Shown here: positions 1 to 64,000 of the stretch, one piece after another
Layout of the letters: each line of letters starts with the position of its first letter
Numbering within the stretch: position 1 is the first letter of the stretch
Source: Cryobacterium fucosi
GTDB lineage: Bacteria > Actinomycetota > Actinomycetes > Actinomycetales > Microbacteriaceae
Length of the DNA stretch: 64,000 nucleotides
Assembly: GCF_004403515.1 (NCBI RefSeq)
Contig: NZ_SOHH01000056.1
Span: 3,653 to 67,652 of the forward strand
Direction of reading: 5' to 3'
Notes under the pieces: generated by a model
What the model was told of the DNA's origin: nothing
What the model saw: only the letters and a program-made list of their open reading frames with translations
Databases searched by the model: none
Translations under genes and position numbers: made by a program

Positions 1-79
1 GTCCGTGCGCCCGATCCGCGACGAGATCAAAGCCCGCATCGAGGCCCTCCTCGCCGAGATCCTCCCCGTCACGGTCTAG
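1..79 (+). CDS. Arsenate reductase ArsC-type protein, C-terminal end (partial)
   Basis: Only the last 25 codons are in the window, read in frame from base 2 to a TAG at 77-79. The residues end in a helix of the form VRPIRDEIKARIEALLAEI, the typical tail of low-molecular-weight-phosphatase-like arsenate reductases of actinobacteria. That family reduces arsenate to arsenite in the cytosol with thioredoxin or mycothiol. The catalytic N-terminal Cys loop lies outside the window, so the assignment rests on the tail and on the arsC-like relic just downstream. It could also be a plain low-molecular-weight phosphatase. Confidence 0.5.
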   Translation, partial: SVRPIRDEIKARIEALLAEILPVTV

Positions 80-91
80 GGCTCGCGCACC

Positions 92-267
92 ATGAGCGAC
101 ACCAGCGCCCGCCGGTCGCTGCCGGGCCTGACGTATCCCGAGGAGCACCTGAGGCGTCTCGCCCGAGACCTGACCGTGAAGTTCACGGGTGCCGATCTAC
201 CCCCGGCAAGACGTACCAGGACTGGGCGCTGAGGGACCCGTACGGCCTGTCCCTCGATGAGGTGCGT
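92..267 (+). pseudogene. Decayed arsC-like gene (N- and C-terminal pieces in different frames)
   Basis: An ATG at 92 opens a short frame whose product (YPEEHLRRLARDLTVKFTG) resembles the N-terminal helical region found ahead of some actinobacterial ArsC domains. It stops at about 232. In another frame, 205-267 encodes GKTYQDWALRDPYGLSLDEV, very like the conserved ArsC C-terminal segment (xDW.L.DP.G...DEVR). The catalytic Cys region between the two pieces is missing and nothing intact follows. I read this as an internal deletion plus frameshift of a second arsC copy directly behind the first. Confidence 0.5.
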
Positions 268-784
268 GTGAGATCGATACCGGACCGGGTCGCGGGAAGA
301 GCGGTCGACAGGTCGAGCACACTTCGCCGTCTTCACCAGCCGTCACGGAACGGTCCCGGCCGGCCACGACTCGGCTTTCGCTCGCCAGTCGCTCGAGCAA
401 CGCCCAGGAGAGCAAAGCGATCGCGACTACCGCGACGACCGGGCGAACGGGACCGTCCAGGAGGGGCACAGCAGTGCGCACATCCGTCGAGAGATAGAGC
501 AAGATCCCACCGAGCACGGGCCAGCGCAGATCGCACACAGTTGCGGCCGCGCCGATCGGGGCATCGAAATAGCCCGCGACGACCAGGCCGACCAGGCCCG
601 ACCCCGCGGCGACAACAAGGTAGCCCCACCACGAACCGGGAAACGTGACCGATCCGCCGACGAACCCCACGGTGCCCGAGGCGACCACCACCGCAACGGT
701 CACGGCGACGGAGACGCCGCCTGCGATCATCCGTCGCTTGGCGGGCCAGGCTCGCAGTTCTCTCACCGTGCCGGGAATGTTCAT
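197..784 (-). CDS. Multi-pass membrane protein of unknown function, probably with an aberrant C-terminus
   Basis: 195 codons from ATG at 784. The start overlaps the stop of the upstream membrane-protein gene in an ATGA arrangement, so the two are probably translationally coupled. About four hydrophobic segments fall between residues 20 and 130, with a lone Cys at the end of the third. I do not recognise the family. The last ~55 residues are low-complexity, Arg/Pro/Ser-rich and are read antisense through the arsC relic at 92-267. The natural stop was therefore probably lost when this junction formed. Function unknown; the context suggests a partner of the CPVC-containing membrane protein. Confidence 0.5.
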   Translation of the reverse strand: MNIPGTVRELRAWPAKRRMIAGGVSVAVTVAVVVASGTVGFVGGSVTFPGSWWGYLVVAAGSGLVGLVVAGYFDAPIGAAATVCDLRWPVLGGILLYLSTDVRTAVPLLDGPVRPVVAVVAIALLSWALLERLASESRVVAGRDRSVTAGEDGEVCSTCRPLFPRPGPVSISHAPHRGTGRTGPSAPSPGTSCRG

Positions 785-1338
785 GCGCCGACTGACTCCG
801 TGATCGGCTCGGCCGCGGCGAGGCCGCAGGAACTCTCTCGGGTGAGGCGCGCGTGCAATGCCCAGCCGAGCAGCACGATGGATGCGCCGGCGAGGTACGG
901 CTGCACCGGCTCGAGGAACTGCATCGCCCCGCTTGCCCCGAGGGCCAGGAGCACGATCTTGTTGCAGACGGGGCAGCCGACCGCGAAGAAGGTGATCATC
1001 CAGCCGGCCAGGCCGAGGCGGCCCTCCGAGCGACTGGGCGCCGCCGCCTGCGGGTAGGCGACGTAGGTGGCGGAGACGAGTCCGGCGAGGATCGCGCTCA
1101 CGGCGAGCACCGGCCAGGACCAGGCCGTCGGGGCAACCTCGCGGGAGAAGAACGGCGTGTCGATCAGGTCGGTCGGAATCGCGATCACCAGGTAGGTGCC
1201 GACCGCGGTGGCCAGGGCGATCCACCAGCGGCGGGCCGACCAACGCCGGAGGGACCCGCCCGCGATCAGGAAGGAGCCTGCCAGTCGTGACGCGGGTGAC
1301 CGCGCTGAGTCGACGGCGGCCGTTCGTTCGCTCTGCAT
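781..1338 (-). CDS. Membrane protein with a GCPVCNK motif in a transmembrane segment, CstR-operator controlled
   Basis: 185 residues if started at ATG 1338, which has a GAGG six bases upstream; in-frame ATG 1350 and TTG 1374 are less well supported. The protein has four to five hydrophobic segments, and the motif FAVGCPVCNKIVLLALG lies in or next to the third. A Cys-x-x-Cys pair at a membrane surface suggests thiol/disulfide or metal chemistry, but I cannot name the family. Two CsoR-family operators lie just upstream (1384-1419), between this gene and divergent cstR. That places it in the sulfide/persulfide or metal response. It is coupled to the next membrane-protein gene by ATGA. Confidence 0.6.
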   Translation of the reverse strand: MQSERTAAVDSARSPASRLAGSFLIAGGSLRRWSARRWWIALATAVGTYLVIAIPTDLIDTPFFSREVAPTAWSWPVLAVSAILAGLVSATYVAYPQAAAPSRSEGRLGLAGWMITFFAVGCPVCNKIVLLALGASGAMQFLEPVQPYLAGASIVLLGWALHARLTRESSCGLAAAEPITESVGA

Positions 1339-1383
1339 CGCTGGCCTCATCACAGGTAGGAACTGAAAACCCAAAGAAAATTC

Positions 1384-1419
1384 ATACCCTAAGGGGTATT
1401 TTTATACCGTACGGGGTAT
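1384..1419. promoter_or_regulatory. Tandem CsoR/CstR-family operators in the divergent cstR promoter
   Basis: Two 16-base dyads, ATACCCTAAGGGGTAT (1384-1399) and ATACCGTACGGGGTAT (1404-1419), start 20 bases apart between the membrane-protein gene and cstR. They match the TACCC...GGGTA pattern used by the CsoR/RcnR/CstR family. The same pattern recurs at 4437, 4529, 5644, 5679 and 6360. Autoregulation of cstR and co-control of the divergent gene is the likely role. Confidence 0.75.
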
Positions 1420-1487
1420 TCTATTGAGGGTCAACCTTGACCGGGCCTTCTCCCGTCGAAACCTCAGATCAGCACAGGAGCACCCGA

Positions 1488-1853
1488 ATGGGATCGTCAC
1501 CAGACTCTGCGCCGCACTTCGCAGCTCCCTCGGCATCCCCCCGCGACGAACCGGCTGCCGCTGCACCCGCATCGACGAAGCCCGACGACCTGCGCAAGAC
1601 CGTCAACCGGCTCAAACGCGCGCAGGGACAGTTGGCCGCGGTCATCGCCGCCGTCGAATCCGGAGCGGACTGCCGGGCCGTCGTCACGCAGCTCGCGGCG
1701 GTGTCCAGCGCGATCGACCGCGCGGGCTTCACGATCATCTCCACCGCGATGAAGGAATGCCTCACCGACACCGAGACCGGCACCGGCAGGGACGGAATAA
1801 AGAAGCCCCTCCGGGTCGAGGAGCTCGAGAAGTTGTTCCTGGCCCTGTCCTAG
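1488..1853 (+). CDS. cstR: CsoR/RcnR-family regulator of the CstR (persulfide-sensing) type
   Basis: 121 residues from ATG 1488, chosen because AGGAG stands seven bases upstream; an in-frame ATG at 1437 has no such site. The DUF156 core begins near residue 32 after a Pro/Ala-rich leader. The copper sensor CsoR uses Cys, His and Cys spaced x24 and x3. Here the two cysteines are present (about C62 and C91, 29 apart) but the His position is Ala (A87). Two cysteines without the His is the pattern of CstR, which forms di- and trisulfide bridges with sulfane sulfur and leaves DNA. Neighbouring sulfur genes and matching operators agree. The exact inducer is inferred. Confidence 0.85.
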   Translation: MGSSPDSAPHFAAPSASPRDEPAAAAPASTKPDDLRKTVNRLKRAQGQLAAVIAAVESGADCRAVVTQLAAVSSAIDRAGFTIISTAMKECLTDTETGTGRDGIKKPLRVEELEKLFLALS

Positions 1854-1874
1854 GCTGACGTGGGCGGTGCCCAG

Positions 1875-2639
1875 TCAGCCGATCAGCGCCTGTGCGACCA
1901 CATAGGCCGCGACGGCCAGCACCAGGAGGGCGAAGCCCCGCTTGAGGGCCGTGTCGGACAGACCCCGGCCAAGGCGGCCCGCCACCAGGGACGCGCCCAT
2001 GGCAGCCGCTGAGAACGCGACCGTGACCGCCCAGTCGAGCTGGACGTCGCCGAGGTGCGCGGCGAATCCGGCGACGGAATTGATGACGATGATGACCAAC
2101 GAGGTGCCCACCGTCACGCCCATCGGCAGGCCGAGGACCAGCGTGAGCGCCGGCACGATGAGGAATCCCCCACCGACACCCAGCAGTCCGGTGAGAAAAC
2201 CGACCACCGCACCGGTGGCAAGAGCCCTGGGCAGGCAGCTACGCCAGTTGACGCCTCCACCCGGAAGGGCGCAGGGACCACCCGTCGACTTGGTCGGAAG
2301 GAACATCCGCACGCCGGCGATGATCATGATCACGGCGAAGGCCCCGAGCAGCACCCGCTGGTCGAGCATCCGATTGACCATCGTGCCCAGATAGGCGGTG
2401 GCGACACCGGCCGCGCCGACGATCACGGCCAGACGCCAGTTCACGCCGCGGCGCAGCCGCGGGAGCACCGCAACGGCGGAGGCGGCCCCGACCACGATCA
2501 GGGAGGTCGGGATGGCCTCGGACAGCGGCAAGCCCACGCCGTAGACGAGGGCGGGGACAGCGAGAATCGACCCGCCCCCGCCGACCAGGCCCAGCAACGC
2601 CCCGACGATCAGACCCAGGATGAGGGCCGTGACGATCAC
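1875..2639 (-). CDS. TauE/SafE-family sulfite/organosulfur permease
   Basis: 254 residues from a GTG at 2639 that overlaps the stop of the rhodanese gene by four bases (GTGA), so it is coupled to it; a longer in-frame ATG at 2681 would run into that gene. The protein has about eight membrane segments in two related halves. Each half opens with a Gly-rich loop, GLVGGGGSILAVPAL near residue 16 and GLLGVGGGFLIVPAL near residue 155, as in the TauE/SafE (DUF81) family. These carriers move sulfite, sulfoacetate or related anions. In a CstR module the likely job is export of sulfite or thiosulfate made from persulfide. Confidence 0.85.
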   Translation of the reverse strand: MIVTALILGLIVGALLGLVGGGGSILAVPALVYGVGLPLSEAIPTSLIVVGAASAVAVLPRLRRGVNWRLAVIVGAAGVATAYLGTMVNRMLDQRVLLGAFAVIMIIAGVRMFLPTKSTGGPCALPGGGVNWRSCLPRALATGAVVGFLTGLLGVGGGFLIVPALTLVLGLPMGVTVGTSLVIIVINSVAGFAAHLGDVQLDWAVTVAFSAAAMGASLVAGRLGRGLSDTALKRGFALLVLAVAAYVVAQALIG

Positions 2640-2944
2640 GGAAGCTGGGGCAGAACCAGGGGAAGGCCCTCGGCCGCCCACTCAACCATGCCTCCCGTCA
2701 TCGTGTGCGCGTCGAACCCGGCCTCGACCAGGTGCTCCGCGGCGGCGGCGCTTCGACGCCCGCTCCGGCACACGACAACGACGGGGCGCGTATCCAGGGC
2801 CGCGTAGCTCTCCGGAATCATGCCCAGCGGGATGTGGCGAGCGCCCGGAATCGTCCCGTCGATCAGCTCCTCGGTCTCGCGAACGTCGACGATCTGCGCT
2901 TCGCCGAGCCGGGTGAATACCTGTTGGGGGGTGAGTTCCATCAT
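2636..2944 (-). CDS. Single-domain rhodanese (sulfurtransferase)
   Basis: 102 residues from the first ATG of an ATGATG pair at 2944, with GGAAAGG a few bases upstream. It is one compact rhodanese domain with the active-site loop VVVCRSGRRSAAAA (Cys near residue 62). The preceding IPGARHIPLG segment is typical of the fold. Such enzymes carry sulfane sulfur as a cysteine persulfide and pass it to thiols or sulfite. It sits in the order cstB-like / rhodanese / tauE, with a GTGA overlap to tauE. A cytosolic role in persulfide disposal is likely; the sulfur acceptor is unknown. Confidence 0.9.
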   Translation of the reverse strand: MMELTPQQVFTRLGEAQIVDVRETEELIDGTIPGARHIPLGMIPESYAALDTRPVVVVCRSGRRSAAAAEHLVEAGFDAHTMTGGMVEWAAEGLPLVLPQLP

Positions 2945-3030
2945 GAATGCCTTTCCGATGAGGGGTAGGTGCGGTATCTCCACCACAAGACCCGGGAGAG
3001 CCAGGCCAGCGCAACGACGCCGATCAGGAT
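2941..3030 (-). other. Possible 29-residue membrane peptide frame between cstB-like gene and rhodanese
   Basis: In the frame used by neither neighbour, 3030-2941 reads ILIGVVALAWLSRVLWWRYR... and ends at a TGA inside the rhodanese ATGATG. One hydrophobic helix followed by basic and aromatic residues looks like a small membrane protein, and the stop/start overlap looks designed. However, I find no ATG, GTG or TTG start for it. It may be a broken remnant, or the gap may simply be 78 bases of spacer. Confidence 0.2.
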
Positions 3031-4386
3031 CGCTGCTCTGCCATCGGCACCCCGGCCGCTTCGGCATCGCCGAAGGACGCGTCGACGTGCACGACGTCCC
3101 GGCCCGCGCGCTGCAGGAGACTGGCGGCAACCCCGGCGCGGTAGCCGGACCCGCAGTGGACCCAGATCGTGCCCGCCGGGATGTCGTCCATCCGGAAGAG
3201 GAGCTCGTGCAGGGGCACGTTCACCGCGCTGAGCAGGTGGGACTCGGCGAACTCGTCGGTGCGTCGCGTGTCCAGGAGCACGTCGTCTGCGGCACGATCG
3301 CGCATCAGTTCCGCCCAGCCCACGCGCGGGTAGGAGGCGATCGGGGCATCCGGGGCCAGTGCGTGCGGCTCGGTGCCGATGGAGGCATCCGGCGAATCGA
3401 TGCCGATCCGGGACAGGTCACGGATCGCGTCTTCAACGTCGGCGTGCGCGCCGACCAGGGTCAGCTGCTCGTTCCAGGGCAGCACCCAGCCGAGGTAGGT
3501 GGTGAAGTTGGAACCGTTGCCGTATTCGAAACTCACGGCGCCTTGCAGGTGGTTGCTGGAGAACGCGACCCGGTTGCGCAGGTCGACGACCCACTCACCG
3601 TCGGCCAGCCGCCGGGTCAGTTCGGCGGCATCCAGCGATTCGGGCACCTGAAGGTTCGCCGGACCGGGACCCTGGATGTTGGCCGGCGCCATGTGCGCGT
3701 AGTACGAGGGGTAGGCGGTGAGGTTGGCGATCAGGTCGGCGACGAAGTGCCCCTCATCGGCGTCGGTCAGGGCGTGGTTCGCCGTGAGCTGCTCGCCGAT
3801 GGTGGACGAGCCCGCCCCGGTGGCGGGGCCGCTGGAGCAGAACGAGCCGAAACCGTGCGTCGGGAAGAGCGCGGCGTCGTGCTCGGCCTCGTGCACAAGC
3901 TTGCGCACGGACGCGTACTGGTCGTGAGTGAGCCCGACCGTGTCCGTCTCGGCGACGAGGTCGGTGCGGCCGACCGATCCGAACAGCAGGCTTCCGCCGG
4001 AGAACACGGCCTCGGTGGTGCCATCGCTGACGATGTAGGAGACGTGGGTGTGCGTGTGCCCCGGGGTGGCGACGACGGCGACGCTGAGGGTGCCGACCTG
4101 GATCACCTGGCCGTCCGTGACCGGCTCCCGGTCGAATTTCACGGGGTCGGCGGCCGTTGACCAGGTACTTCGCACCGTGCGCCCTGGCGAGCTCGTAACC
4201 GCCGGTCACATAGTCATTGTGCAGGTGGGTCTCTGCCACGTGGGTGATCGCGACCCCGGCTTCGCGGGCGGCGGCGTCCACCCGGTCGGTGTCGCGTTGC
4301 GGGTCGATGACCAGCGCAACGGCGCCGTCATGCACCAGGTAGCTGCGGTCTCCCAGTTGCGGGGTTTCGATAACGATGACATCCAT
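3024..4386 (-). pseudogene. CstB-like persulfide dioxygenase-rhodanese fusion, interrupted by a one-base frameshift
   Basis: The ATG at 4386 has GGAGGA upstream. The first ~78 codons encode the metallo-beta-lactamase N-terminus with ETHLHNDYVTGG. Near 4150 the frame shifts by one: the observed aacggccgccgac has one G more than aac-gcc-gcc-gac, which would continue as NAADPVKFDREP. After correction the product is ~453 residues: dioxygenase domain, a rhodanese domain without the active Cys (WVVDLRNRVAF region), then an active rhodanese with HCGSGYRAG. This three-part layout is that of CstB, which oxidises persulfides and releases thiosulfate. The rest of the gene is intact, so this is either a very recent mutation or a sequencing error. 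If real, the operon lacks its main enzyme. Confidence 0.85.
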
Positions 4387-4436
4387 GGTTCGAAGTCCTC
4401 CAGGTCTCAATGCGGATCGGTCCTACCGTTGTCAAG

Positions 4437-4452
4437 ATACCCCCTAGGGTAT
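4437..4452. promoter_or_regulatory. CstR-type operator upstream of the cstB-like gene
   Basis: ATACCCCCTAGGGTAT lies 50 bases upstream of the cstB-like start and is the exact reverse complement of the operator in front of trxA (4529-4544). It belongs to the operator series listed at 1384-1419. It probably controls leftward transcription of the cstB-rhodanese-tauE operon. Confidence 0.8.
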
Positions 4453-4520
4453 TAGGAAGCAAACCGGATGCGATCGAGCCGACCCGGGGGCCGGCCCGCA
4501 CGCGACAGCCACCCAAGTAT

Positions 4521-4547
4521 TTGCACAAATACCCTAGGGGGTATATT
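4521..4547 (+). promoter_or_regulatory. trxA promoter with embedded CstR-type operator; transcript probably leaderless
   Basis: TTGCAC (4521-4526) and TATATT (4542-4547) are spaced 15 bases and frame the operator ATACCCTAGGGGGTAT (4529-4544). A repressor bound there would cover the promoter core. The -10 ends only eight bases before the ATG at 4556 and no Shine-Dalgarno is present, so the message probably begins at or next to the start codon. The short spacer is a weakness of the call. Confidence 0.6.
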
Positions 4548-4555
4548 CTGCATGC

Positions 4556-4924
4556 ATGGCTACCATTGACATCACCGAAAAGACGTTCGACGCGACCATC
4601 ACCGACTCCAGCATCGTGCTCGTGGATTTCTGGGCCGGCTGGTGCGGACCCTGCCGCATGTTTGCGCCGACCTTCACCGCGGCGTCGGAGAAGCACCCGG
4701 AGATCGTCTTCGCCAAGGTCGACACCGAGGCCGAACAGGGTCTGGCCGCTGCGGCCGGCATCCGTTCCATTCCCACCCTGATGGCGTTCCGGGACAAGGT
4801 CCTCGTGTTCTCCCAGCCCGGAGCGCTCAACGCCTCCTCCCTGGACGAGGTCATCGCCGGAGTCCAGAACCTGGACATGGCGGCCGTGCACGCCGGCATC
4901 GCCGCCCAGCAAGCCTCCGCCTGA
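4556..4924 (+). CDS. trxA: Thioredoxin
   Basis: 122 residues with the classic active site FWAGWCGPC (C30 and C33) and the cis-Pro segment RSIPTL near residue 77. It is slightly longer than a standard thioredoxin because of a C-terminal Ala-rich tail. It reduces disulfides and persulfides in the cytosol and could regenerate the rhodaneses or release sulfide from CstR. The start at 4556 directly follows a CstR-type operator, so the gene probably belongs to the persulfide response rather than being the housekeeping thioredoxin. It is divergent from the cstB-like operon and followed by a decayed transporter gene. Confidence 0.92.
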   Translation: MATIDITEKTFDATITDSSIVLVDFWAGWCGPCRMFAPTFTAASEKHPEIVFAKVDTEAEQGLAAAAGIRSIPTLMAFRDKVLVFSQPGALNASSLDEVIAGVQNLDMAAVHAGIAAQQASA

Positions 4925-4994
4925 CCGGTCGGCCGTCAGGCAGCACGGTGCATCCCCGGTAACTACTGCGAAACGCCGTGCCGGCTCGCCCAGG

Positions 4995-5165
4995 CAAGTT
5001 GCGCTGGGCCTGAAGCAGAACCTCGCCCGGTTCCTGCTCCTCGTGGCCGCCAACGCCGGCGCCTCGCTCACCTGGCCGGCCGCCGCCGTGTTGCTCGGGG
5101 CCGGAACCGCCATGGTCTACCCGACCCTGCCGGTCGCCATCGGAGACGTCGCCCACCCCGAATGA
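4995..5165 (+). pseudogene. Relic of a major-facilitator transporter
   Basis: A frame ending at TGA 5163-5165 reads LLGAGTAMVYPTLPVAIGDV, the conserved segment of sulfur- or metal-island MFS carriers (GAGTAxVYPTLxAAIGDVAHP). It is preceded by one hydrophobic stretch. No start, no upstream domain and nothing after the HP(E) end remain; an intact carrier would have ~400 residues. The fragment fills the space between trxA and a terminator and shows that this module once carried an exporter. Confidence 0.55.
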
Positions 5166-5206
5166 AGCGCTCGGTCCGTCGGCGTCTCCCGCCTCGCAGC
5201 ACCACC

Positions 5207-5242
5207 GGTGAGGGGCGCGCCCAGCCGTGGGCGCCCCTCACC
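5207..5242. terminator. Strong bidirectional hairpin
   Basis: GGTGAGGGGCGC (5207-5218) pairs perfectly with GCGCCCCTCACC (5231-5242) across a 12-base loop. It lies between the rightward trxA/MFS relic and the leftward lipoprotein rhodanese, where a two-way terminator is expected. There is no long T tract, as is common in actinobacteria. Confidence 0.75.
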
Positions 5243-5266
5243 CGTGTCCGCGAAGAGCCGACCGTG

Positions 5267-5632
5267 TTAGGGAGTCGTCACGATGGCGAGGCCGGTCGAG
5301 CCGGTGGCTGCGGACATGGCACCGGCATCCGTCACCTGGGAATAGCCCAGTCCGGCCATCCGCGCGGCGGCCGCAGCCGAACGGTTGCCAGAGCGGCAAT
5401 ACACCACGTACGCGCCAGACTTCGGCAGTGCCCCGATCTGGCCGTCGAAGTCGGGTGACTGCACGTCGATGTTGATCGCGCCTTCAAGGTGACCGGCCGC
5501 GTACTCCCCCGGGGTGCGTACGTCGATCACGACGGTATCGGCGGCCAATGACGCCGGCGCAGCGGACGAACACGCGGTCAGGCCGAACAGGACGGTGAGG
5601 ACAAGGCCAAGGGTTGTGATCACTGTTTTCAT
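5267..5632 (-). CDS. Lipoprotein rhodanese
   Basis: 121 residues. The N-terminus is a lipoprotein signal: MKTVITTLGLVLTVLFG followed by the lipobox LTAC, so the mature protein starts at Cys 21 and is anchored outside the membrane. The rhodanese domain keeps VIDVRTPGEYAAGHLEGA and the active loop YVVYCRSGNRS. It probably handles sulfane sulfur on the cell surface. Two CsoR-family operators lie in its promoter (5643-5660 and 5679-5694), tying it to the same regulon as trxA. It is transcribed alone and ends at the hairpin 5207-5242. Confidence 0.88.
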   Translation of the reverse strand: MKTVITTLGLVLTVLFGLTACSSAAPASLAADTVVIDVRTPGEYAAGHLEGAINIDVQSPDFDGQIGALPKSGAYVVYCRSGNRSAAAAARMAGLGYSQVTDAGAMSAATGSTGLAIVTTP

Positions 5633-5642
5633 GGTGCCATAC

Positions 5643-5694
5643 TATACCCCCTAGGGTATAAAGGGCCAGAAGTCCGAAATACCCCCTGACGTAT
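5643..5694. promoter_or_regulatory. Two CstR-type operators upstream of the lipoprotein rhodanese
   Basis: TATACCCCCTAGGGTATA (5643-5660) is a near-perfect dyad 10 bases upstream of the start codon. A degenerate copy, ATACCCCCTGACGTAT, follows at 5679-5694, with operator starts 35 bases apart. Together they suggest cooperative repression by the CstR-type protein. Confidence 0.75.
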
Positions 5695-5761
5695 GACATC
5701 AGGTTCGCGGCCGCGCACGCACCGACTTGACCCGACGGAGAACGGCATGGACGACACCCGG

Positions 5762-6157
5762 CTACGAATCCATGCGGCGCCGCTGCCCGCGGAGCGCCAA
5801 TGCGTACCAAGCGATCAGTCGCTCCACGGCGTCCACGCCGCCGGCCAGGTAGCCGGCCCACCTGACACCGTCGCGCCCGGGGTTGTCGACTTGGGCCGTC
5901 CAGCGATCGCGCAGGTCGCGCAGCACCTCACGGGCGGCCGCGTCATCCTCAGGACCGAGCGGGAGACGACGGATGGCCCGGCGCGCTTCGGCCAGGACCG
6001 CGACCTCGCCCTCGTAGTACTTCACCGCCGGAACCGGTCCGGATCCCCGGGACAACGAGCACAGCGACTGGCCGCCGGTGACGGTGCCCAGTCGCTTGAG
6101 CGCCTCGTTCTCGCGAGCCGAGATGCTCGCGGTGAGCGCCTGACGGCCGCCGACCAC
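5762..6157 (-). CDS. Uncharacterised protein downstream of the small Cys-rich gene
   Basis: 131 residues if the GTG at 6157 is used; no strong ribosome site marks it, so the start is uncertain. The frame is the same as that of the 38-residue gene upstream and follows its stop by 16 codons. The middle is charged and probably helical (AVKYYEGEVAVLAEARRAIRR and following), with one Cys (SLCSLSRG), and the C-terminus is Arg-rich. I do not recognise the family. Co-transcription with the small gene from the operator-bearing promoter at 6359 is likely. Confidence 0.5.
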   Translation of the reverse strand: MVGGRQALTASISARENEALKRLGTVTGGQSLCSLSRGSGPVPAVKYYEGEVAVLAEARRAIRRLPLGPEDDAAAREVLRDLRDRWTAQVDNPGRDGVRWAGYLAGGVDAVERLIAWYALALRGQRRRMDS

Positions 6158-6205
6158 CTCGTCAGCTCGGTTTCGGCAGCCGGGACGCGCGGCCTCCGCA
6201 GGAGA

Positions 6206-6322
6206 CTAGTTGCAGGTGCAACGCTGCTCGGGCGGGACATCGGCCATGACGCTGGCGACGTGCTCGCCACATCCGGCCCAGGTGATCTTGCCGCATCGGC
6301 TGCAACGGACTGCACTGCACAT
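6206..6322 (-). CDS. 38-residue Cys-rich small protein (zinc-ribbon-like)
   Basis: ATG 6322 with AAGGAG seven bases upstream, stop TAG at 6206. The peptide has CSRCG near residue 7, a single Cys-Gly in the middle and CTC just before the last residue, with one His between. That is the pattern of a tiny metal-binding ribbon conserved in actinobacteria next to CsoR-type regulators. Its promoter carries a perfect operator (6359-6376). A role as a metal or persulfide buffer or sensor accessory is plausible but unproven. Confidence 0.75.
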   Translation of the reverse strand: MCSAVRCSRCGKITWAGCGEHVASVMADVPPEQRCTCN

Positions 6323-6358
6323 GAGTCACTCCTTCATTTGGGCGAACATAGACTTCAG

Positions 6359-6376
6359 TATACCCCCTAGGGTATA
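6359..6376. promoter_or_regulatory. CstR-type operator in front of the 38-residue gene
   Basis: TATACCCCCTAGGGTATA, identical to the site at 5643-5660, lies 37 bases upstream of the small gene. On the other strand it sits immediately before an ATG (6379) that opens the P-type ATPase relic, so it may once have been a divergent promoter. Confidence 0.8.
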
Positions 6377-6378
6377 AA

Positions 6379-6455
6379 ATGCGAAAAACAAGGGGCGCCT
6401 CTGAATCTAAGATCCACCTGGAGGTCGCCTCGGCCGTCACGGTGTTCATCCTGGC
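6379..6455 (+). pseudogene. Possible relic of a P-type metal ATPase
   Basis: From ATG 6379 the frame reads KIHLEVASAVTVFILA after about ten residues. This resembles the membrane segment of P1B ATPases that precedes the GRYLE/GRYFE turn. Homology ends at about 6453, and the following residues are Arg/Pro-rich with no ATPase motif. The short match makes the call tentative. Its position behind an operator copy supports a lost metal-export gene. Confidence 0.3.
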
Positions 6456-6519
6456 TCGCACAACTCGGCCGCCTGGTCGAGCAGTGTCGACGCGACTGTC
6501 GGCAGTCGGTAGCCCCATC

Positions 6520-6900
6520 GATCAGCCCTTCCGACGCTCCGGCAGCTGAGGGTCGGCCAGGTGGGGGCAGCACCTTGACCAGGGCGCGGATCTGGGGCGA
6601 TTGCCGGGAGGGGTCGATGGTGATGCCGTCCTTGCGCTCTTGGATGTCGTGCCAGTCGGTTCGGTACCAGGCTGCGTCGTCTTCGACCTGCCGAGGGTCG
6701 GCGATGTTCGCCGCGGTGGCCCGAATGGCGAGGTCCCCGAAGGCCAGCTTCTCAGCCGGACCGGCCCACCCGGAACCGCCAGGGCGGAGCGTTGTGGGGG
6801 TTCGCCACCAACACCGCCGAGCGAACCAGGCCCACGGCATCCCGCCTCGTCGACGTCGCCTGAGCCCAGCGGTGAAATCAGGCCCGGTGCCGCTCGCGAA
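6520..6900 (-). pseudogene. Frameshifted relic of an Acg-type nitroreductase
   Basis: On the minus strand one frame encodes LVRSAVLVANPHNAPPWRF, equivalent to the conserved SVHNTQPWRF segment of Rv3131/Acg-family FMN oxidoreductases. It hits a stop, and another frame continues with AEKLAFGDLAIRATAANIAD and then RTDWHDIQERKDGITID, which matches the family's later R-x-D...DG(L/V)T(L/I)D segment. The central part is missing. No frame is long enough for the ~330-residue protein. This is a decayed gene, with possible remains of its N-terminus up to ~6930. Confidence 0.5.
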
Positions 6901-7008
6901 GACGCCAGCGTCGACGGCTCAATATAGAGCATTCACTCTGAATTGTGTCCAGCCGAGTCCCGGTCGTTGAAGAGCCGAGGATGGCTCGCGACGATCTAGC
7001 ATTGCCAG

Positions 7009-8493
7009 ATGGACATTCAGAAGACCCCTGAGGTCGCGGCACGGCCCCGTGCCAAACGAATCTCGCGGTTGTGGCCGTTGGTCAGCGGCCTCGTGGCCCT
7101 GGGCCTCACCGTCGCCCTGGGAGCGCTCATCGTGGTGCGCGACCAGGGGATGCCGCTCTCCATCGACACCGAGTGGATGAGTGAGCTGGTCGAGAACCGG
7201 GCTCCCGTCTGGGACTCCCTTGCCCTCGTGATGGATTCCCTCGGCGGGGGGCTGATCGCCATCCTTGTGCTGCCGGTCGCGATCGCCCTCGCCCTGCTGC
7301 TGGCGAAGCGCCCGTGGGCCGCCGGGTACTTCCTCGCAGCCACGGTAGTGACCGGCGGATTGGTGCAGCTGCTCAAGAACCTCTTCGGGCGGACCCGCCC
7401 CGAGAATATCCTGACGAACCTCGATTTCGGTTCATTCCCATCGGGGCATGTGGCGAACGCGGCGACCATGGCGGTGGTGCTGGCACTTCTCTTCCCCCGC
7501 CCCTGGGTGTGGCTGGCCGGGGCCGTGTACACGGTCGTCATGATGATGAGTCGCACCTATCTGGGTGCGCACTGGCTCACCGACACCATCGGCGCTCTGC
7601 TGCTCGGAATCGGTGTTGCGGTGGTCGTGTGGGCGCCTTTCGCGGCACGACTCGACGGTGAGCATGAACTCGCCCGACGCCGGAAGTCCCGTCTGGTCCC
7701 CGCACTGCGAAGACTGCACGAGAAGTTCATCATGGAGTCCCGGTTGCTTGAACCCGCCGCCCGACGCCGGTTCTCCCTGACCGCGATCACCCTGGCCGGC
7801 CTCGGCGTTGTGTTCTTCACGGTCATCCTTCTGTCGGTGTTGAACAAGAATGGTCTCACCGTCATTGACGCGCCCGTTCAGGCCTGGCTGGCGGAGGGCC
7901 GGTCGTCCGCCCTGACCGCGGTCATGATCGGGCTGGCCATCGTCTTCGGGCCGATCGCGCTGCCGATCATTCTCCTCATCGTGACTGTCACCTGGGGCTT
8001 CCTGGCCCGGCACGCCTGGCGGCCGCTCCTGCTCGCAACGTCCATGCTGACCGGTGTCGTCCTGGGGCAGATCATCGGGCGCTCGGTCGACCGGCACCGG
8101 CCGCCGACCGAGCTCATGCTCTTCGGCCCTGACCCGTCGTTCTCCTTCCCGTCCGGCCACGTACTCGGCGCGTCCGACTTCGTGTTGTTCACGGCCTATC
8201 TCGTCTTCTCGCGTCGCCGGAGCGTGCGCGGTGCCATCGCGGGGTTCGGCTTCGCCATCGTGTGCATCGTCGCGGCGGCCGTCAGCCGCGTGTACCTCGG
8301 CTATCACTGGGCGACGGATGCGCTGGCATCCGTCTCGCTGTCCCTGCTGCTTCTGGGCTGCGTGATCGCCTTCGACACCTGGCGCGCCGGCCGGGTCGCC
8401 GACAGGGCCGTCAGTGGAGTCGGGCCCGCCACGCCCGAGCGAAACAATATACCCCGTATGCGACCAGACCCACTCCGATCACGCTCAGAATGA
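7009..8493 (+). CDS. Membrane phosphatase with two tandem PAP2 domains
   Basis: 494 residues. The first half has the PAP2 signature in order: KNLFGRTRP (~125), FPSGHV (~147), SRTYLGAHWLTD (~183). The second half repeats it: GRSVDRHRPP (~358), FPSGHV (~381), SRVYLGYHWATD (~428). Each half has about five to six membrane segments, and both catalytic sets look complete. PAP2 enzymes dephosphorylate lipid phosphates such as undecaprenyl pyrophosphate or phosphatidate at the outer membrane face. A double-domain protein is less usual than the ~220-residue single form. The last 28 codons overlap the convergent DUF1206 gene. Confidence 0.85.
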   Translation: MDIQKTPEVAARPRAKRISRLWPLVSGLVALGLTVALGALIVVRDQGMPLSIDTEWMSELVENRAPVWDSLALVMDSLGGGLIAILVLPVAIALALLLAKRPWAAGYFLAATVVTGGLVQLLKNLFGRTRPENILTNLDFGSFPSGHVANAATMAVVLALLFPRPWVWLAGAVYTVVMMMSRTYLGAHWLTDTIGALLLGIGVAVVVWAPFAARLDGEHELARRRKSRLVPALRRLHEKFIMESRLLEPAARRRFSLTAITLAGLGVVFFTVILLSVLNKNGLTVIDAPVQAWLAEGRSSALTAVMIGLAIVFGPIALPIILLIVTVTWGFLARHAWRPLLLATSMLTGVVLGQIIGRSVDRHRPPTELMLFGPDPSFSFPSGHVLGASDFVLFTAYLVFSRRRSVRGAIAGFGFAIVCIVAAAVSRVYLGYHWATDALASVSLSLLLLGCVIAFDTWRAGRVADRAVSGVGPATPERNNIPRMRPDPLRSRSE

Positions 8494-9220
8494 CGCTCCC
8501 GAACGGCAGGGCGACAAGGCTTTTCAGCGCCCCGTCCAGCCCGGTGGACTTGCTCGGGTCCAGGGTGAGCGCCGCGACGACAATGAGCACCGCCACGACG
8601 GCCAGCGCGATGCCCTTGGCCACATAGCCGGCGATTCCCAGCGCGACGATCGCACGGCCGACCGTTCCGCTGGGCAGGTCGAGATCGGCGGTGAACTTCT
8701 TGAGGGCGCCCTTCCTCACGAAGTAGAAACCGATGCCCAGCACGATGAGGCCTCCCACGAGGAGCAGGGCTACCCCGCCCGGAGCCCGCATCAGTGCGGC
8801 GCTGGCATCACGGGCGCTGGTGGCCGAGTCCGCGGTTCCTCCGGTGGCGAAGGTCACCGCGGTCACCGCGAGAAGAATGTAGACGGCGGCCTTGCTGATT
8901 TCGACGACCCGGTGAGACCACTTTCGCTTCGGATCGGAGCCCGGCATCAGGAAGGCTCCCAGGAGCAGCCACAGGCCGAGGGCGAACAGCCCGACCACCA
9001 CGGTCCAGAGCACGAACACACCGCCGGGGCTTTCCGCGAGCTGCCCGAGCGCACCGGACTGGTCGGCGCTTCCCCCGCCGCCGACTGCCACGGCGATGGC
9101 GAGGCCGGCGATGAGAATGTGCAGGAGGCCATTGACGGCGAAGCCCAGCCGGGCCAACGCCTGCAACGCCCCACTCCCTTTGGCTGCGCGGGCGATTTTG
9201 GCGGCTGGATCACTGTTCAC
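8411..9220 (-). CDS. DUF1206 membrane protein
   Basis: 269 residues from a GTG at 9220. About six membrane helices form three repeated pairs, each beginning with a LARLGFAVNGLLH / ISKAAVYILLAV / ALGIAGYVAKGIAL type segment, which is the pattern of DUF1206. The function of the family is unknown. It is convergent with the PAP2 gene and overlaps its 3' end by 83 bases, which is unusual for two membrane-protein genes and implies that C-terminal residues of one are constrained by the other. Confidence 0.8.
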   Translation of the reverse strand: MNSDPAAKIARAAKGSGALQALARLGFAVNGLLHILIAGLAIAVAVGGGGSADQSGALGQLAESPGGVFVLWTVVVGLFALGLWLLLGAFLMPGSDPKRKWSHRVVEISKAAVYILLAVTAVTFATGGTADSATSARDASAALMRAPGGVALLLVGGLIVLGIGFYFVRKGALKKFTADLDLPSGTVGRAIVALGIAGYVAKGIALAVVAVLIVVAALTLDPSKSTGLDGALKSLVALPFGSVILSVIGVGLVAYGVYCFARAWRARLH

Positions 9221-9312
9221 GGGCTCAGCTTAGGTGCGTCGGCCACTCAGGTGGAAGGAACCGGGGCCGATTGGACCGGCAGACCGAATCGGCGGTCTGC
9301 CGGTGCCACCCG

Positions 9313-10683
9313 CTACTTGAGGATGCGAATGAGCTTTTTGTTGGCGAACTCCGCGATTCCGAAGCGTCCCAGCTCCCGGCCGAATCCGGACCTCTTCACA
9401 CCGCCGAAGGGAAGCTCCGGGCTGTCCAGGAGCGAACCGTTGATGAAGACCATCCCGGCGTCGATCAGGTCGGCCACGCGCAGGGCCTGCTCCGGATCCG
9501 TCGTGAACAGGTAGGACCCGAGCCCATAGGGGATGTCGTTGGCCACCTCCACCGCCTCGGCCTCGTTCTGCACGCGGTAGATCGCGGCGACCGGGCCGAA
9601 GAACTCTTCCCGGTAGGCGTCGCTCTTCGGGGACACACCGGTGAGAACCGTCGGCGAGAAGAAGGCGCCCTTGCGGCTGCCCCGGGCGTGAACGGTTGCC
9701 CCCTGGGCCTCGGCGCGCTGGAGCTGTTCCTCCAGGCCCTCGGCGGCGCCGAGGGAGGAGAGCGGGCCGAGCGTGGTGTCCGTCGACGTGGGGTCCGCGG
9801 GGATGTTGCCGGTGATCTTCGCCGTGAAGGTCTCCACAAAGGCTTCGAACAGGCCGTCGATCACGATGAATCGCTTGGCGGCGTTGCAGGATTGGCCTGA
9901 GTTGTCCAGGCGCGCGGCGACGGCCGCGTCGACGGCCTCCTCGAGGTCGTCGGTGCTGAGCACGATGAACGGGTCGGATCCGCCCAGTTCGAGTACCACC
10001 TTCTTGAGGTTGCGGCCCGCGACCTCGGCGACGGCCGCTCCGGCACCCTCCGAACCGGTCAGGGAGACGCCATGCACGCGCGGATCGGCGATGATGTCGG
10101 CGATCTGGGCGTTGGACGCGTAGAGGTTCTGATACGCGCCTTCGGGGAAGCCGGCATCCGCGAAGATCTGCTCGATCGCGGCGGCGGATTCGGGACACTG
10201 CGAGGCGTGCTTGAGCAGGATCGTGTTGCCGAGCACCAGGTTGGGGCCGGCGAAGCGGGCGACCTGGTAGTACGGGAAGTTCCACGGCATGATGCCCAGC
10301 AGCACGCCCAGGGACGCATTGCGAATGAAGGCCGAGCCTTCGCCGCCGAACAGCTCAATCTGTTCGTCAGCGAGGAACGCCTCGCCGTGGCTCGCGTAGT
10401 AGGAGTAGATGTCGGCGGAGAAGTCCACCTCGCCGAGGGCCTGTGCGATGGGCTTGCCCATTTCCCGCACGATGAGTTCGGCCAGGTGCTCGCGCCGCTC
10501 GGTGTGCAGGTCGGCCACGCGCTGCATGAGGGCCGCGCGCTCGGCCACCGAGGTGCCGCGAGAGAACTCACTGTGGGCACGGTCGGCCGCCCCGATGGCG
10601 GCCCTCACCTCATCGTCGGTTGCAAGCGGAAAGCTCGATTCGCTGACTCCGGTGGCCGGATTTGTGACTGCGTACTTGTTCAT
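9313..10683 (-). CDS. gabD: NAD(P)-dependent succinate-semialdehyde dehydrogenase
   Basis: 456 residues from ATG 10683, preceded by GGAGAGATC; an in-frame upstream ATG at 10731 has no such site. Aldehyde dehydrogenase motifs are in place: PWNFP (N135), GS-E in [19 protein letters not shown] (general base E232) and GQSCNAAKR (nucleophile C266). It oxidises succinate semialdehyde to succinate at the end of GABA breakdown, or a similar small aldehyde. It is a single-gene unit, and no GABA transaminase is adjacent. The exact substrate is inferred from family resemblance. Confidence 0.85.
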
Positions 10684-10944
10684 GATCTCTCCATAGGTGT
10701 CGTCGTTAACGCCAATCGAAATTGGAACCATCCCTGCCAGCGCAGGACCACTCGCGTGTGGTTACAGTCTGCCGTAGCGGGCTCCGCGGTCGCGCCGGAT
10801 CGGGATGCGATGATGCGCGCTGGTAAGGTATCATGACCAAGTTGCCCCGGACCCCGGCAGCTCCGCCATCGTTTTCATCGCCAGATCAGGGGCACACATC
10901 GTGACACTTCCAGGTTGTCCACCCATGAATCTGACGGTCACCGC

Positions 10945-12051
10945 GTGAGCGTCGACGACAGCGCCGCCGCCCCGGTTCGCGGACGGTACCACTTGCTCTC
11001 CGCCATCGGGCGCGGGGGCTTGGGAACGGTCTATCGAGCCCGGGATGAATCCCTGGGGAGGGACGTCGCGGTCAAGATCTTCGACGCGAACGCCACCGAC
11101 GAGGTCGACGTCCAGGTGCAGGAGAACGAAGTCAATCTGCTGGCTGCGCTCAGCCACCACAGCCTGGTCACCCTGTTCGACGCCGGCGTGGATCGAACCG
11201 ATCCCGGCCGGCCGCGCATCTTCTTTGTGATGGATCTCGTCGAGGGCTCGGACTTGAAGGCGCGCCTCGAGCAGGGTGCCCTGTCGACCAGGCAGATCGC
11301 CCAGATCGGCTACGACCTGGCCGAAGGGATTGAGTACCTTCACCACCGCGGTGTCGTGCACCGGGACATCAAGCCGGCCAACATCCTTCTCGCCGATTAC
11401 AGCGACGACGGCACGAGGGAGCGAGCCAAACTCACCGATTTCGGGGTTGCCCTGGTTCGAGGTCACGAGCGCACAGCCGACGAGAACGTCACGACGGGCA
11501 CTGCCGCTTACCTGAGCCCGGAGCAGGCGCGAGGGGAAACGCTCGGGTCATCCAGCGATGTCTACTCTCTCGGTCTCGTTCTACTCGAGTGCTTCACCGG
11601 GGAGACCGCCTTTCCCGGCTCGGCGATTCCGGCCGCCCTGGCCAGGCTCACGCACGATCCGGCGATCCCCGAGGATCTCGACCCCCGGTGGAAGTCGTTG
11701 CTCTCTGCCATGACGGCACGGCAGCCGGCGGACCGCCCGCTGATCAACGACCTCGTTCTCGCGCTTCATCAGACGATTGTCGCTGAGACCGGACGGCACA
11801 GGGAAGCCGATGCCCCGATTCCCGAGGAGGAGAGCAGGGCACCGGAGGCCGAGCTCGTCGACGTCCCGCCGGACGGCGCTTTGGACCGGATCACGGCGAT
11901 GGCCGCGCTCGCTTTCTCTACCGACGAGGAGGTGGCGCCGCTGCAGGACCTTGCCGCCCTGGTCATGAGCGAGCTCGAACTGCGGCTGGAGAACCGGCGC
12001 GCCGGTCCCGATCCGGATCCGAGTGCGCCCACGGACTCGCCCACGAGTTAG
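10945..12051 (+). CDS. Serine/threonine protein kinase with a collapsed GAF-like tail
   Basis: 368 residues if started at GTG 10945; a TTG at 10915 is an alternative. Kinase motifs run in order: GRGGLGTVYRA (~22), VAVK (K44), HRDIKPANILL (D141), DFG (~165) and SPEQARG (~192), then the alpha-F DVYSLGLVL. The domain ends near residue 280. No transmembrane helix or PASTA repeat follows, so it is cytosolic. The tail carries DRITAMAALAF and LQDLAALVMSELELRL, segments that normally begin and end a GAF domain in related proteins. Here they are nearly abutted, so the sensor core looks deleted. Confidence 0.88.
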   Translation: MSVDDSAAAPVRGRYHLLSAIGRGGLGTVYRARDESLGRDVAVKIFDANATDEVDVQVQENEVNLLAALSHHSLVTLFDAGVDRTDPGRPRIFFVMDLVEGSDLKARLEQGALSTRQIAQIGYDLAEGIEYLHHRGVVHRDIKPANILLADYSDDGTRERAKLTDFGVALVRGHERTADENVTTGTAAYLSPEQARGETLGSSSDVYSLGLVLLECFTGETAFPGSAIPAALARLTHDPAIPEDLDPRWKSLLSAMTARQPADRPLINDLVLALHQTIVAETGRHREADAPIPEEESRAPEAELVDVPPDGALDRITAMAALAFSTDEEVAPLQDLAALVMSELELRLENRRAGPDPDPSAPTDSPTS

Positions 12052-12165
12052 GCGATCCGGACCCTCGGCGATGGCACGACGATTCGGGTTGCCGTCAGCG
12101 GCCCCGATTCCGGTGGGGATCTCGAAGATCACCATGCCCGCGATGAAGAGGCCCGGCCCGGCGGT

Positions 12166-12474
12166 TCAGCCGTCCAGGTAGGAGACCAGATTGGCCGGAA
12201 TGCCGAGCACCAGTCCATAGGCGTCGTGCGAGAGCGAGAGGCCCCTCGGATGCCGAGACACCTGCCAGCCGTGCAGGTCGATGCCGCGAGTGAGCGCCTC
12301 CAGCAGCGACTCCTCCCGTTCCTCGGCGGTGCCCGGTTCGCGGTCCGTGCTCAGGATCACCCGGTAGCGCACGTCGTCGGCCGAAAGGTCGGCCATCTCC
12401 TCGAGGCGACGGTCGACCTCGAGGGCGACGGGAGCGAGGTACAGATCGGCCAGGTCGTGTGGTCGTATGGGCAC
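12166..12474 (-). CDS. Small uncharacterised protein (102 residues)
   Basis: The start is a GTG at 12474 with a perfect AAGGAGG five bases upstream. The product is acidic in its first half (LEVDRRLEEMADLSADDVRYRVIL) and has GIDLHGWQVSRHPRGLSLSHD near residue 70, with no signal or membrane segment. I do not recognise a family. It is divergent from the large LuxR-type regulator (start 12580), sharing a ~100-base promoter region, so the two may be co-regulated. Confidence 0.65.
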   Translation of the reverse strand: MPIRPHDLADLYLAPVALEVDRRLEEMADLSADDVRYRVILSTDREPGTAEEREESLLEALTRGIDLHGWQVSRHPRGLSLSHDAYGLVLGIPANLVSYLDG

Positions 12475-12579
12475 AACCGCCTCCTTCAGTTGCTTCACGA
12501 TAGCGGGGCATTCGGTTGTGCGATAGCCGCCGCGACCCGTTCTGCACGACTTCCTCGGCGCCCTCCCTAGGATGAGGTC

Positions 12580-15357
12580 ATGCCGACGCCCGTCCTGGCC
12601 ACGAAACTCTTCGTTCCCGCGCTGCGACCTCAGGTCGTTTTTCGCCCGCGCCTGATCGAGCGTCTGCGAGAGGGCCTCCGACCGGGCCGGAAGCTGACCC
12701 TCATCTCGGCCCCGGCCGGCTTCGGCAAGACAACGCTTCTCGGCGAGTGGATCGTTGACAGCCAGCGACGTGACGCCACCGCCCGGGTGGCCTGGCTGTC
12801 GCTGGACGACGGCGACAGCGACCCGACCCGCTTCCTGACCTACCTGGTCGCCGCCCTGCAGAGTGCGGTGCCCGGGGCCGGTTCGGTAACCGTCGGCTCG
12901 GCCGCGGCACCGGCCGGTCAGCCGTCGTCGGTCGAGCAGACGTTGACGGCCCTCCTCAACGAGGTCGCGCAGGCGCCGCACCAAACCGTCCTCGTGCTGG
13001 ATGACTTCCATCTGATCGGCGGCGCTCCCGTCCAGGCCGCGGTCACCTTCCTGCTCGGCCACCTTCCCATGAACCTGCACCTGGCGATAGCCGGCCGCTC
13101 CGATCCCCCGCTCCCCCTCGCTCGGCTGCGGGCCAGGGCCGAACTGACCGAGTTGCGTGCGGCCGATCTGCGTTTCACGCCAGAGGAATCCGCCGCGTTC
13201 CTCAACCAGGTGATGGGCCTCCGGCTCTCGGCCGACGACATCGCCGCCCTCGACACCCGCACGGAGGGCTGGATCGCCGGCCTGCAGCTGGCCGCGCTGT
13301 CCATGCGCGACAGATCGGACATCGCCGGGTTCATCCGGGCGTTCACCGGCAGCCACCGCTTCGTGATCGACTATCTGGTCGAAGAGGTTCTGCAGCGCCA
13401 GCCGGATGACGTGCGCGGCTTCCTCTTCCAGACCGCCGTGCTCGACCGGCTCAGCGGCCCCCTCTGCGACGCCGTCACCGGGCAGGCGAGCGGCACCGAG
13501 ATGCTCGCGGCCCTGGAGCGGGACAACCTGTTCATCACTCCTCTGGACGACGACCGCCGCTGGTATCGCTACCACCACCTTTTCGCCGACGTTCTCCGGG
13601 CCCGGTTCCCCGCCGAGTGGCGCGATCGCCTACCGGACCTCCATCGCCGCGCCAGCGAGTGGCACGAGCGGAACGGCCCACCGGAGGACGCGGTCAGGCA
13701 TGCGCTCGCCGCCTCGGACTTCGACCGGGCCGCGGACCTCATCGAGGGCGCTGTGCCCGCCCTGCGCAAGGGCAGACAGGACGCGACCCTGCTCGAGTGG
13801 CTCACGCAGCTGCCCGCCGAGGTTGTGGCTCGCCGGCCCGTGCTCAGCGTCTACCTCGCCTGGTCGATGCTCATTTCCGGCGACCTGGATGCCGTCGAGC
13901 TCCGGTTGAGGAACGCCGAGGAAGGCCTGCGCGCGGCGGCCGACGCGAGCAGCGTGCCCGACGCATCCGTGACCGACCCTGTCGCGGTCGGAGAAGAGCT
14001 ACGGATGCTGCCGGTGATGATCGCCGTCTATCGGGCCTCGCTCGCCCAGGCGCTGGGCGATATGGTCGGCACCGCGGAACACGCACAACGCGCGCTCGAC
14101 CTCACCGAGCCGGGCGATCACTTCGGCCGCGCCGCGGCGGCCGGATTCCTCGGGCTCGCCTCCTGGGCGAACGGCGACCTCGAGGCGGGCCTGCGGGCCT
14201 TCGCCGAGGTCAGGGACAGCCTGCGCCTGGCCGGCAACGCCGCTGACGTGCTCGGCACCACGGTTGTGCTGGCCGACATGCTGATCCCGCTGGGTCGTCT
14301 GCGGGACGCGCGACGGGCCTACGAAGACGCCCTTCAGCTCGCGAGCGCGCAGGGCGATCCGGCGCCGCAGCCGATGGGCGACCTGCACGTGGGCCTCAGC
14401 GAGCTGCACCGCGAGCGCAACGAACTGGATGCCGCCACGGAGCACCTGCTGGCAGCCCGGACGCTGGGCGAGCGCGCGTCGTTGCCCGAGAACCGGTATC
14501 GCTGGTTCGTCGCGATGGCGCGGGTCAGGGAGGCCGAGGGAGAACCCGACGCGGCACTCGACCTGCTCACCGAGGCGGAACTTCTGTACGCGCGAGGCTT
14601 CTTCCCCGAGGTGCGCCCGATCGCGGCGATGAGGGCACGCGTGTGGATCTCACAGGGCCGGTTGGCCGAGGCGCGGGAGTGGGCGAACGGGCAGGGGCTT
14701 TCCGCCGCCGAAGACGTCACCTACCTGCACGAGTTCGCTCAGATCACCCTGGCGAGGCTGCTGATCGCCGAGCATCGGGCCGATCCGAAGCGCGGCGCGA
14801 TTCGCGAGGCCCTGGGACTGCTGGACCGGCTCCTTCAATCGGCAGAGGCAGGGCGCCGCACGGGAAGCGTGAACGAGGTCCTGGTGTTGCAGGCGCTCGC
14901 CCATCAGGCGTACGGACAGCTGCCCCTGGCGCTCCTGCCCCTGGAACGCGTGCTCGGCCAGGCCGAACCGGAAGGCTACCTGCGCCTCTTCGCTGATGAG
15001 GGCGCTCCCCTGGCAGGGCTTCTGCGTGAGGCCGCACAACGGGGAATCCTGCCGAACCAGGTTTCCCGGCTGCGCCGCGCATTCCGACCGGGCAACGGCG
15101 GCACCGCCACACCCCAGCCCGCTGCGGAGGCGCTGAGCGAACGCGAACTGCACGTGCTCAGGCTGTTGGCAACCGAGCTCAGCGGGCCCGAGATCGCCCG
15201 CGAACTCTACCTGTCCTTGAACACCGTTCGCACCCACACCAGGCACATCTTCGGCAAGCTCTCCGTGAACAGCCGACCGGCTGCCGTGCGCCGCGCTGAC
15301 GAGCTGGGCTTGCTCCAGCGCCGATCCCGCGACAAGGACTCTGACAGGCAAGAGTGA
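12580..15357 (+). CDS. Large ATP-binding LuxR-family regulator (MalT/LAL type)
   Basis: 925 residues. An N-terminal STAND ATPase has the Walker A SAPAGFGKTTLLG (~48), VAWLSLDDGDSDPTRFL (~75) and Walker B VLVLDDFHLIGG (~145). A long helical TPR-like region (about 380-820) follows. The C-terminal LuxR HTH reads LSERELHVLRLLA...ARELYLSLNTVRTHTRHIFGKL. MalT-type proteins bind an inducer sugar and ATP, oligomerise and activate transcription. The start at 12580 has GATGAGG just upstream. The inducer is unknown. The next gene downstream, on the other strand, is a secreted GH16 glucanase. Confidence 0.9.
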   Translation: MPTPVLATKLFVPALRPQVVFRPRLIERLREGLRPGRKLTLISAPAGFGKTTLLGEWIVDSQRRDATARVAWLSLDDGDSDPTRFLTYLVAALQSAVPGAGSVTVGSAAAPAGQPSSVEQTLTALLNEVAQAPHQTVLVLDDFHLIGGAPVQAAVTFLLGHLPMNLHLAIAGRSDPPLPLARLRARAELTELRAADLRFTPEESAAFLNQVMGLRLSADDIAALDTRTEGWIAGLQLAALSMRDRSDIAGFIRAFTGSHRFVIDYLVEEVLQRQPDDVRGFLFQTAVLDRLSGPLCDAVTGQASGTEMLAALERDNLFITPLDDDRRWYRYHHLFADVLRARFPAEWRDRLPDLHRRASEWHERNGPPEDAVRHALAASDFDRAADLIEGAVPALRKGRQDATLLEWLTQLPAEVVARRPVLSVYLAWSMLISGDLDAVELRLRNAEEGLRAAADASSVPDASVTDPVAVGEELRMLPVMIAVYRASLAQALGDMVGTAEHAQRALDLTEPGDHFGRAAAAGFLGLASWANGDLEAGLRAFAEVRDSLRLAGNAADVLGTTVVLADMLIPLGRLRDARRAYEDALQLASAQGDPAPQPMGDLHVGLSELHRERNELDAATEHLLAARTLGERASLPENRYRWFVAMARVREAEGEPDAALDLLTEAELLYARGFFPEVRPIAAMRARVWISQGRLAEAREWANGQGLSAAEDVTYLHEFAQITLARLLIAEHRADPKRGAIREALGLLDRLLQSAEAGRRTGSVNEVLVLQALAHQAYGQLPLALLPLERVLGQAEPEGYLRLFADEGAPLAGLLREAAQRGILPNQVSRLRRAFRPGNGGTATPQPAAEALSERELHVLRLLATELSGPEIARELYLSLNTVRTHTRHIFGKLSVNSRPAAVRRADELGLLQRRSRDKDSDRQE

Positions 15358-15468
15358 CATCATCGACGGACAGGGCTGGCGCCGCTGGATCATCCGCGAC
15401 ACTGCTCGACGCCGGCGACTACTCTGCCCGACGCTGTGCCATCAGAGCGGCAAAGCCTGTAGGGCGAT

Positions 15469-15499
15469 AGCGGGAGGCCCGGGCATGCGGGCCCCCGCT
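15469..15499. terminator. Hairpin between the LuxR-type gene and GH16
   Basis: AGCGGGAGGCCCG and CGGGCCCCCGCT form a long GC stem (one bulge/mismatch) around a six-base loop, followed by TTTCT on the plus strand. It lies between two convergent genes and probably terminates both. Confidence 0.6.
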
Positions 15500-15514
15500 T
15501 TCTGGGGAAGATGC

Positions 15515-16429
15515 CTACATGCTCTTGTACACCGAAACGTAGTCGACGAGCATCGGAACACCCGATTGGGTCAGCCGAGTGGGACGGCCCGGCCAGCTGC
15601 CGCCGATGGCCACGTTGAGGATGATGAAGAAGCCGTGGCCCGTGGCGTTGGCCCACGTCGTGGCATCTACGTCGCTCTGGTTGACGGTGTGGAAGACGAC
15701 GCCGTCCAGTGACCAGCGGAGCTGCTCGCTCACCCCGCTGCGGTCCCACTCAATTCGATAGACGTGGAACGCCGACTGGCACGTGGACCCCAGGCAGGTC
15801 GTACTCCCACCGAGACCGGTGGTTTCATTGCACGCACCCCCGGGGGTTGTCCCGCAGTGAAGCGTCGCCCAGACGGTGTTGGCACCGTTGACGTTCTCCA
15901 TGATGTCCATCTCACCGACAGAGGGCCAGTTGGTGTAGTTGCCGCGGAACGGGGCGCCGAGCATCCAGAACGCGGGCCAGTACCCCTGCGCCGCTGTGCC
16001 GGTGACGTTCGGCATCTGGATGCGCGCCTCCACCGCCATGACCTTGCCCGGATCCGGCTGGAAGTCGGTGCGCTGGGTCTCGATGCGACCCGAGGTCCAG
16101 CTGCCTTTCGCATCGCGGATGGGCTTGATGTTGAGGTTGCCGTTACCGTCCTGGAAGACGTTGGCCGTGGAGGACGTCATCTTCTCGACCTCGCCTGTTC
16201 CCCAGCTGGCGGCGCCTCCCGGGTAGCTCGTCCCGATGTCATAGAGCCAGTTGGTGGTGTTGACGCCTGTTCCCGCTGGCCCGGTGAAGTCGTCGCTCCA
16301 TGCGAGAGTCCAGCCGGCGGGGGTGGCCGGCAGCGACGCCTGGGCGGAAATTGCAGCGGTAGGCACGACGACGACAGCGACGGCGGCGACGACAGCGACG
16401 GCGACCTTGTATTTTGAGCGAAACCTCAT
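15515..16429 (-). CDS. Secreted GH16 endo-beta-1,3-glucanase (laminarinase-like)
   Basis: 304 residues from ATG 16429. A signal peptide (basic MRFRSKYK, then a ~22-residue Val/Ala-rich core ending ISAQA) directs export. The GH16 active site GEMDIMENVNG is intact: E173 nucleophile, D175, E178 acid/base. YWPAFWML and the C-terminal GFFIILNVAIGGSWPG are typical of the laminarinase branch. It cleaves internal beta-1,3-glucan bonds outside the cell. Two LacI-type operators sit ~40-75 bases upstream. The oligosaccharides produced could feed the ABC importer/GH3 operon at 25.8-33.4 kb. Confidence 0.88.
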   Translation of the reverse strand: MRFRSKYKVAVAVVAAVAVVVVPTAAISAQASLPATPAGWTLAWSDDFTGPAGTGVNTTNWLYDIGTSYPGGAASWGTGEVEKMTSSTANVFQDGNGNLNIKPIRDAKGSWTSGRIETQRTDFQPDPGKVMAVEARIQMPNVTGTAAQGYWPAFWMLGAPFRGNYTNWPSVGEMDIMENVNGANTVWATLHCGTTPGGACNETTGLGGSTTCLGSTCQSAFHVYRIEWDRSGVSEQLRWSLDGVVFHTVNQSDVDATTWANATGHGFFIILNVAIGGSWPGRPTRLTQSGVPMLVDYVSVYKSM

Positions 16430-16467
16430 TGTTGAACCCTTTTCGATTGTATTGCGTGGATGGTTCG

Positions 16468-16504
16468 TGGGAGCGCTCTCAGAACCCTGCGAGAGAGCGC
16501 TCTC
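16468..16504. promoter_or_regulatory. Two LacI/CebR-type operators upstream of GH16
   Basis: TGGGAGCGCTCTCA (16468-16481) and GAGAGCGCTCTC (16493-16504) share the GAGCGCTC core of actinobacterial LacI-family sites such as CebR (TGGGAGCGCTCCCA). The centres are 24 bases apart. The matching LacI gene is not in this window. Confidence 0.8.
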
Positions 16505-16563
16505 ACGATCAGGTGTAGCACCCATCGTTTGTGCGTGTCAACGGACTCGGCCTCTCCAGCCAT

Positions 16564-16580
16564 TGTCACCTCTAGTGACA
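16564..16580. promoter_or_regulatory. Inverted repeat upstream of the UvrA-like gene
   Basis: TGTCAC and GTGACA are separated by CTCTA, ~150 bases upstream of the UvrA-like start. It is a good half-site geometry for a dimeric regulator. No partner regulator is identifiable here, so the role is open. The rest of 16505-16728 shows nothing else I can name. Confidence 0.35.
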
Positions 16581-16728
16581 CCCGCTTCTGATGACCCGAA
16601 GGATCGAGCGTACGATGGCATTGCTGCGGGCGGTGTGAGCATCACGGATGCGTGGATGACGGTCGGCTGAACCTCCCTCGGCACGGCGATGGCGGCCAGA
16701 GCACACAGCCGTATCGGACGGAGACACG

Positions 16729-19103
<2,375 letters not shown>

Positions 19104-19119
<16 letters not shown>

Positions 19120-19886
19120 CCTGGCCCGTCGACGGGCAGCAGTCGGGCCGGGTCGCCGCGGGAGACCGTTCCCGGGCGGATGACCCGGGCGTAGACGCCG
19201 AACTCGATCTCGCCGGCATTCAGGCGATACCCGGCGAGCATCTTGAGCAGGCATGTTCCGCGGGCGCCGGTGTCCGGCTCGAGGTCGATGACCGCGCACC
19301 GCGGGACCCCACTCCCCACGAGCAGCCTGGCGCCCCCCAGCGCGAGTTCGCGGCCGGCCCAGTCATCCTCCAGGTGTGCAGCGGCGTCGCCGGTGTCGAT
19401 CGTGAAGGTCGACCGGAACCGGCGCTCATCAACGGCGATCCCGGACTCGAGGGCGAGGCGACGCAGGGAACCGGTCGTGGCGATCGTGACCGAATCGCCG
19501 TAGACCACCTCACCCGCGACGGTGCTCCGCGCCAGGACCACTGTCCGCCCCAGCAGCCGGGAGATCTCCCGGGCCCAGGGCCCATCGACCACTTCCATGG
19601 CGGCGGCGCGGCCCCAATAGTCGAGTGCGAGGCGATGCCCGCTCATCCGGGGCGGCGCGGTGATCCGCTCCCCGTCGATCTCGACCGACAGCACCCCGCC
19701 GTCCCAGCGCGCCTCGCAGGTGACGAGGGACGGATGCTCAACGGTCCTGACGACCTGTCCCGCTTCGAGGTCGACGACCGCGAAGACCCGGTCTCCGACC
19801 GGCCCATCCGTCTCGAGCAGAATGTGATCCCGCGATCGATGGCGCCCACCCTTGAGCGCGGACACACCGATGCTGCGCACATGCAT
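19104..19886 (-). CDS. MOSC-domain protein with N-terminal beta-barrel
   Basis: 260 residues from ATG 19886; longer upstream in-frame starts lack support. The N-terminal part (VRSIGVSALKGGRH...LETDGPVGDRVFAVVD) is the MOSC_N barrel, and the C-terminal MOSC domain contains the conserved Cys in GSGVPRCAVIDLEPDTG near residue 209. MOSC proteins bind the molybdenum cofactor or carry sulfur for metal centres, and some act as N-hydroxylamine reductases (mARC-like). Substrate unknown. It overlaps the UvrA-like gene tail to tail and is divergent from the FAD monooxygenase. Confidence 0.8.
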
Positions 19887-20008
19887 GATGATGATCACCC
19901 AATCGGCCGAATGTTGCACAACACGGAAGTATCCAATACGGTACGCGAGACTCAGGCATCCCGGATTGACCGCACCCCGGCCGACCATATGATATATGAT
20001 TTGACAAG

Positions 20009-20037
20009 CGATAATCGAACTGCGCGTTCCATTATCG
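20009..20037. promoter_or_regulatory. Inverted repeat in the FAD-monooxygenase promoter
   Basis: CGATAAT (20009-20015) and ATTATCG (20031-20037) form a perfect 7-base dyad with a 15-base spacer, overlapping a TTGACA at 20001-20006. A repeated ATATGATATATGAT lies just before it. This AT-rich island between divergent genes is a probable promoter with an operator. The regulator is not visible in the window. Confidence 0.5.
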
Positions 20038-20095
20038 AATCGCCAGTGACGTCCGATCCGCCCACGATTCACCCACACAGAGAAGTGAGGAAGCC

Positions 20096-21979
20096 GTGCA
20101 GTTTCACCACCACGGATACGTGTCCACCGACCCGCGCATTCAAGACGCCGCGGGCGTCGGCATCGATCGCCCCGACGAGCTCCCCGAGAACGTCGACGTT
20201 CTCATCGTCGGCACCGGCCCCGCCGGCATGATCACCGCCGCCCAGCTCTCCCAGTTCCCCGGCATCACGACCCGGATCGTGGAGCGCCGCGGCGAACGCC
20301 TGGCGATCGGGCAGGCCGACGGCATCCAGGCCCGCAGCGTCGAGACCTTCCAGGCCTTCGGTTTTGCGGAGCGCATCATCGCGGAGGCCTACCACATCAC
20401 CGAGATGGCGTTCTGGAAGCCGGACCCCGCCGATCCGTCGCGCATCGTGCGCACCGCCCGCGCGGTGGACGACCCCACCGGCATCAGCGAGTTCCCGCAC
20501 CTGATCGTCAACCAGGCCCGCGTACTGGACTACTTCGGCGAGGTGATGGCCAATTCGCCGACGCGAATGAAGCCGGATTTCGGCTTCGATTTCCGCCGCC
20601 TCGTGAACACCGACGAGGGCGAGTATCCCGTCACGGTGACGCTCATGCACACGACCGGCGAACGGGCCGGCCAGGAGCGCATCGTCCACGCCAGGTACGT
20701 GGTCGGCGCCGACGGCGCCCGAAGCGCCGTGCGCGACTCGATCGGCTGCACGCTCGCCGGCGACCAGGCCTTCCATGCCTGGGGCGTGATGGACGTCCTC
20801 GCCGTCACCGACTTCCCGGACATCCGCACGAAGTGCGCGATCCAGTCCGGCTCGGGCGGGAACATCCTGCACATTCCCCGGGAGGGCGGATACCTGTTCC
20901 GCATGTACGTCGACCTGGGCGAGGTGGCACCCGATGACAACGGGGCCGTGCGCAAGACGACCATTGAGGAGATCATCGCGAAGGCGAACGAGATCCTACA
21001 CCCCTACACGCTGGACGTGAAGAACGTGGCCTGGCACAGCGTATACGAGGTCGCCCATCGCCTCACCGACAGGTTCGACGACGTGCTCCCCCACGAGATC
21101 GGCACCCGCACGCCGCGAGTCTTCATCACCGGGGACGCGTGCCACACGCACAGCGCCAAGGCCGGCCAGGGCATGAACGTGTCGATGCAGGACGGCTTCA
21201 ACCTGGGCTGGAAGCTCGCCTACGTGCTTGATGGCCGCAGCCCCGAGACGCTGCTCGGCACCTACTCGTCCGAGCGCCAGGTGATCGCCAAGAACCTCAT
21301 TGACTTCGACAAGAAATGGTCGAGCCTGATGGCGACGAAGCCGGAAGACCTCGAGGTTCCGTTGGAGGAGTTCTACACCCGCACAGCCGAGTTCCCGGCC
21401 GGTTTCATGACCCAGTACCCGCCGTCGATGCTGGTCGGCGAGGCAACCCACCAGTCTCGTGCCACGGGATTCCCGGTCGGCAAGCGCTTCAAGTCCGCCC
21501 CGGTGGTCCGGGTCGCCGACGCCAACCCGGTGCAGCTCGGCCACCACCACCGCGCCGACGGACGCTGGCGCGTGTACGCGTTCGCGGATGCCGCGGCAGC
21601 GGGAGAGCCGTCGGCGCTTGCTGATTGGGCGCACTGGCTTCAGACCTCGCCCGAGTCGCCGCTCGGCGTGCACACTCCCGCGGGGAGCGCCATCGACAGC
21701 GTCTTCGATGTCAAGGTGGTCTACCAGCAGGCGCACACCGGCGTGGACCTCGGCCGTGTTCCCGAGGCGTTCCTGCCGAAGACCGGCCCGCTTCGGTTGA
21801 TCGACTACGAGAAGCTGTACGCCGCCGACCCGGAGCACGACATCTTCGAGCTCCGCGGAATCGACCGCGGCGGCGCGGTCGTGGTGGTGCGCCCCGACCA
21901 GTACGTGGCGAACGTGCTTCCGCTGAGCGCGACCGGCGAGCTGGCTGCATTCTTCCGGCAGATGCTGCTCGTGCGGTAG
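20096..21979 (+). CDS. FAD-dependent aromatic hydroxylase (phenol 2-monooxygenase / 3-hydroxybenzoate 4-monooxygenase type)
   Basis: 627 residues from a GTG at 20096 with GAGG seven bases upstream. The FAD-binding fold opens with VLIVGTGPAGMITA (~36). The DG motif VVGADGARSAVR (~202) and the GD motif FITGDACHTHSAKAGQGMN (~343) follow, and a thioredoxin-like C-terminal domain starts near 445. These are the hallmarks of the PheA/TfdB/MobA group, which uses NAD(P)H and O2 to ortho-hydroxylate phenolic rings. No ring-cleavage gene is adjacent, so the substrate is only inferred. An operator-like repeat lies upstream. Confidence 0.9.
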   Translation: MQFHHHGYVSTDPRIQDAAGVGIDRPDELPENVDVLIVGTGPAGMITAAQLSQFPGITTRIVERRGERLAIGQADGIQARSVETFQAFGFAERIIAEAYHITEMAFWKPDPADPSRIVRTARAVDDPTGISEFPHLIVNQARVLDYFGEVMANSPTRMKPDFGFDFRRLVNTDEGEYPVTVTLMHTTGERAGQERIVHARYVVGADGARSAVRDSIGCTLAGDQAFHAWGVMDVLAVTDFPDIRTKCAIQSGSGGNILHIPREGGYLFRMYVDLGEVAPDDNGAVRKTTIEEIIAKANEILHPYTLDVKNVAWHSVYEVAHRLTDRFDDVLPHEIGTRTPRVFITGDACHTHSAKAGQGMNVSMQDGFNLGWKLAYVLDGRSPETLLGTYSSERQVIAKNLIDFDKKWSSLMATKPEDLEVPLEEFYTRTAEFPAGFMTQYPPSMLVGEATHQSRATGFPVGKRFKSAPVVRVADANPVQLGHHHRADGRWRVYAFADAAAAGEPSALADWAHWLQTSPESPLGVHTPAGSAIDSVFDVKVVYQQAHTGVDLGRVPEAFLPKTGPLRLIDYEKLYAADPEHDIFELRGIDRGGAVVVVRPDQYVANVLPLSATGELAAFFRQMLLVR

Positions 21980-22006
21980 GTTCCGCCGCCCGGCGGCTGG
22001 ATGCCG

Positions 22007-22429
22007 CTACTCGGCGGGAGGACGCTGGCGCTGCCGTTTGGTGGCCGACCGTTGTTGCTTGGCGGCGAGGTGCCGCCGGCCGGAACCCCGGGTGGGTTTC
22101 GTCGCCCGCCGGGGAGCCGCCTCGGGAGCAAGCCCGGCGGCCACGAGCTCGGCGAGCCTGGCCAGGGCGATCTCGCGATTGCGCAGTTGGGAACGCCGCT
22201 CGGAGGCGGTCACGGTGATCACCCCCGCGATGAGCCGCCGTCCGAGACGGGTGAGCAGCAGCATCCGCTGCGCATCGGTCAGCGCCGCCGACTCGGCGAC
22301 GTTCCAGAGGAGCTCGACCCGGCTGTCGGAGGTGTTGACGTGCTGGCCGCCCGGGCCGGACGACCGCGAGAACCGCCAGCCGAGTTCCGACGCGGGAATC
22401 GTGAGCGCGGGTGACACCTCCAGGTCCAT
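22007..22429 (-). CDS. arfB: Peptidyl-tRNA hydrolase ArfB (YaeJ) type ribosome rescue factor
   Basis: 140 residues from ATG 22429 (MDLEVSPALTIP). The catalytic GGQ lies in RSSGPGGQHVNTSDSRVEL near residue 29. There is no codon-recognition domain, and the C-terminal third is a basic Arg/Lys/Gln tail that in ArfB enters the empty mRNA channel. The protein hydrolyses peptidyl-tRNA on stalled ribosomes. It is transcribed leftward, convergent with the monooxygenase and 34 bases downstream of the rluA-type gene. A 27-base GC-rich gap with a GCCGCC/GGCGGC hairpin separates it from the monooxygenase stop. Confidence 0.9.
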   Translation of the reverse strand: MDLEVSPALTIPASELGWRFSRSSGPGGQHVNTSDSRVELLWNVAESAALTDAQRMLLLTRLGRRLIAGVITVTASERRSQLRNREIALARLAELVAAGLAPEAAPRRATKPTRGSGRRHLAAKQQRSATKRQRQRPPAE

Positions 22430-22463
22430 GCACCCAGCGTGGCACGATCCTGGAGCATTGCCC

Positions 22464-23402
22464 TCAGGCCGGGTCGACTGCAGCCTCACCGCGCAGCGGA
22501 AGCGTCCGCACGCTCTCGAACTGGCGCAATTCCCCGTCAAGGGGATCGGTGAACCTCACCTCGCTTGCCAGGAGCTGCAGCGGGCGGGCGAAGTCGTCGA
22601 TCGCGACGTCCCGAACGACGGGGTACACCGGGTCATCGATGATGGGAATCCCCAGGCCCAGCAGGTGCATCCGCAGCTGATGCGTGCGCCCGGTCCGCGG
22701 CGTCAGCCGATAGACGGCCGTGTCCCGGAAGACGGTCTCCAGCTCGATCAGCGACTCGGCGTTGGGCGTTTCATCGACCACCACCTCGGCCTGCCACTGG
22801 CCTCGCCGCGTGGCGAGGTGGTTGCGCACGGTGACGGGAAAATCCAGATCCGGCCGCAGCGGGGCGAGCGCACGGTAGGTCTTGCCGACCTCGCCGCGTT
22901 GGAACATCGACTGATACGCCCCGCGCCAGCGTCGCTCGGTCGCCAGGATCAGAAGCCCCGACGTCACCCTGTCCAGTCGGTGCAGCGGCGAGAGCTCGGG
23001 CAATCCCAACTCGGCGCGCAAGCGCACCACCACACTCTGCACAACGTGCCGACCGCGCGGAATGGTCGAGAGGAAAGCCGGCTTGTCGACCACGACGATT
23101 CGAGCGTCCTGATGGACGACGTGGACGGTCCCCGGCACGAATGCCTCATCGGCGAGATCGCGGTGAAACCAGACGAAGGTGTGAGGCCCGTAGGGGTCGC
23201 TGCCGACGACCGGCGCGCCCGACTGATAGGCGAAGCGTTCCCCGGCCAGAAACCCGGTCACGTCGACGAATTCGGACAACCGATCGTGTAGCCACGCCTC
23301 CATGGTCGGCCACTGGTGCGGCCGGGCGCTGCCACGCTCCGGGGTGCACACCCACGCGGCGTCGAGCCCGTGACGTTGCGGCAGGGGGGAACGCGGGGGC
23401 AT
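22464..23402 (-). CDS. RluA-family pseudouridine synthase
   Basis: 312 residues from ATG 23402 (MPPRSPLPQRHGLDAAWV); longer in-frame starts add a non-homologous leader. The catalytic block SPLHRLDRVTSGLLILA (~160) contains the essential Asp. VVDKPAFLSTIPRG and TGRTHQLRMHLLGLGIPI match the RluA fold. It isomerises uridine in rRNA or tRNA, target unknown. The first ~90 residues are longer than in E. coli RluA, as seen in actinobacterial members. It may be read with arfB. Confidence 0.88.
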   Translation of the reverse strand: MPPRSPLPQRHGLDAAWVCTPERGSARPHQWPTMEAWLHDRLSEFVDVTGFLAGERFAYQSGAPVVGSDPYGPHTFVWFHRDLADEAFVPGTVHVVHQDARIVVVDKPAFLSTIPRGRHVVQSVVVRLRAELGLPELSPLHRLDRVTSGLLILATERRWRGAYQSMFQRGEVGKTYRALAPLRPDLDFPVTVRNHLATRRGQWQAEVVVDETPNAESLIELETVFRDTAVYRLTPRTGRTHQLRMHLLGLGIPIIDDPVYPVVRDVAIDDFARPLQLLASEVRFTDPLDGELRQFESVRTLPLRGEAAVDPA

Positions 23403-23675
23403 CCACCGATCGTACGTCTCCAGGGACCACCCCGAAGCCAGCGAGTAGAAGTGGACGCCCGGACGACTCGACCCTGCCGCACAGGGGCGACGCCCCGACC
23501 CGACCAATTCGACGGACTTTTTGCCGATTCTGCGCGAAAACAGGTCTCTCACATGCTGAATCTGGAAAATCTCCGTCGAATTCGACGGGGCGAGAAGCGG
23601 AAGCCCCATGGTCACCGGTACCGGACGAGTTCGGAGCTGTGACAGCAAGCGCCAGCTGTTGGCTCGTCAGCTCAC
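23403..23675. other. Intergenic stretch with a 16-base perfect palindrome
   Basis: No gene is evident. CCGTCGAATTCGACGG (23573-23588) is a perfect dyad, and the half AATTCGACGGA recurs at 23508-23518. It lies between the SCO1664-type gene and rluA, so it could be an operator for the latter or a remnant of one. I see no regulator to pair it with. Confidence 0.4.
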
Positions 23676-24464
23676 CTAGAACAGCGGCCAGGGCACCGCG
23701 GGCATCTCGCCGCGCGGGGCGGGGAATCGCCCTTCGGCGCGCAACCGGTCGCAGCGCGCGGCCAGGGCGGCGATCTCGAGATCGCTGAGCAACCCGGCGA
23801 GAGTGACGCCGAGCTCACCAGCCAGCTGAGAGCCGACCCGATCAATCCCGACCAGTTCCTCGGCGGTGAGAGCCTCACCCATCCACCCCCAGAGCACGGT
23901 GCGCAGCTTGTGGTCGGCGTGGAACGTGAGCCCGTGGTCGACCCCGTGCCGGTGCCCGTCGGGCATCGCGAGGATGTGGTCGCCCTTGCGATCGGCGTTG
24001 TTCACGACGATGTCGAACACCGCCATCCGGCGCAGGGCGGCAGAGTCCTCATGGATGAGCGTGACCGCACGACCGTGCTCGTCCCGCCCGTCGAGCACAT
24101 GGCGCCACCCCACGTCGGGCACGGCATCCACGGGGACCAGGCCGACGGCATCCTGTTCGGGGTCTGACTCCTGCCACAGCTGCACCATCCCCCTGCCCAT
24201 CGGGCCGTCCCGCAGCCAGGTTCGGGGCACCACGTTCCAGCCGAAGACTTGCGAGACCAGGTACGCCGCAGCCTCCCGGCTGGCGAGATATCCGTCGGGG
24301 AAATCCCACAACGGATGCTCGCCGACGATGGGCTTGTAGACGACCGTGACGCCGCCGATGCTGCCGAGGAAGGTCGCGTTCGAGGCCGTCGTGATCCGGC
24401 CCGTGAGCTCGAGCTCACCGTCGCGGAGGCCGGCCTCGGGGTCGGGGCCGGCCTTGGGCGACAT
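23676..24464 (-). CDS. SCO1664-family protein (PI3/4-kinase-like fold)
   Basis: 262 residues from ATG 24464, which overlaps the stop of the DUF3090 gene (ATGA). Recognisable blocks are VVYKPIVGEHPLWDFPDG (~47), AVFDIVVNNADRKGDHIL (~157) and HGVDHGLTFH (~183), the kinase-like nucleotide-binding pattern of this actinobacterial family. The role is unknown; it is conserved in one operon with DUF3090 and a histidine phosphatase. In many relatives mshC follows, but here the downstream gene is an rluA-type synthase. Confidence 0.88.
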   Translation of the reverse strand: MSPKAGPDPEAGLRDGELELTGRITTASNATFLGSIGGVTVVYKPIVGEHPLWDFPDGYLASREAAAYLVSQVFGWNVVPRTWLRDGPMGRGMVQLWQESDPEQDAVGLVPVDAVPDVGWRHVLDGRDEHGRAVTLIHEDSAALRRMAVFDIVVNNADRKGDHILAMPDGHRHGVDHGLTFHADHKLRTVLWGWMGEALTAEELVGIDRVGSQLAGELGVTLAGLLSDLEIAALAARCDRLRAEGRFPAPRGEMPAVPWPLF

Positions 24465-25012
24465 CAGGGGCTGCCGGGGAGGGTGCAGGTGTGCCCGTCC
24501 GCGTCGATGGGCTCGCTGCAGAGCGGGCACAGAAGGCGGCCTGCCCCCACCACCTCGCGCGTGCGCTTCGCGAATGCCCGGGCGGTGCCGACCGGCATCC
24601 GCACCAGCAGCACGTCAGTCGGCTCCAGCGCGCCCTCATCGAGCTCGTCGTCGTCGCCCTCCACGAACGGGTAGGCCTCGACCACGACCTGCACGGTCGA
24701 GGGGTCCCAGGCCAGGCTCATCGAGCCGGTTCGGAATTCCTCCGCGACGGGCTCCTCCAGCGGGTCGTTGTCGACGAGCTCGACGGGAGTGCTGGTCGGG
24801 ATGCTGAACGGGTTGCCCTTGTGGCTCATCAACTGGTCGAGCAACTCGTCGATCTTCTCGGCGAGAAGGGCGGATTGTTGCTTCTCGAGGGCGACACTGA
24901 CGATCTGGGCCCCGGCGCGCACCTGCAGGTAGAACGTGCGCGACCCGGGCAGGCCGACCGTGCCGACGACGACCCGGTCCGGCCAGTCGAACTCGTGGAC
25001 GATTGTGGGCAT
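24464..25012 (-). CDS. DUF3090 family protein
   Basis: 182 residues. The N-terminus FDWPDRVVVGTVGLPGSRTFYLQ and the C-terminal zinc-ribbon-like CPLCSEPIDADGHTC are diagnostic for DUF3090. It has no known activity. It lies between the histidine phosphatase (nine bases upstream) and the SCO1664 gene (four-base overlap), an arrangement conserved across actinobacteria. The Cys-x2-Cys...Cys end suggests a metal site. Confidence 0.9.
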   Translation of the reverse strand: MPTIVHEFDWPDRVVVGTVGLPGSRTFYLQVRAGAQIVSVALEKQQSALLAEKIDELLDQLMSHKGNPFSIPTSTPVELVDNDPLEEPVAEEFRTGSMSLAWDPSTVQVVVEAYPFVEGDDDELDEGALEPTDVLLVRMPVGTARAFAKRTREVVGAGRLLCPLCSEPIDADGHTCTLPGSP

Positions 25013-25021
25013 GTGGGTATT

Positions 25022-25726
25022 TTAGGCGCCGGATGCGTGCGCCGCCTGACCGGCCCCGCCACCGACCGGCGCGTCGGCCGGAGGGGTTCCCACGCCGAGC
25101 CAAGAGAGGTCGCCGGCGTCGGTGTTGGTGGCGTGAACGCTCGGCCGGCTTGTGCCGTAGCGCACGATCGAGACCGACCCGGGGCCGACGTTGATGCGCT
25201 GGAACAGGTCGAGATGCATGCCGAGTGCGTCGGCCAGGATGGACTTGATGATGTCGCCATGGCTCACGGCCACCCATACGGCGCCGGGTCCGTGCTGCGC
25301 CTCGAACGCCGCGTCGTGTCGTCGGATCGCGGCGACCGACCTGGCCTGCATCGCGGCCAGGGACTCGCCACCGGGGAAGATGGCGGCCGACGGTTGTGTC
25401 TGCACCACCGACCAGAGCTTCTCCTGGGCGAGCTCATCGAGGGCCAGACCCTGCCACTCTCCGTAGTCGCACTCGGTGAGGTCCTCCTCGACCGGCCTGG
25501 CCAGGGAGCCGGGCTGGCGGTCGAGGATCAGCTGAGACGTCTGCCGGCAGCGTTCCAGGGGGCTCGAGACGACCCCGACCAGCGGCACCAGCGCCAGACG
25601 CTCAGCCGTGAGCTCCGCCTGGTCACGCCCGATCTGGTCGAGGCTGACCCCGACGGCCCGTCCGGCCAGCACGCCTTCGGCATTCGCGGTGGTGCGACCG
25701 TGCCGCACGAGGATGACTGTGGCCAT
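25022..25726 (-). CDS. Histidine phosphatase (MSMEG_4193 type)
   Basis: 234 residues. The phosphoglycerate-mutase-like catalytic motif LVRHGRTTAN (His 9) opens the protein. SSPLERCRQTSQLI (~55), the acid CDYGEWQG (~91) and the second His in VAVSHGDIIKS (~153) complete the active site. The C-terminus is Gly/Ala-rich. The family heads the phosphatase-DUF3090-SCO1664 operon; the substrate is not known. It starts at ATG 25726 and the gene before it, on the same strand, is the GH3 glucosidase 35 bases upstream. Confidence 0.9.
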   Translation of the reverse strand: MATVILVRHGRTTANAEGVLAGRAVGVSLDQIGRDQAELTAERLALVPLVGVVSSPLERCRQTSQLILDRQPGSLARPVEEDLTECDYGEWQGLALDELAQEKLWSVVQTQPSAAIFPGGESLAAMQARSVAAIRRHDAAFEAQHGPGAVWVAVSHGDIIKSILADALGMHLDLFQRINVGPGSVSIVRYGTSRPSVHATNTDAGDLSWLGVGTPPADAPVGGGAGQAAHASGA

Positions 25727-25761
25727 GGGTACAGCCTAGATCGGGTCGCCTCTCCGGCAGG

Positions 25762-28026
25762 TCAGTCGATGACGTGGAACGGGACGCTGATGAGGGTCTC
25801 GTCGCGGGACGACGGCCCGACGAGCAGCGAAAAGTCACCGGCTTCCACGACTCGATTGCCGCGCGCGTTCACGATGCTGCACTCGGCGACAGGCACTTCA
25901 ATCGTGATCGTCACGATCTCTCCGGGGAGGAGCGCCACCTGCGCGAAGGCCTTGAGCTCCTTGTCCGCCCAACTCACAGAGGTGACTCTGTCACTCACGT
26001 ATGCCTGCACCGTCTCAACCACAGGACGCTCGCCGGTGTTGTGCAGAGTGAGCTCAGCCCTCACCGTATCGATCCTGGACAGGTCCGGCCGCTGCAGCCG
26101 AAGGTTGGAATAGTCGACCTGCGTGTAGGAAAGCCCTTCTCCGAAGCTGAACGCAGGGCGCTGGGTCAAGTCCGCGTACCGGTCGCCGTGCTGCCCGCGG
26201 ATCTGGTTGTAGTACGTCGGCTGCTGTCCTACGTGCCGCGCGAAGGAGATGGGCAGCCGACCGGACGGTTCGATCAGTCCAAGCACGAGTTCCGCGATGG
26301 CCCGACCGCCTTGCATCCCGGGGCTGGCCACCCAGACGACGGCGGCCGCGCTCATCGCCGATGGTGGGAGCACCAGCGGCTTTGAGGACATCAGGACGAC
26401 GATCATCGGAGTGCCGGTCTCCGCCAGGGCGTCCAGGAGGGCGATCTGGCCACCCACAAGCTCGAGCGTCGCCGTTGATCGGCCCTCGCCCACTAGTTCC
26501 ACCCGGTCGCCGACAACGGCCACCACATAGTCGGCTGTGCACGCTGCTTCGACTGCCTCGCCGATCATCTGTGCGTCAGGGTCGCAGGGAATGACGAGCT
26601 GGGGTCGAGGCTGTCCGTCCGGGAAGAACTCCCCCGCTGGATCCGGCGCGAGCCGCAGGATGTCTGCCCCCCTGGCGTGGGTGAGCAGCCACTCCGACGG
26701 AAGCAGCGCGCGCAACCCATCGAGCACTGTCGTGATCATGTGCCGCGGATGACCATCCGGCAACCAGCCGGCCTGACCGGACGAACCCGCCCAATCTCCG
26801 AGTTGAGTCTGTGCGTCGTCGATCAGGGGACCGACAATCGCGACCCTCCTGGGCTCTGAGCTGGTGACGGGAAGGGGCAGAACGCCGTCGTTCTGCAGCA
26901 GCACGATAGAGCGTCTGGCAATCTGAAGGTTCAGCTCGGTGTGCTCGGCATTGGCGATGGATGCTCTCTGCAACTCCAGGTCAGGCAGGCGAGGGTTCTC
27001 GAACAGCCCGAGTTCGAATTTGAGGGCAAGGATGCGCGAGACTGCGGCATTGAGATCGGACTCATCCAGAATCCCCAGCTCGATTGCTTGGAGTGCGCCG
27101 GCGAAGAATCCCGGGGTATTCATCACCATGTCGTTGCCGGCCTTGACCGCGGCTGCCGCCGCGTGCATATAGTCGGGTTGAACCTGCTGTTCCCAGACCA
27201 TCCGACCGACGTTGTCCCAGTCGGTGATGAGGGTTCCGGTGTACCCCCACTCCCCCCGGAGAACGTCCTTCAGCAGCCACTCGTTGACGGTGATCGGCAC
27301 GCCGTCGATGGATTGATACCCCAGCATGAACGTGCGGCAGCCTTCACGGGCGACCCGTTCGAACGGTGGCAGGAACCACGACCGAAGCTTTCGCTGCGAA
27401 ATGTCGGCTTCGCTTGAATCACGCCCGCCCTGGGTCTCCGAGTACCCGGCAAAATGCTTCGCGGTCGCCAGGATGGCGGTCGGGTCTGCCAGTCCCTTTC
27501 CTTGATAGCCGCGCACCATCGCAGAAGCCAGCTCGCCGATGAGAAAGGGGTCCTCGCCGAACGTCTCGCCGATGCGACCCCATCGAAGGTCGCGTGCGAT
27601 GCAGATCACGGGCGAGAAGGTCCAGTGGACTCCGGTCGATGCGACCTCGACCGCAGTGGCCCTGGCGACTTTCTCGATGAGCCCAGGGTCCCAGGATGCC
27701 GCCATTGCGAGCTGGGTGGGGAAGATCGTGGCGCCGGTCCAGAACGAGTGCCCGTGGATGCAATCCTCCCCGACTATGAGCGGGATCCGCAGGCGGGTCT
27801 GTGCGGTGAGAGCCTGCGCCTGGTCCAGCCGGTCCGGTGAGGCATGAAGAACGGATCCGACGTGCTTGGCTAGGACGTGATCGACGATGTCGTCCTGGGC
27901 ATCGAGCTGCATCATCTGCCCGACTTTTTCTTCGACCGTCATTCGGCCGAGGAGGTCGGCGACGCGGTCGCCGATGGATGAAGCCGGATCGAGATATGGG
28001 ACCGAATGGGTGATGATTGCGCTCAC
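25762..28026 (-). CDS. GH3 beta-glucosidase
   Basis: 754 residues, full-length for three-domain GH3 enzymes. The (beta/alpha)8 domain holds VGEDCIHGHSFW (~100), AKHFAGYSETQGGRDSS (~185) and the nucleophile region GTLITDWDNVGRMV (Asp ~272). An alpha/beta sandwich and a C-terminal fibronectin-III-like domain follow. No signal peptide is present, so it acts in the cytosol on imported beta-glucosides. It is the last gene of the SBP-ATPase-ATPase-permease-permease operon, ten bases after the DppC-type permease. Confidence 0.92.
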   Translation of the reverse strand: MSAIITHSVPYLDPASSIGDRVADLLGRMTVEEKVGQMMQLDAQDDIVDHVLAKHVGSVLHASPDRLDQAQALTAQTRLRIPLIVGEDCIHGHSFWTGATIFPTQLAMAASWDPGLIEKVARATAVEVASTGVHWTFSPVICIARDLRWGRIGETFGEDPFLIGELASAMVRGYQGKGLADPTAILATAKHFAGYSETQGGRDSSEADISQRKLRSWFLPPFERVAREGCRTFMLGYQSIDGVPITVNEWLLKDVLRGEWGYTGTLITDWDNVGRMVWEQQVQPDYMHAAAAAVKAGNDMVMNTPGFFAGALQAIELGILDESDLNAAVSRILALKFELGLFENPRLPDLELQRASIANAEHTELNLQIARRSIVLLQNDGVLPLPVTSSEPRRVAIVGPLIDDAQTQLGDWAGSSGQAGWLPDGHPRHMITTVLDGLRALLPSEWLLTHARGADILRLAPDPAGEFFPDGQPRPQLVIPCDPDAQMIGEAVEAACTADYVVAVVGDRVELVGEGRSTATLELVGGQIALLDALAETGTPMIVVLMSSKPLVLPPSAMSAAAVVWVASPGMQGGRAIAELVLGLIEPSGRLPISFARHVGQQPTYYNQIRGQHGDRYADLTQRPAFSFGEGLSYTQVDYSNLRLQRPDLSRIDTVRAELTLHNTGERPVVETVQAYVSDRVTSVSWADKELKAFAQVALLPGEIVTITIEVPVAECSIVNARGNRVVEAGDFSLLVGPSSRDETLISVPFHVID

Positions 28027-28036
28027 AATGAGACTC

Positions 28037-29002
28037 CTATTGCCTGGTTGAATCGTCGTCGGTAGCGCGAGGGCGCACGGCGGTCACCCTGTCGGACAGC
28101 ACGAAGCCCTTCTTCCTCATCGCGCGGGCGCGCTCCCCCGCCGAGCGAAGACGGGGATTGACGTACTCATCGATGCCGAAGTTGATCAGGGAGAGTGCCA
28201 TGCCCAGCAAAGCAATGCACAGGCCTGCGGGGACATACCACCACCAGAAGTCAGGGAAGGCTCCGTTCTGCTGTGCCCAGAACAGGATCGTTCCCCAGTT
28301 GAGGTTGGTGATCGGAATGACGCCGATGAAGGCCAGGGTGGTGAGGCCGAGGACCGCGGCGATGACCGTTCCGACGAAACTCGATGCGATGATCGCGGTC
28401 AGATTGGGCAGCATTTCTACGGCGATGATGCGGTACAGGGGTTCCCCGTTGGCTCTCGCGGCCTGGATGAAGTCACGGTTGCGCAAGGACATCGTCTGCG
28501 CGCGGAGGACCCGGCCACCCCACGCCCAGCCGGTGATCGCGAGAACCGACGAAATGAGCAGCAGGCTCGGGTTTTCGTACTGCGAGGCGATGATGATGAT
28601 CAGCGGCAGGCCGGGGATGACCAGGAACACATTGGTCAGGGCGGACAACGATTCACTCCGCCAGCCGGTGACGTATCCCGCCGTGACTCCGATTCCCACC
28701 GCAATGAACGTGGCAATGACTCCCGCGGTGAAGCCGACCACCAGCACCCCGCGGGTGCCATAGATGATCTGGCTCAGCACGTCCTCACCCATGTGGGTGG
28801 TTCCGAGCCAGTGCACCCAGGACGGGGCTTGTCGGAGGGCGGTGAAGTCCTTGTCGAGGGGACCGTAGGGCGCGATCCAGTCCCCGAAGATCGCCACCAG
28901 GCAGAAGGCTCCGAGGATGCTGAGCCCGGCAACGGACTTTCCGTTACGAAACATCGCGAACGTCTGGCCCAGTCGACCGAACGCGTTTCTCTTGTGCGTC
29001 AT
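28037..29002 (-). CDS. DppC/OppC-type ABC permease
   Basis: 321 residues with about six membrane helices. The N-terminal OppC-type segment (SVAGLSILGAFCLVAIFGDW) is present, and the cytoplasmic coupling loop lies near residue 200 (AARANGEPLYRIIAVEMLPN). It forms the membrane channel with the DppB-type protein encoded three bases upstream. In this operon the cargo is probably a beta-gluco-oligosaccharide rather than a peptide, as in CbtABCDF-type cellobiose systems of the same family. Confidence 0.88.
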   Translation of the reverse strand: MTHKRNAFGRLGQTFAMFRNGKSVAGLSILGAFCLVAIFGDWIAPYGPLDKDFTALRQAPSWVHWLGTTHMGEDVLSQIIYGTRGVLVVGFTAGVIATFIAVGIGVTAGYVTGWRSESLSALTNVFLVIPGLPLIIIIASQYENPSLLLISSVLAITGWAWGGRVLRAQTMSLRNRDFIQAARANGEPLYRIIAVEMLPNLTAIIASSFVGTVIAAVLGLTTLAFIGVIPITNLNWGTILFWAQQNGAFPDFWWWYVPAGLCIALLGMALSLINFGIDEYVNPRLRSAGERARAMRKKGFVLSDRVTAVRPRATDDDSTRQ

Positions 29003-29005
29003 GTC

Positions 29006-29989
29006 TCATGCCTCCATCTGGCGAGTGCGCGGGTCGAGGATCGCATAGGCGACATCCGCGATGATGTTGGCGACGAGAACAGCCAACGTGATCACGAGGA
29101 ACAACCCCTGCATCAGCGGGTAGTCCTTGGCCGTCGTCGCGTCGAGGAGGAGCTTGCCGGCGCCTGGGTAGGAGAAGACGAGTTCCATCACCAACGTTCC
29201 GCCCACGATGAAGCCGAGCGACATGGCGAAGCTGGACAGCTGGGGCAGGGAGGCGTTGCGGGCGGCGTAGTTGATCAGGACACGCACGGGCCGGAGGCCC
29301 TTGGCCTGCGCGACGGTGACGTAGTCCTCATCCAAAACCGTGATCATCATGTTGCGCATCCCCAAAATCCAGCCGCCGAGCGAGCCGATCACCAGGGTGA
29401 GCGCGGGCAGGAAGCCGTGTTGGATCACCTGGCCGGCGAATTCCAGGGAGAAGCCGGGTTGCGTTCCCTTGTCGTAGGCGTGTGATGCGGGGAACCAGCC
29501 GAGCGTGGTCGAGAACACGGCGATGGCGATCAGACCCATCCAGAAGTAGGGGACGGTGGAAAAGAAGGTGGCGACAGGCACGATCGCGTCGGCTCTGCTG
29601 CCGCGGCGCCATCCGATCAGCCCGCCGATCGCGGTGCCGAGCGCGAACGAGAGCACTGTGGCGAGGCCGACGAGGCCGATGGTCCAGGGAATCGCCGACG
29701 CTATGACATCGGTGACCGGCGCCAGGCCCTTGGAGAACGATCTGCCGAGATCCCCGGACAGCAGCAGCTGCCAGTAGTCGATGTACTGCTCGAGAAGGCT
29801 TTTGGTCGAATCCAATCCGAACAGTGTTCTGAGTGAGTCGATGGCCTCCGGGCTGATCCTGCCCTGGTTCTTCTGCAGGTAGGCAGAGACCGGGTCACCT
29901 TTCATCATGCGCGGGAGGAAGAAATTGATGGTGATCGCGGCCCACGCGGTGAAGGCGTAGAACGCCGTGCGTCGCAAGATGAATCTCAC
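29006..29989 (-). CDS. DppB/OppB-type ABC permease
   Basis: 327 residues starting in an ATGA overlap with the upstream ATPase gene. The N-terminal helix runs FYAFTAWAAITINFFLPRM, and the coupling motif TVAQAKGLRPVRVLINYAARN (~230) is followed by three membrane helices, as in OppB. It pairs with the DppC-type subunit. Substrate inferred from the adjacent GH3 gene. Confidence 0.88.
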   Translation of the reverse strand: MRFILRRTAFYAFTAWAAITINFFLPRMMKGDPVSAYLQKNQGRISPEAIDSLRTLFGLDSTKSLLEQYIDYWQLLLSGDLGRSFSKGLAPVTDVIASAIPWTIGLVGLATVLSFALGTAIGGLIGWRRGSRADAIVPVATFFSTVPYFWMGLIAIAVFSTTLGWFPASHAYDKGTQPGFSLEFAGQVIQHGFLPALTLVIGSLGGWILGMRNMMITVLDEDYVTVAQAKGLRPVRVLINYAARNASLPQLSSFAMSLGFIVGGTLVMELVFSYPGAGKLLLDATTAKDYPLMQGLFLVITLAVLVANIIADVAYAILDPRTRQMEA

Positions 29990-30795
29990 GTGGTGGCTCC
30001 CGGAATGGTCGTGGATGCCGCGAAGTGCTTTTCCGGATCGGGAGAGGCGTCGCGGAGCGCGAGGGTGTAAGGATGCGTCGGGTGGAGAATGACGTCGTCG
30101 GACGGGCCATGCTCGACGACTTTCCCGTGATGGAGAACCATGATCTCGTCGCTGAAGTGGCGAGCGGTTGCGAGGTCGTGAGTGATGTACAGAACGCCCA
30201 GATTCGCTTCGCGTTGGAGCTCGGCGAGAAGGTTGAGCACCTCGAGTCGGATGGACACGTCGAGCATGGAGACGGGTTCGTCGGCGATCAGGAGCGCGGG
30301 GCGCGATGCGAGGGCTCTGGCGATGGCGACACGTTGGCGTTGTCCCCCGGACAGCTCGTGCGGACGACGGTCGATGGTCTGTTCCGGCGAGAGTCGCACT
30401 CGGTTGAGCAGCCTGAACACCTCCTCCTCCACCTGGTCCGCGGGGACGACCCGGTCGAGACGGAGGGGGCGCTCGATGTGGTGCCGGATCGTGTGGTAGG
30501 GATTCAGGGAGGCGAATGGGTCCTGGAACACCATGCGCACCGTCTGCCGGTATCGCCGGAGCGGGCGGCCCCAGGTGGGAATGGGTGTGCCGTCGAGCAG
30601 GACCTGTCCGGAGCTGACCCGCTCGAGCTGCGTGAGGATTTTCGCGATCGTTGACTTCCCGCTCCCGCTCTGACCGACCAGGGCGATGGTCCGGCCGGAG
30701 GTGAGCGTGAAATTGACCTTGTCGAGGGCGATCAGTTCGCCCGAACCCCGAACGCGGTATTTCTTCGTGACGTCTCTGAACTCAAGTGTTGTCAT
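29986..30795 (-). CDS. DppF/OppF-type ABC ATPase
   Basis: 269 residues. Walker A is VGQSGSGKST (~40), signature HELSGGQRQRVAIARAL (~148), Walker B LLIADEPVSMLD (~168), then the H-loop in YITHDLATA. The C-terminal extension (HPYTLALRDASPDP) is the OppF-type tail. It overlaps both neighbours by ATGA, so the two ATPases and the DppB permease are made in a fixed ratio. Confidence 0.9.
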   Translation of the reverse strand: MTTLEFRDVTKKYRVRGSGELIALDKVNFTLTSGRTIALVGQSGSGKSTIAKILTQLERVSSGQVLLDGTPIPTWGRPLRRYRQTVRMVFQDPFASLNPYHTIRHHIERPLRLDRVVPADQVEEEVFRLLNRVRLSPEQTIDRRPHELSGGQRQRVAIARALASRPALLIADEPVSMLDVSIRLEVLNLLAELQREANLGVLYITHDLATARHFSDEIMVLHHGKVVEHGPSDDVILHPTHPYTLALRDASPDPEKHFAASTTIPGATT

Positions 30796-31667
30796 TGAAC
30801 GGTGACTCCTGATTCCGCGTCAAGGGCGCTCTCGCTGGGTCGACGCACGAAGCCGCCGCGTTCGCCGGTCAGGCTCGGGAAGGATGCCAGGAGTCGCCGA
30901 GTGTAGTCATGCCGGGGGTTCTCGTAGAGATTCCGGGCCGTGTCGATCTCGACGATGCGACCTTCCCTCATCACCGCGATTCGGTCGGAGATCTCCAGGA
31001 GCAGCGGAAGGTCGTGCGTGATGAAGATGACGGAGAATCCGAACTCCTTGCGCAGGTCGGAGATCTGGTCGAGGATCTCCCGCTGCACGAGAACGTCGAG
31101 CGCGGTGGTGGGCTCGTCCATGATCATCAACTGAGGTTTGAGGGCGAGTGCCATGGCGATCATCACGCGCTGCCGCATCCCGCCGGACAGTTCGTGCGGA
31201 TAGGAGCGCAGACGGCCACTACCGACGCCGACGATGTCGAGCAAGCGTCCGGCCTCCAGGCGATGCTCTCTGCGACTCATGGCGGGACGGTGGGTGGAGA
31301 AGACGTCCTGAAGCTGCGCCCCGATGGTGATGATCGGGTTGAGAGCGTTCATCGCTCCCTGGAAGACCATGGAGGCCTTTTCCCAGCGGAAGGCGCGCAG
31401 CTGGACGTCGTCCATCGTGTTGATGTCGATGTCCTCGCCGGATTCATCGTGAAAGACGGCGGACCCGGAGGTGATCACGGCGGGTGGTTTGAGCAGCCGC
31501 TGGATGCCGTAGGCAAGGGTGGTCTTGCCGCATCCGGATTCGCCCGCGAGGCCAAGGATCTCGCCTCGGCGGACTGTGATGGACACGTCTCGCACGGCTT
31601 CCACGGGGGGATTCACGTCGTACGAAACGCTGAACTGGGAAACCGTCAGGAGGTCGTCGGTAGTCAT
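30792..31667 (-). CDS. DppD/OppD-type ABC ATPase
   Basis: 291 residues. Walker A is GESGCGKTTLAYG (~40), signature HELSGGMRQRVMIAMAL (~158), Walker B LMIMDEPTTALD (~178). The C-terminal HDYTRRLLASFPSLTG is the OppD-type tail, though the Cys cluster for an iron-sulfur site seen in some OppD proteins is absent. It is the first ATPase gene after the binding-protein gene, with a 115-base gap that holds a short tandem repeat. Confidence 0.9.
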   Translation of the reverse strand: MTTDDLLTVSQFSVSYDVNPPVEAVRDVSITVRRGEILGLAGESGCGKTTLAYGIQRLLKPPAVITSGSAVFHDESGEDIDINTMDDVQLRAFRWEKASMVFQGAMNALNPIITIGAQLQDVFSTHRPAMSRREHRLEAGRLLDIVGVGSGRLRSYPHELSGGMRQRVMIAMALALKPQLMIMDEPTTALDVLVQREILDQISDLRKEFGFSVIFITHDLPLLLEISDRIAVMREGRIVEIDTARNLYENPRHDYTRRLLASFPSLTGERGGFVRRPSESALDAESGVTVQ

Positions 31668-31687
31668 GGCTGGTCACGGCTCTTTCT

Positions 31688-31715
31688 CGGTGGGAAACGC
31701 CCGGTGGGAAACGCC
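31688..31715. repeat. 14-base perfect tandem duplication
   Basis: CGGTGGGAAACGCC occurs twice back to back between the binding-protein gene and the ATPase gene. It is a small duplication in the intra-operon gap. It might contribute to an mRNA structure that lowers expression of the membrane part relative to the binding protein, but this is speculative. Confidence 0.6.
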
Positions 31716-31782
31716 CGAATCAGGCCACCGGACGGGGAAGGCCTGTCTCCCCCGCCCGATGGTTGCCTTTGGTGCTGCCGGA

Positions 31783-33438
31783 TCAGTTGGCCGCTTCGAG
31801 CTCGGTCAGGATCAGCACGGCCGTCGGCTGGGTCGGATCCGCCGGCGCGTAGGGGTTGTCTTCCCCGGGCCAGCCGACGTAGCTGCGCGTGTTGAAGGCG
31901 CCGATGAATGGCCGGGTTCCCACTGGCATCGCCGGCACCTCGTCAACGAAGATCTTCTGCACGGTCTCGAGTGCTGCGCCGCGAGTGGCGTCGTCAGCGG
32001 CATTCGTGTACTCGTTCAGCGCTGCCGTGGCCTTCGGGCTGTCGAAGCGTCCGAAGTTGAAGTCGGCGCTCTCTCCGAGGGGCTTCAGCCAACGGCCGTC
32101 CATCATGTTGCTGTAAAGGTCGTAGGGAGTGGCGCCGGTGTCGGTCCAGTGCAGGATCGCCTGGAAGTCGCCGGTGCCCTTGGCTTCCCACCAGGTGTCG
32201 GAGTCGGGCGTGTCGACCGTGGCCTCGACGCCCAGGGACTTAGCGGCATCCGCGATGAGGCTGATCCCGGTCACGTAGTCGTTCCAGCCCTGAGGAACAG
32301 AGAGGGCGAAGGTGACCGGCGCGCCGGACGGGTCGACCAGGGACTTGCCGGCCCAGGTGTAGCCGGCGTCCTTCAGGAGGCTCTTGGCAGCATCCGCGTC
32401 GACCTTGTAGGTCTCACCCTTGTACTCGGCGGAGATGAAGGGGTCGCCCACAGGCGTCGGCAGGCCGGTGACGGAACTCACGACCGGGACACTGCCTTCT
32501 CGGGCGATGTCGGCGTACTGCGTTCGATCGATGACGAGGTTCATCGCCTTACGGAAGGCGACGTCGTTGAACGGCTTGGTCTGCGTGTTGACGAACATCG
32601 TGTCGATCGCCAGTCCGGCGGCGGCCCAATAGACGTTGTTCTCAGGGTCCTTGTCGAGGTAGGCCGACTTGACATTCGGGATGAAGGCCTGCGCCCAGTC
32701 GGCATCGCCGTTGGCGAGCGCCGTGGTGAGGGCCGTGTTGTCGTTGTAGGACACGTAGTAGAGGGTCGGCACGGCCAGCTTGCCGCCCCAGTAGTCGTCG
32801 CGTGCGGTGAGCTCCACGCTTTGGGTGTCGAACTGGCTGAGCACGTAGGGTCCGGTGCCCACCGGGTTCGGGTTCGCGAAGGTGGCGGGGTCTTCGACGC
32901 TCTCCCAGATGTGCTTGGGCAGGATCTGCTTGTGCAGCACCTTGTCCTGCTTCGAGAACATCGATCCGGCGAACGTGACGGTCACGCTGTCGCCGTCGCG
33001 GGTGACGTCGGTGATGCCGAGGGCCGCGGTGTCGAGTTCGGGCTTGGTCGTGAACATGGTGAAGGTGAACTCGATGTCTTCGGCGGTGAAGTCCTCACCG
33101 TCGTTCCAGGTCACGCCGTCTCGGGCGACGAGCGTCACTGCCCTGTAATCGTCGGTCCAGGTGATCTCGGACGCAAGCCACGGCCGCACCTCGTCGCTCG
33201 GACTGACGAGGTTGACGATGCCGAGCGGCTCCAGAATCGCATTGAGGTAGCCGAGCTTCATTCCGGATGATTCGCCGATCCACGGATTGTTGGACTCGGT
33301 TGCGATCGCACCGTCCGGTTTCGCGATGGTCAGTGCTGCCCCGCTCTCCGAAGTGCTGCTGCTGTTGCCGCTTGTGCAGCCGGTAATCGCGATCGCGGCC
33401 ACGAGCCCCATGGCGACCAGCGTGGATTTCACCTTCAT
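31783..33438 (-). CDS. Family 5 extracellular solute-binding lipoprotein
   Basis: 551 residues from ATG 33438 with GGGAGAGAT upstream. The lipobox AITGC places the mature N-terminal Cys at about residue 20, followed by a Ser/Asn linker. The SBP_bac_5 fold is indicated by WLASEITWTDDYRAVTLVARDGVTWNDGEDFTAED-like segments around residues 95-125 and a C-terminal NPYAP end. Such proteins usually bind oligopeptides; a clade binds cellobiose or other beta-glucosides. The downstream GH3 gene favours the latter. It is the first gene of the operon, and a dyad lies ~60 bases upstream. Confidence 0.9.
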   Translation of the reverse strand: MKVKSTLVAMGLVAAIAITGCTSGNSSSTSESGAALTIAKPDGAIATESNNPWIGESSGMKLGYLNAILEPLGIVNLVSPSDEVRPWLASEITWTDDYRAVTLVARDGVTWNDGEDFTAEDIEFTFTMFTTKPELDTAALGITDVTRDGDSVTVTFAGSMFSKQDKVLHKQILPKHIWESVEDPATFANPNPVGTGPYVLSQFDTQSVELTARDDYWGGKLAVPTLYYVSYNDNTALTTALANGDADWAQAFIPNVKSAYLDKDPENNVYWAAAGLAIDTMFVNTQTKPFNDVAFRKAMNLVIDRTQYADIAREGSVPVVSSVTGLPTPVGDPFISAEYKGETYKVDADAAKSLLKDAGYTWAGKSLVDPSGAPVTFALSVPQGWNDYVTGISLIADAAKSLGVEATVDTPDSDTWWEAKGTGDFQAILHWTDTGATPYDLYSNMMDGRWLKPLGESADFNFGRFDSPKATAALNEYTNAADDATRGAALETVQKIFVDEVPAMPVGTRPFIGAFNTRSYVGWPGEDNPYAPADPTQPTAVLILTELEAAN

Positions 33439-33495
33439 GTATCTCTCCCTCGAGATCAGGTGTCCGTGCAAGGCTGCCGTGACACAAGATAAAAT

Positions 33496-33513
33496 TTACC
33501 GTCTTGTCAGTAA
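33496..33513. promoter_or_regulatory. Candidate TetR operator between the glucoside operon and its regulator
   Basis: TTACCGTCTTGTCAGTAA is an imperfect dyad (TTACxGxC / GxCxGTAA geometry) with a two-base centre. It lies 58 bases upstream of the binding-protein start in the divergent region shared with the TetR gene. Position and symmetry fit a TetR-family site controlling both sides. Confidence 0.6.
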
Positions 33514-33672
33514 GTATTCAAGACCAAATTCCGAAACGCCGCGATACGCTTTGTTCCAGCCGGTCACGTGGCGGACAGCGCGTAGAATCTTGCTCGTCCA
33601 GAGCGGACCTTTTCGACCGCTCACCGGCAAGAAAGACCGGACCGGTCGCGAATTTTTGATATGGCATAGGTG

Positions 33673-34347
33673 ATGACCCTGATGGTTACGGCACGAAGAA
33701 AGTCTCAGCCCAGGCCGCAAACGCTCGCGCGGCGCAGAGACATCCTGGAGGCCGCCCTCGAGATATTCGGCAGCAAGGGCTACACCAATGGCACGCTCTC
33801 CGACATTGCGGAGCAGGTGAACATGACCCATCCGGGAATCCTGCATCACTTCGGGTCGAAGGATCAGCTCCTCCTCGAGGTCCTGCGCTTTCGCGATGAA
33901 ACCGATGTGCAGAGTCTGGCCGGCCAGCACATCCCCGACGGAATCGAGTTCTTCCGCCACTTGGTGGCCACGGCCTTCTCCAATGCCCAACGTGCGGGAA
34001 TCGTTCAGGCCTACGTCGTGCTCTCGGCCGAATCGGTCACCGACGACCACCCCGCTCGCGAATTCTTCGTGGATCGATACCGCACCCTCCGCGCCGAGGC
34101 GCGACACGCATTCGAGGTCGTGTGCGCGGAGCGCGGAGCGGTAGCGCCCGAGACGGTCTCACTGGCGGCTACTGCGATTCTGGCGGTGATGGACGGGCTC
34201 CAGGTTCAGTGGCTGCTTGATCCCAGCAACGTAGAACTCGCCCAGGCGAGCGAGTTCGCGATCGAAGCCATTGTGGCCTCGGTTCTCGAGCCGCGGGACG
34301 CAATACTCGCTCGCTCCTCTGGTCCAGGCGGCGGACACCAAGAGTGA
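33673..34347 (+). CDS. TetR-family regulator
   Basis: 224 residues if ATG 33673 is used; an ATG nine bases later is equally possible and no strong ribosome site decides. The N-terminal HTH reads RRDILEAALEIFGSKGYTNGTLSDIAEQVNMTHPGILHHFGSKDQLL, a complete TetR domain (about residues 20-66; key residues G-Y-T at 37-39 and H-H-F at 58-60). The ligand domain is all-helical. It is divergent from the beta-glucoside operon with the dyad at 33496 between, so it is likely the local repressor. The inducer is unknown. Confidence 0.88.
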   Translation: MTLMVTARRKSQPRPQTLARRRDILEAALEIFGSKGYTNGTLSDIAEQVNMTHPGILHHFGSKDQLLLEVLRFRDETDVQSLAGQHIPDGIEFFRHLVATAFSNAQRAGIVQAYVVLSAESVTDDHPAREFFVDRYRTLRAEARHAFEVVCAERGAVAPETVSLAATAILAVMDGLQVQWLLDPSNVELAQASEFAIEAIVASVLEPRDAILARSSGPGGGHQE

Positions 34348-34408
34348 AACGGCAGTTTCCGGTGGCGAAGTGGCGAGCACTGCGGCGCGCCTGCGCGATT
34401 CAAGGCAG

Positions 34409-34455
34409 ACCACTACAGGTAGTATGGAGATCACACCCCAACCACTAGATGTGGT
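34409..34455 (+). promoter_or_regulatory. Paired NrdR-like boxes upstream of nrdD
   Basis: ACCACTACAGGTAGT (34409-34423) and ACCACTAGATGTGGT (34441-34455) share ACCACTAxAxGTxGT and are 32 bases apart start to start, three helical turns. NrdR binds two such ~16-base palindromes spaced by whole turns in front of ribonucleotide reductase operons. The pair ends 66 bases before the nrdD start. Confidence 0.75.
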
Positions 34456-34521
34456 TCCTTCGCCCGGCTCAAACTCCCGCTCGATCGCTGTGGGCACTAC
34501 GACTCGAGGAGACTTCAGCGC

Positions 34522-36768
34522 GTGTTGAAAACGGAAAACCCTGGCGCAGGAACCCTCACGACGGGGAGCGCTCTCGGCACGCTCATGGTGGCCAAACGCG
34601 ACGGACGCCGGCTCGCCTTCGATGACACCCGCATCTACGCGGCACTCGCCAAGAGCTTCACCGAAGTGCATGGCGAGCTGACCCCGCTCACGCACCGCAC
34701 CATCCGTGACCTGGTCGCTCGCGTCGACCGCGAGATCGCCTCGCGCTTCGCCGTCGACATCAAGATCTACGAGGTGCAGAACATCGTGGAACACGCCCTG
34801 CTTGACAGCAAGGAGTACGACGCCGCCGAGGCATACATCAATTACCGGATCCAGCGGGACTTCGCGCGCAGCAAGGCCACCGACATCAACCACTCGATCA
34901 TCAAGCTGATCAGCAAGGACGAGTCGGTCGTCAACGAGAACGCGAACAAGGACAGCGACGTCTTCAACACCCAGCGCGACCTGACCGCCGGCGCGGTGGG
35001 CAAGGCCATCGGCCTGAAGATGCTGCCCCCGCACGTCGCCAACGCCCACCAGAAGGGCGACCTGCACTACCACGACCTCGACTACCACCCCTACGCGCCG
35101 ATGACGAACTGCTGCCTCATCGACTTCAAGACGATGCTGAGCCAGGGCTTCCGGATCGGCAACGCCGACGTCGACCCGCCCCGGTCGATCCAGACGGCGA
35201 CGGCCCAGATCTCGCAGATCATCGCGAACGTGTCCTCGAGCCAGTACGGCGGATGCTCGGGGAACCGCATCGACGAGGTGCTCGCCCCCTACGCCGAGAA
35301 GAACCTCGAAAAGCACCTGGTCCAGGCCGGGAAATGGATCGAGGACGAGTCCCGGCACCAGCAGTACGCCGAGGAGAAGACCCTCAAGGACATCTACGAC
35401 GCGATGCAGAGCCTCGAATACGAGATCAACACCCTCTTCACCTCCAACGGGCAGACACCCTTCACCTCCCTGGGCTTCGGCCTCGGCACCAGCTGGTTCG
35501 AGCGCGAGATCCAGAAGGCGATCCTGCAGATCCGGATCGAGGGCCTGGGCAGTGAGAAGCGCACCGCGATCTTCCCGAAACTGATCTTCACGGTCAAGCG
35601 TGGCCTCAACCTCGCACCGACCGACCCGAACTACGACATCAAGCAGCTGGCGCTGGAGTGCTCCACCAAGCGCATGTACCCCGACATCCTCAACTACGAC
35701 AAGATCGTCGAGCTCACCGGCAGCTTCAAGGTGCCGATGGGCTGCCGGTCGTTCCTGCAGGGCTGGACCGACGAGGAGGGCAACGACGTCTCCGAGGGCC
35801 GGATGAACCTCGGAGTCGTGACGCTCAACCTGCCCCGGATCGCCCTCGAGGCCGCCGGCGACAAGGACAGGTTCTGGAGCATCCTCGCCGAGCGGGTGAG
35901 CACGGCGCGCGACGCACTGCTCTTCAGAATCGACCGGTGCAAGGAAGCGACCCCGGATAACGCCCCGATCCTCTACGTCTACGGCGCCTTCGGCCAGCAC
36001 CTCGATGCCGGCCAACCCGTCGACACCCTCTTCAAGAACAAGCGCGCCACCGTGTCCCTCGGCTACATCGGCCTCTACGAGGTGGCCGCGGCCTTCTATG
36101 GCGGTGACTGGGAATCCGACGCCGAGGCGAAGGACTTCACCGTCGACATCCTGCGCACCCTCCACGAGCGCACCCGGGAGTGGAGCAATGAGTACGGCTA
36201 CCAGTTCAGCGTGTACTCGACGCCGAGCGAGAGCCTGACCGACCGGTTCTGCCGACTCGACACAGCGAAGTTCGGCTCCGTGCCCAACATCACCGACAAG
36301 GACTACTACACCAACAGCTTCCACTACGACGTGCGCAAGAGCCCGACGCCGTTCGAGAAGCTGGACTTCGAGAAGGTCTACCCGACGTATTCCTCCGGCG
36401 GGTTCATCCACTACTGCGAATATCCGATCCTGCAGCAAAACCCCAAGGCGCTCGAGGCCGTGTGGGACTACTCCTACGATCGCGTCGGCTACCTGGGCAC
36501 CAACACTCCGATCGACCGGTGCTATGCCTGCGGCTTCTCGGGCGACTTCGATGCCACCGAGCGCGGCTTCGAGTGCCCCGAATGCGCAAACGCCGACCCG
36601 ATGACCTGCGACGTCGTCAAGCGCACCTGCGGCTACCTCGGAAACCCGCAGGCCCGCCCGATGGTGCACGGACGCCACACCGAGATCACCTCCCGGGTCA
36701 AGCACATGGCGGGCGCCACCGGCATCCGTGGGGCGGATGCCGCCGCATCAGTCGCCGAGGATGCGTAA
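34522..36768 (+). CDS. nrdD: Anaerobic (class III) ribonucleoside-triphosphate reductase
   Basis: 748 residues from a GTG at 34522 with GAGGAG ten bases upstream. The N-terminal ATP-cone (VAKRDGRRLAFDDTRIYAAL...) is the allosteric domain. The glycyl-radical signature RTCGYLGNPQARPM (~700) lies near the C-terminus after a zinc ribbon CYACGFSG...CPEC. It makes dNTPs without oxygen, using a glycyl radical generated by NrdG. The nrdG start overlaps its last codons. An anaerobic reductase in an otherwise aerobic-looking window suggests growth through low-oxygen phases. Two NrdR-like boxes lie upstream. Confidence 0.95.
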   Translation: MLKTENPGAGTLTTGSALGTLMVAKRDGRRLAFDDTRIYAALAKSFTEVHGELTPLTHRTIRDLVARVDREIASRFAVDIKIYEVQNIVEHALLDSKEYDAAEAYINYRIQRDFARSKATDINHSIIKLISKDESVVNENANKDSDVFNTQRDLTAGAVGKAIGLKMLPPHVANAHQKGDLHYHDLDYHPYAPMTNCCLIDFKTMLSQGFRIGNADVDPPRSIQTATAQISQIIANVSSSQYGGCSGNRIDEVLAPYAEKNLEKHLVQAGKWIEDESRHQQYAEEKTLKDIYDAMQSLEYEINTLFTSNGQTPFTSLGFGLGTSWFEREIQKAILQIRIEGLGSEKRTAIFPKLIFTVKRGLNLAPTDPNYDIKQLALECSTKRMYPDILNYDKIVELTGSFKVPMGCRSFLQGWTDEEGNDVSEGRMNLGVVTLNLPRIALEAAGDKDRFWSILAERVSTARDALLFRIDRCKEATPDNAPILYVYGAFGQHLDAGQPVDTLFKNKRATVSLGYIGLYEVAAAFYGGDWESDAEAKDFTVDILRTLHERTREWSNEYGYQFSVYSTPSESLTDRFCRLDTAKFGSVPNITDKDYYTNSFHYDVRKSPTPFEKLDFEKVYPTYSSGGFIHYCEYPILQQNPKALEAVWDYSYDRVGYLGTNTPIDRCYACGFSGDFDATERGFECPECANADPMTCDVVKRTCGYLGNPQARPMVHGRHTEITSRVKHMAGATGIRGADAAASVAEDA

Positions 36769-37363
36769 CCCCCAGCCCGGCGAGTGGCTGTCGGAGAAGC
36801 TGAGCCAGCGCTACGTCGGCGACTACAAGCCCTTCGTCTTCGTCGACGGCGAAGGGGTGCGGTGCAGCCTGTATCTGTCCGGTTGCCTGTTCGCCTGCGA
36901 GGGCTGCTTCAACGAGGCCACCTGGAGTTTTCGCTATGGACAGCCATACAGTCAGGAGCTCGAGGACCAGATCCTCGCCGACCTCGGCCAGGAGTATGTG
37001 CAGGGCCTCACGCTCCTCGGCGGAGAGCCGTTCCTCAACACCGGGGTGTGCCTGGCGCTCCTCGACCGGGTGCGCCGCGAACTCGGCAGGTCGAAGGACG
37101 TCTGGTGCTGGACCGGCTACACGTTCGAAGAACTGCTGCTGGAGAGTCCGGACAAGCTCGCCATGCTCCGCGAGATCGATGTTCTGGTCGACGGTCGATT
37201 CGAACTGGCCAAGCGCGACCTGAACCTGCAGTTCAGGGGCAGCAGCAACCAGCGGATCATCGACGTGAAGGAGTCCCTGGCCAGCGGACAGGTAACGCTG
37301 TGGGGCGGGCTCAAGGACGCGACCGGCAGCTACGAACAGATCGAGAAGCGGGAGCTGATCTAG
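36761..37363 (+). CDS. nrdG: Anaerobic ribonucleotide reductase activating protein (radical SAM)
   Basis: 200 residues from ATG 36761, which overlaps the nrdD stop by eight bases; an in-frame GTG at 36728 would bury the start deeper in nrdD. The radical SAM cluster motif CLFACEGC gives C42, C46 and C49 (Cx3Cx2C). The GGE-type motif LLGGEPFLN (~86) binds SAM. It cleaves SAM to form the glycyl radical on NrdD. Overlap ensures coupled synthesis. Confidence 0.93.
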   Translation: MRNPQPGEWLSEKLSQRYVGDYKPFVFVDGEGVRCSLYLSGCLFACEGCFNEATWSFRYGQPYSQELEDQILADLGQEYVQGLTLLGGEPFLNTGVCLALLDRVRRELGRSKDVWCWTGYTFEELLLESPDKLAMLREIDVLVDGRFELAKRDLNLQFRGSSNQRIIDVKESLASGQVTLWGGLKDATGSYEQIEKRELI

Positions 37364-37438
37364 GCGAGGTGCTGCGGGGAAGGTGAATACTGATCACCTG
37401 ACCACACCCTGCGCGGCAACCCCGCTTCGTTGGAATGG

Positions 37439-37618
37439 ATGCCACGGGCGACGTACCGTCCCCGGCGGAGGCTGGACCAATGGGAGATCCTGGGCGAAAC
37501 CTGGTGGTGGTTCGTCCTGGTCCAGGTGCCGCTGATCGCCAGCTGGGCCGGCTACTTCTCGGAACGTAAGGCCGAAAGAATGCGCAAGGCCCGCAACCTG
37601 CCGCGGCCCACCGAATGA
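37439..37618 (+). CDS. Small single-helix membrane protein
   Basis: 59 residues from ATG 37439; a TTG three codons earlier is also in frame. A basic N-terminus is followed by WWWFVLVQVPLIASWAGYF, one membrane helix, then a basic tail (ERKAERMRKARN). Codon third positions are G/C-rich as in neighbouring genes, which supports a real gene. Family unknown. It follows nrdG by 75 bases and is convergent with the ABC1 kinase gene. Confidence 0.5.
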   Translation: MPRATYRPRRRLDQWEILGETWWWFVLVQVPLIASWAGYFSERKAERMRKARNLPRPTE

Positions 37619-37630
37619 TCCCGATCTTCA

Positions 37631-39331
37631 TCATGAGCGCCGCGCCAATATCCCGGCGAAGAGGGCGTGGAGCAGCGGGAGCGCCGAGCCGGCCATGAGC
37701 ACCGTGCCGATGACGACATCCTCGCCGCGTTGCAGGATGCCTCCGATCAGCAGGGCGGCGAAGAGGATTGCCGAGATGATCTGCCGTCCTGTTCGCTCGA
37801 GGCTGCCCAGTCGGCGATCGAGCCGAGGGGTCTGCACCGAGACCGCGCCCTCTTCGATCCGCGTTGTGAGGTTGTCGAGCCGCCTGGGCAACCGCGCGAT
37901 GATGCCCGCAACCGACATCGCTTGCTTGGCGGCCGCCTGCACCAGGTTCCCGCCCTCGGCTCGGATCAGCCCGGCGGAATACGGCTCGACGGAATTCCAG
38001 ATGTTGAAGGCGGGGTCGAGCGAACTGCACATTCCCGAGGTCAGCGACATCGCGCGGACGATGAGAAGAAAGTTCTCCGGAAGCTGAAACGGCAGCGACC
38101 GCACCACGTCACCGAACTCGACGGCGAAGGCTCGGAACTCGCGCGGGTCGACGTCCTGCAACTCGGCGAAACCCATCCCGCCGAAACGGGCGAACAGCTT
38201 CGTCATCGCCCGCTCGAGTTCTGCGGTGTCTGCGGACGGCAGGAGCACACCCACCTCGCGGATGCCGTCCACCATCCCCTTGCCGTCGCGAGACGCGGCG
38301 GCGATGAGCAGCTTCCGAAGACCCCGACGCAGGGCATCGGGCACGTCGCCCATCATCCCGAAGTCGATGAAGGTGAGCTTCCAGTCCCGGCGTCCGTCCC
38401 CTCCGGGCACACCGGCGTCGCCGAGCGGCGTGACGAAGATATTGCCGGGGTGCGGGTCGGCGTGGAAATAGCCATGGAGGAAGAGCTGGTCGAACATGAC
38501 GGCCGCGAACTCAGTGGCGACTTCGGACGGGTCGATACCCGCTGCCCTCAGCCCGTCGACATCGTTGATCTTGATTGCGGTCACATCTTGCAGGGTCAAC
38601 ACCCGCCGCGTTGTACGCTCCCACACCAATTCGGGAACGCTGACCCGGGCATCGTCTGCGAAGACCTCAGCGAACCGCTCGGCGCTCGCCGCCTCGTGCA
38701 GGTAGTCGATCTCCTCGAGACTCGTGAACGCGAACTCCTCGACGAGGGCGGGCACGTCGACGCGATCCGAGACCAGACGAACGTGGCTGAGCCAGCGGGC
38801 GACACGGCGGAGAGCGCTGAGGTCGACATCGACTATCGTGCTGATGCCCGGCCGCTGAATCTTGACGACGACATCGAGCAGGCCTGTCTCGGCGGCATCC
38901 GCTTCGGATAGCCGAGCGCGGTGGGCCTGACCGAGGGATGCCGCCGCCAGAGGCGTTGGATCGATGAACGAGAACGCACGCTCGAGCGTGACACCCAGCT
39001 CGGCTTCGGCGAGGGTTCGGATGGCCGGGAACGGCACCGGCGGAACCTCGTCCTGCAGACCCTCAAGCTCCTTCGTGATTTCCGGCGGCAGCACGTCGAG
39101 GCGTGACGACATGAACTGGCCGACCTTGATCATGAGGCCACCCAGGTCGACCGCGAGCACGTGGAAGCGCTGCGCAATGCGCTGCAGGCGCGCCGACCTG
39201 CTTCGTGCTGCGACCCGCGCGAGACCGACCCGAGGGAGAATCAGCTCGTACCACCACGTCTGCACCAGATACCGGGCGGCGAACAACAGGATCCTGCGGG
39301 AGCGGGCGCGCATGTTCCCGACGTCGGTCAT
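37631..39331 (-). CDS. ABC1/AarF-UbiB family atypical kinase
   Basis: 566 residues from ATG 39331 with AAGGAG six bases upstream. The KxGQ motif is seen in MIKVGQFMSSR (~62), followed by ASLGQAHRA (~128), VVVKIQRPG (~150), the catalytic-loop region HGYFHADPHPGNIFV (~280) and FIDFGMMG (~315). Two C-terminal helices end the protein. UbiB-type proteins are ATPases needed for isoprenoid-lipid or quinone homeostasis. The PadR gene 37 bases upstream is probably its co-transcribed regulator. Confidence 0.9.
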   Translation of the reverse strand: MTDVGNMRARSRRILLFAARYLVQTWWYELILPRVGLARVAARSRSARLQRIAQRFHVLAVDLGGLMIKVGQFMSSRLDVLPPEITKELEGLQDEVPPVPFPAIRTLAEAELGVTLERAFSFIDPTPLAAASLGQAHRARLSEADAAETGLLDVVVKIQRPGISTIVDVDLSALRRVARWLSHVRLVSDRVDVPALVEEFAFTSLEEIDYLHEAASAERFAEVFADDARVSVPELVWERTTRRVLTLQDVTAIKINDVDGLRAAGIDPSEVATEFAAVMFDQLFLHGYFHADPHPGNIFVTPLGDAGVPGGDGRRDWKLTFIDFGMMGDVPDALRRGLRKLLIAAASRDGKGMVDGIREVGVLLPSADTAELERAMTKLFARFGGMGFAELQDVDPREFRAFAVEFGDVVRSLPFQLPENFLLIVRAMSLTSGMCSSLDPAFNIWNSVEPYSAGLIRAEGGNLVQAAAKQAMSVAGIIARLPRRLDNLTTRIEEGAVSVQTPRLDRRLGSLERTGRQIISAILFAALLIGGILQRGEDVVIGTVLMAGSALPLLHALFAGILARRS

Positions 39332-39368
39332 CTGATCTCCTTGATGCCGACGTGCTGTGGGCACTCGG

Positions 39369-39938
39369 TCAGTCCTGGGCGAGGATGGAATAGAGCTTAC
39401 GGCGCGCCTCATCCAGTACGGCAACAGCCTGCTTCACCTGCTCCGGATTGCCCGAGCGCCCGACCTGTGCGGCCGCCTGAGCCAGGTCGATGCCGGCCTT
39501 GGGTAGCGCGGTCGCCCGCCCGCTGTCCCGAACACTCTGCGCCTCCCACGGCGCAGCCTGATCTGCCGCGGCGTCCGCTACCCGTCGCCCCTCGTCCGTG
39601 AGCGAGTAGGTCTTGCGACCGTTGGACTCCTCCGCACCGATGATGCCTTCGTCCGCAAGCAGTTGAAGTGTTGGATACACCGAGCCGGGACTCGGCTTCC
39701 ACGCGCCACCGCTGCGTTCCTCAATCTCATGGATGATCTGGTAGCCGTGCATCGGCTTCTCGGCGAGCAACGCAAGCACCGCCGCACGCACGTCGCCGCG
39801 TCCCATCCTCGTGCCGACCTTGCGGTCGAACTGTCCGCGGAGCTGTTCCATCGCGTCCCACACCACGGAACCTGGCCAGCCCTCACCGCCGCCACCCCGG
39901 CGCCCCCCGAACCCATCGCCCATAAATGAATTACTCAT
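39369..39938 (-). CDS. PadR-family regulator
   Basis: 189 residues. A Gly-rich leader (GFGGRRGGGGEGW) precedes the winged helix: VRAAVLALLAEKPMHGYQIIHEIEER and SPGSVYPTLQLLADEGII are the PadR hallmarks. The C-terminal ~80 residues are helical and Ala/Gln-rich for dimerisation. An ACGATATATCGT palindrome stands 46 bases upstream, suggesting autoregulation. It probably controls itself and the ABC1 kinase gene. Confidence 0.9.
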   Translation of the reverse strand: MSNSFMGDGFGGRRGGGGEGWPGSVVWDAMEQLRGQFDRKVGTRMGRGDVRAAVLALLAEKPMHGYQIIHEIEERSGGAWKPSPGSVYPTLQLLADEGIIGAEESNGRKTYSLTDEGRRVADAAADQAAPWEAQSVRDSGRATALPKAGIDLAQAAAQVGRSGNPEQVKQAVAVLDEARRKLYSILAQD

Positions 39939-39983
39939 GATGTCCTCCTCAGCGCCACAGCCACCGAGGCTCGACGATACTTA

Positions 39984-39995
39984 ACGATATATCGT
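39984..39995. promoter_or_regulatory. Palindrome upstream of padR
   Basis: ACGATATATCGT is a perfect 12-base dyad, extending to TAACGATATATCGTCA with near symmetry. A half-site CGACGATAC lies at 39972-39980. It is the natural candidate for PadR binding. Confidence 0.65.
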
Positions 39996-40098
39996 CAAGC
40001 GACTTGATGGCGAGACCGGATTCCATAATTCATTCCATCTTGTGAGTTTGCATGAACACCTGTCTTCGCCCGTCAAAGTGAGAATCGACGCAAGCACT

Positions 40099-40118
40099 TG
40101 TATACTCGTAGCTATACA
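40099..40118 (+). promoter_or_regulatory. Promoter/operator dyad of the HTH-nucleotidyltransferase pair
   Basis: TGTATA and TATACA flank CTCGTAGC and include TATACT, a good -10 element. GGGAGG at 40119-40124 is the ribosome site of the next gene. A dyad across the promoter core, next to an HTH gene, is typical of antitoxin autoregulation. Confidence 0.65.
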
Positions 40119-40129
40119 GGGAGGCCAGG

Positions 40130-40732
40130 ATGACGAGCATGATCCGTGAGGCGCGGGAACGCCACCGCATCACCATCTACGAACTGGCAGAGCGCCTCCA
40201 GATCACTCCCGGAGCAATTTCACATCTAGAGAAGTCTGAGCGCGTTGGCACCATCAAGATCGCCACTTTAAGGCGTGCGCTGCAGGCAATCGGCGAAGAC
40301 CTTGAGATGGCATCGAAGCCGATCACGATGAAGTCGAGACATCTGATGAGCGCCCGGACGGCTGCTGAAGCCATCAACACGGAACTCAAAGCTGGCGACA
40401 GTGACGCAGCTCTCAGACTCACCACGCAGGCCATCGACCACTTTCGGCAGGCAAAGACCTCATCCGAGATTGCAGACTTCCTTCGAAAGCCTGGCCCCAT
40501 CGAGGACAGTAACTGGGACACGCTATTGGCCACCGCGATTCGATGGGATTCCAAGCGGCGCGGGATCAAAGCACCTGGCTGGACAAAGAGGCCGCCACTG
40601 CGCATCGACTGGATGCCCGGGGTAGACACCACTCCGAGCACGGAATACGCCGACTTCATTCGACAGCAGGCCGAGCCTGAGTTCCTCGAGCACAGAATCC
40701 TGATCCGCGAACGTGATTTCACCACCCGTTGA
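40130..40732 (+). CDS. XRE-type HTH protein, putative antitoxin
   Basis: 200 residues with the HTH at the very N-terminus (IREARERHRITIYELAERLQ, then ITPGAISHLEKSERVG). The remaining ~130 residues are helical without a known domain. Codon use is clearly AT-richer at third positions than in neighbours (for example tta, cat, tct, act), a sign of transfer. Its stop overlaps the start of the nucleotidyltransferase gene (TGATG). The promoter dyad suggests it represses its own operon. At 200 residues it is longer than usual antitoxins. Confidence 0.75.
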   Translation: MTSMIREARERHRITIYELAERLQITPGAISHLEKSERVGTIKIATLRRALQAIGEDLEMASKPITMKSRHLMSARTAAEAINTELKAGDSDAALRLTTQAIDHFRQAKTSSEIADFLRKPGPIEDSNWDTLLATAIRWDSKRRGIKAPGWTKRPPLRIDWMPGVDTTPSTEYADFIRQQAEPEFLEHRILIRERDFTTR

Positions 40733-41277
40733 TGGACAAGCATCTCTTCGATGCCGACGAGCTCCGAGCGCTGCTCACCGAGCTTGGGGACCGAATGGCT
40801 GAGCGCGGTGAGAAGGTCGAGGCCTACATCATCGGCGGCACCGCCATGGCTATCGGTCTTGGCTCGAGGCGCGGCACTGACGAGATCGACGGCATGTTCC
40901 GTCCGCATGAAGTCGTCGCGGAGGAGGCCTCCAAGATGGCTGCGGAGCGGGGCCTTCGTTCCGACTGGCTCAACACTCGCGCATTTTCCTTCATGAGCGA
41001 TCCTTCCGAGGACACCCAGGCCAAAGAGATCACGTTCAATGGCATGTCGGTTCGGCTGGCGTCGCCGAGGTACCTCCTAGCCATGAAGATGGCCGCCGGC
41101 CGTCTGAAAGATCATGGCGACATCGTCATCCTCATTCGCCACCTCGAGCTCAGGGACCCGGAGCAGATTGCGGACCTCACCTTCGCAATTTTCGGGGACG
41201 ACGGCATGACACTCACTGATCCTCGCAAGAGTGTCGTTCTCCTGGCGAAGGAGATGCTCAGGCTCGCCTGGGGGTGA
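40732..41277 (+). CDS. DUF6036-like nucleotidyltransferase, putative toxin
   Basis: 181 residues from ATG 40732. The nucleotidyltransferase core has YIIGGTAMAIGLGSRRGTDEIDGMF near residue 36 (key residues GGTA...TDEID), then SPRYLLAMKM and the helix RLKDHGDIVIL. Families of this fold usually show T-x-D-x-D; here the first carboxylate is Glu (E-I-D). Related proteins include AbiEii/MenT-like toxins, which add nucleotides to tRNA or proteins. Paired with an overlapping XRE gene it resembles a type II or IV toxin-antitoxin module. Activity is not certain given the Glu. Confidence 0.7.
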   Translation: MDKHLFDADELRALLTELGDRMAERGEKVEAYIIGGTAMAIGLGSRRGTDEIDGMFRPHEVVAEEASKMAAERGLRSDWLNTRAFSFMSDPSEDTQAKEITFNGMSVRLASPRYLLAMKMAAGRLKDHGDIVILIRHLELRDPEQIADLTFAIFGDDGMTLTDPRKSVVLLAKEMLRLAWG

Positions 41278-41505
41278 ATCAGCCGCCGCTTGACTTCTGG
41301 GCCCTGCAGCAGGCGCGAGCAACTCGACGGTGGGGTTCAGGTCTGCCGGTACCGCCCAACGGCGCGTGCGACAACTGGCCAGGTCCTCGTCGCAGGCTGA
41401 ATCCCACACGCGATGGACGGGAGACTGAGTTGGCCCGGACGACGGTGACTGCCGCGCCCACACGGCAAGAATGAGCCGCAAACGGAACGAAACTAGAATG
41501 GCGCA

Positions 41506-42129
41506 ATGCAGTTCTCTCTGTGGTTGGCCCTCGTCGGCGCGGGCACCTTGATCAGTTTCACGCCAGGCGCGGGGGCGATCAACACCATGAGCAACGCTCT
41601 CAACTCGGGCTTTCGCCGCTCTATCTGGGGAATTCTCGGCCAGCAGGCCGCGCTGCTCATCCACATCGTGATCGTGGCACTCGGTGTCGGTCTGCTCGTA
41701 GCCAGTTCTCCGATCGCCTTCAACATCATTCGCTACGCGGGTGCCGCCTACCTCGTCTACCTGGGCATCCGGCAGTATCTCGCCAAGCCGGAGCTGGATG
41801 CAGAGCGCGCCAGTGCGCTGAGCGATGAGCCCCGCTGGTCGATGTTCCAACGCGGGCTGTGGGTGAACATCCTGAACCCCAAGGCGATTGTGTTCTTCCT
41901 GGCGTTCCTGCCCCAGTTCATCCGGGTCGACCGACCGATGCCGGCCCAGTACCTGATCGTCGCCGCCACCGTCGTCGTCATCGACGTTCTGGTGATGTGG
42001 CTCTTCTTCGCCGCAACAGCGCGTTCATTCCAGCGATTCACCCGCGACGCTCAGGGTCAGCGCGCGTTGAACCGCGTCTTCGGCGTGCTCTTCGTGGGCG
42101 TCGGCGTACTGCTCGCGGTCATCCACTGA
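41506..42129 (+). CDS. LysE/RhtB-family amino-acid exporter
   Basis: 207 residues with six hydrophobic segments. The N-terminal ISFTPGAGAINTMSNALNSGFRR (key residues T-P-G at 19-21) is the LysE/RhtB signature, and LWVNILNPKAIVFFLAFLPQF (~120) is the second conserved block. It exports amino acids such as homoserine, threonine or leucine. It is a single gene; the 228 bases before it contain only a weak frame overlapping the toxin-like gene stop. Confidence 0.9.
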   Translation: MQFSLWLALVGAGTLISFTPGAGAINTMSNALNSGFRRSIWGILGQQAALLIHIVIVALGVGLLVASSPIAFNIIRYAGAAYLVYLGIRQYLAKPELDAERASALSDEPRWSMFQRGLWVNILNPKAIVFFLAFLPQFIRVDRPMPAQYLIVAATVVVIDVLVMWLFFAATARSFQRFTRDAQGQRALNRVFGVLFVGVGVLLAVIH

Positions 42130-42503
42130 GAGCTCAGGGCCCTCGGCACGGGCTTGGGGCGCGGGCGTGCGGTTTTCCGGGGCTGGTGAGCTTGATCGTC
42201 GCAGCCATCATAGGTATCAGGCCGCTACCCGCCCCGCTCCTCTTCCCCGGGAGAATTAAAGTGGGACTCTTCCCGGTCTCGATTCGACGTGATGCCCATC
42301 GCTGGCGACGTCCGCATTTTGTCTCCCGTTGCAGATTCCGCCGCCTCGTGCGCCCAATGCCAACGGCACTCAGATCTCAAATTCCGCGTTGTTCGGCCTA
42401 TCGCACCCATCAGACCGGTTCTACGCTCACGTTGAGAGCCGACATCGTGTCTTTGCCGTCTTGACAAGAGATGAACTCGGCCCGAACCCGATCGGAGCCA
42501 GAC
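42130..42503. other. Intergenic region, nothing recognised
   Basis: 374 bases between lysE-type gene and the secreted protein gene. I find no open frame with neighbour-like codon use, no RNA gene and no clear dyad. A CGGAG ribosome site at its right end serves the secreted protein. Confidence 0.5.
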
Positions 42504-43388
42504 ATGTTGAGAAAGCTGTCCCTCTTGACGGCCGTCGCCGCCATTTCGCTGCTAACGATGCCGGCGTTGTCGGCCGCTGCCGCGCCCCTTTCCGGGGCTA
42601 TCTTCACGACCGACAGTTCGGGGGTGCCGGTGAACCTGAACATCTACCCCACCAAGGAAGCCGTCTATCTCAACGGCGGTCCTGGCATCAACGCCCCCGA
42701 CGGTGCCGCGGGGCTTCCTGCCGACACATACTCCTTCCAGGTAACAGACCCGTCCGGCAGGACGTTGCTGTCCAGCGACCCCGTGAATTGTCGGCAGTTC
42801 ACAGTCGACGCCAGCGGCGTGATCCAGGATGTCCTGGCTTCCGGCGCCTGCGCGCACGCAACCGGCTCGGATGGCGAAGACGGCGGCGCAACGGTGCAAC
42901 TGTTCCCGTATGCCGACACTCCGAACAACGGCGGCGTTTACAAGGTGTGGGTCAGCCCCACATCGCTCCTGGACTGCACCACTCCGGGAAACAAGAACTG
43001 CTTCGTGCCGCGCTTCAGCAAGACGGACAACTTCAAGGTGAGGGACACCAGGGTCGTTGAAATCGACACCCGCTTCTGGAAGGACGGCTACGCCCAGCCT
43101 CTCGACGGGCTGCTGGCCAGCTGGACCGACACCAACGGGGCAACGAACCTGAAGTACTCCGAGTACAACCCCGCTGTCCTGGCGTTCCACGAGGCACACG
43201 TTGAGGCGGCCGAACAGGGCACCCATCTGATTCAGGTGAGCAATCAGGCGAACTGCGTCATCGATCGGGTGGTGAGCCCCACGGGCAAAACCAGCCTCCC
43301 GACCGGCGGCACGGTGACCGTCCCGGTTGCAGTGAGGAACCACAGTTCCGGTAATGCGACCTACTTCGTGGACGTGTACTGCCACTAA
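42504..43388 (+). CDS. Secreted protein of unknown function
   Basis: 294 residues from ATG 42504, eight bases after CGGAG. A Sec signal peptide (MLRKLSLLTAVAAISLLTM...ALSAAAA) is cleaved near residue 26. The mature protein has six or more cysteines, including NCRQF, GACAH, LLDC and KNCF, likely forming disulfides, and ends in an extracellular beta-rich domain with NHSSGNATYFVDVYCH. No catalytic motif is visible. It might be a cell-surface or environmental stress protein. I do not recognise the family. Confidence 0.75.
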   Translation: MLRKLSLLTAVAAISLLTMPALSAAAAPLSGAIFTTDSSGVPVNLNIYPTKEAVYLNGGPGINAPDGAAGLPADTYSFQVTDPSGRTLLSSDPVNCRQFTVDASGVIQDVLASGACAHATGSDGEDGGATVQLFPYADTPNNGGVYKVWVSPTSLLDCTTPGNKNCFVPRFSKTDNFKVRDTRVVEIDTRFWKDGYAQPLDGLLASWTDTNGATNLKYSEYNPAVLAFHEAHVEAAEQGTHLIQVSNQANCVIDRVVSPTGKTSLPTGGTVTVPVAVRNHSSGNATYFVDVYCH

Positions 43389-43913
43389 CGGAGCTGTGAA
43401 ACACGACGAAGCGAGCCACGGGCGGCGGAGTGACAGCCCTCCGCACGTGGTCGCCTCGTCTGCTCTCTCGCACGCCCGTGCGCGGCCCGACCACACACGC
43501 CCATCTGCGCCTCCGCCGCGGACCCACGCCACAGGGACATCGGTCACGGACGTCACCCGATGATCTCAAACTCGACCGTGGCCTCTCACGTGGATGTGGC
43601 CGGCCTCGCAGCGGAAGTGAAAACCCCATGTGCGGTCGGGCCATACGACGGTCTACCGGCCCGATTCATGCCCCAGAAACGCCCCTCCAACAAGTCGACC
43701 AGGCTTCAGCCAGGCCCGCTTGCACGCAATCTCGTGTGAGTGCGGGCCCTTCTGTCGGCATCATTCGTCTCTGATGGCTTGGTCTTGCCGAATGCGCTTC
43801 GCACGGTCGCGCTCTTGTAGCGCTTCACCGGCACGTTGAGGTACGAGAGCACCAGCATTCCGACGTTACGGCTATCGAACGATAACAGCATCCTCTCGCG
43901 CTATTATCGCTAT
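43389..43913. other. Non-coding stretch before the metal island, with a dyad at the cmtR-like promoter
   Basis: I see no convincing gene in these 525 bases; short frames on both strands lack neighbour-like codon use. At its right end CGATAA (43880-43885) and TTATCG (43904-43909) form a dyad with an 18-base spacer over TATTAT (43902-43907), a good -10. That -10 ends seven bases before the cmtR-like ATG, so the transcript is probably leaderless and the dyad its operator. Base composition falls at this edge, consistent with an island boundary. Confidence 0.45.
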
Positions 43914-44300
43914 ATGACGATTATATCTGCGGTTCCGGCCGATGCCTGCGAGCAACTCGATCCTGCGGCGGCGCTGTTCCATTCCCTCAGCGACCTGACC
44001 CGGTTGAGCATTGTGAAGCGTATGGCCGGTGGCGAGGTGCGGGTCAGCGACCTCTCCGGCGAGCTGGGGTTGGCCCAGTCCACGGTATCGGCGCACGTGG
44101 CCTGCCTGCGTGAGTGCGGCCTGGTGGAAGGCCGCGCGCAGGGCCGCAGCGTGTACTACTCACTGTCCCGTCCAGAACTGATGGACATGCTCGCCCAGGC
44201 CGAGGTCCTGCTCGCCGCCACCGGCAACGCGGTCAGCCTGTGCCCCAACTACGGCTCGGGCAGTGCCGGCGCCCCGCTGACAATGGAGAACGCACGATGA
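43914..44300 (+). CDS. cmtR: ArsR-family cadmium/lead sensor, CmtR type
   Basis: 128 residues from ATG 43914. The winged helix contains STVSAHVACLRECGLVEGR: C64 and C68 are spaced as C57/C61 of Mycobacterium CmtR, and a third Cys (C110 in AVSLCPNYG) matches C102. That trio binds Cd(II)/Pb(II) and releases the protein from DNA. The gene overlaps the CadA-like ATPase start by ATGA, so sensor and exporter are co-expressed. A promoter dyad with a probable leaderless transcript lies just upstream. Confidence 0.88.
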   Translation: MTIISAVPADACEQLDPAAALFHSLSDLTRLSIVKRMAGGEVRVSDLSGELGLAQSTVSAHVACLRECGLVEGRAQGRSVYYSLSRPELMDMLAQAEVLLAATGNAVSLCPNYGSGSAGAPLTMENAR

Positions 44301-46240
44301 GTGATGCTTGCGGCTGCAGTGACGAGAAAACCGGGACCGGGGAAGCCGAAGAAGCGGAGGAGGCCGTCGGGTTTTGGCAGGTGACCGAAATCCGGGCAGC
44401 TGCGGTGGCCGGGGCTCTGCTCCTCGCTGCGTGGATCGCCGCGCTGGCCGGCGGCCCCCGATTACTGACCCTGCCCCTGGAGATCGCGGCGCTGTTGGTT
44501 GCCGCCTGGACGTTCGTTCCGTCCACCCTCCGACGCCTGCTCAAGGGCAAAATCGGGGTCGGCACGCTGATGACGATCGCCGCCGCCGGCGCGGTCGCGC
44601 TCGGGCAGTTCCAGGAAGCAGCCATCCTGGCCTTCCTCTACGCGATCTCCGAAGGACTTGAGGAATACTCCCTGGCGAAGACCCGCCGGGGCCTGCGCGC
44701 ACTGCTGGACCTGGTCCCGGCTGAGGCGAGCGTCCTGCGCGACGGCGTCGAGGTCACCGTCGCCCCTTCAGAACTCGCCCCCGGGGACCGCATGGTCGTC
44801 CGGCCCGGGGAACGTCTGGCCACCGACGGCAGGATCGTCACCGGCCGCACGTCCCTGGATACCTCGGCGCTCACCGGGGAATCCGTCCCGGTCGAGGCCG
44901 GACCGGGAACCGAGGTCTATGCCGGGTCCATCAACGGCACCGGCCCGCTCGAAGTCGAGGTCACCAGCACCGCTGAGAACAACTCGCTGGCCAGGATCGT
45001 GCACATCGTGGAGGCCGAGCAGTCCCGCAAGGGCCCGGGCCAGCGCTTGGCGGACTCAATCGCCAGCAGGCTCGTTCCGGGCATCCTGATCGCCGCCGCC
45101 CTGATCATCGTCTTCGGCTTCATCGTCGGCGAACCACTGCTGTGGTTCGAACGCGCCCTCGTCGTCCTGGTCGCCGCCTCGCCCTGCGCCTTGGCCATCT
45201 CCGTCCCGGTCACCGTTGTCGCCTCCGTCGGCGCCGCCAGCCGCATCGGCGTGCTCATCAAGGGCGGGGGCGCCCTGGAAACCCTCGGCAAGATCCGCAC
45301 CATCGCGCTGGACAAGACCGGAACCCTCACCCGCAACAACCCCGCCGTGATCGAGGTCGCCGCCACCGGATCCGCTACCAGGAACCATGTCCTCGCCCTC
45401 GCGGCCGGCCTGGAATCCCGCAGCGAACACCCGCTCGCCCGCGCCATCCTCGCCGCGACCCCGGACCGGGCGCCCGTCACCGACGTGGACACCGTCCCCG
45501 GCGCAGGCCTGGAGGGCCGGCATGTCCGGCTCGGCCGTCCGGGCTGGATCGACGCCGGACCGCTGGCCGCGGACCTCGAGCGGATGCAACGGGCCGGCGC
45601 CACCGCTGTCCTCATCGAGGACAATGGGCAGGTCATCGGCGCCATCGCAGTCCGTGACGAACTGCGCCCCGAAGCCCGCGAGGTCATCGCCCGGCTGAAC
45701 GCGTCCGGATACACCACGGCCATGCTCACCGGCGACAACCTGATCACCGCCACCGCCCTGGGACAGGCCGCGGGCATCACCGAAGTCCACGCCGACCTCC
45801 GACCGGAGGACAAGGCGGAGATCATCCGCACCCTCAAGGCCCGCCAGCCCACCGCCATGGTCGGCGACGGCGTCAACGACGCCCCGGCCCTCGCGACCGC
45901 CGACACCGGCATCGCCATGGGCGCCATGGGCACCGACGTCGCCATCGAAACCGCCGACATCGCCTTGATGGGCGAGGACCTGAACCACCTGCCCCAGGTG
46001 CTCGACCACGCCCGGAGGACCCGGCGCATCATGCTCCAGAACGTGGGCCTGTCCCTGCTCCTGATCGCCGTGTTGATTCCCCTGGCCCTATTCGGCATCC
46101 TCGGCCTGGCCGCCGTGGTCCTGATCCACGAACTAGCCGAAATCGTCGTGATCGCCAACGGCGTCCGGGCAGGCCGGATCAGCCGCACAACCGCACTGAA
46201 TGCCGCCCATCCCGCCCCGGCCCTGGAACCAGCAGCGTGA
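44297..46240 (+). CDS. cadA: P1B-type heavy-metal ATPase (Cd/Zn/Pb exporter, CadA-like)
   Basis: 647 residues from ATG 44297. There is no HMA domain; a short MSDACGCSD Cys motif precedes the first helix. TGES (~196), the membrane metal site SPCALAISVPV (~296), DKTGTLT (~338), SEHPLARA (~376) and GDGVNDAPALA (~526) are all present. The last helices end HELAEIVVIANGVRAGR, as in CadA/ZntA-type pumps. It exports Cd(II), Zn(II) or Pb(II) with ATP. Coupling to a CmtR-type sensor supports cadmium/lead. Its stop overlaps the lspA relic by GTGA. Confidence 0.92.
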   Translation: MSDACGCSDEKTGTGEAEEAEEAVGFWQVTEIRAAAVAGALLLAAWIAALAGGPRLLTLPLEIAALLVAAWTFVPSTLRRLLKGKIGVGTLMTIAAAGAVALGQFQEAAILAFLYAISEGLEEYSLAKTRRGLRALLDLVPAEASVLRDGVEVTVAPSELAPGDRMVVRPGERLATDGRIVTGRTSLDTSALTGESVPVEAGPGTEVYAGSINGTGPLEVEVTSTAENNSLARIVHIVEAEQSRKGPGQRLADSIASRLVPGILIAAALIIVFGFIVGEPLLWFERALVVLVAASPCALAISVPVTVVASVGAASRIGVLIKGGGALETLGKIRTIALDKTGTLTRNNPAVIEVAATGSATRNHVLALAAGLESRSEHPLARAILAATPDRAPVTDVDTVPGAGLEGRHVRLGRPGWIDAGPLAADLERMQRAGATAVLIEDNGQVIGAIAVRDELRPEAREVIARLNASGYTTAMLTGDNLITATALGQAAGITEVHADLRPEDKAEIIRTLKARQPTAMVGDGVNDAPALATADTGIAMGAMGTDVAIETADIALMGEDLNHLPQVLDHARRTRRIMLQNVGLSLLLIAVLIPLALFGILGLAAVVLIHELAEIVVIANGVRAGRISRTTALNAAHPAPALEPAA

Positions 46241-46360
46241 GCACCGAAGCCACCGCCCGCCGGGGCCGCACGAAAATTCATCGCGGTCACAGGCCTGATC
46301 ATTGCGGCCCTGACCCTCGGCGGAGCCGCCGGTAACTTCATCGACCGGCTCGACGGGCAC
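46237..46360 (+). pseudogene. lspA: Relic of signal peptidase II (lspA)
   Basis: A GTG overlapping the cadA stop (GTGA) starts VSTEATARRGR, and in another frame 46273-46350 encodes FIAVTGLIIAALTLGGAAGN followed by FIDRL, the LspA motif LGGAxGNxIDR around its first catalytic Asp. The central helices and the second Asp are gone. In other actinobacterial islands an intact lspA follows cadA. So this is an internal deletion with frameshift. The rest of 46361-46562 shows nothing recognisable. Confidence 0.65.
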
Positions 46361-46562
46361 AGGTCAAGTTTCCGTTTTCTACGCCCCGTTCACCCGACGG
46401 ATGAGATCGCTCGGCTCGCGAGCGACACAACTGGTTCGCTCACCGCACTACGCCGACAAGTCGAGCGCCGAACGGGCTACCTTTCAACGAGCACCGACAC
46501 TTCACGGTCGCCTATCGCGAACCACATGGCGGCTGTTATCGGTTGTAGCCTGGCCGGCGCGT

Positions 46563-46601
46563 TTCATCAAAGCTTCATATGCCCGGGGGCCGAAGCTTCA
46601 T
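46563..46601 (+). promoter_or_regulatory. TTCAT direct repeats upstream of the Met-rich exported protein
   Basis: TTCAT occurs at 46563-46567, 46574-46578 and 46597-46601; the last two sit in identical AAGCTTCAT nonamers. Spacings of 11 and 23 bases are one and about two helical turns, typical for OmpR/PhoB-type response regulators. The nearest such regulator is encoded at 47751-48443. The site is ~70 bases before the Met-rich gene. Confidence 0.45.
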
Positions 46602-46667
46602 GCGCCGTCCGCATGCTGGTGTGTAGACACCAACCAGGTGGCTGAACGTGAAAAGGGGCTGGAAAAG

Positions 46668-47237
46668 ATGAAATTCAATCGGACGAAAGTAACCTATGGG
46701 CTGGTGGGACTCGGACTTGCCGGAGCGCTTGTCTCTGGCGGCGTTGTCGCCGCCCAGGCAGCGACCGGCGATGGGACGATTCCACAGCCGGCATCGACGA
46801 CCTCGTCTATCGTGGGCGACCGCCAGTTCGGCCACATGGCCGGTATGGCGTTCGGCCAGAATTCGCCCATGACCGTGATCGCGAGTTACCTCGGCCTGAG
46901 CCAGACCGAGTTGCGGGACCAGCTGCAGTCAGGCAAGTCGCTCGCGGACGTCGCCAAGGCCCAGGGCAAATCAGTTTCTGGGCTTGAGGACGCCATGGTC
47001 GCAGCGCTCAAGACCAATCTCGACACGACCAGCACCCTGACGTCTGATCAAAAGGTGGCTGCCGTGGAAGAGATGAAGAGCCGTATCGACACGATGGTGA
47101 ACGCGACCCATACCCCAGGTGAGGGAATGGGGATGGGCTCAGAAGGGAACTCAGGAATGGGATCGGGAATGGGATCGGGAATGGGATCGGGAATGGGATC
47201 GGGAATGGGATCGGGAATGGAAACGACCACGCGTTGA
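46668..47237 (+). CDS. Exported Met-rich protein with GSGM repeats
   Basis: 189 residues from ATG 46668, preceded by GGAAAAG. A signal peptide (MKFNRTKVTYGLVGLGLAGALVSGG) ends near AQAA. The middle has YLGLSQTELRDQLQSGKSLADVAKAQGKS, a helical segment seen in small exported actinobacterial proteins, and a second helix pair. The C-terminus contains GMGMGSEG then five GMGS units: about ten methionines in 30 residues, suited to Cu(I)/Ag(I) binding by thioether sulfur. It lies between the CadA module and a two-component system with a Met-rich sensor, supporting a periplasmic copper role. Confidence 0.7.
   Translation: MKFNRTKVTYGLVGLGLAGALVSGGVVAAQAATGDGTIPQPASTTSSIVGDRQFGHMAGMAFGQNSPMTVIASYLGLSQTELRDQLQSGKSLADVAKAQGKSVSGLEDAMVAALKTNLDTTSTLTSDQKVAAVEEMKSRIDTMVNATHTPGEGMGMGSEGNSGMGSGMGSGMGSGMGSGMGSGMETTTR
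47154..47220 (+). repeat. 12-base coding tandem repeat
   Basis: GGAATGGGATCG is repeated five times without a mismatch, followed by a partial sixth copy, and encodes the GMGS units. Perfect identity at silent positions shows recent slippage expansion, so repeat number probably varies between strains. Confidence 0.9.
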
Positions 47238-47370
47238 CGGAGTACATCGTGGGTAAGAAAACGTTCATGCCCGACGCCGCGGCTGCCAGGGAGGCGTCTC
47301 CTAAACAGGCAGCCCGGTACCCGGGCACGATTCACAATCAACAACGAATAAAATCGAAGGAGCAGAAGAA

Positions 47371-47640
47371 ATGATGTGGGGAAACGGATACAACATGTCG
47401 TGGGGGTGGCCGGTCGGGCTACTCATGCTCGTCGCAATCATCTTGCTGGTCATCTGGGCCGTGCGAGCATTTGCTGACGGAAAGGATCGCGCAGGTCAAC
47501 GCGGGGACGCTTCGATCGCCCCAGCGAGAGGCGAGCGGAGTCAAGCACGACAGATCCTTGATGATCGCTTCGCGAAGGGCGAATTGGACACCACGGAATA
47601 CCGGGAACGGTTGAAACTACTTGAAGAAAAGGCCCGGTGA
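47371..47640 (+). CDS. SHOCT-domain membrane protein
   Basis: 89 residues from ATG 47371 with GAAGGAG upstream. One membrane helix (VGLLMLVAIILLVIWAVRAF) is followed by a linker and a C-terminal SHOCT motif ARQILDDRFAKGELDTTEYRERL (key residues R-F-A-K-G-E-I/L-x-x-x-E-Y). SHOCT peptides occur at membrane-protein ends and probably mediate oligomerisation. The Met/Trp-rich start MMWGNGYNMSWGW is typical for copper-island members. Confidence 0.8.
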   Translation: MMWGNGYNMSWGWPVGLLMLVAIILLVIWAVRAFADGKDRAGQRGDASIAPARGERSQARQILDDRFAKGELDTTEYRERLKLLEEKAR

Positions 47641-47750
47641 GAGTTCTCCCTCAACGAATTCCTTGAGCCCGGCGCAGCGTCGGTGCCGCCCGGCGGTCCC
47701 GGCGCCGCCGGGCTGTCGTTGCGAGCATAATCAGAGGAAAGGGGTGAGCC

Positions 47751-48443
47751 ATGCAGAAGGTCCTGGTCGTTGACGACGAGCCGCAGATCCGGACGGTCCT
47801 GCGCGGCTACCTGGAGGCGGAAGGTTACGGGGTCGCGGAGGCCGCGGACGGCGCTGAGGCGCTTGCGGCACTCCGCGACGATCCTCCGGCGCTCGTGCTC
47901 CTGGACGTAATGCTTCCGGGGATGGACGGACTCGAAGTCCTGCGGCAGTTGCGCAGCTTCAGCGACGCGTACGTGATCCTCGTCACGGCGAGGGCGGAGG
48001 AGGTCGACAAACTAGTCGGACTCGGTGTGGGTGCGGACGACTATGTGACCAAGCCGTTCAGCCCGCGTGAGGTCACGGCTCGAGTGAAGGCAATGCTGCG
48101 CCGGGACAATCGGGGCGACCGTGCCGACGCAGACGCCCTGCTCCGGTTCGACGGCTTGTCCGTCAATCCTGCTCACCGCGAGGTCGAGGCGAATGGGGCC
48201 TCGATCGCGCTTTCCAGCCTGGAGTTTGACCTTCTCGCCGCACTCGCCGCCGCGCCCGGGCGAGTGTTTTCACGGGCACAACTGCTTGAAAAAGTCTGGG
48301 GCTACGATTTCTATGGCGACGAGCGCGTCGTCGATGTCCACATTCGCAGTTTGCGCGCGCGGCTCGGTGACGACGCCAGCGATCCACACCTGATCGCCAC
48401 CGTTCGCGGTGTGGGCTACAAATTCGTGGGCCGGCCCAGATGA
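47751..48443 (+). CDS. OmpR/PhoB-family response regulator
   Basis: 230 residues. The receiver has D8/D9, phosphoryl acceptor D52 (LLDVMLPG), T in LVTAR and K in VTKPFSPRE. The C-terminal winged helix ends VVDVHIRSLRARLGDD...TVRGVGYKF. A ribosome site GAAAGGGGTGAGCC precedes ATG 47751. Its stop overlaps the sensor-kinase start (ATGA). It probably responds to metal through the partner kinase. Candidate targets have TTCAT repeats, as at 46563. Confidence 0.92.
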   Translation: MQKVLVVDDEPQIRTVLRGYLEAEGYGVAEAADGAEALAALRDDPPALVLLDVMLPGMDGLEVLRQLRSFSDAYVILVTARAEEVDKLVGLGVGADDYVTKPFSPREVTARVKAMLRRDNRGDRADADALLRFDGLSVNPAHREVEANGASIALSSLEFDLLAALAAAPGRVFSRAQLLEKVWGYDFYGDERVVDVHIRSLRARLGDDASDPHLIATVRGVGYKFVGRPR

Positions 48444-49567
48444 AGATGCGCCTATCGCTGCGGCTGTTCATCTCCTACGCCGCGGTTGCCGTGGTCGGCG
48501 GCGGCGTCGCCTACCTGACGATCTCGCTGCTCGCCCCACGCCTGTTCGAAGACCGGTTGGGGATGATGATGAACAGTGACGGAACCGGCATGTCCATGGG
48601 AAATATGGACGCGACAAGCGTGCGCTCGGCGTTCCTGTCCGCGCTCACTACCTCGCTCATCGTCGGGGTTCTGGCCAGTGTCGTCGCCGCCGGTTTCGTG
48701 GCAGCGGCAGTCACCGGTCGCCTGCTGCGCCCCCTCAATGCGGTGCGCGCCGCAACGAAACAGATAGCTGCGGGAAAGTACGGAGGTAGGGTCCCCGTCC
48801 CCTCCGAGCCGGAACTGGCAGCGCTGGCCACCGACGTTAACACGCTCGCCCAGGCCCTGGCCGACACGGAGTCCCGGCGCACACGGCTGCTCGGGGAGGT
48901 CGCGCATGAGATGCGAACCCCGCTGACCGTCCTGGACGGATACGTCGAGGGGCTGATTGACGGTGTGTTCACCGCCGGCCCCGACACGTTCGGCTCCCTC
49001 AGTGAGGAACTGCGCCGCCTGCACCGGCTCTCGAATGACCTCTCCAGCCTCTCGCGCGCGCAGGAACAGAGACTTGACCTGCATCCAGTCAACACGGACC
49101 TGGCTGACCTTGCTCGACGCGCGGCTGCGCGCCTCTCACCTCAATTTGAGGATTCGGACGTCGCGCTGAACATTGACGCCGACACGGCGCTCCCCGTGCA
49201 TGTGGATCCTGACCGGATCACCCAAGTCCTGACCAACTTGCTCGGGAACGCCCTGCATGCCACTCCCACCGGTGGCACCGTCACGATCACCGCGCGTGAC
49301 GCGGGTGACGCGGGTGGCCGCGGTGAAGTCGTTGTGACCGACACCGGAGTGGGCCTGGTCGAGGACGACACAGAGCGTGTCTTTGAGCGGTTCTACCGTG
49401 TACCGAGCCAGGCCCGCCGCTCCGCCGGATCGGGGATCGGTCTGACGATCGCACGAGAAATAGCGCGTGCGCACGGTGGGGATGTGACGGCGGCGTCGGC
49501 CGGGAAAGGGCTGGGAGCCAGCTTCGCGCTCGTGGTGCCCCTGCGATCGGTCGAAATATCTGGCTGA
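48440..49567 (+). CDS. Sensor histidine kinase with a Met-rich extracytoplasmic loop
   Basis: 375 residues. Two membrane helices (about 7-28 and 72-95) enclose a ~40-residue loop containing RLGMMMNSDGTGMSMGNMD, seven methionines. HAMP (RLLRPLNAVRAAT) follows, then the H-box GEVAHEMRTPLTVLDGY (His ~156), N-box NLLGNALHAT, G1 VTDTGVGL and G2 GSGIGLTIARE. The loop composition points to Cu(I)/Ag(I) sensing by thioethers, in a shorter sensor than CusS. Four-base overlap with the regulator gene. Confidence 0.9.
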   Translation: MKMRLSLRLFISYAAVAVVGGGVAYLTISLLAPRLFEDRLGMMMNSDGTGMSMGNMDATSVRSAFLSALTTSLIVGVLASVVAAGFVAAAVTGRLLRPLNAVRAATKQIAAGKYGGRVPVPSEPELAALATDVNTLAQALADTESRRTRLLGEVAHEMRTPLTVLDGYVEGLIDGVFTAGPDTFGSLSEELRRLHRLSNDLSSLSRAQEQRLDLHPVNTDLADLARRAAARLSPQFEDSDVALNIDADTALPVHVDPDRITQVLTNLLGNALHATPTGGTVTITARDAGDAGGRGEVVVTDTGVGLVEDDTERVFERFYRVPSQARRSAGSGIGLTIAREIARAHGGDVTAASAGKGLGASFALVVPLRSVEISG

Positions 49568-49653
49568 AACTGAAACGTCAATCCCCCCTCTATTTTCGGA
49601 TGCGGCGGCAGTCGTGCTCTTGGCATGTTTGCGCCAGGACGTTCGTCCGCGGA

Positions 49654-50622
49654 CTACATCGCCAGGGACTGTTCGCCTGCCGGGCAGGGGGCCATTGCGC
49701 CGGCCGCGGATGCCGGTGCGATTGCGAAGAACAATGGCAAAGCCACTAGTACACCCATGGCCAGCGCTGCCACAGCGGTCCTTCCGGTGCCAAGGGGCCG
49801 AACCGGTGAAATGAGCCGTCTGACTCGGTTGAGGGCTGACTCTCCGCCTGCGCCAAGGGCCGCCACGGGAGTCACTCCATGCTCGGCCAGGCGCACCAGT
49901 GCGGTTGCTACCGTGGTCCGGTCGCTGTGACGGACGGCGTTGTCATCGGCCAGCATCTCAACGAGCCGGCCCAGCTCCGTTCGGGCGATACGGAAGGCTG
50001 CGACCCGGGGGAACGCGTGCTGGAGGGCATCGGCCGCCGCGAGGATCAGGTCGTGGCGTCCTCGCAGGTGCGCCCGCTCGTGGGCCAGGACCGCGAGGAG
50101 CTGACTATGATCCAGGGCGGACAGGGCCGCACTGGTTAGAACGACCTGGCGGGCGCGGCCGGGTAAACAGTATGCGGCGGCGGCAGGGTGCTCGACGACG
50201 AGCGCATCGTAGCGGAGGTGGGGTCGCGCAATCAGGGCCAGGGCGTCCAGTTGGGCCTTCCTGGTGCGGGCCGCGAGCGTTCTATCCGAGACGACGCAAT
50301 AGACGACGCGGGCGAGTATGGCCAGCGCGGCGGCGGCCCCGGTGGCGCTGACGATGGCGCCGCCGGGAGTGGAGTATTGCGCAACGATGGTCATGGCACA
50401 GGTCCGGATAAACTCGGCGAGGTCAGTGGTCCAGGGAATCGCGGGGACAGCCAGACTCAGGCCGGCGAGCACCACCGCGGAAACAAGGGAGACGCTGAGC
50501 GCCTGCCACGCAGCGATTCCGATTCGCGGGGACCGCTCGAGCCAGGAGGTCCGGCTTAGCAGGGCTGGTCCCAGTAAGGCCAGGGCCACGGCAAAGACCG
50601 TCAAAACAGCTGGCGCCGTCAT
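49654..50622 (-). CDS. M56-family membrane metallopeptidase (BlaR1-like, without sensor domain)
   Basis: 322 residues. Four membrane segments and the zinc site VLAHERAHLRGRHD (H181, E182, H185) with the downstream LVEMLADDNAVR are BlaR1/MecR1-type. The C-terminal penicillin-binding sensor domain of BlaR1 is absent; the protein ends after the last helix in MAPCPAGEQSLAM. The stimulus is therefore not a beta-lactam bound by that domain. It overlaps the BlaI-type gene by ATGA and probably cleaves that repressor. Confidence 0.88.
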   Translation of the reverse strand: MTAPAVLTVFAVALALLGPALLSRTSWLERSPRIGIAAWQALSVSLVSAVVLAGLSLAVPAIPWTTDLAEFIRTCAMTIVAQYSTPGGAIVSATGAAAALAILARVVYCVVSDRTLAARTRKAQLDALALIARPHLRYDALVVEHPAAAAYCLPGRARQVVLTSAALSALDHSQLLAVLAHERAHLRGRHDLILAAADALQHAFPRVAAFRIARTELGRLVEMLADDNAVRHSDRTTVATALVRLAEHGVTPVAALGAGGESALNRVRRLISPVRPLGTGRTAVAALAMGVLVALPLFFAIAPASAAGAMAPCPAGEQSLAM

Positions 50623-50999
50623 GGCGCTGTGCTTTTGCGACCCTGAAGGTGGTCGTCCAGCGCAAGGCGAAGGCTGGCGACTTCCTCGGGCGGTATGTGT
50701 TCGAGGAAGTGCAAAAGCGTCACCGCCGTGTCCGCGCCTCCGGCAAGTACCTCGCCCATGAACGCAGCGGTGTGTTGCTCACGAGTCTGAGCCGCTCCGT
50801 AGAGGTAGGCCCGGCCATCCTTCTCCCTGGTCAGCATGCCTTTGCGGCGTAGATTGTCCATCACTGTCATCACCGTTGTGTAGGCGAGTGTGCGTTCGCG
50901 CTGTAGGTCTTCCAACACCTCGCGGACGGCGACCGGGCGCGCCCAGGACCAGATGCGGTCCATCACCAGCTGCTCCAGCGTGCCGAGTGGTCGAACCAT
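50619..50999 (-). CDS. BlaI/MecI/CopY-family repressor
   Basis: 126 residues. The N-terminal winged helix LGTLEQLVMDRIWSWARPVAVREVLEDL...AYTTVMTVMDNLRRKGML is characteristic, with a C-terminal dimerisation helix. There are no CxCx4CxC metal residues as in CopY, so it is BlaI-like, inactivated by proteolysis. The operator at 51045-51061 precedes it, and a matching one precedes the CcdA-like gene at 53715. It probably regulates both. Confidence 0.9.
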   Translation of the reverse strand: MVRPLGTLEQLVMDRIWSWARPVAVREVLEDLQRERTLAYTTVMTVMDNLRRKGMLTREKDGRAYLYGAAQTREQHTAAFMGEVLAGGADTAVTLLHFLEHIPPEEVASLRLALDDHLQGRKSTAP

Positions 51000-51044
51000 G
51001 GATGGCTCCCTTCTGCGCTCCGGTTGAACCGAAATCCCCCAGTC

Positions 51045-51061
51045 AACTATCTTTCATAGTA
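51045..51061. promoter_or_regulatory. BlaI-type operator upstream of blaI
   Basis: AACTATCTTTCATAGTA has arms ACTA/TAGT across seven bases, related to TACTA...TAGTA of BlaI-type operators. It is 46 bases upstream of the repressor start. The copy at 53756-53772 shares its TTCATAGTA end. Confidence 0.65.
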
Positions 51062-51102
51062 CTGCACGGTCCCCGATGCGCTTCCCGCGGGCACTGTGCC
51101 GA

Positions 51103-51741
51103 TCAGCCTTGGACGCCGCCGGAGCAGGGTGCGCCGGGTTCGGGCGTCTGCGGGCCCTGCAGATAGGCCTGCAGGAACACCGGCAGGCGGGGGTCATCCG
51201 CACCGTCCAGTTGCAGTTGTTTCCCCCAGGCGCTTGCGATCACTGGGGCGGGAAGGTCGGGATACGGGCTCAATAGCTCGTACGGGTTGGCCGCCGCAGC
51301 CGTGGTCAGGGCATCAATCTGGTCTTGCGGCAGATCGGATCGGTAGGTGATCCAGACCGCGCCATGCTCGAGCGAGTGCACGGCCCGCCAGGTGTCTACT
51401 GGCTGCGTATAAACTCCACAGTTTGTCAAATCGGCTGCATGATCTCCGCCGACAGGGGGAAGCGCGGGAAACGAAACCTCGTTGGCCACGTGGTCTCGGC
51501 TTAGCCCGTCGAAGCTCTTCACGCCGCTGATGGGCTTGTCTGCCGCTGCGCTGACTGCATCCTTGCTTTGTTGGCTAACGATGAACACGGTGGTGACTGT
51601 TGCCACGAGGGCAATAGCGACGACGGCGCTGGTGCCGTAGATCCAGAGGCTCCGACGCCGCTCGCCCTTTTTCATTTCTGCTCGGGCGGCCGCAACGATC
51701 GCCTGCCGGTCTGCCCTGTTTTGTTTGCTCGAGGTTCCCAT
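51103..51741 (-). CDS. DUF3105 membrane-anchored protein
   Basis: 212 residues. A basic N-terminus and one membrane helix (SLWIYGTSAVVAIALVATVTTVFIV region) anchor it with the domain outside. Diagnostic blocks are LPPVGGDHAADLTNCGVY, WRAVHSLEHGAVWITYRSDL and the C-terminal KQLQLDGADDPRL, with two cysteines. DUF3105 occurs in actinobacterial copper and redox islands; His and Cys suggest metal binding. It is the last gene of the leftward redox operon, 14 bases after the CPSC protein. Confidence 0.88.
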   Translation of the reverse strand: MGTSSKQNRADRQAIVAAARAEMKKGERRRSLWIYGTSAVVAIALVATVTTVFIVSQQSKDAVSAAADKPISGVKSFDGLSRDHVANEVSFPALPPVGGDHAADLTNCGVYTQPVDTWRAVHSLEHGAVWITYRSDLPQDQIDALTTAAAANPYELLSPYPDLPAPVIASAWGKQLQLDGADDPRLPVFLQAYLQGPQTPEPGAPCSGGVQG

Positions 51742-51755
51742 TCGGACGCTGCTTT

Positions 51756-52064
51756 CTAGTTCTGTCTGTTGTTGTGGTGAGCGGTCAGGCTGGAATGGCT
51801 TGGTTCTGCGGCCCCGGGGCTTCGCGACAGGTGGCGCAGCAGCTTTTTCTCCGAAAGGCGCCCGTAGCTGAACATGACCCCGTCAATCAGGACTCCTGGG
51901 GCAAAGGCTATGCCGTATCGTACCGCGAGGCCCCGCCCCTCGTCGGTACCCAGCCCGATCTCCTGAACCTCAAAGGAATGGTCCCGGGACAGGCGGGAGA
52001 GCACCAGCTTGGCTTGTTCACAGGACGGGCAGGAGGCCTGGGTCAGGATGGTGATTCTCATCAT
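51756..52064 (-). CDS. Glutaredoxin-like thiol protein (CPSC)
   Basis: 102 residues with the active site TQASCPSCEQAKLVLSRL (C12 and C15) and the cis-Pro loop FAPGVLIDG (~54), a thioredoxin-fold reductant without a signal peptide. The C-terminal ~20 residues are Ser/His/Asn-rich. It overlaps the upstream redoxin gene by ATGA. It could pass electrons from the cytosol to the CcdA-like carrier. Confidence 0.85.
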   Translation of the reverse strand: MMRITILTQASCPSCEQAKLVLSRLSRDHSFEVQEIGLGTDEGRGLAVRYGIAFAPGVLIDGVMFSYGRLSEKKLLRHLSRSPGAAEPSHSSLTAHHNNRQN

Positions 52065-52720
52065 GAGTCGGCCCGGGCTGTTTTCATCTGCGCGAGGATC
52101 TGGTCAATGGGCACATACATCGTGTAGTTCGGCGGCCCACCGTAGTCGGCCCGCCACTGAATTTCCCCCGTGGGCCCCACCAGGATGAAGCTGTGTCCGT
52201 TGCGAGAATCGCCCATCATGCCGTACTTGTTGGTCTGATAGGTCAGGGAGACATCCAGCCGGGTGTCGGCCAAGGCGACCGCGGTCAGATTGTCGTCGGC
52301 CATCTTCTGGGCGATCAAGTCCACCGGTCCGCTGGTGATGGTGAGGAGCTGATCAATACCGGCGGACTCGAACTGAGCCTGGGCGGACTCCAAGTCGCGG
52401 ATTTGGTCCCAGCACGGCTGGCATCCGATGCCTTCATGAAAGAAGAGTAGAACCGATTTGCCGCGGTAGTCACTCAGATTAACGGTTCCGCCGGCCGTGG
52501 AAGGCAGAGAGAAGGCGGGCGCCTCGATACCCGGGCCAGGTGCTCCGACCGCGTAGCTGACGGGGGCTGCGGCTTCGTTCGCCGTGGGATTCGTGGTCTG
52601 AGTGAGTAAAGAGACGAGGAAAGTCGCTGCCACCGCCACGACGCCGATTACGATCACCGCCCGCCGCACCAGGGTGCGTTTGGCGCGTGGCTGCGGGCGC
52701 TGCTTATTCGCTGACGCCAT
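52061..52720 (-). CDS. Membrane-anchored redoxin (AhpC/TSA-like fold)
   Basis: 219 residues. An N-terminal helix (RRAVIVIGVVAVAATFLVSLL) anchors a domain with APAFSLPSTAGGTVNLSDYRG (~75) and the Cys pair GIGCQPCWDQIRDL (C-x2-C, ~104). Peroxiredoxins keep Thr/Ser-x-x-Cys; here two cysteines suggest a thiol-disulfide oxidoreductase of the TlpA/peroxiredoxin boundary. It begins one base into the stop of the CcdA-like gene (TAATG), so the two are coupled. Probable electron acceptor outside the membrane. Confidence 0.82.
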   Translation of the reverse strand: MASANKQRPQPRAKRTLVRRAVIVIGVVAVAATFLVSLLTQTTNPTANEAAAPVSYAVGAPGPGIEAPAFSLPSTAGGTVNLSDYRGKSVLLFFHEGIGCQPCWDQIRDLESAQAQFESAGIDQLLTITSGPVDLIAQKMADDNLTAVALADTRLDVSLTYQTNKYGMMGDSRNGHSFILVGPTGEIQWRADYGGPPNYTMYVPIDQILAQMKTARADS

Positions 52721-53715
52721 TACTCTGACTCCTCTGCCTGCATGGTACTGGACTCCTTGGTTGATCTGGTCGACGCGAGTGCTTCAGGTGAAGTCTCGAG
52801 CTTTGTGTGTTCCGTGGTGCAGGAGGCGCAGGACTCTGTCTCGGCGGCGTCTGATGTTTGCGAGCCTGAGCGCCTTCGGCTGCCCACGGCCTTCCAGACC
52901 AGAACGCCCAGGGCGGCGAACACGGCAAGGGTCGAAATCCACCCGGGCACGAAGGATAGGAACTGTTGAATGACGGCGGCCCAGTGTCCCAGTGCAGCCG
53001 CTAGCCCAACCTGCCAACCATCCGGCGACATTCCGGGTCCCTGCACGGCCAGGACGACGGTGATCACGCCCATGGCGATCATCAGCCCACCCGAGAGCAG
53101 TGTGCCCAATGGCAACCGCCACCGGGCTCCGGGCCCGATCGGGACGGTCGTGGACGAGAGCAGGCGGCTGGCCCCCCAGTTTTTCCGATCCCAGACCAGC
53201 GCCAAAACACATAACGGAGCCACCATCCCGAATACGTATGCCACGCCCACCGCAACTGCGGCCGGGACGGATGAGGCGGCGCCGGAGAGCGCCGCCACGC
53301 CGGCCAGAACCGGTGCGCAGCACGCGCTGGCGGCACCAGAGAACACTCCGAGACCGTACACAGAGCCGATACCGCTTCCCCCGCCTCGGCCAGACGGCAT
53401 GGGCAGCATCATCTTCCAGCCCACGAGTGTGGCGATGCCAAGGCCCACCATCGCGAGGCCGACAACACTGAAAATCCCGAAGTGATACTGGAACAAAACG
53501 CGGCTGAGGACCGCAGCGCCCAAGGCGATGGGGAGAATGATCGTGCCGACACCGGCTGCGAACACGAGTGTCATCGCCAGGATCTGAGTCCGGCTACGGA
53601 AACTGGAAGCAAAAAAGGCCGGCAACATGACTGAGGCGCAACAGGGCGCCATCAAGGCCACAACGCCACCGAGAAACGCCGCCAAGATCGCTGTTGAAAG
53701 CAAAACCTGCCCCAT
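52720..53715 (-). CDS. CcdA/DsbD-like membrane thiol carrier with double-Cys motifs
   Basis: 331 residues, about eight membrane helices in two halves. The expected single Pro-Cys motifs appear as MAPCCASVMLP (~24) and ASACCAPVLAGV (~130), each with two adjacent cysteines. The C-terminal ~60 residues are hydrophilic and contain ESCASCTTEH, a further Cys pair. CcdA-type proteins pass electrons across the membrane to extracytoplasmic thioredoxins. A BlaI-type operator lies 41 bases upstream. It starts the leftward operon CcdA-like / redoxin / CPSC / DUF3105. Confidence 0.78.
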   Translation of the reverse strand: MGQVLLSTAILAAFLGGVVALMAPCCASVMLPAFFASSFRSRTQILAMTLVFAAGVGTIILPIALGAAVLSRVLFQYHFGIFSVVGLAMVGLGIATLVGWKMMLPMPSGRGGGSGIGSVYGLGVFSGAASACCAPVLAGVAALSGAASSVPAAVAVGVAYVFGMVAPLCVLALVWDRKNWGASRLLSSTTVPIGPGARWRLPLGTLLSGGLMIAMGVITVVLAVQGPGMSPDGWQVGLAAALGHWAAVIQQFLSFVPGWISTLAVFAALGVLVWKAVGSRRRSGSQTSDAAETESCASCTTEHTKLETSPEALASTRSTKESSTMQAEESE

Positions 53716-53755
53716 GACCCAGCTCCAATCAACACGTGCCGGGCCAACCCCGAAC

Positions 53756-53772
53756 TACTACCATTCATAGTA
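53756..53772. promoter_or_regulatory. BlaI-type operator upstream of the CcdA-like operon
   Basis: TACTACCATTCATAGTA has perfect five-base arms TACTA/TAGTA with a seven-base centre, close to BlaI's TACTA...TAGTA (six-base centre). It shares TTCATAGTA with the blaI site at 51045. This ties the thiol operon to the BlaI/M56 pair. Confidence 0.7.
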
Positions 53773-53875
53773 TTTCAATTAAGCTGAGGGTTTCCTCTGC
53801 CCGGGGGTTGTCCGCCTCGAATTCGAACGTCACCGGAATGGGACGGATGAGCGCGGAACCTGACGGTGAGACCGG

Positions 53876-54619
53876 TTAGATCGGGAGCACAAACCCGCCG
53901 ATCAGTGCTTGCATGCTATAGATCCACAACGTCCACACCCCGCTGGCCATGAGTACCCCGATCAGGATCAGCAAGGAGCCGCCAACCCTGTTGACCGCGC
54001 GAATGTGGCGTTTCAACCAGGCAATCGCGCTGGCCATCCAGTTGAAGCCAAGGGCGACCAACACAAACGGGATACCGAGTCCCAAGCAGTAGAACAGGCC
54101 CAACAGGGCTCCGCGCCACGGGGATCCCGTGCCGAGGCTGAGCAGTGAAATGGCCGTCAGGGTCGGCCCAAGGCAGGGCGTCCAGCCCACGCCGAAGACC
54201 AGACCGAGAAGTGGCGCACCAGCCAACCCGGTGGCCGGCGCGAAACGGGGTTTCACCGTGCGTTGGAACGGGGAGAAGGCGCCGATGAACGCAAGTCCCA
54301 TAATGATCACGACAATTCCGAGAGCGCGAGTGATCGGATCTTGCCAGCGCACCAGCCAGTATCCTGCCGCTCCGAAAGCGGCGCCATACGAGATGAACAC
54401 GACCGAGAAGCCCAGGACGAACAGGCCGACGCCGGTCAGGAGGCGCCGCCGGGTATGGGCGCCGCCTTGACCGGCCATGCCGCCGACGTAGGCCAGGTAT
54501 CCGGGGACCAAGGGCAGCACGCAGGGGGACGCGAAGGATACGAGGCCAGCCAGCACGGCTATGGGGATTGCGACCAGCACCTGCCCGCTGAGGACGATTT
54601 GGGCGAAGTCTTCACCCAT
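53876..54619 (-). CDS. ccdA: CcdA-family cytochrome c biogenesis / thiol carrier
   Basis: 247 residues, six membrane helices. VSFASPCVLPLVPGYLAY (~30) and VGWTPCLGPTLTAI (~145) are the paired CcdA signatures, one Cys per half. It brings reducing power across the membrane to the TlpA-type lipoprotein encoded downstream in the same direction of reading. It is transcribed with lgt, tlpA-type and M23 genes (all minus strand, gaps of 21-64 bases). It is a second carrier beside the 331-residue one, a notable duplication. Confidence 0.9.
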   Translation of the reverse strand: MGEDFAQIVLSGQVLVAIPIAVLAGLVSFASPCVLPLVPGYLAYVGGMAGQGGAHTRRRLLTGVGLFVLGFSVVFISYGAAFGAAGYWLVRWQDPITRALGIVVIIMGLAFIGAFSPFQRTVKPRFAPATGLAGAPLLGLVFGVGWTPCLGPTLTAISLLSLGTGSPWRGALLGLFYCLGLGIPFVLVALGFNWMASAIAWLKRHIRAVNRVGGSLLILIGVLMASGVWTLWIYSMQALIGGFVLPI

Positions 54620-54640
54620 GGCTGCTCCTCGTCGCCGCGC

Positions 54641-55582
54641 TCACCTGTGTCCGGTGGCGTCGCTGGTCGGAGCGTCGGCTGCGTTCGTGGATGCGGAAGT
54701 CGGCGGAAGTCCCGTGACCGGTCGGTGAAGCGAGCTCCGTTGCCGGCCGGGCAGGTACGGGCTTGGTTCCGATACGGTGTGGCGGCGGGATTGGACGATG
54801 ATCAGGATGAGGCCGACGAGTGCGACTGCCGCCGCTGTGATCATGTTGATCTTGAAGCCGAGAAGTTCAAACTCCGTCGGGTCGAGCCTGAAGGATTCGA
54901 ACCAGGTGCGGCCCACCCCGTAGATGATCAGGTACAGGCCGAGGGTCTTGCCCCAGCGGAGGTTGTACTGACGTTCGGCGAGCAGGACGATGATGACGCC
55001 GACCAGGTTCCACAGAATCTCGTAAAGGAATAGGGGGTGAAAGAGCGTCTCCGCAGGCAATCCGGTCGGGAACGCCGGCTGGGACGGGTTGATCTGCAGG
55101 CCCCACGGGAGCGTGGTGGGGGTGCCGAAGAGTTCTTGATTGAAGTAATTGCCGAGGCGCCCGAACGACTGCGCGAGAAGCATGCCGGGGGCGAGGGCGT
55201 CGGCGAAGGATAGGAATCGCAATCCTGCTCGACGGCAGGCAAGGTACGCTCCGAGGCCGCCGAAGAGGATGGCGCCGAAGATCGCCAGCCCGCCCTCCCA
55301 TACGTAGAGCGTCTTCCACAGGTCCGCTCCGGGAAAGAAGTAGTCGGTTGGATGCGTGACCACGTGATAAAGCCGTCCGCCGATGATGCCGAGCGGGACG
55401 GCCCACAGCGTGATGTCGAGGACGATCCCGGGCTCTCCGCCGCGGCGGGTGAGTCGCCGGGAGGTCAGGATCACGGCGACCACGATGCCGGTGAGGATGA
55501 ACAGGGCATAGAAGTGAATCTGGAACGGCCCGACCTGGAAGGAGCTGATGTCGGGGCTGGGGATGCTGGTGAGAATGGTCAT
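54641..55582 (-). CDS. lgt: Prolipoprotein diacylglyceryl transferase
   Basis: 313 residues, seven membrane helices. Signature segments are FQIHFYALFILTGIV (~20), IIGGRLYHVVTH (~65), YVWEGGLAIFGAILFGG (~93) and the Lgt motif GRLGNYFNQELFG (~140); GRTWFESFR (~235) follows. It adds diacylglycerol to the lipobox Cys of preprolipoproteins. In this island it may serve the nearby lipoproteins (TlpA-type, DUF305). The housekeeping lgt is likely elsewhere; with the lspA relic at 46237 it suggests the island once had its own lipoprotein-processing set. Confidence 0.92.
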   Translation of the reverse strand: MTILTSIPSPDISSFQVGPFQIHFYALFILTGIVVAVILTSRRLTRRGGEPGIVLDITLWAVPLGIIGGRLYHVVTHPTDYFFPGADLWKTLYVWEGGLAIFGAILFGGLGAYLACRRAGLRFLSFADALAPGMLLAQSFGRLGNYFNQELFGTPTTLPWGLQINPSQPAFPTGLPAETLFHPLFLYEILWNLVGVIIVLLAERQYNLRWGKTLGLYLIIYGVGRTWFESFRLDPTEFELLGFKINMITAAAVALVGLILIIVQSRRHTVSEPSPYLPGRQRSSLHRPVTGLPPTSASTNAADAPTSDATGHR

Positions 55583-55646
55583 GGGCGGAGCGTGCTTTCC
55601 TGGGTCTGGCGCGGGCCGCGGGCGCTCTTGTGCCGCCGTGAAATGG

Positions 55647-56258
55647 TCATTTGTCTGGCTCGAGTGCGGTCTTGATCAGCGCATCGAGGACGCCGGGGTC
55701 GGGGATCCGGCCGAGTATCCGGGCGGACACCCGGCCCTTCGTGTCGAGGACGATTGTGGTCGGAACGGCGTTCGGGGCGACCGTTCCGCTGAAGGCGAGT
55801 TGCATGGAGCCCGTGTCTGCGTCGATGACAGACGGGTATGTGATGCCGTAGGTCGTTGCGAACCCGGTTGCCGTGCTGAGCTGGTCCCGGATGTTCACTC
55901 CAAGGAAGCTGACACCCTGGTCCTGATACTTGGTCCAGAGCGACTGAAGGTCGGGGGCTTCGGCCCGGCAGGGTGCGCAGCCGGCGTACCAGAAATTCAG
56001 GACCAGGACTCGTCCTCGGTAGTCTGCGGGCGTCGTTGTGGCACCGGACTCAAGGGTGCCGGTGAAGTCGACGGGCGCCAGTCGATTCGCCGATGTGATC
56101 TCGGTGACTGATCCGTCGCCGGCGATGTAGTTCTTGTTGCTGCCGGCCCGGTATTGGGCTGCGAGCGAATCACTCGTGCAGGCGCTCAGCAGTATCGCGG
56201 CGGCCATCACGGTAGTGACTGTTCCGGCGATCCGGGTTCTCCGCCTGCGGTCAGCCAA
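55647..56258 (-). CDS. TlpA/ResA-like thiol-disulfide lipoprotein
   Basis: 203 residues. Signal with lipobox LLSAC (mature Cys ~27). The thioredoxin domain has LNFWYAGCAPCRAEAPDL (CAPC ~95) and cis-Pro region NAVPTTIVLD (~164). It reduces disulfides outside the membrane, for apocytochrome c or metal-binding proteins, with electrons from CcdA. Its start overlaps the M23 gene end by eight bases. Confidence 0.9.
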   Translation of the reverse strand: MADRRRRTRIAGTVTTVMAAAILLSACTSDSLAAQYRAGSNKNYIAGDGSVTEITSANRLAPVDFTGTLESGATTTPADYRGRVLVLNFWYAGCAPCRAEAPDLQSLWTKYQDQGVSFLGVNIRDQLSTATGFATTYGITYPSVIDADTGSMQLAFSGTVAPNAVPTTIVLDTKGRVSARILGRIPDPGVLDALIKTALEPDK

Positions 56259-57546
56259 GGGTGATCCCTCGCATGCTCATGAATGGAGCCGGGTTGATTC
56301 GGGCGCCATCGACTCGAGTCTCGAAGTGCAGATGGCATCCGCTGGAGGCCCCGGTCGTGCCCACGAGGGCGATTGTCTCGCCGGCGGCAACCTGCTGGCC
56401 ATTGCTGACGAGGATCTGGCTGTTGTGTGCGTAGCCGGTTTGAATGCCGTTGCCGTGGTCGATGAGGACCCAGTTGCCGTAGCTGCCGAGATACCCGGCG
56501 TAAATGACCGTGCCCCCGGTCGCGGCAGATACCGCTCGGCCGCACCCAGCAGCGATATCGGTCCCGTAATGAAAGGCGCCGACTCCGGCGACGGGTCTGG
56601 AGGGACGCGGGCCGAAGGAGTCGCTGATCCAGCCAGACACGGGAAGCGCCCAGCCTTGCTCGCTGAGCTGACCGACGTCGAGATCAGATCCTCCGCCGCC
56701 ACCCCCGGAAGCAGCGGCAGCGGCAGCGGCAGCCGCCGCAGCCGCAGCCGCCGCCGCCGCTTCGGCTGCTCGGCGCACTTCCTCACCCTTGGCGTAGTCG
56801 GCTTCCGTGGCAGCGCGATTCTCACTGAGGACCGCGAGTTGCGCCTGGAGAGTGCCTGCGTTCAGCTCCTGTTCCGCGAGCTTCGCCTCCAATGCGGCGC
56901 TGGCCGCGATGGCCTCGCTCAGGGCCGTTTCCGCCTTCCTGGCCAAGGCGCCAAGCGCCTTCTTCGCCAGCTTCGCCTGGTCGGTCAACGCGGTCGCGGA
57001 GTTCCGGTCCGCTGCTGCCCTGTCATAGATCGTGCTTGAGCGCTCGGTGAGCTTGCTCATGGCGCCAAGCTGGTAGAGCAGGGCGTTGGAGTCTTCGCCC
57101 TGGAGAAAGATAGTCATCGAGAGATCGGAGGCACCCGCACGGGCCAGCGTTGCAGCCAATCGACCGGCCTGTTGCTGGGAGAGGCTGGCGCGCTGGGTGG
57201 CGTCATCGGCTTGGCTCTGGAGAGTGCTGGCACGGTAGGTGGCTTCGTCGAATGCGCCCTGTGCGTGCTCGTATTCAACACCGCGTCGAGCGGCCAGATC
57301 CCTGGCCGTCGCCACCTCGGTGGCCAACCCTGCGATCAGGTCCTTGAGTGCGGTGATTTGAATTTGTTTCGATGTCTCGCTGGAACGCGCGGTCTCGACA
57401 TCTGACCACGACGGATACTCGCCGGCTGCCGCCGGGGACGTCACGCCGATCACGGCTACCAGCGAAAGCGTGGCGACCATCGTTCCGGCCCATTTCGCGA
57501 CGAACGGGCGTTTGGGCGATTGCGGGTGGCATTTAGTTTGCGCCAT
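56251..57546 (-). CDS. M23 peptidase with N-terminal coiled coil
   Basis: 431 residues. Signal peptide, then coiled coil (about 45-260) with a run of ~17 alanines and six glycines as hinge, then the LytM domain: FHYGTDIAAGCG (H and D ligands), HNSQIL and SGCHLHFETRV (H-x-H). It matches the RipA-like/EnvC-like layout, a zinc endopeptidase cleaving peptidoglycan crosslinks. The GC-rich Ala/Gly hinge is slippage-prone. Its end overlaps the TlpA-type gene start by eight bases. Confidence 0.9.
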   Translation of the reverse strand: MAQTKCHPQSPKRPFVAKWAGTMVATLSLVAVIGVTSPAAAGEYPSWSDVETARSSETSKQIQITALKDLIAGLATEVATARDLAARRGVEYEHAQGAFDEATYRASTLQSQADDATQRASLSQQQAGRLAATLARAGASDLSMTIFLQGEDSNALLYQLGAMSKLTERSSTIYDRAAADRNSATALTDQAKLAKKALGALARKAETALSEAIAASAALEAKLAEQELNAGTLQAQLAVLSENRAATEADYAKGEEVRRAAEAAAAAAAAAAAAAAAAASGGGGGGSDLDVGQLSEQGWALPVSGWISDSFGPRPSRPVAGVGAFHYGTDIAAGCGRAVSAATGGTVIYAGYLGSYGNWVLIDHGNGIQTGYAHNSQILVSNGQQVAAGETIALVGTTGASSGCHLHFETRVDGARINPAPFMSMRGITLG

Positions 57547-57702
57547 TGGGAAGTACTCTCTCTGTGATCCAGGGCTATGGATCCGTCGGTTGGCGTTGGC
57601 GTTGTTCGGCCGCGCTCAGGAGGCGACGGTATGTGCCAGGAGGGGCTCAGCGAGGTAGTCGTCGCGGGCGGGAACGAGCGGGGCCCCGTGTGGCGACGAG
57701 TC

Positions 57703-58308
57703 CTACAGGGTCGCGAGGATGTCTTTCATGACACCGATCTCATCGGTCTGGCTTGTCACGATGTTCGACGCCATGGCCTTCGCGTCAACGTTTTGACCCT
57801 CATCCAGTTCCAGCTGCGCCATCACGACGGCACCCTCGTGGTGGACGATCATCTGGTTCAGGTAGAGCCTGCCGGCATCCGCACCGGACGCATTGGCGAG
57901 AGCCATCATGTCGTCGGCGGACATCATGCCGTCCGATCCGTCGCCCATACCCGACATTCCGTCCATGCCCTGGGTGCTGGTCTCGTCGGTGCCCCAGTCG
58001 GTGAGCCAGGCCTTGAGCTGCTTGATTTCCGGCTGCTGGGCAGCCTTGATCTGCGTGGCGAGGTCGAGAATGCGCTGGTCGATGCCGTCTTTGGCCAGAA
58101 TGTCATCGCTCATCTCGACGGCTTGTTCGTGGTGGGGAATCATCATCTGCGCAAAAGTCACATCAGCCGGTGCGAAAGCGGCGGAGGCGGCTTTAGTGCT
58201 CGATGACTCGGATGAGGCGTTCGGGGCTGTCCCGTTGGTGCAGGCGCTGAGGGTGAGCACCGCAGCGAGGGCCGCTCCCGTGAGCAGATAGGTACGTGAT
58301 GTCAACAT
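57703..58308 (-). CDS. DUF305 lipoprotein, Met/His-rich
   Basis: 201 residues from ATG 58308 with GGAAG upstream; an in-frame ATG at 58323 is an alternative. Lipobox LSAC follows a hydrophobic stretch. The two DUF305 halves have FAQMMIPHHEQAVEMS (~55) and LNQMIVHHEGAVVMAQ (~155); between them DGMSGMGDGSDGMMSADDMM adds eight methionines. DUF305 proteins are ferritin-like and accumulate around copper genes. The Met/His content suggests copper binding on the cell surface. It follows DUF6153 by 93 bases under the CsoR-type operator at 58904. Confidence 0.88.
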   Translation of the reverse strand: MLTSRTYLLTGAALAAVLTLSACTNGTAPNASSESSSTKAASAAFAPADVTFAQMMIPHHEQAVEMSDDILAKDGIDQRILDLATQIKAAQQPEIKQLKAWLTDWGTDETSTQGMDGMSGMGDGSDGMMSADDMMALANASGADAGRLYLNQMIVHHEGAVVMAQLELDEGQNVDAKAMASNIVTSQTDEIGVMKDILATL

Positions 58309-58401
58309 TGTTCTTCCATTCATAGTCAGACCCAGGAAACCGGAGCGCCGAGTGGCGCACAAAATCCGCGCGGCCAGTCACAGCCACGGGAGGGTTTCGG
58401 T

Positions 58402-58863
58402 CTAAATGCGACAAATGGAGAGGACGGTCAGGCTCGGGCGGTAGATATCGAGTGTCGGGCCGCTGAGCAGACGAACGATGTGTCCGCCTGCGTCGAGCAG
58501 CCGCCGATACAGGGCCGGCAACCAGGCAAGCATGATCAGCGAAGCGAGTACGAGCACGATGGTGCAGGTGATCGCGAGGATTGCACAGTCCAGAATGCAG
58601 TCAGGGCAGCCGAGCACCCCCAGGCCGGTGTGTGCGGCAACGGCGACAGCAGCGACAGCGACAGCAGCGACGACGGGCTCGACACCCACATGGGGTCTTT
58701 GGCCGGACGCGACTACAGTTCCGCCTGACTCATGCGCGGCATGCGTTGAGTTCATGGCGAGCAAACCGAACAAGATCGCGGCCATGGCGATCAGGGCGAC
58801 AAACGTCGACCAGAGGGCAGGCTTCCGGAGGTGTGCCGCGCGTGTGGTGCGATCGACCTTCAT
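58402..58863 (-). CDS. DUF6153 family membrane protein
   Basis: 153 residues with an N-terminal helix ([22 protein letters not shown]) followed by THAAH, a Cys-containing loop [11 protein letters not shown], a second helix and the family ending [12 protein letters not shown]6153 proteins accompany DUF305 in actinobacterial copper loci; function unknown. The CPDC...C loop between helices could bind metal. A CsoR-type operator lies 40 bases upstream of the start. It probably forms an operon with DUF305. Confidence 0.8.
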
Positions 58864-58903
58864 GTCACCTCCGGGTTCATGGCTGTCGCGGTCAGTTCCT
58901 TCG

Positions 58904-58920
58904 ATACCCCCCTACAGTAT
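58904..58920. promoter_or_regulatory. CsoR-type operator upstream of DUF6153-DUF305
   Basis: ATACCCCCCTACAGTAT (reverse ATACTGTAGGGGGGTAT) has the A/T ends and G tract of copper-type CsoR operators. It is 41 bases from the DUF6153 start. Together with 59611 it forms the island's copper operator type. Confidence 0.65.
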
Positions 58921-58944
58921 CGACTTTCACGCGCCGCTACCTGT

Positions 58945-59156
58945 GAAACGCATAGCAGCAGATCACGGCGCACGCGGGTCAGGTCGCTGGCCTCGATCGC
59001 GACGTCCGTTCCGGATCCCATCGCGATGCCGAGGTCGGCGGTGGCCAGTGCGACGGCGTCGTTCACATCCGATTGAGTTTATTCTCGATCCGGACCGCGG
59101 CAGGAGGCGCAGGTCATCCCGCCGACGAGAAGATCGACCTGCTCCCACTCAGGGTG
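58945..59156 (-). pseudogene. copA: copA relic: N-terminal metal motif joined to C-terminal ATPase end
   Basis: On the minus strand VDLLVGGMTCASC (start of an HMA domain) is followed, after an extra base, by RIENKLNRM and a stop. Directly after, [20 protein letters not shown] and [10 protein letters not shown], the C-terminal hinge region of a copper ATPase, begins. Some 500 residues between are missing. The order CopZ-copA is normal, so this is the island's own copper pump destroyed by internal deletion plus frameshift. No intact copper ATPase is in the window. Confidence 0.8.
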
Positions 59157-59469
59157 TCGCCGTGACCAGTACGTATCCTGCCTCATCGATGGCGGCGGCC
59201 ACCGCGGCCGGGTCGAGCGGTCCGGCGCTGGAAACGGACACCAGCGAGACGCCGCCAGGGACGAGCTGTACATCCACAGTTTCGGCCCCCACGACCTGAC
59301 CCACCTCGGCCGTCACACTCTTCACGCAGTGCGCGCAGGTCATTCCCGACACCTGGAAAGTGGTGGTCAACCCGCTGGACTCGGCAATGCGCTCGGATTT
59401 GTGCGCGTGTGACTCGCAAGAGCACGAAGCGTCGGTAAGGCCAAGGTCCTTGTGATTCAACGTCGACAT
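59149..59469 (-). CDS. copZ: Copper chaperone with HMA domain
   Basis: 106 residues from ATG 59469; a GTG three codons earlier is also possible. The HMA domain has VSGMTCAHCVKSV (GMTCAHC ~45). The N-terminus CSCESHAHKSE (about 19-30) adds cysteines and histidines. It delivers Cu(I) to a P-type ATPase, but the copA partner just downstream is a relic. Two CsoR-type operators lie 50-90 bases upstream. Confidence 0.88.
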   Translation of the reverse strand: MSTLNHKDLGLTDASCSCESHAHKSERIAESSGLTTTFQVSGMTCAHCVKSVTAEVGQVVGAETVDVQLVPGGVSLVSVSSAGPLDPAAVAAAIDEAGYVLVTATP

Positions 59470-59518
59470 AGTATTCACGATTCCTTTCGTTCCGGCGATC
59501 GAAGCGACCGTCGGGAAG

Positions 59519-59557
59519 TACCCCAGGGGTAGCTTTACCCTATACCCCTAGGGGGTA
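59519..59557. promoter_or_regulatory. Two CsoR-type operators between copZ and csoR
   Basis: TACCCCAGGGGTA (59519-59531) and ATACCCCTAGGGGGTA (59542-59557) stand upstream of copZ. Starts are 23 bases apart. They probably bind CsoR released by Cu(I). Confidence 0.7.
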
Positions 59558-59610
59558 CTCGGTCAAAATGAGCCGAATGCACGTGACCACCCAATATGCC
59601 GTGCCGATGG

Positions 59611-59630
59611 ATACCGCCGGGGGGTATAAT
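59611..59630 (+). promoter_or_regulatory. csoR promoter and operator
   Basis: ATACCGCCGGGGGGTAT (59611-59627) overlaps a perfect -10 TATAAT (59625-59630), 75 bases before the csoR start. Autoregulation is the obvious reading. Confidence 0.65.
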
Positions 59631-59704
59631 CATGTCAGGGCCCTGCCGCTGATGAGCAGGCCCTGCAATCGCGCGGGGCAGACAAGATCGGGACAAAGAC
59701 AGCA

Positions 59705-60031
59705 ATGAGTGATTCGAACGACGAGGCGGCGACAACAACCCACGCCGGCCCCCACGGCTACATCTCTAACAAGGATGCCTATTTGAAGCGCCTTCGCCGC
59801 ATCGAAGGACAGGCCCGTGGCCTGCAAGGGATGGTCGCAGACGAAAAGTACTGCATCGACATCCTGACGCAAATATCGGCCATGACGAGCGCCCTCCAGT
59901 CCGTGGCACTGGGCTTGCTAGACGACCATATGAGCCACTGTGTTGTAGCCGCTGTCGCAGCTGGCGGTGAAGAAGGGAACGCCAAGATCAGGGAAGCCTC
60001 GACCGCAATCGCGCGACTGGTTCGCTCATAG
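59705..60031 (+). CDS. csoR: Copper-sensing CsoR repressor
   Basis: 108 residues. The DUF156 core holds C50, H75 and C79 (spacing x24, x3: KYC...DDHMSHC), the full Cys-His-Cys Cu(I) site that the paralogue at 1488 lacks. A His-containing N-terminal arm (THAGPHGY) is typical. Cu(I) binding frees CsoR from the operators listed here. It is divergent from copZ. Confidence 0.92.
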   Translation: MSDSNDEAATTTHAGPHGYISNKDAYLKRLRRIEGQARGLQGMVADEKYCIDILTQISAMTSALQSVALGLLDDHMSHCVVAAVAAGGEEGNAKIREASTAIARLVRS

Positions 60032-60099
60032 GCTCGCTACAGGTGACCTTCCCGCACTCGACCTGAGCGTTCGCGTCATGCGCGAAGTCATCACTGAAT

Positions 60100-60420
60100 G
60101 GGCGTGGGGCCGGCAGTCAGTTCGGGTTGGCCATTGACAGCAGTCCCGGCGGTGCCGCCGAGCTGCCGGGACTGACCCGACGAGTACTCGGAGGGCACGA
60201 GGCCGAGGAACGAGCCGATGTGATTGCCGGTAAACCGGTGCCAGTCGGTGATCTCGACCGCGAGGGCGAGCCCGGTCAGCGGCGCGATACGGCGCAGGCA
60301 GCCGAGCTCGTCCACCATCGGCGTGAATTGCGAATCCACCGCCATCAGCTCGATCGCCTTGTCCAGGCGGTCCCGGCGGTTTGCACAACGGCCTCGTAGT
60401 TCGCGTCGAGCGCCGTCTGG
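60100..60420 (-). pseudogene. Relic of an IS110-family transposase
   Basis: Minus-strand fragments in two frames: FQTALDANYEAVVQT and DKAIELMAVDSQFTPMVDEL then GCLRRIAPLTGLALAVEITD and FLGLVPSEYSSGQSRQLG. The last is the Transposase_20 core of IS110-type enzymes (GxxxLTAxxxxxEIxDxxRF...YLGLVPSExSSG). The DEDD N-terminal domain and the C-terminus are gone, and frames shift. No ends can be identified. It marks the right border of the copper genes. Confidence 0.75.
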
Positions 60421-60627
60421 AAAGCGAGATCGCCGTCGCGGCGACGATCTCGTCGAGCTTGAGCAACCGTGCCGGAAGCCTTGAGTTTCCTGGACTTTGC
60501 GGTGGGCTGTTTGCGGAACCCACCAGGGCGCGGATCGCGAGGGAGGGAACACGAGCGTCGTTTTCCTCCACGCCTCACAGCTTTTCCCTCCGCTGTTGAG
60601 TGCGAGCTGTGAAATCTCCATGATCAC

Positions 60628-60655
60628 AGCCCCGCCGGAATCAAGCGGCGGGGCT
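60628..60655. terminator. GC hairpin between IS relic and dehydrogenase gene
   Basis: AGCCCCGCCG and CGGCGGGGCT form a perfect ten-base stem with an eight-base loop. It lies 85 bases past the stop of the leftward dehydrogenase gene, in position for a terminator of the polyol operon. No T tract follows on either strand. Confidence 0.5.
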
Positions 60656-60739
60656 CGTTCGTGATCGAGAATCGCCACCCACGATGACGCTGCCAGCGTC
60701 AAACAACGCGACTGGCGACACCATTTTGGCCGGATTCAC

Positions 60740-61633
60740 CTAACTGCCGGAGAGCGAGACTCCCGCCTCCGCCGCAAGCGCCCTGATCAAGGCCGACGCG
60801 TTCTGCTCTGACCACCCAGCATCGACCGCAGCATCCACGTAGTGAGCTGCCGCGGAAACACTGGGCACAGCCACCCCGAGGCCCGACGCGAAGTCCTGGA
60901 TGAGGCGACTGTCCTTCTGCATCAGCTTGAGGGCGAATGACGGCGAGTAGTCGTCGGCGAGCACAGCAGGTCCGACGCCATCAAAAATGGGTGAACGGAA
61001 GTCCGTGACTTTGAGTACCTGAAGCACCTTGTAGAGGTCCAGACCGGCCCGGGCGGCCAGCGTGAGCGACTCACCCAGGGCGAGGAGCTGCGATGCGACA
61101 ATGAGATTGCCCACGAGCTTCATCCGAATGCCTGATCCACCTGGGCCCATGAGGTGAACGGTCTCGCTGATCGGCTCCAGCACGCTCAGAGCGTCGTCGA
61201 AAGTGCCAGCGTCTCCGCCGACCACAATCCACAGCCCTCCGGTGTCGGCCTCACCGCGCGAGCCGAACACAGGAGCATCGAGAAAGCGAACACCCTTCGC
61301 CTCGAGTGCCTCGCGCTCAGCCGCACTTGCCTCAGGGCTGATCGTTGACAGGTCGATCACGATCGAACTGCTGTCGACGACGGATGCGAGACCTCCCTCG
61401 GCAAGCACCACAGCGTGAACTGCCGCGTCGTCACTGAGGCAGTACATGACAACGTCTGCACCCTTCACTGCGAGAGCGATGCTGGACGCAGAGGTTGCAC
61501 CCGCGGCGACTGCCGCTTCGACCGGAGCCTCTGACCGGTTCCAAACAGTGACTTGGTGCCCCGCGGCCTGCAGGTTCTTCACCATGCCGAGGCCCATGGT
61601 GCCAAGGCCGAGGAATGCGATTTGTGTCATCAT
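60740..61633 (-). CDS. Beta-hydroxyacid dehydrogenase (GlxR/HIBADH family)
   Basis: 297 residues from ATG 61633, seven bases after AGGAG and overlapping the DhaL-like stop (ATGA). Rossmann motif AFLGLGTMGLGMVKNL (~6), substrate-loop APVFGSRGEADTG (~120) and catalytic Lys K172 in GGSGIRMKLVGN. The family oxidises or reduces 3-hydroxyacids such as tartronate semialdehyde/glycerate or 3-hydroxyisobutyrate. In a DhaK/DhaL operon it may act on a phosphorylated or free C3-C4 sugar acid. Substrate not certain. Confidence 0.88.
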   Translation of the reverse strand: MMTQIAFLGLGTMGLGMVKNLQAAGHQVTVWNRSEAPVEAAVAAGATSASSIALAVKGADVVMYCLSDDAAVHAVVLAEGGLASVVDSSSIVIDLSTISPEASAAEREALEAKGVRFLDAPVFGSRGEADTGGLWIVVGGDAGTFDDALSVLEPISETVHLMGPGGSGIRMKLVGNLIVASQLLALGESLTLAARAGLDLYKVLQVLKVTDFRSPIFDGVGPAVLADDYSPSFALKLMQKDSRLIQDFASGLGVAVPSVSAAAHYVDAAVDAGWSEQNASALIRALAAEAGVSLSGS

Positions 61634-62277
61634 TTCTGTTCTCCTGTTTGGGATGACGCCACCGGCACGTTCGCCGACTTCCACGACTGTAAGAACCTCA
61701 GGAACGCGGTTGCGCCCGGATCCTGCAGCCCTATGCTGCGCTCCTGTAGCCACGACGCCCTGCCACGCCGGGACTGGAGCTCCTTCGACGTAATGACTCC
61801 CAGCTCGGCAGCGCTGATCGCCGAGTCGAGCGCGTTCACACCTGGATTCGCGTCAAGCAGTGCCTCCGCTGCCGGGAACATTGCGTCAAGTATTGTCTTG
61901 TCGCCGATCTGTGACTTGCCTCGCTGGCTGATCGACTCTGCCGCTGCGAGAGCGAATCGTCCGATCTGATCGCCCGCTACGGATGGCGAATCGCCCCAGA
62001 CGCGCGAACCCGCGAGCAGCGCGCCGGCGACCAGCGCCGCCATGGTGGACGGGTTCGCGTTCGCGAACGCCTTGGCGCACGCCAACACGACCTCCGCTGG
62101 AGTAGCGCTCTCTGCAAGGGCGTCCAACGCCTCGACGACAGCGGCTGCTCCCAAGGAGACTGTGATGCCAAGGTCGCCGTCTCCGAGTGCCTGGTCAAGA
62201 TCTCCGAGTTCCTCCGAGTGGGTGGTGAACTCGCGGAGGCACTTACGAATCGCAATGCTTAGTTCGTTTCCATTCAT
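61630..62277 (-). CDS. DhaL-like kinase subunit
   Basis: 215 residues from ATG 62277. The Mg-ATP motif LDQALGDGDLGITVSLG (D28, D33, D35) corresponds to LDxxxGDxDHG of DhaL but has Leu (L36) for the usual His. It is followed by ANPSTMAALVAGALLAG and a conserved GDKTILDAMFPAAEAL (~130). It phosphorylates the ketose bound to the DhaK-like partner encoded seven bases upstream. The Leu may mark a subfamily with another substrate, such as tetrulose. Confidence 0.85.
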   Translation of the reverse strand: MNGNELSIAIRKCLREFTTHSEELGDLDQALGDGDLGITVSLGAAAVVEALDALAESATPAEVVLACAKAFANANPSTMAALVAGALLAGSRVWGDSPSVAGDQIGRFALAAAESISQRGKSQIGDKTILDAMFPAAEALLDANPGVNALDSAISAAELGVITSKELQSRRGRASWLQERSIGLQDPGATAFLRFLQSWKSANVPVASSQTGEQK

Positions 62278-62284
62278 TACTGGC

Positions 62285-63286
62285 TCACGCTTCCTTGAAG
62301 AACGGGGATTCGGCAGGCGCGTTGATGAGGGCAAGCCGCTCGTCATTCAGCGCAAGTATCGAGATGGATGCTCCGGCCATTTCAAGGCTCGTCGCGTACT
62401 CCCCGACATAGTTCTTGTCGATCGTTATTCCCTTCTCGGCGAGTAGTTGGTGCACTCGCCGGAAGAGGAGGTAGAGCTCCTCGAGCGGAGTCGCCCCCAT
62501 GCCGTTGACGAGCACAGCAACGCGGTCACCCGATCCGATACCGAGATCGGCTAGAAGGCGTTCGGTGAGACGTTCCGCAATCCGGTCCGCCGTCTCCAGG
62601 GCGCCGCGATGGAATCCTGGCTCACCGTGGATGCCGATCCCCACCTCCATTTCACCGTCACCGAGTTCGAAGCTCGGCTTGCCGGTTGTGGGCAGGATCG
62701 TCGGCGAAAGGCCGATTCCCATGGTGGCGGTGTTGTCAATGATGTCCTCCGCCACGGCGGCGACCTGCTCGAGCGAATCGCCGCGCTCTGCAGCAGCTCC
62801 GGCCGCCTTGAAGGCAAACATGATCCCGGCAACACCGCGGCGGTCTGCGGAGCGTTCCTTGGGCTGACTCGCCACATCGTCTCGGCCGACAGCGGTCATG
62901 GTGGGAATTCCCTCAAGCTCGGCCATGTCGGCCGCGAGATCGAAGTTGAAGACGTCGCCACCGTAGTTGCCGTATAGGTAGAGAACGCCGGCGCCTCCGC
63001 TCACGGCTTTGGTCGCTTCCAGCACCTGACCAGACGAAGGGGACGAAAAGACGTTGCCAATGGCCACGCCGTCGCACAGTCCTCGCCCAACATATCCCTT
63101 GAACAACGGGAGGTGCCCGGATCCGCCGCCCGTGACAATGCCGACCTTGCCCACGACAGGAGCATCGGCTCGTACCAACACTCGCCGATCATCCGCGGCG
63201 GTTTTAAGGAGGTCGGGATGAGCCAACAGGATCCCCTCGACGAACTCGTCCACGAACATGGTTGGCTCGTTAATGATCTTTTTCAT
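62285..63286 (-). CDS. DhaK-like kinase subunit
   Basis: 333 residues. The substrate-binding His is H220 in GIGIHGEPGFHRG, equal to His218 of E. coli DhaK. The N-terminus KKIINEPTMFVDEFVEGIL and VTGGGSGHLPLFKGYVG (~52) are classic. It binds dihydroxyacetone or an erythrulose-like ketose as a hemiaminal. With a separate DhaL-like subunit and no DhaM in view, ATP rather than PTS is the likely donor. It lies 21 bases downstream of the sugar permease gene. Confidence 0.9.
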   Translation of the reverse strand: MKKIINEPTMFVDEFVEGILLAHPDLLKTAADDRRVLVRADAPVVGKVGIVTGGGSGHLPLFKGYVGRGLCDGVAIGNVFSSPSSGQVLEATKAVSGGAGVLYLYGNYGGDVFNFDLAADMAELEGIPTMTAVGRDDVASQPKERSADRRGVAGIMFAFKAAGAAAERGDSLEQVAAVAEDIIDNTATMGIGLSPTILPTTGKPSFELGDGEMEVGIGIHGEPGFHRGALETADRIAERLTERLLADLGIGSGDRVAVLVNGMGATPLEELYLLFRRVHQLLAEKGITIDKNYVGEYATSLEMAGASISILALNDERLALINAPAESPFFKEA

Positions 63287-63307
63287 GTTTCTTGGTCCTT
63301 TTCCAGA

Positions 63308-64000
63308 TCAGGGTCGGAGGAGGGCGGCCTCGGTAGGCGAGGCCTCGGAGGGGAGCTGCGGGTCGAGCTTCTTCGGTCGTTTCGTTCGCGATGACGACAC
63401 CGAGTCGAAAATCATCACTGTGATCAAGATCACACCTTGCGCGATGGCGTACTCATACGACGAGAGCCGAATTGCGGTGAACCCGCTCGAGACAACCTGC
63501 AGCGTGAGAGTCGCGAGCACGACGCCGAAAACCGACGCAAAGCCCCCGGTGGGGTTCGTGCCTCCAAGCACTGCGATGACAATCACCAGGAGAACATACG
63601 ACGAGCCGTAGTCAGCGGATGCAGTGGGGTTTCGTGCCAGAAACAGCACGCCCGCGAGACCGGCCAGCAGCCCGCCAACGGTGTACGTCTTCAGGAGCAC
63701 CGCACGTCGCGGAATCGCCGAGTACTGCGCCGCCACCGGGTTAGCGCCCTCCAGCTGGATCATTCGGCCCAACGCCGTGCGATTTACGAGGATGGCGACC
63801 AGGACGGCAACGACCAGGAAGATGATGAAGAGCAGAGGAACGTTGGCAACGGCCGCCTGGCCGATTGCGCCAAGCATCGCCGGTGCGCCGTAGAGGGTCG
63901 ATCCCCCCGTCCACACGATCGCGATCCCGTTGTAGATCTGCATTGTGGCGAGGGTCGCCAAGATCGGCGTGATCCCCACCACGCTCACAAGGAAACCATT
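63308..64000 (-). CDS. RbsC-type sugar ABC permease (partial at window end)
   Basis: The gene continues beyond the right edge; 231 residues to the window end are visible. Membrane segments, ILATLATMQIYNGIAIVWTGG and AVLGGTNPTGGFASVFGVVLA (key residues G-G at 179-180) are typical of BPD_transp_2 permeases for ribose, xylitol or related sugars. The C-terminal tail is hydrophilic. It probably imports the polyol or ketose handled by the DhaK/DhaL pair. The partner ATPase and binding protein lie outside. Confidence 0.85.
   Translation of the reverse strand, partial: NGFLVSVVGITPILATLATMQIYNGIAIVWTGGSTLYGAPAMLGAIGQAAVANVPLLFIIFLVVAVLVAILVNRTALGRMIQLEGANPVAAQYSAIPRRAVLLKTYTVGGLLAGLAGVLFLARNPTASADYGSSYVLLVIVIAVLGGTNPTGGFASVFGVVLATLTLQVVSSGFTAIRLSSYEYAIAQGVILITVMIFDSVSSSRTKRPKKLDPQLPSEASPTEAALLRP

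What the first reader, a model, noticed from the sequence alone, without database searches (positions are those of the whole stretch)
1384..6376. One operator repeated across six promoters defines a CstR-type sulfide regulon
Dyads of the form ATACCC-(C)-TAGGG-TAT occur at 1384, 1404, 4437, 4529, 5644, 5679 and 6360, each in front of a gene of the cluster, and beside a CsoR paralogue whose Cu ligand His is Ala. The regulon includes unusual members: a GCPVCNK membrane protein, a 38-residue Cys-rich peptide and a surface rhodanese.
Basis: partly seen in the sequence, partly recalled or inferred. Interest (0 to 1): 0.75.

Follow-up and report, generated by a model that had tools for sequence, protein, structure and literature searches.

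The report
Persulfide regulon with one-base operator code
A bacterial gene cluster for coping with reactive sulfur is switched by one repeated DNA site that differs by a single base of spacing from the copper-response site used by a sister regulator, and one of its repeated targets is a tiny cysteine-rich protein that has gone largely unnoticed.

Summary
All seven dyads are real: in 64 kb the ATACC-N6-GGTAT sites with at most one mismatch are exactly those seven. They serve a CsoR-family gene with two Cys and Ala for the Cu-ligand His, plus rhodanese, persulfide-dioxygenase-like, TauE and thioredoxin genes: a CstR-type persulfide regulon, as in Streptomyces coelicolor. Binding is not shown. 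It is genome-wide: 12 exact ATACCC-N4-GGGTAT sites on six contigs, and three CstR-type paralogues.

Two things look new. (1) The window's copper locus carries the same half-sites one base further apart (N7). Across 102 CsoR-family loci of the phylum, exact N6 occurs in 23/39 CstR-type and 0/60 Cu-type loci, exact N7 in 0/39 and 30/60. Nineteen named Bacillota/Fusobacteriota plasmid loci agree: N6 8/9 against 1/10, N7 0/9 against 8/10. (2) The 38-residue peptide belongs to a large family without a Pfam model. It has four copies here, each behind an operator; 32 of 75 relatives have one, against 41 of 1977 other ORFs. A zinc/sulfane-sulfur buffer role is my inference.

The parts
197..784 (-). 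second membrane protein (TM2), paralogue of TM1 without CPVC; C-terminal VCSTC tail
   Evidence: frame, (homology to TM1); a relative also beside TM1 in the C105 cluster
781..1374 (-). GCPVCNK membrane protein (TM1); probable start at an inner ATG
   Evidence: operator beside its homologue in L101, L107 and L031
1384..1399 (.). operator ATACCCTAAGGGGTAT
1404..1419 (.). operator ATACCGTACGGGGTAT (exact ATACC-N6-GGTAT)
1488..1853 (+). CstR-type CsoR-family regulator, 121 aa, ligand positions C-A-C
   Evidence: PF02583 E=4.1e-20
1875..2681 (-). TauE/SafE family permease
   Evidence: PF01925 E=8.1e-46
2636..2944 (-). single-domain rhodanese
   Evidence: PF00581 E=9.9e-18
3024..4386 (-). metallo-beta-lactamase/rhodanese (persulfide-dioxygenase-like) gene, reading frame broken near 4150-4175
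4437..4452 (.). operator ATACCCCCTAGGGTAT
4529..4544 (.). operator overlapping the promoter-like 4520-4547
4556..4924 (+). thioredoxin
   Evidence: PF00085 E=7.6e-25; TIGR01068 over cut-off
5267..5632 (-). rhodanese with lipoprotein signal (LTAC)
   Evidence: PF00581 E=1e-14; lipobox read from the sequence
5644..5659 (.). operator ATACCCCCTAGGGTAT
5679..5694 (.). degenerate operator ATACCCCCTGACGTAT
   Evidence: 1 mismatch to the N6 half-sites
5762..6157 (-). 131-aa ORF of unknown function behind the peptide; a 32% relative follows the peptide in L042
6206..6322 (-). 38-residue Cys/His-rich peptide
6360..6375 (.). operator inside promoter-like 6385-6357 (-)
58904..58920 (.). comparison: copper-type dyad ATACCCCCCTACAGTAT (N7, 1 mismatch)
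59149..59469 (-). comparison: CopZ-like HMA protein
   Evidence: translation; naming by eye
59542..59558 (.). comparison: copper-type dyad ATACCCCTAGGGGGTAC (N7, 1 mismatch)
59611..59627 (.). comparison: copper-type dyad ATACCGCCGGGGGGTAT (exact N7)
59705..60031 (+). comparison: Cu-type CsoR, ligand positions C-H-C

Best explanation
The seven dyads are operators for a CstR-type repressor (or for several interchangeable CstR paralogues). Shown here: the sites, their position at promoters, the regulator's residues, the genes behind them, their recurrence, and their separation from copper sites by one base pair of spacer. Inferred: without sulfane sulfur the repressor sits on ATACC-N6-GGTAT and blocks RNA polymerase; persulfide or polysulfide modifies the Cys pair (62/91), releases it, and switches on enzymes that oxidise (PDO-like), transfer (rhodaneses), reduce (thioredoxin) and export (TauE, sulfite) excess sulfur, plus a small Cys/His-rich peptide and a pair of Cys-bearing membrane proteins. 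The sister Cu-type CsoR uses the same half-sites one base further apart (N7), which would keep the copper and sulfur responses apart in one cell.
For: Sites. Regulator. Gene content. Genome: 12 exact ATACCC-N4-GGGTAT sites, reversed control 0; 10 precede a thiol/sulfur gene or the peptide and the other two lie between a CstR gene and TM1. Spacer: exact N6 in 23/39 CstR-type and 0/60 Cu-type loci, exact N7 in 0/39 and 30/60 (Fisher 2e-12 and 1e-8). Motif side, one tool-supplied site per genome: N7 sites 23/30 near copper and 0/30 near sulfur genes; N6 sites 22/30 near sulfur genes, thioredoxin or the peptide and 3/30 near a P-ATPase. Plasmids of Bacillota and one Fusobacteriota: N6 8/9 against 1/10, N7 0/9 against 8/10. 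Published sites agree: ScCsoR ATACCn6GGTAT, S. lividans Cu-CsoR TACX9GTA.
Against: No binding or expression data. 16 of 39 CstR-type and 30 of 60 Cu-type loci show no exact dyad within loci of about 3 kb. With one mismatch allowed, 1 of 39 CstR-type loci has N7 and 3 of 60 Cu-type have N6, about the shuffle level. One of 15 exact N6 sites in this genome (C24:673) precedes what I read by eye as a SHOCT protein and multicopper oxidase. 8 of 30 N6 sites and 7 of 30 N7 sites had no recognised neighbour, although by eye one of the eight (L048) precedes an SQR-like gene. A Cryobacterium arcticum copper locus has three N7 dyads but also one GTACC-N6-GGTAT. The published N6 consensus came from a MEME run that included two copper-regulator sites. 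Related loci are not independent events.
Confidence: 0.85

Rival explanations
1. The dyads are copper operators of the Cu-sensing CsoR and the cluster is part of a copper/thiol stress response.
For: Same half-sites as the copper locus at 58.9-59.6 kb; one N6 site in this genome before a multicopper-oxidase-like gene; 3 of 30 N6 loci hold a P-ATPase.
Against: His ligand absent; exact N6 in 0/60 Cu-type loci; sulfur neighbour in 0/60 Cu-type loci against 37/39 CstR-type.
Confidence: 0.04
2. The one-base spacer difference is inherited history, not a code: each operator stayed with its regulator lineage, and insulation rests on other contacts or on effector specificity.
For: Regulator type and spacer could both follow descent; no binding test; loci within a genus are related and no correction was made.
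Against: The half-sites are the same in both classes by construction of the exact search and the flanking C/G runs are alike; the split recurs in two phyla and on the same plasmids of Niallia and Cytobacillus; three loci picked by score as CstR candidates but bearing C-H-H ligands all have N7.
Confidence: 0.25
3. Any of the three CstR-type paralogues (C107, C105, C86) controls these sites, so the adjacent 121-residue protein is partly redundant.
For: Three CstR-type genes; CstR1 and CstR3 are 77% and 62% identical to CstR2; N6 dyads at all three clusters.
Against: Nothing tested; centres of the dyads differ between clusters.
Confidence: 0.5
4. The Cys-rich peptide is a zinc-finger adaptor or metal scavenger unrelated to sulfane sulfur, merely carried in the regulon.
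For: Conserved Cys/His pattern and a strand-strand-helix model look like a zinc finger; 43 of 75 relatives have no operator at the start.
Against: All four copies in this genome, 32/75 relatives and 10 of 30 tool-supplied N6 sites, one of them this genome's own, tie it to the operator.
Confidence: 0.4

Closest known systems
ScCsoR sulfane-sulfur circuit of Streptomyces coelicolor (SCO0620; PMC7533328, passages seen)
   Same: CsoR-like regulator with two Cys, EMSA-tested promoter fragments with ATACCn6GGTAT, regulates PDO, rhodanese, TauE and itself
   Different: Four genes; no thioredoxin, peptide, membrane pair or extra clusters in the passages seen
CstR/cst operon of Staphylococcus (PMC5480029, passages seen; plasmid copies)
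   Same: Persulfide-sensing CsoR paralogue in a genus that also has a Cu-CsoR; cstB-type dioxygenase and TauE; N6 dyads
   Different: Asn, not Ala, at the lost His; PMC5480029 suggests CstR directly controls one operon, whereas here exact sites lie on six contigs
Copper CsoR of Streptomyces lividans (PMC3902906, passages seen)
   Same: Same half-sites, type 2 operator, TAC/GTA inverted repeat
   Different: TACX9GTA (N7 in my notation), copper genes; C-H-C ligands of that protein are recalled
Bacillus licheniformis YrkD cluster (PMC9918477, passages seen)
   Same: CstR-like repressor over rhodanese, TusA, DsrE, PDO, TauE and thioredoxin genes
   Different: One cluster, with SQR and NreBC; no Cys-rich peptide in the passages seen
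Metallothionein-3 as sulfane-sulfur binder (PMC12618007, abstract seen)
   Same: Small Cys-rich zinc protein holding sulfane sulfur, reduced by thioredoxin: a precedent for my idea of the peptide
   Different: Mouse protein; no homology tested or claimed; the analogy is mine

Membership tests
CstR (persulfide-sensing CsoR family) | DUF156/CsoR domain | tested here: met
   PF02583 E=4.1e-20; phmmer hits include chains 7mq1/7mq3 (deposited as csoR, that they are CstR is recalled)
CstR (persulfide-sensing CsoR family) | Two Cys about 29 residues apart | tested here: met
   Positions 61 and 90 of the Met-less protein
CstR (persulfide-sensing CsoR family) | Cu ligand His replaced | tested here: met
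   Ala in CstR1 and in the C105 and C86 paralogues
CstR (persulfide-sensing CsoR family) | ATACC-N6-GGTAT operators at its own and target promoters | tested here: met
   published ScCsoR site
CstR (persulfide-sensing CsoR family) | Targets are rhodanese, PDO and TauE genes | tested here: met
CstR (persulfide-sensing CsoR family) | Release from DNA by persulfide, not copper | not testable with these tools
   needs purified protein
Cu(I)-sensing CsoR | C-H-C ligands | tested here: not met
   C-A-C; the window's other CsoR (59705-60031) is C-H-C
Cu(I)-sensing CsoR | N7 operator | tested here: not met
   All seven cluster sites are N6
FrmR | NCBIfam FrmR model over cut-off | tested here: not met
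   40 bits against 133
MerT (for the GCPVCNK protein) | PF02411 over gathering score | tested here: not met
   15.6 against 32.9 bits; no PDB fold match with E at or below 0.001
Any Pfam family (for the peptide) | Model over cut-off | tested here: not met
   0 families for the window peptide; no family matches more than 1 of 31 members, best E 0.034; NCBIfam none, window peptide only

The most novel reading that the evidence does not exclude
One base pair of spacer in otherwise identical dyads is the code that insulates persulfide (N6) from copper (N7) regulons of CsoR-family paralogues across Actinomycetota and Bacillota, and a frequent, largely unannotated output of the persulfide branch is a new family of 38-60-residue Cys/His peptides that buffer sulfane sulfur on zinc-thiolate sites recharged by the co-regulated thioredoxin.
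Probability: 0.35. Interest if true: 0.8.

Novelty: new variant of a known kind. Interest (0 to 1): 0.64.

Why it matters
CsoR-family paralogues that sense copper and persulfide share a fold, Cys ligands and GC-tract operators; how one cell keeps them apart is a real question. A one-base spacer rule is simple, directly testable, and would let copper and sulfur operators be told apart from sequence alone.

Tried and rejected
Cu regulon: rejected by ligand, spacer and gene content. Function of the GCPVCNK protein by fold: model mean pLDDT 69.6, no PDB match with E at or below 0.001, best E 1.2; only weak MerT similarity. Peptide by fold: model pLDDT 84.5, one PDB match at E 8.7; sequence profile against PDB one match, E 0.04. 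An operator at the GCPVCNK gene is not general: of 22 loci from 20 genomes a dyad with 9 or 10 matches was found only at the two of this genome; outside the genus it was seen in L031, L101 and L107. Peptide without operator: 22 of 30 loci and 43 of 75. The spacer rule in print: not found in the listings of searches of an open-access library nor in the passages read; the S. aureus CsoR/CstR papers (PMC3075698, PMC4264537) and PMC8643695 are not held, so prior notice of it is possible. A search for motif letters of the two proteins listed 5 papers, none of which looked relevant by title and abstract.
Full report
WHAT IS THERE. The window is contig C107 (3653-67652) of a 3.44-Mb draft genome in 122 contigs, probably a Cryobacterium: a Cryobacterium arcticum plasmid carries its Cu-CsoR at 79% identity, and three Cryobacterium loci carry the second cluster's CstR at 97-99%. 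In 1-6400 the genes are, from the left: membrane proteins TM2 (197-784, -) and TM1 with GCPVCNK (781-1374, -); the CsoR-family regulator (1488-1853, +); TauE, a rhodanese and a persulfide-dioxygenase-like MBL/rhodanese gene (1875-4386, -); thioredoxin (4556-4924, +); a rhodanese lipoprotein (5267-5632, -); a 131-aa ORF and the 38-residue peptide (5762-6322, -).

THE DYADS. The pattern ATACCC-N0-3-TAGGGTAT matches five times, against 0.00 expected. Two sigma-70-like promoters were found in 700-6600 (0.4 expected) and an operator overlaps each, as expected of a repressor. The whole genome has 12 exact ATACCC-N4-GGGTAT sites and none of the reversed control. They are the five here; three in a second cluster on C105; one each before a CoA-disulfide-reductase/rhodanese gene near a third CstR (C86), a CoADR-rhodanese-TusA-DsrE fusion (C80), a DCC1-like thiol oxidoreductase (C82) and a lone peptide gene (C56). 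Two of the 12 (1384 and C105:15448) lie between a CstR gene and TM1; the other ten precede a thiol/sulfur gene or the peptide. With the looser N6 half-sites there are 15; one of the three added, C24:673, precedes what I read by eye as a SHOCT/multicopper-oxidase pair, which counts against a clean rule.

THE REGULATOR. It matches PF02583 (E=4.1e-20), has Cys 29 residues apart, and has Ala at the position of the Cu ligand His. The genome has four CsoR-family genes: three with Ala (C107, C105, C86) and one with His (C107:63423, window 59705-60031, beside a CopZ-like protein).

A ONE-BASE CODE. The window's copper locus has the same half-sites with spacer N7 (58904, 59542, 59611; the first two with one mismatch), and no N7 site with at most one mismatch lies in the sulfur cluster. 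I tested this on 102 loci: L193-L250 (best PF02583 hits), L251-L290 (40 regions I picked by their lower scores from the list, not all of them), and the four own genes. Classes were set by ligand residues alone; dyads were sought anywhere in loci of about 3 kb. CstR-type (39): exact N6 in 23, exact N7 in 0, sulfur neighbour in 37. Cu-type C-H-C (60): N6 in 0, N7 in 30, sulfur neighbour in 0. C-H-H (3): N7 in 3. Allowing one mismatch: CstR N6 25/39 and N7 1/39; Cu N7 44/60 and N6 3/60, against shuffle means of 0.3-2.7 loci. From the motif side, one tool-supplied site per genome (30 of 46 genomes with an N6 match and 30 of 50 with an N7 match; this genome is in both): N7 sites 23/30 beside copper genes, 0/30 beside sulfur genes; N6 sites (stricter ATACCC/GGGTAT form) 22/30 beside sulfur genes, thioredoxin or the peptide, of which 3 also have a P-ATPase; 7 and 8 of 30 had no recognised neighbour. 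On 19 named plasmid loci of Bacillota and one Fusobacteriota, CstR-type (C-N-C) loci have TACC-N6-GGTA in 8/9 and N7 in 0/9; C-H-C loci have N7 in 8/10 and N6 in 1/10. Niallia and Cytobacillus carry both kinds on one plasmid. Three named actinobacterial plasmids agree in the main (Frigoribacterium and Arthrobacter CstR-type: N6 only; Cryobacterium arcticum Cu-type: three N7, but also one GTACC-N6-GGTAT). Published sites fit: ScCsoR ATACCn6GGTAT and S. lividans CsoR ATATACCCCTNAGGGGTATAT, TACX9GTA. Against this, the ScCsoR paper describes its site as highly similar to copper CsoR/RicR sites and its MEME run included two of those. I found no comparison of the two spacers (searches listed in Tried and rejected), but key S. 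aureus papers were not held. Limits: relatedness was not corrected, 16/39 and 30/60 loci show no exact dyad, and no binding was measured.

THE PEPTIDE. MCSAVRCSRCGKITWAGCGEHVASVMADVPPEQRCTCN has four homologous copies in the genome counting itself, each behind an operator (three exact, one with one mismatch). The best 80 are mostly actinobacteria, with Acidobacteria, Myxococcota-type and Rubrivirga records by title. Of these 80, 75 had a recognisable start; 32 of 75 have a dyad with at least 9 of 10 matches within 200 bp, against 41 of 1977 other ORFs in the same loci and 0.36% of shuffles (Fisher 1e-29). In an earlier sample 8 of 30 loci, this genome's included, had one. 42 of 80 loci hold a PDO, rhodanese, CoADR or TauE relative. 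34 of 80 hold a CsoR-family gene: of 36 such proteins one has His at the ligand position, 33 another residue and 2 could not be read. Of 30 tool-supplied N6 sites, 10 (one this genome's own) sit at a peptide gene. Invariant positions are M1, C2, C7, C10, G17, C18, G19, H21, C35. No Pfam family covers it. It was listed without annotation in all 30 plasmid records shown of 67 matched (that gene table is incomplete). In Arthrobacter sp. YC-RL1 plasmid NZ_CP013298.1 it lies, without a listed feature, between a CstR-type regulator and MBL-rhodanese-rhodanese-TauE genes. The AlphaFold model (pLDDT 84.5) is strand-strand-helix with CxxC between the strands and C18/H21 just before the helix, which looks to me like a zinc knuckle; the structure search gave nothing useful. 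My proposal, by analogy with metallothionein-3 (abstract), is that it holds sulfane sulfur on a zinc-thiolate site that thioredoxin resets. This is inference.

THE MEMBRANE PAIR. TM1 relatives (GCP[VT]CN-type) occur in 20 of 296 genomes, this one included. Outside this genus an operator was seen at the gene in two Nanopelagicales MAGs (9 of 10 matches) and one order-level relative (exact), not in the other genomes. TM2 is a paralogue lacking CPVC. No fold match. A role in moving or relaying reactive sulfur or reducing equivalents across the membrane is a guess.

VERDICT. The observation and the CstR reading hold. The core regulon is a known kind; the genome-wide reach, the peptide family and above all the one-base spacer separation from copper sites make it a new variant worth a bench test.

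Noticed in passing
L025 (C105:5000-20906), 8730-15488: Second, paralogous persulfide cluster: two peptide copies, rhodanese lipoprotein, TM1/TM2, CstR2 (77% identical), TauE, rhodanese, a different PDO-like protein (29%), thioredoxin (81%), DUF4395.
   Followed up: partly
window 4150-4175: The PDO-like gene is broken between two frames; in 16 of 20 loci holding both halves they lie in one frame, and three of the four exceptions are copies of this same gene. Draft error or real loss cannot be told.
   Followed up: partly
window 58402-58863 (-), site 58904: Small membrane protein with CPDC and further Cys (translation) behind an N7 dyad, near the copper regulator.
   Followed up: no
L027 7701-9637 (C82): 4Fe-4S and NrfD-like genes (read by eye) follow the DCC1-like gene behind an operator; possibly a sulfur redox complex.
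   Followed up: no
L326:673 (C24:673): N6 site with a looser centre before a SHOCT-like and multicopper-oxidase-like pair (read by eye): an exception to the spacer rule.
   Followed up: partly
L333:811 (Mesobacillus foraminis plasmid): N6 dyad about 1.6 kb from a Cu-type csoR, just before a small hypothetical gene and near OsmC; DUF302 is also nearby, as at the Niallia CstR locus.
   Followed up: no
L098, L121, L124, L127, L142, L143, L149, L151: Two peptide genes in tandem, starts about 170-182 bp apart.
   Followed up: no
L048:1501: N6 site directly before an SQR-like flavoprotein (read by eye) in a relative.
   Followed up: no
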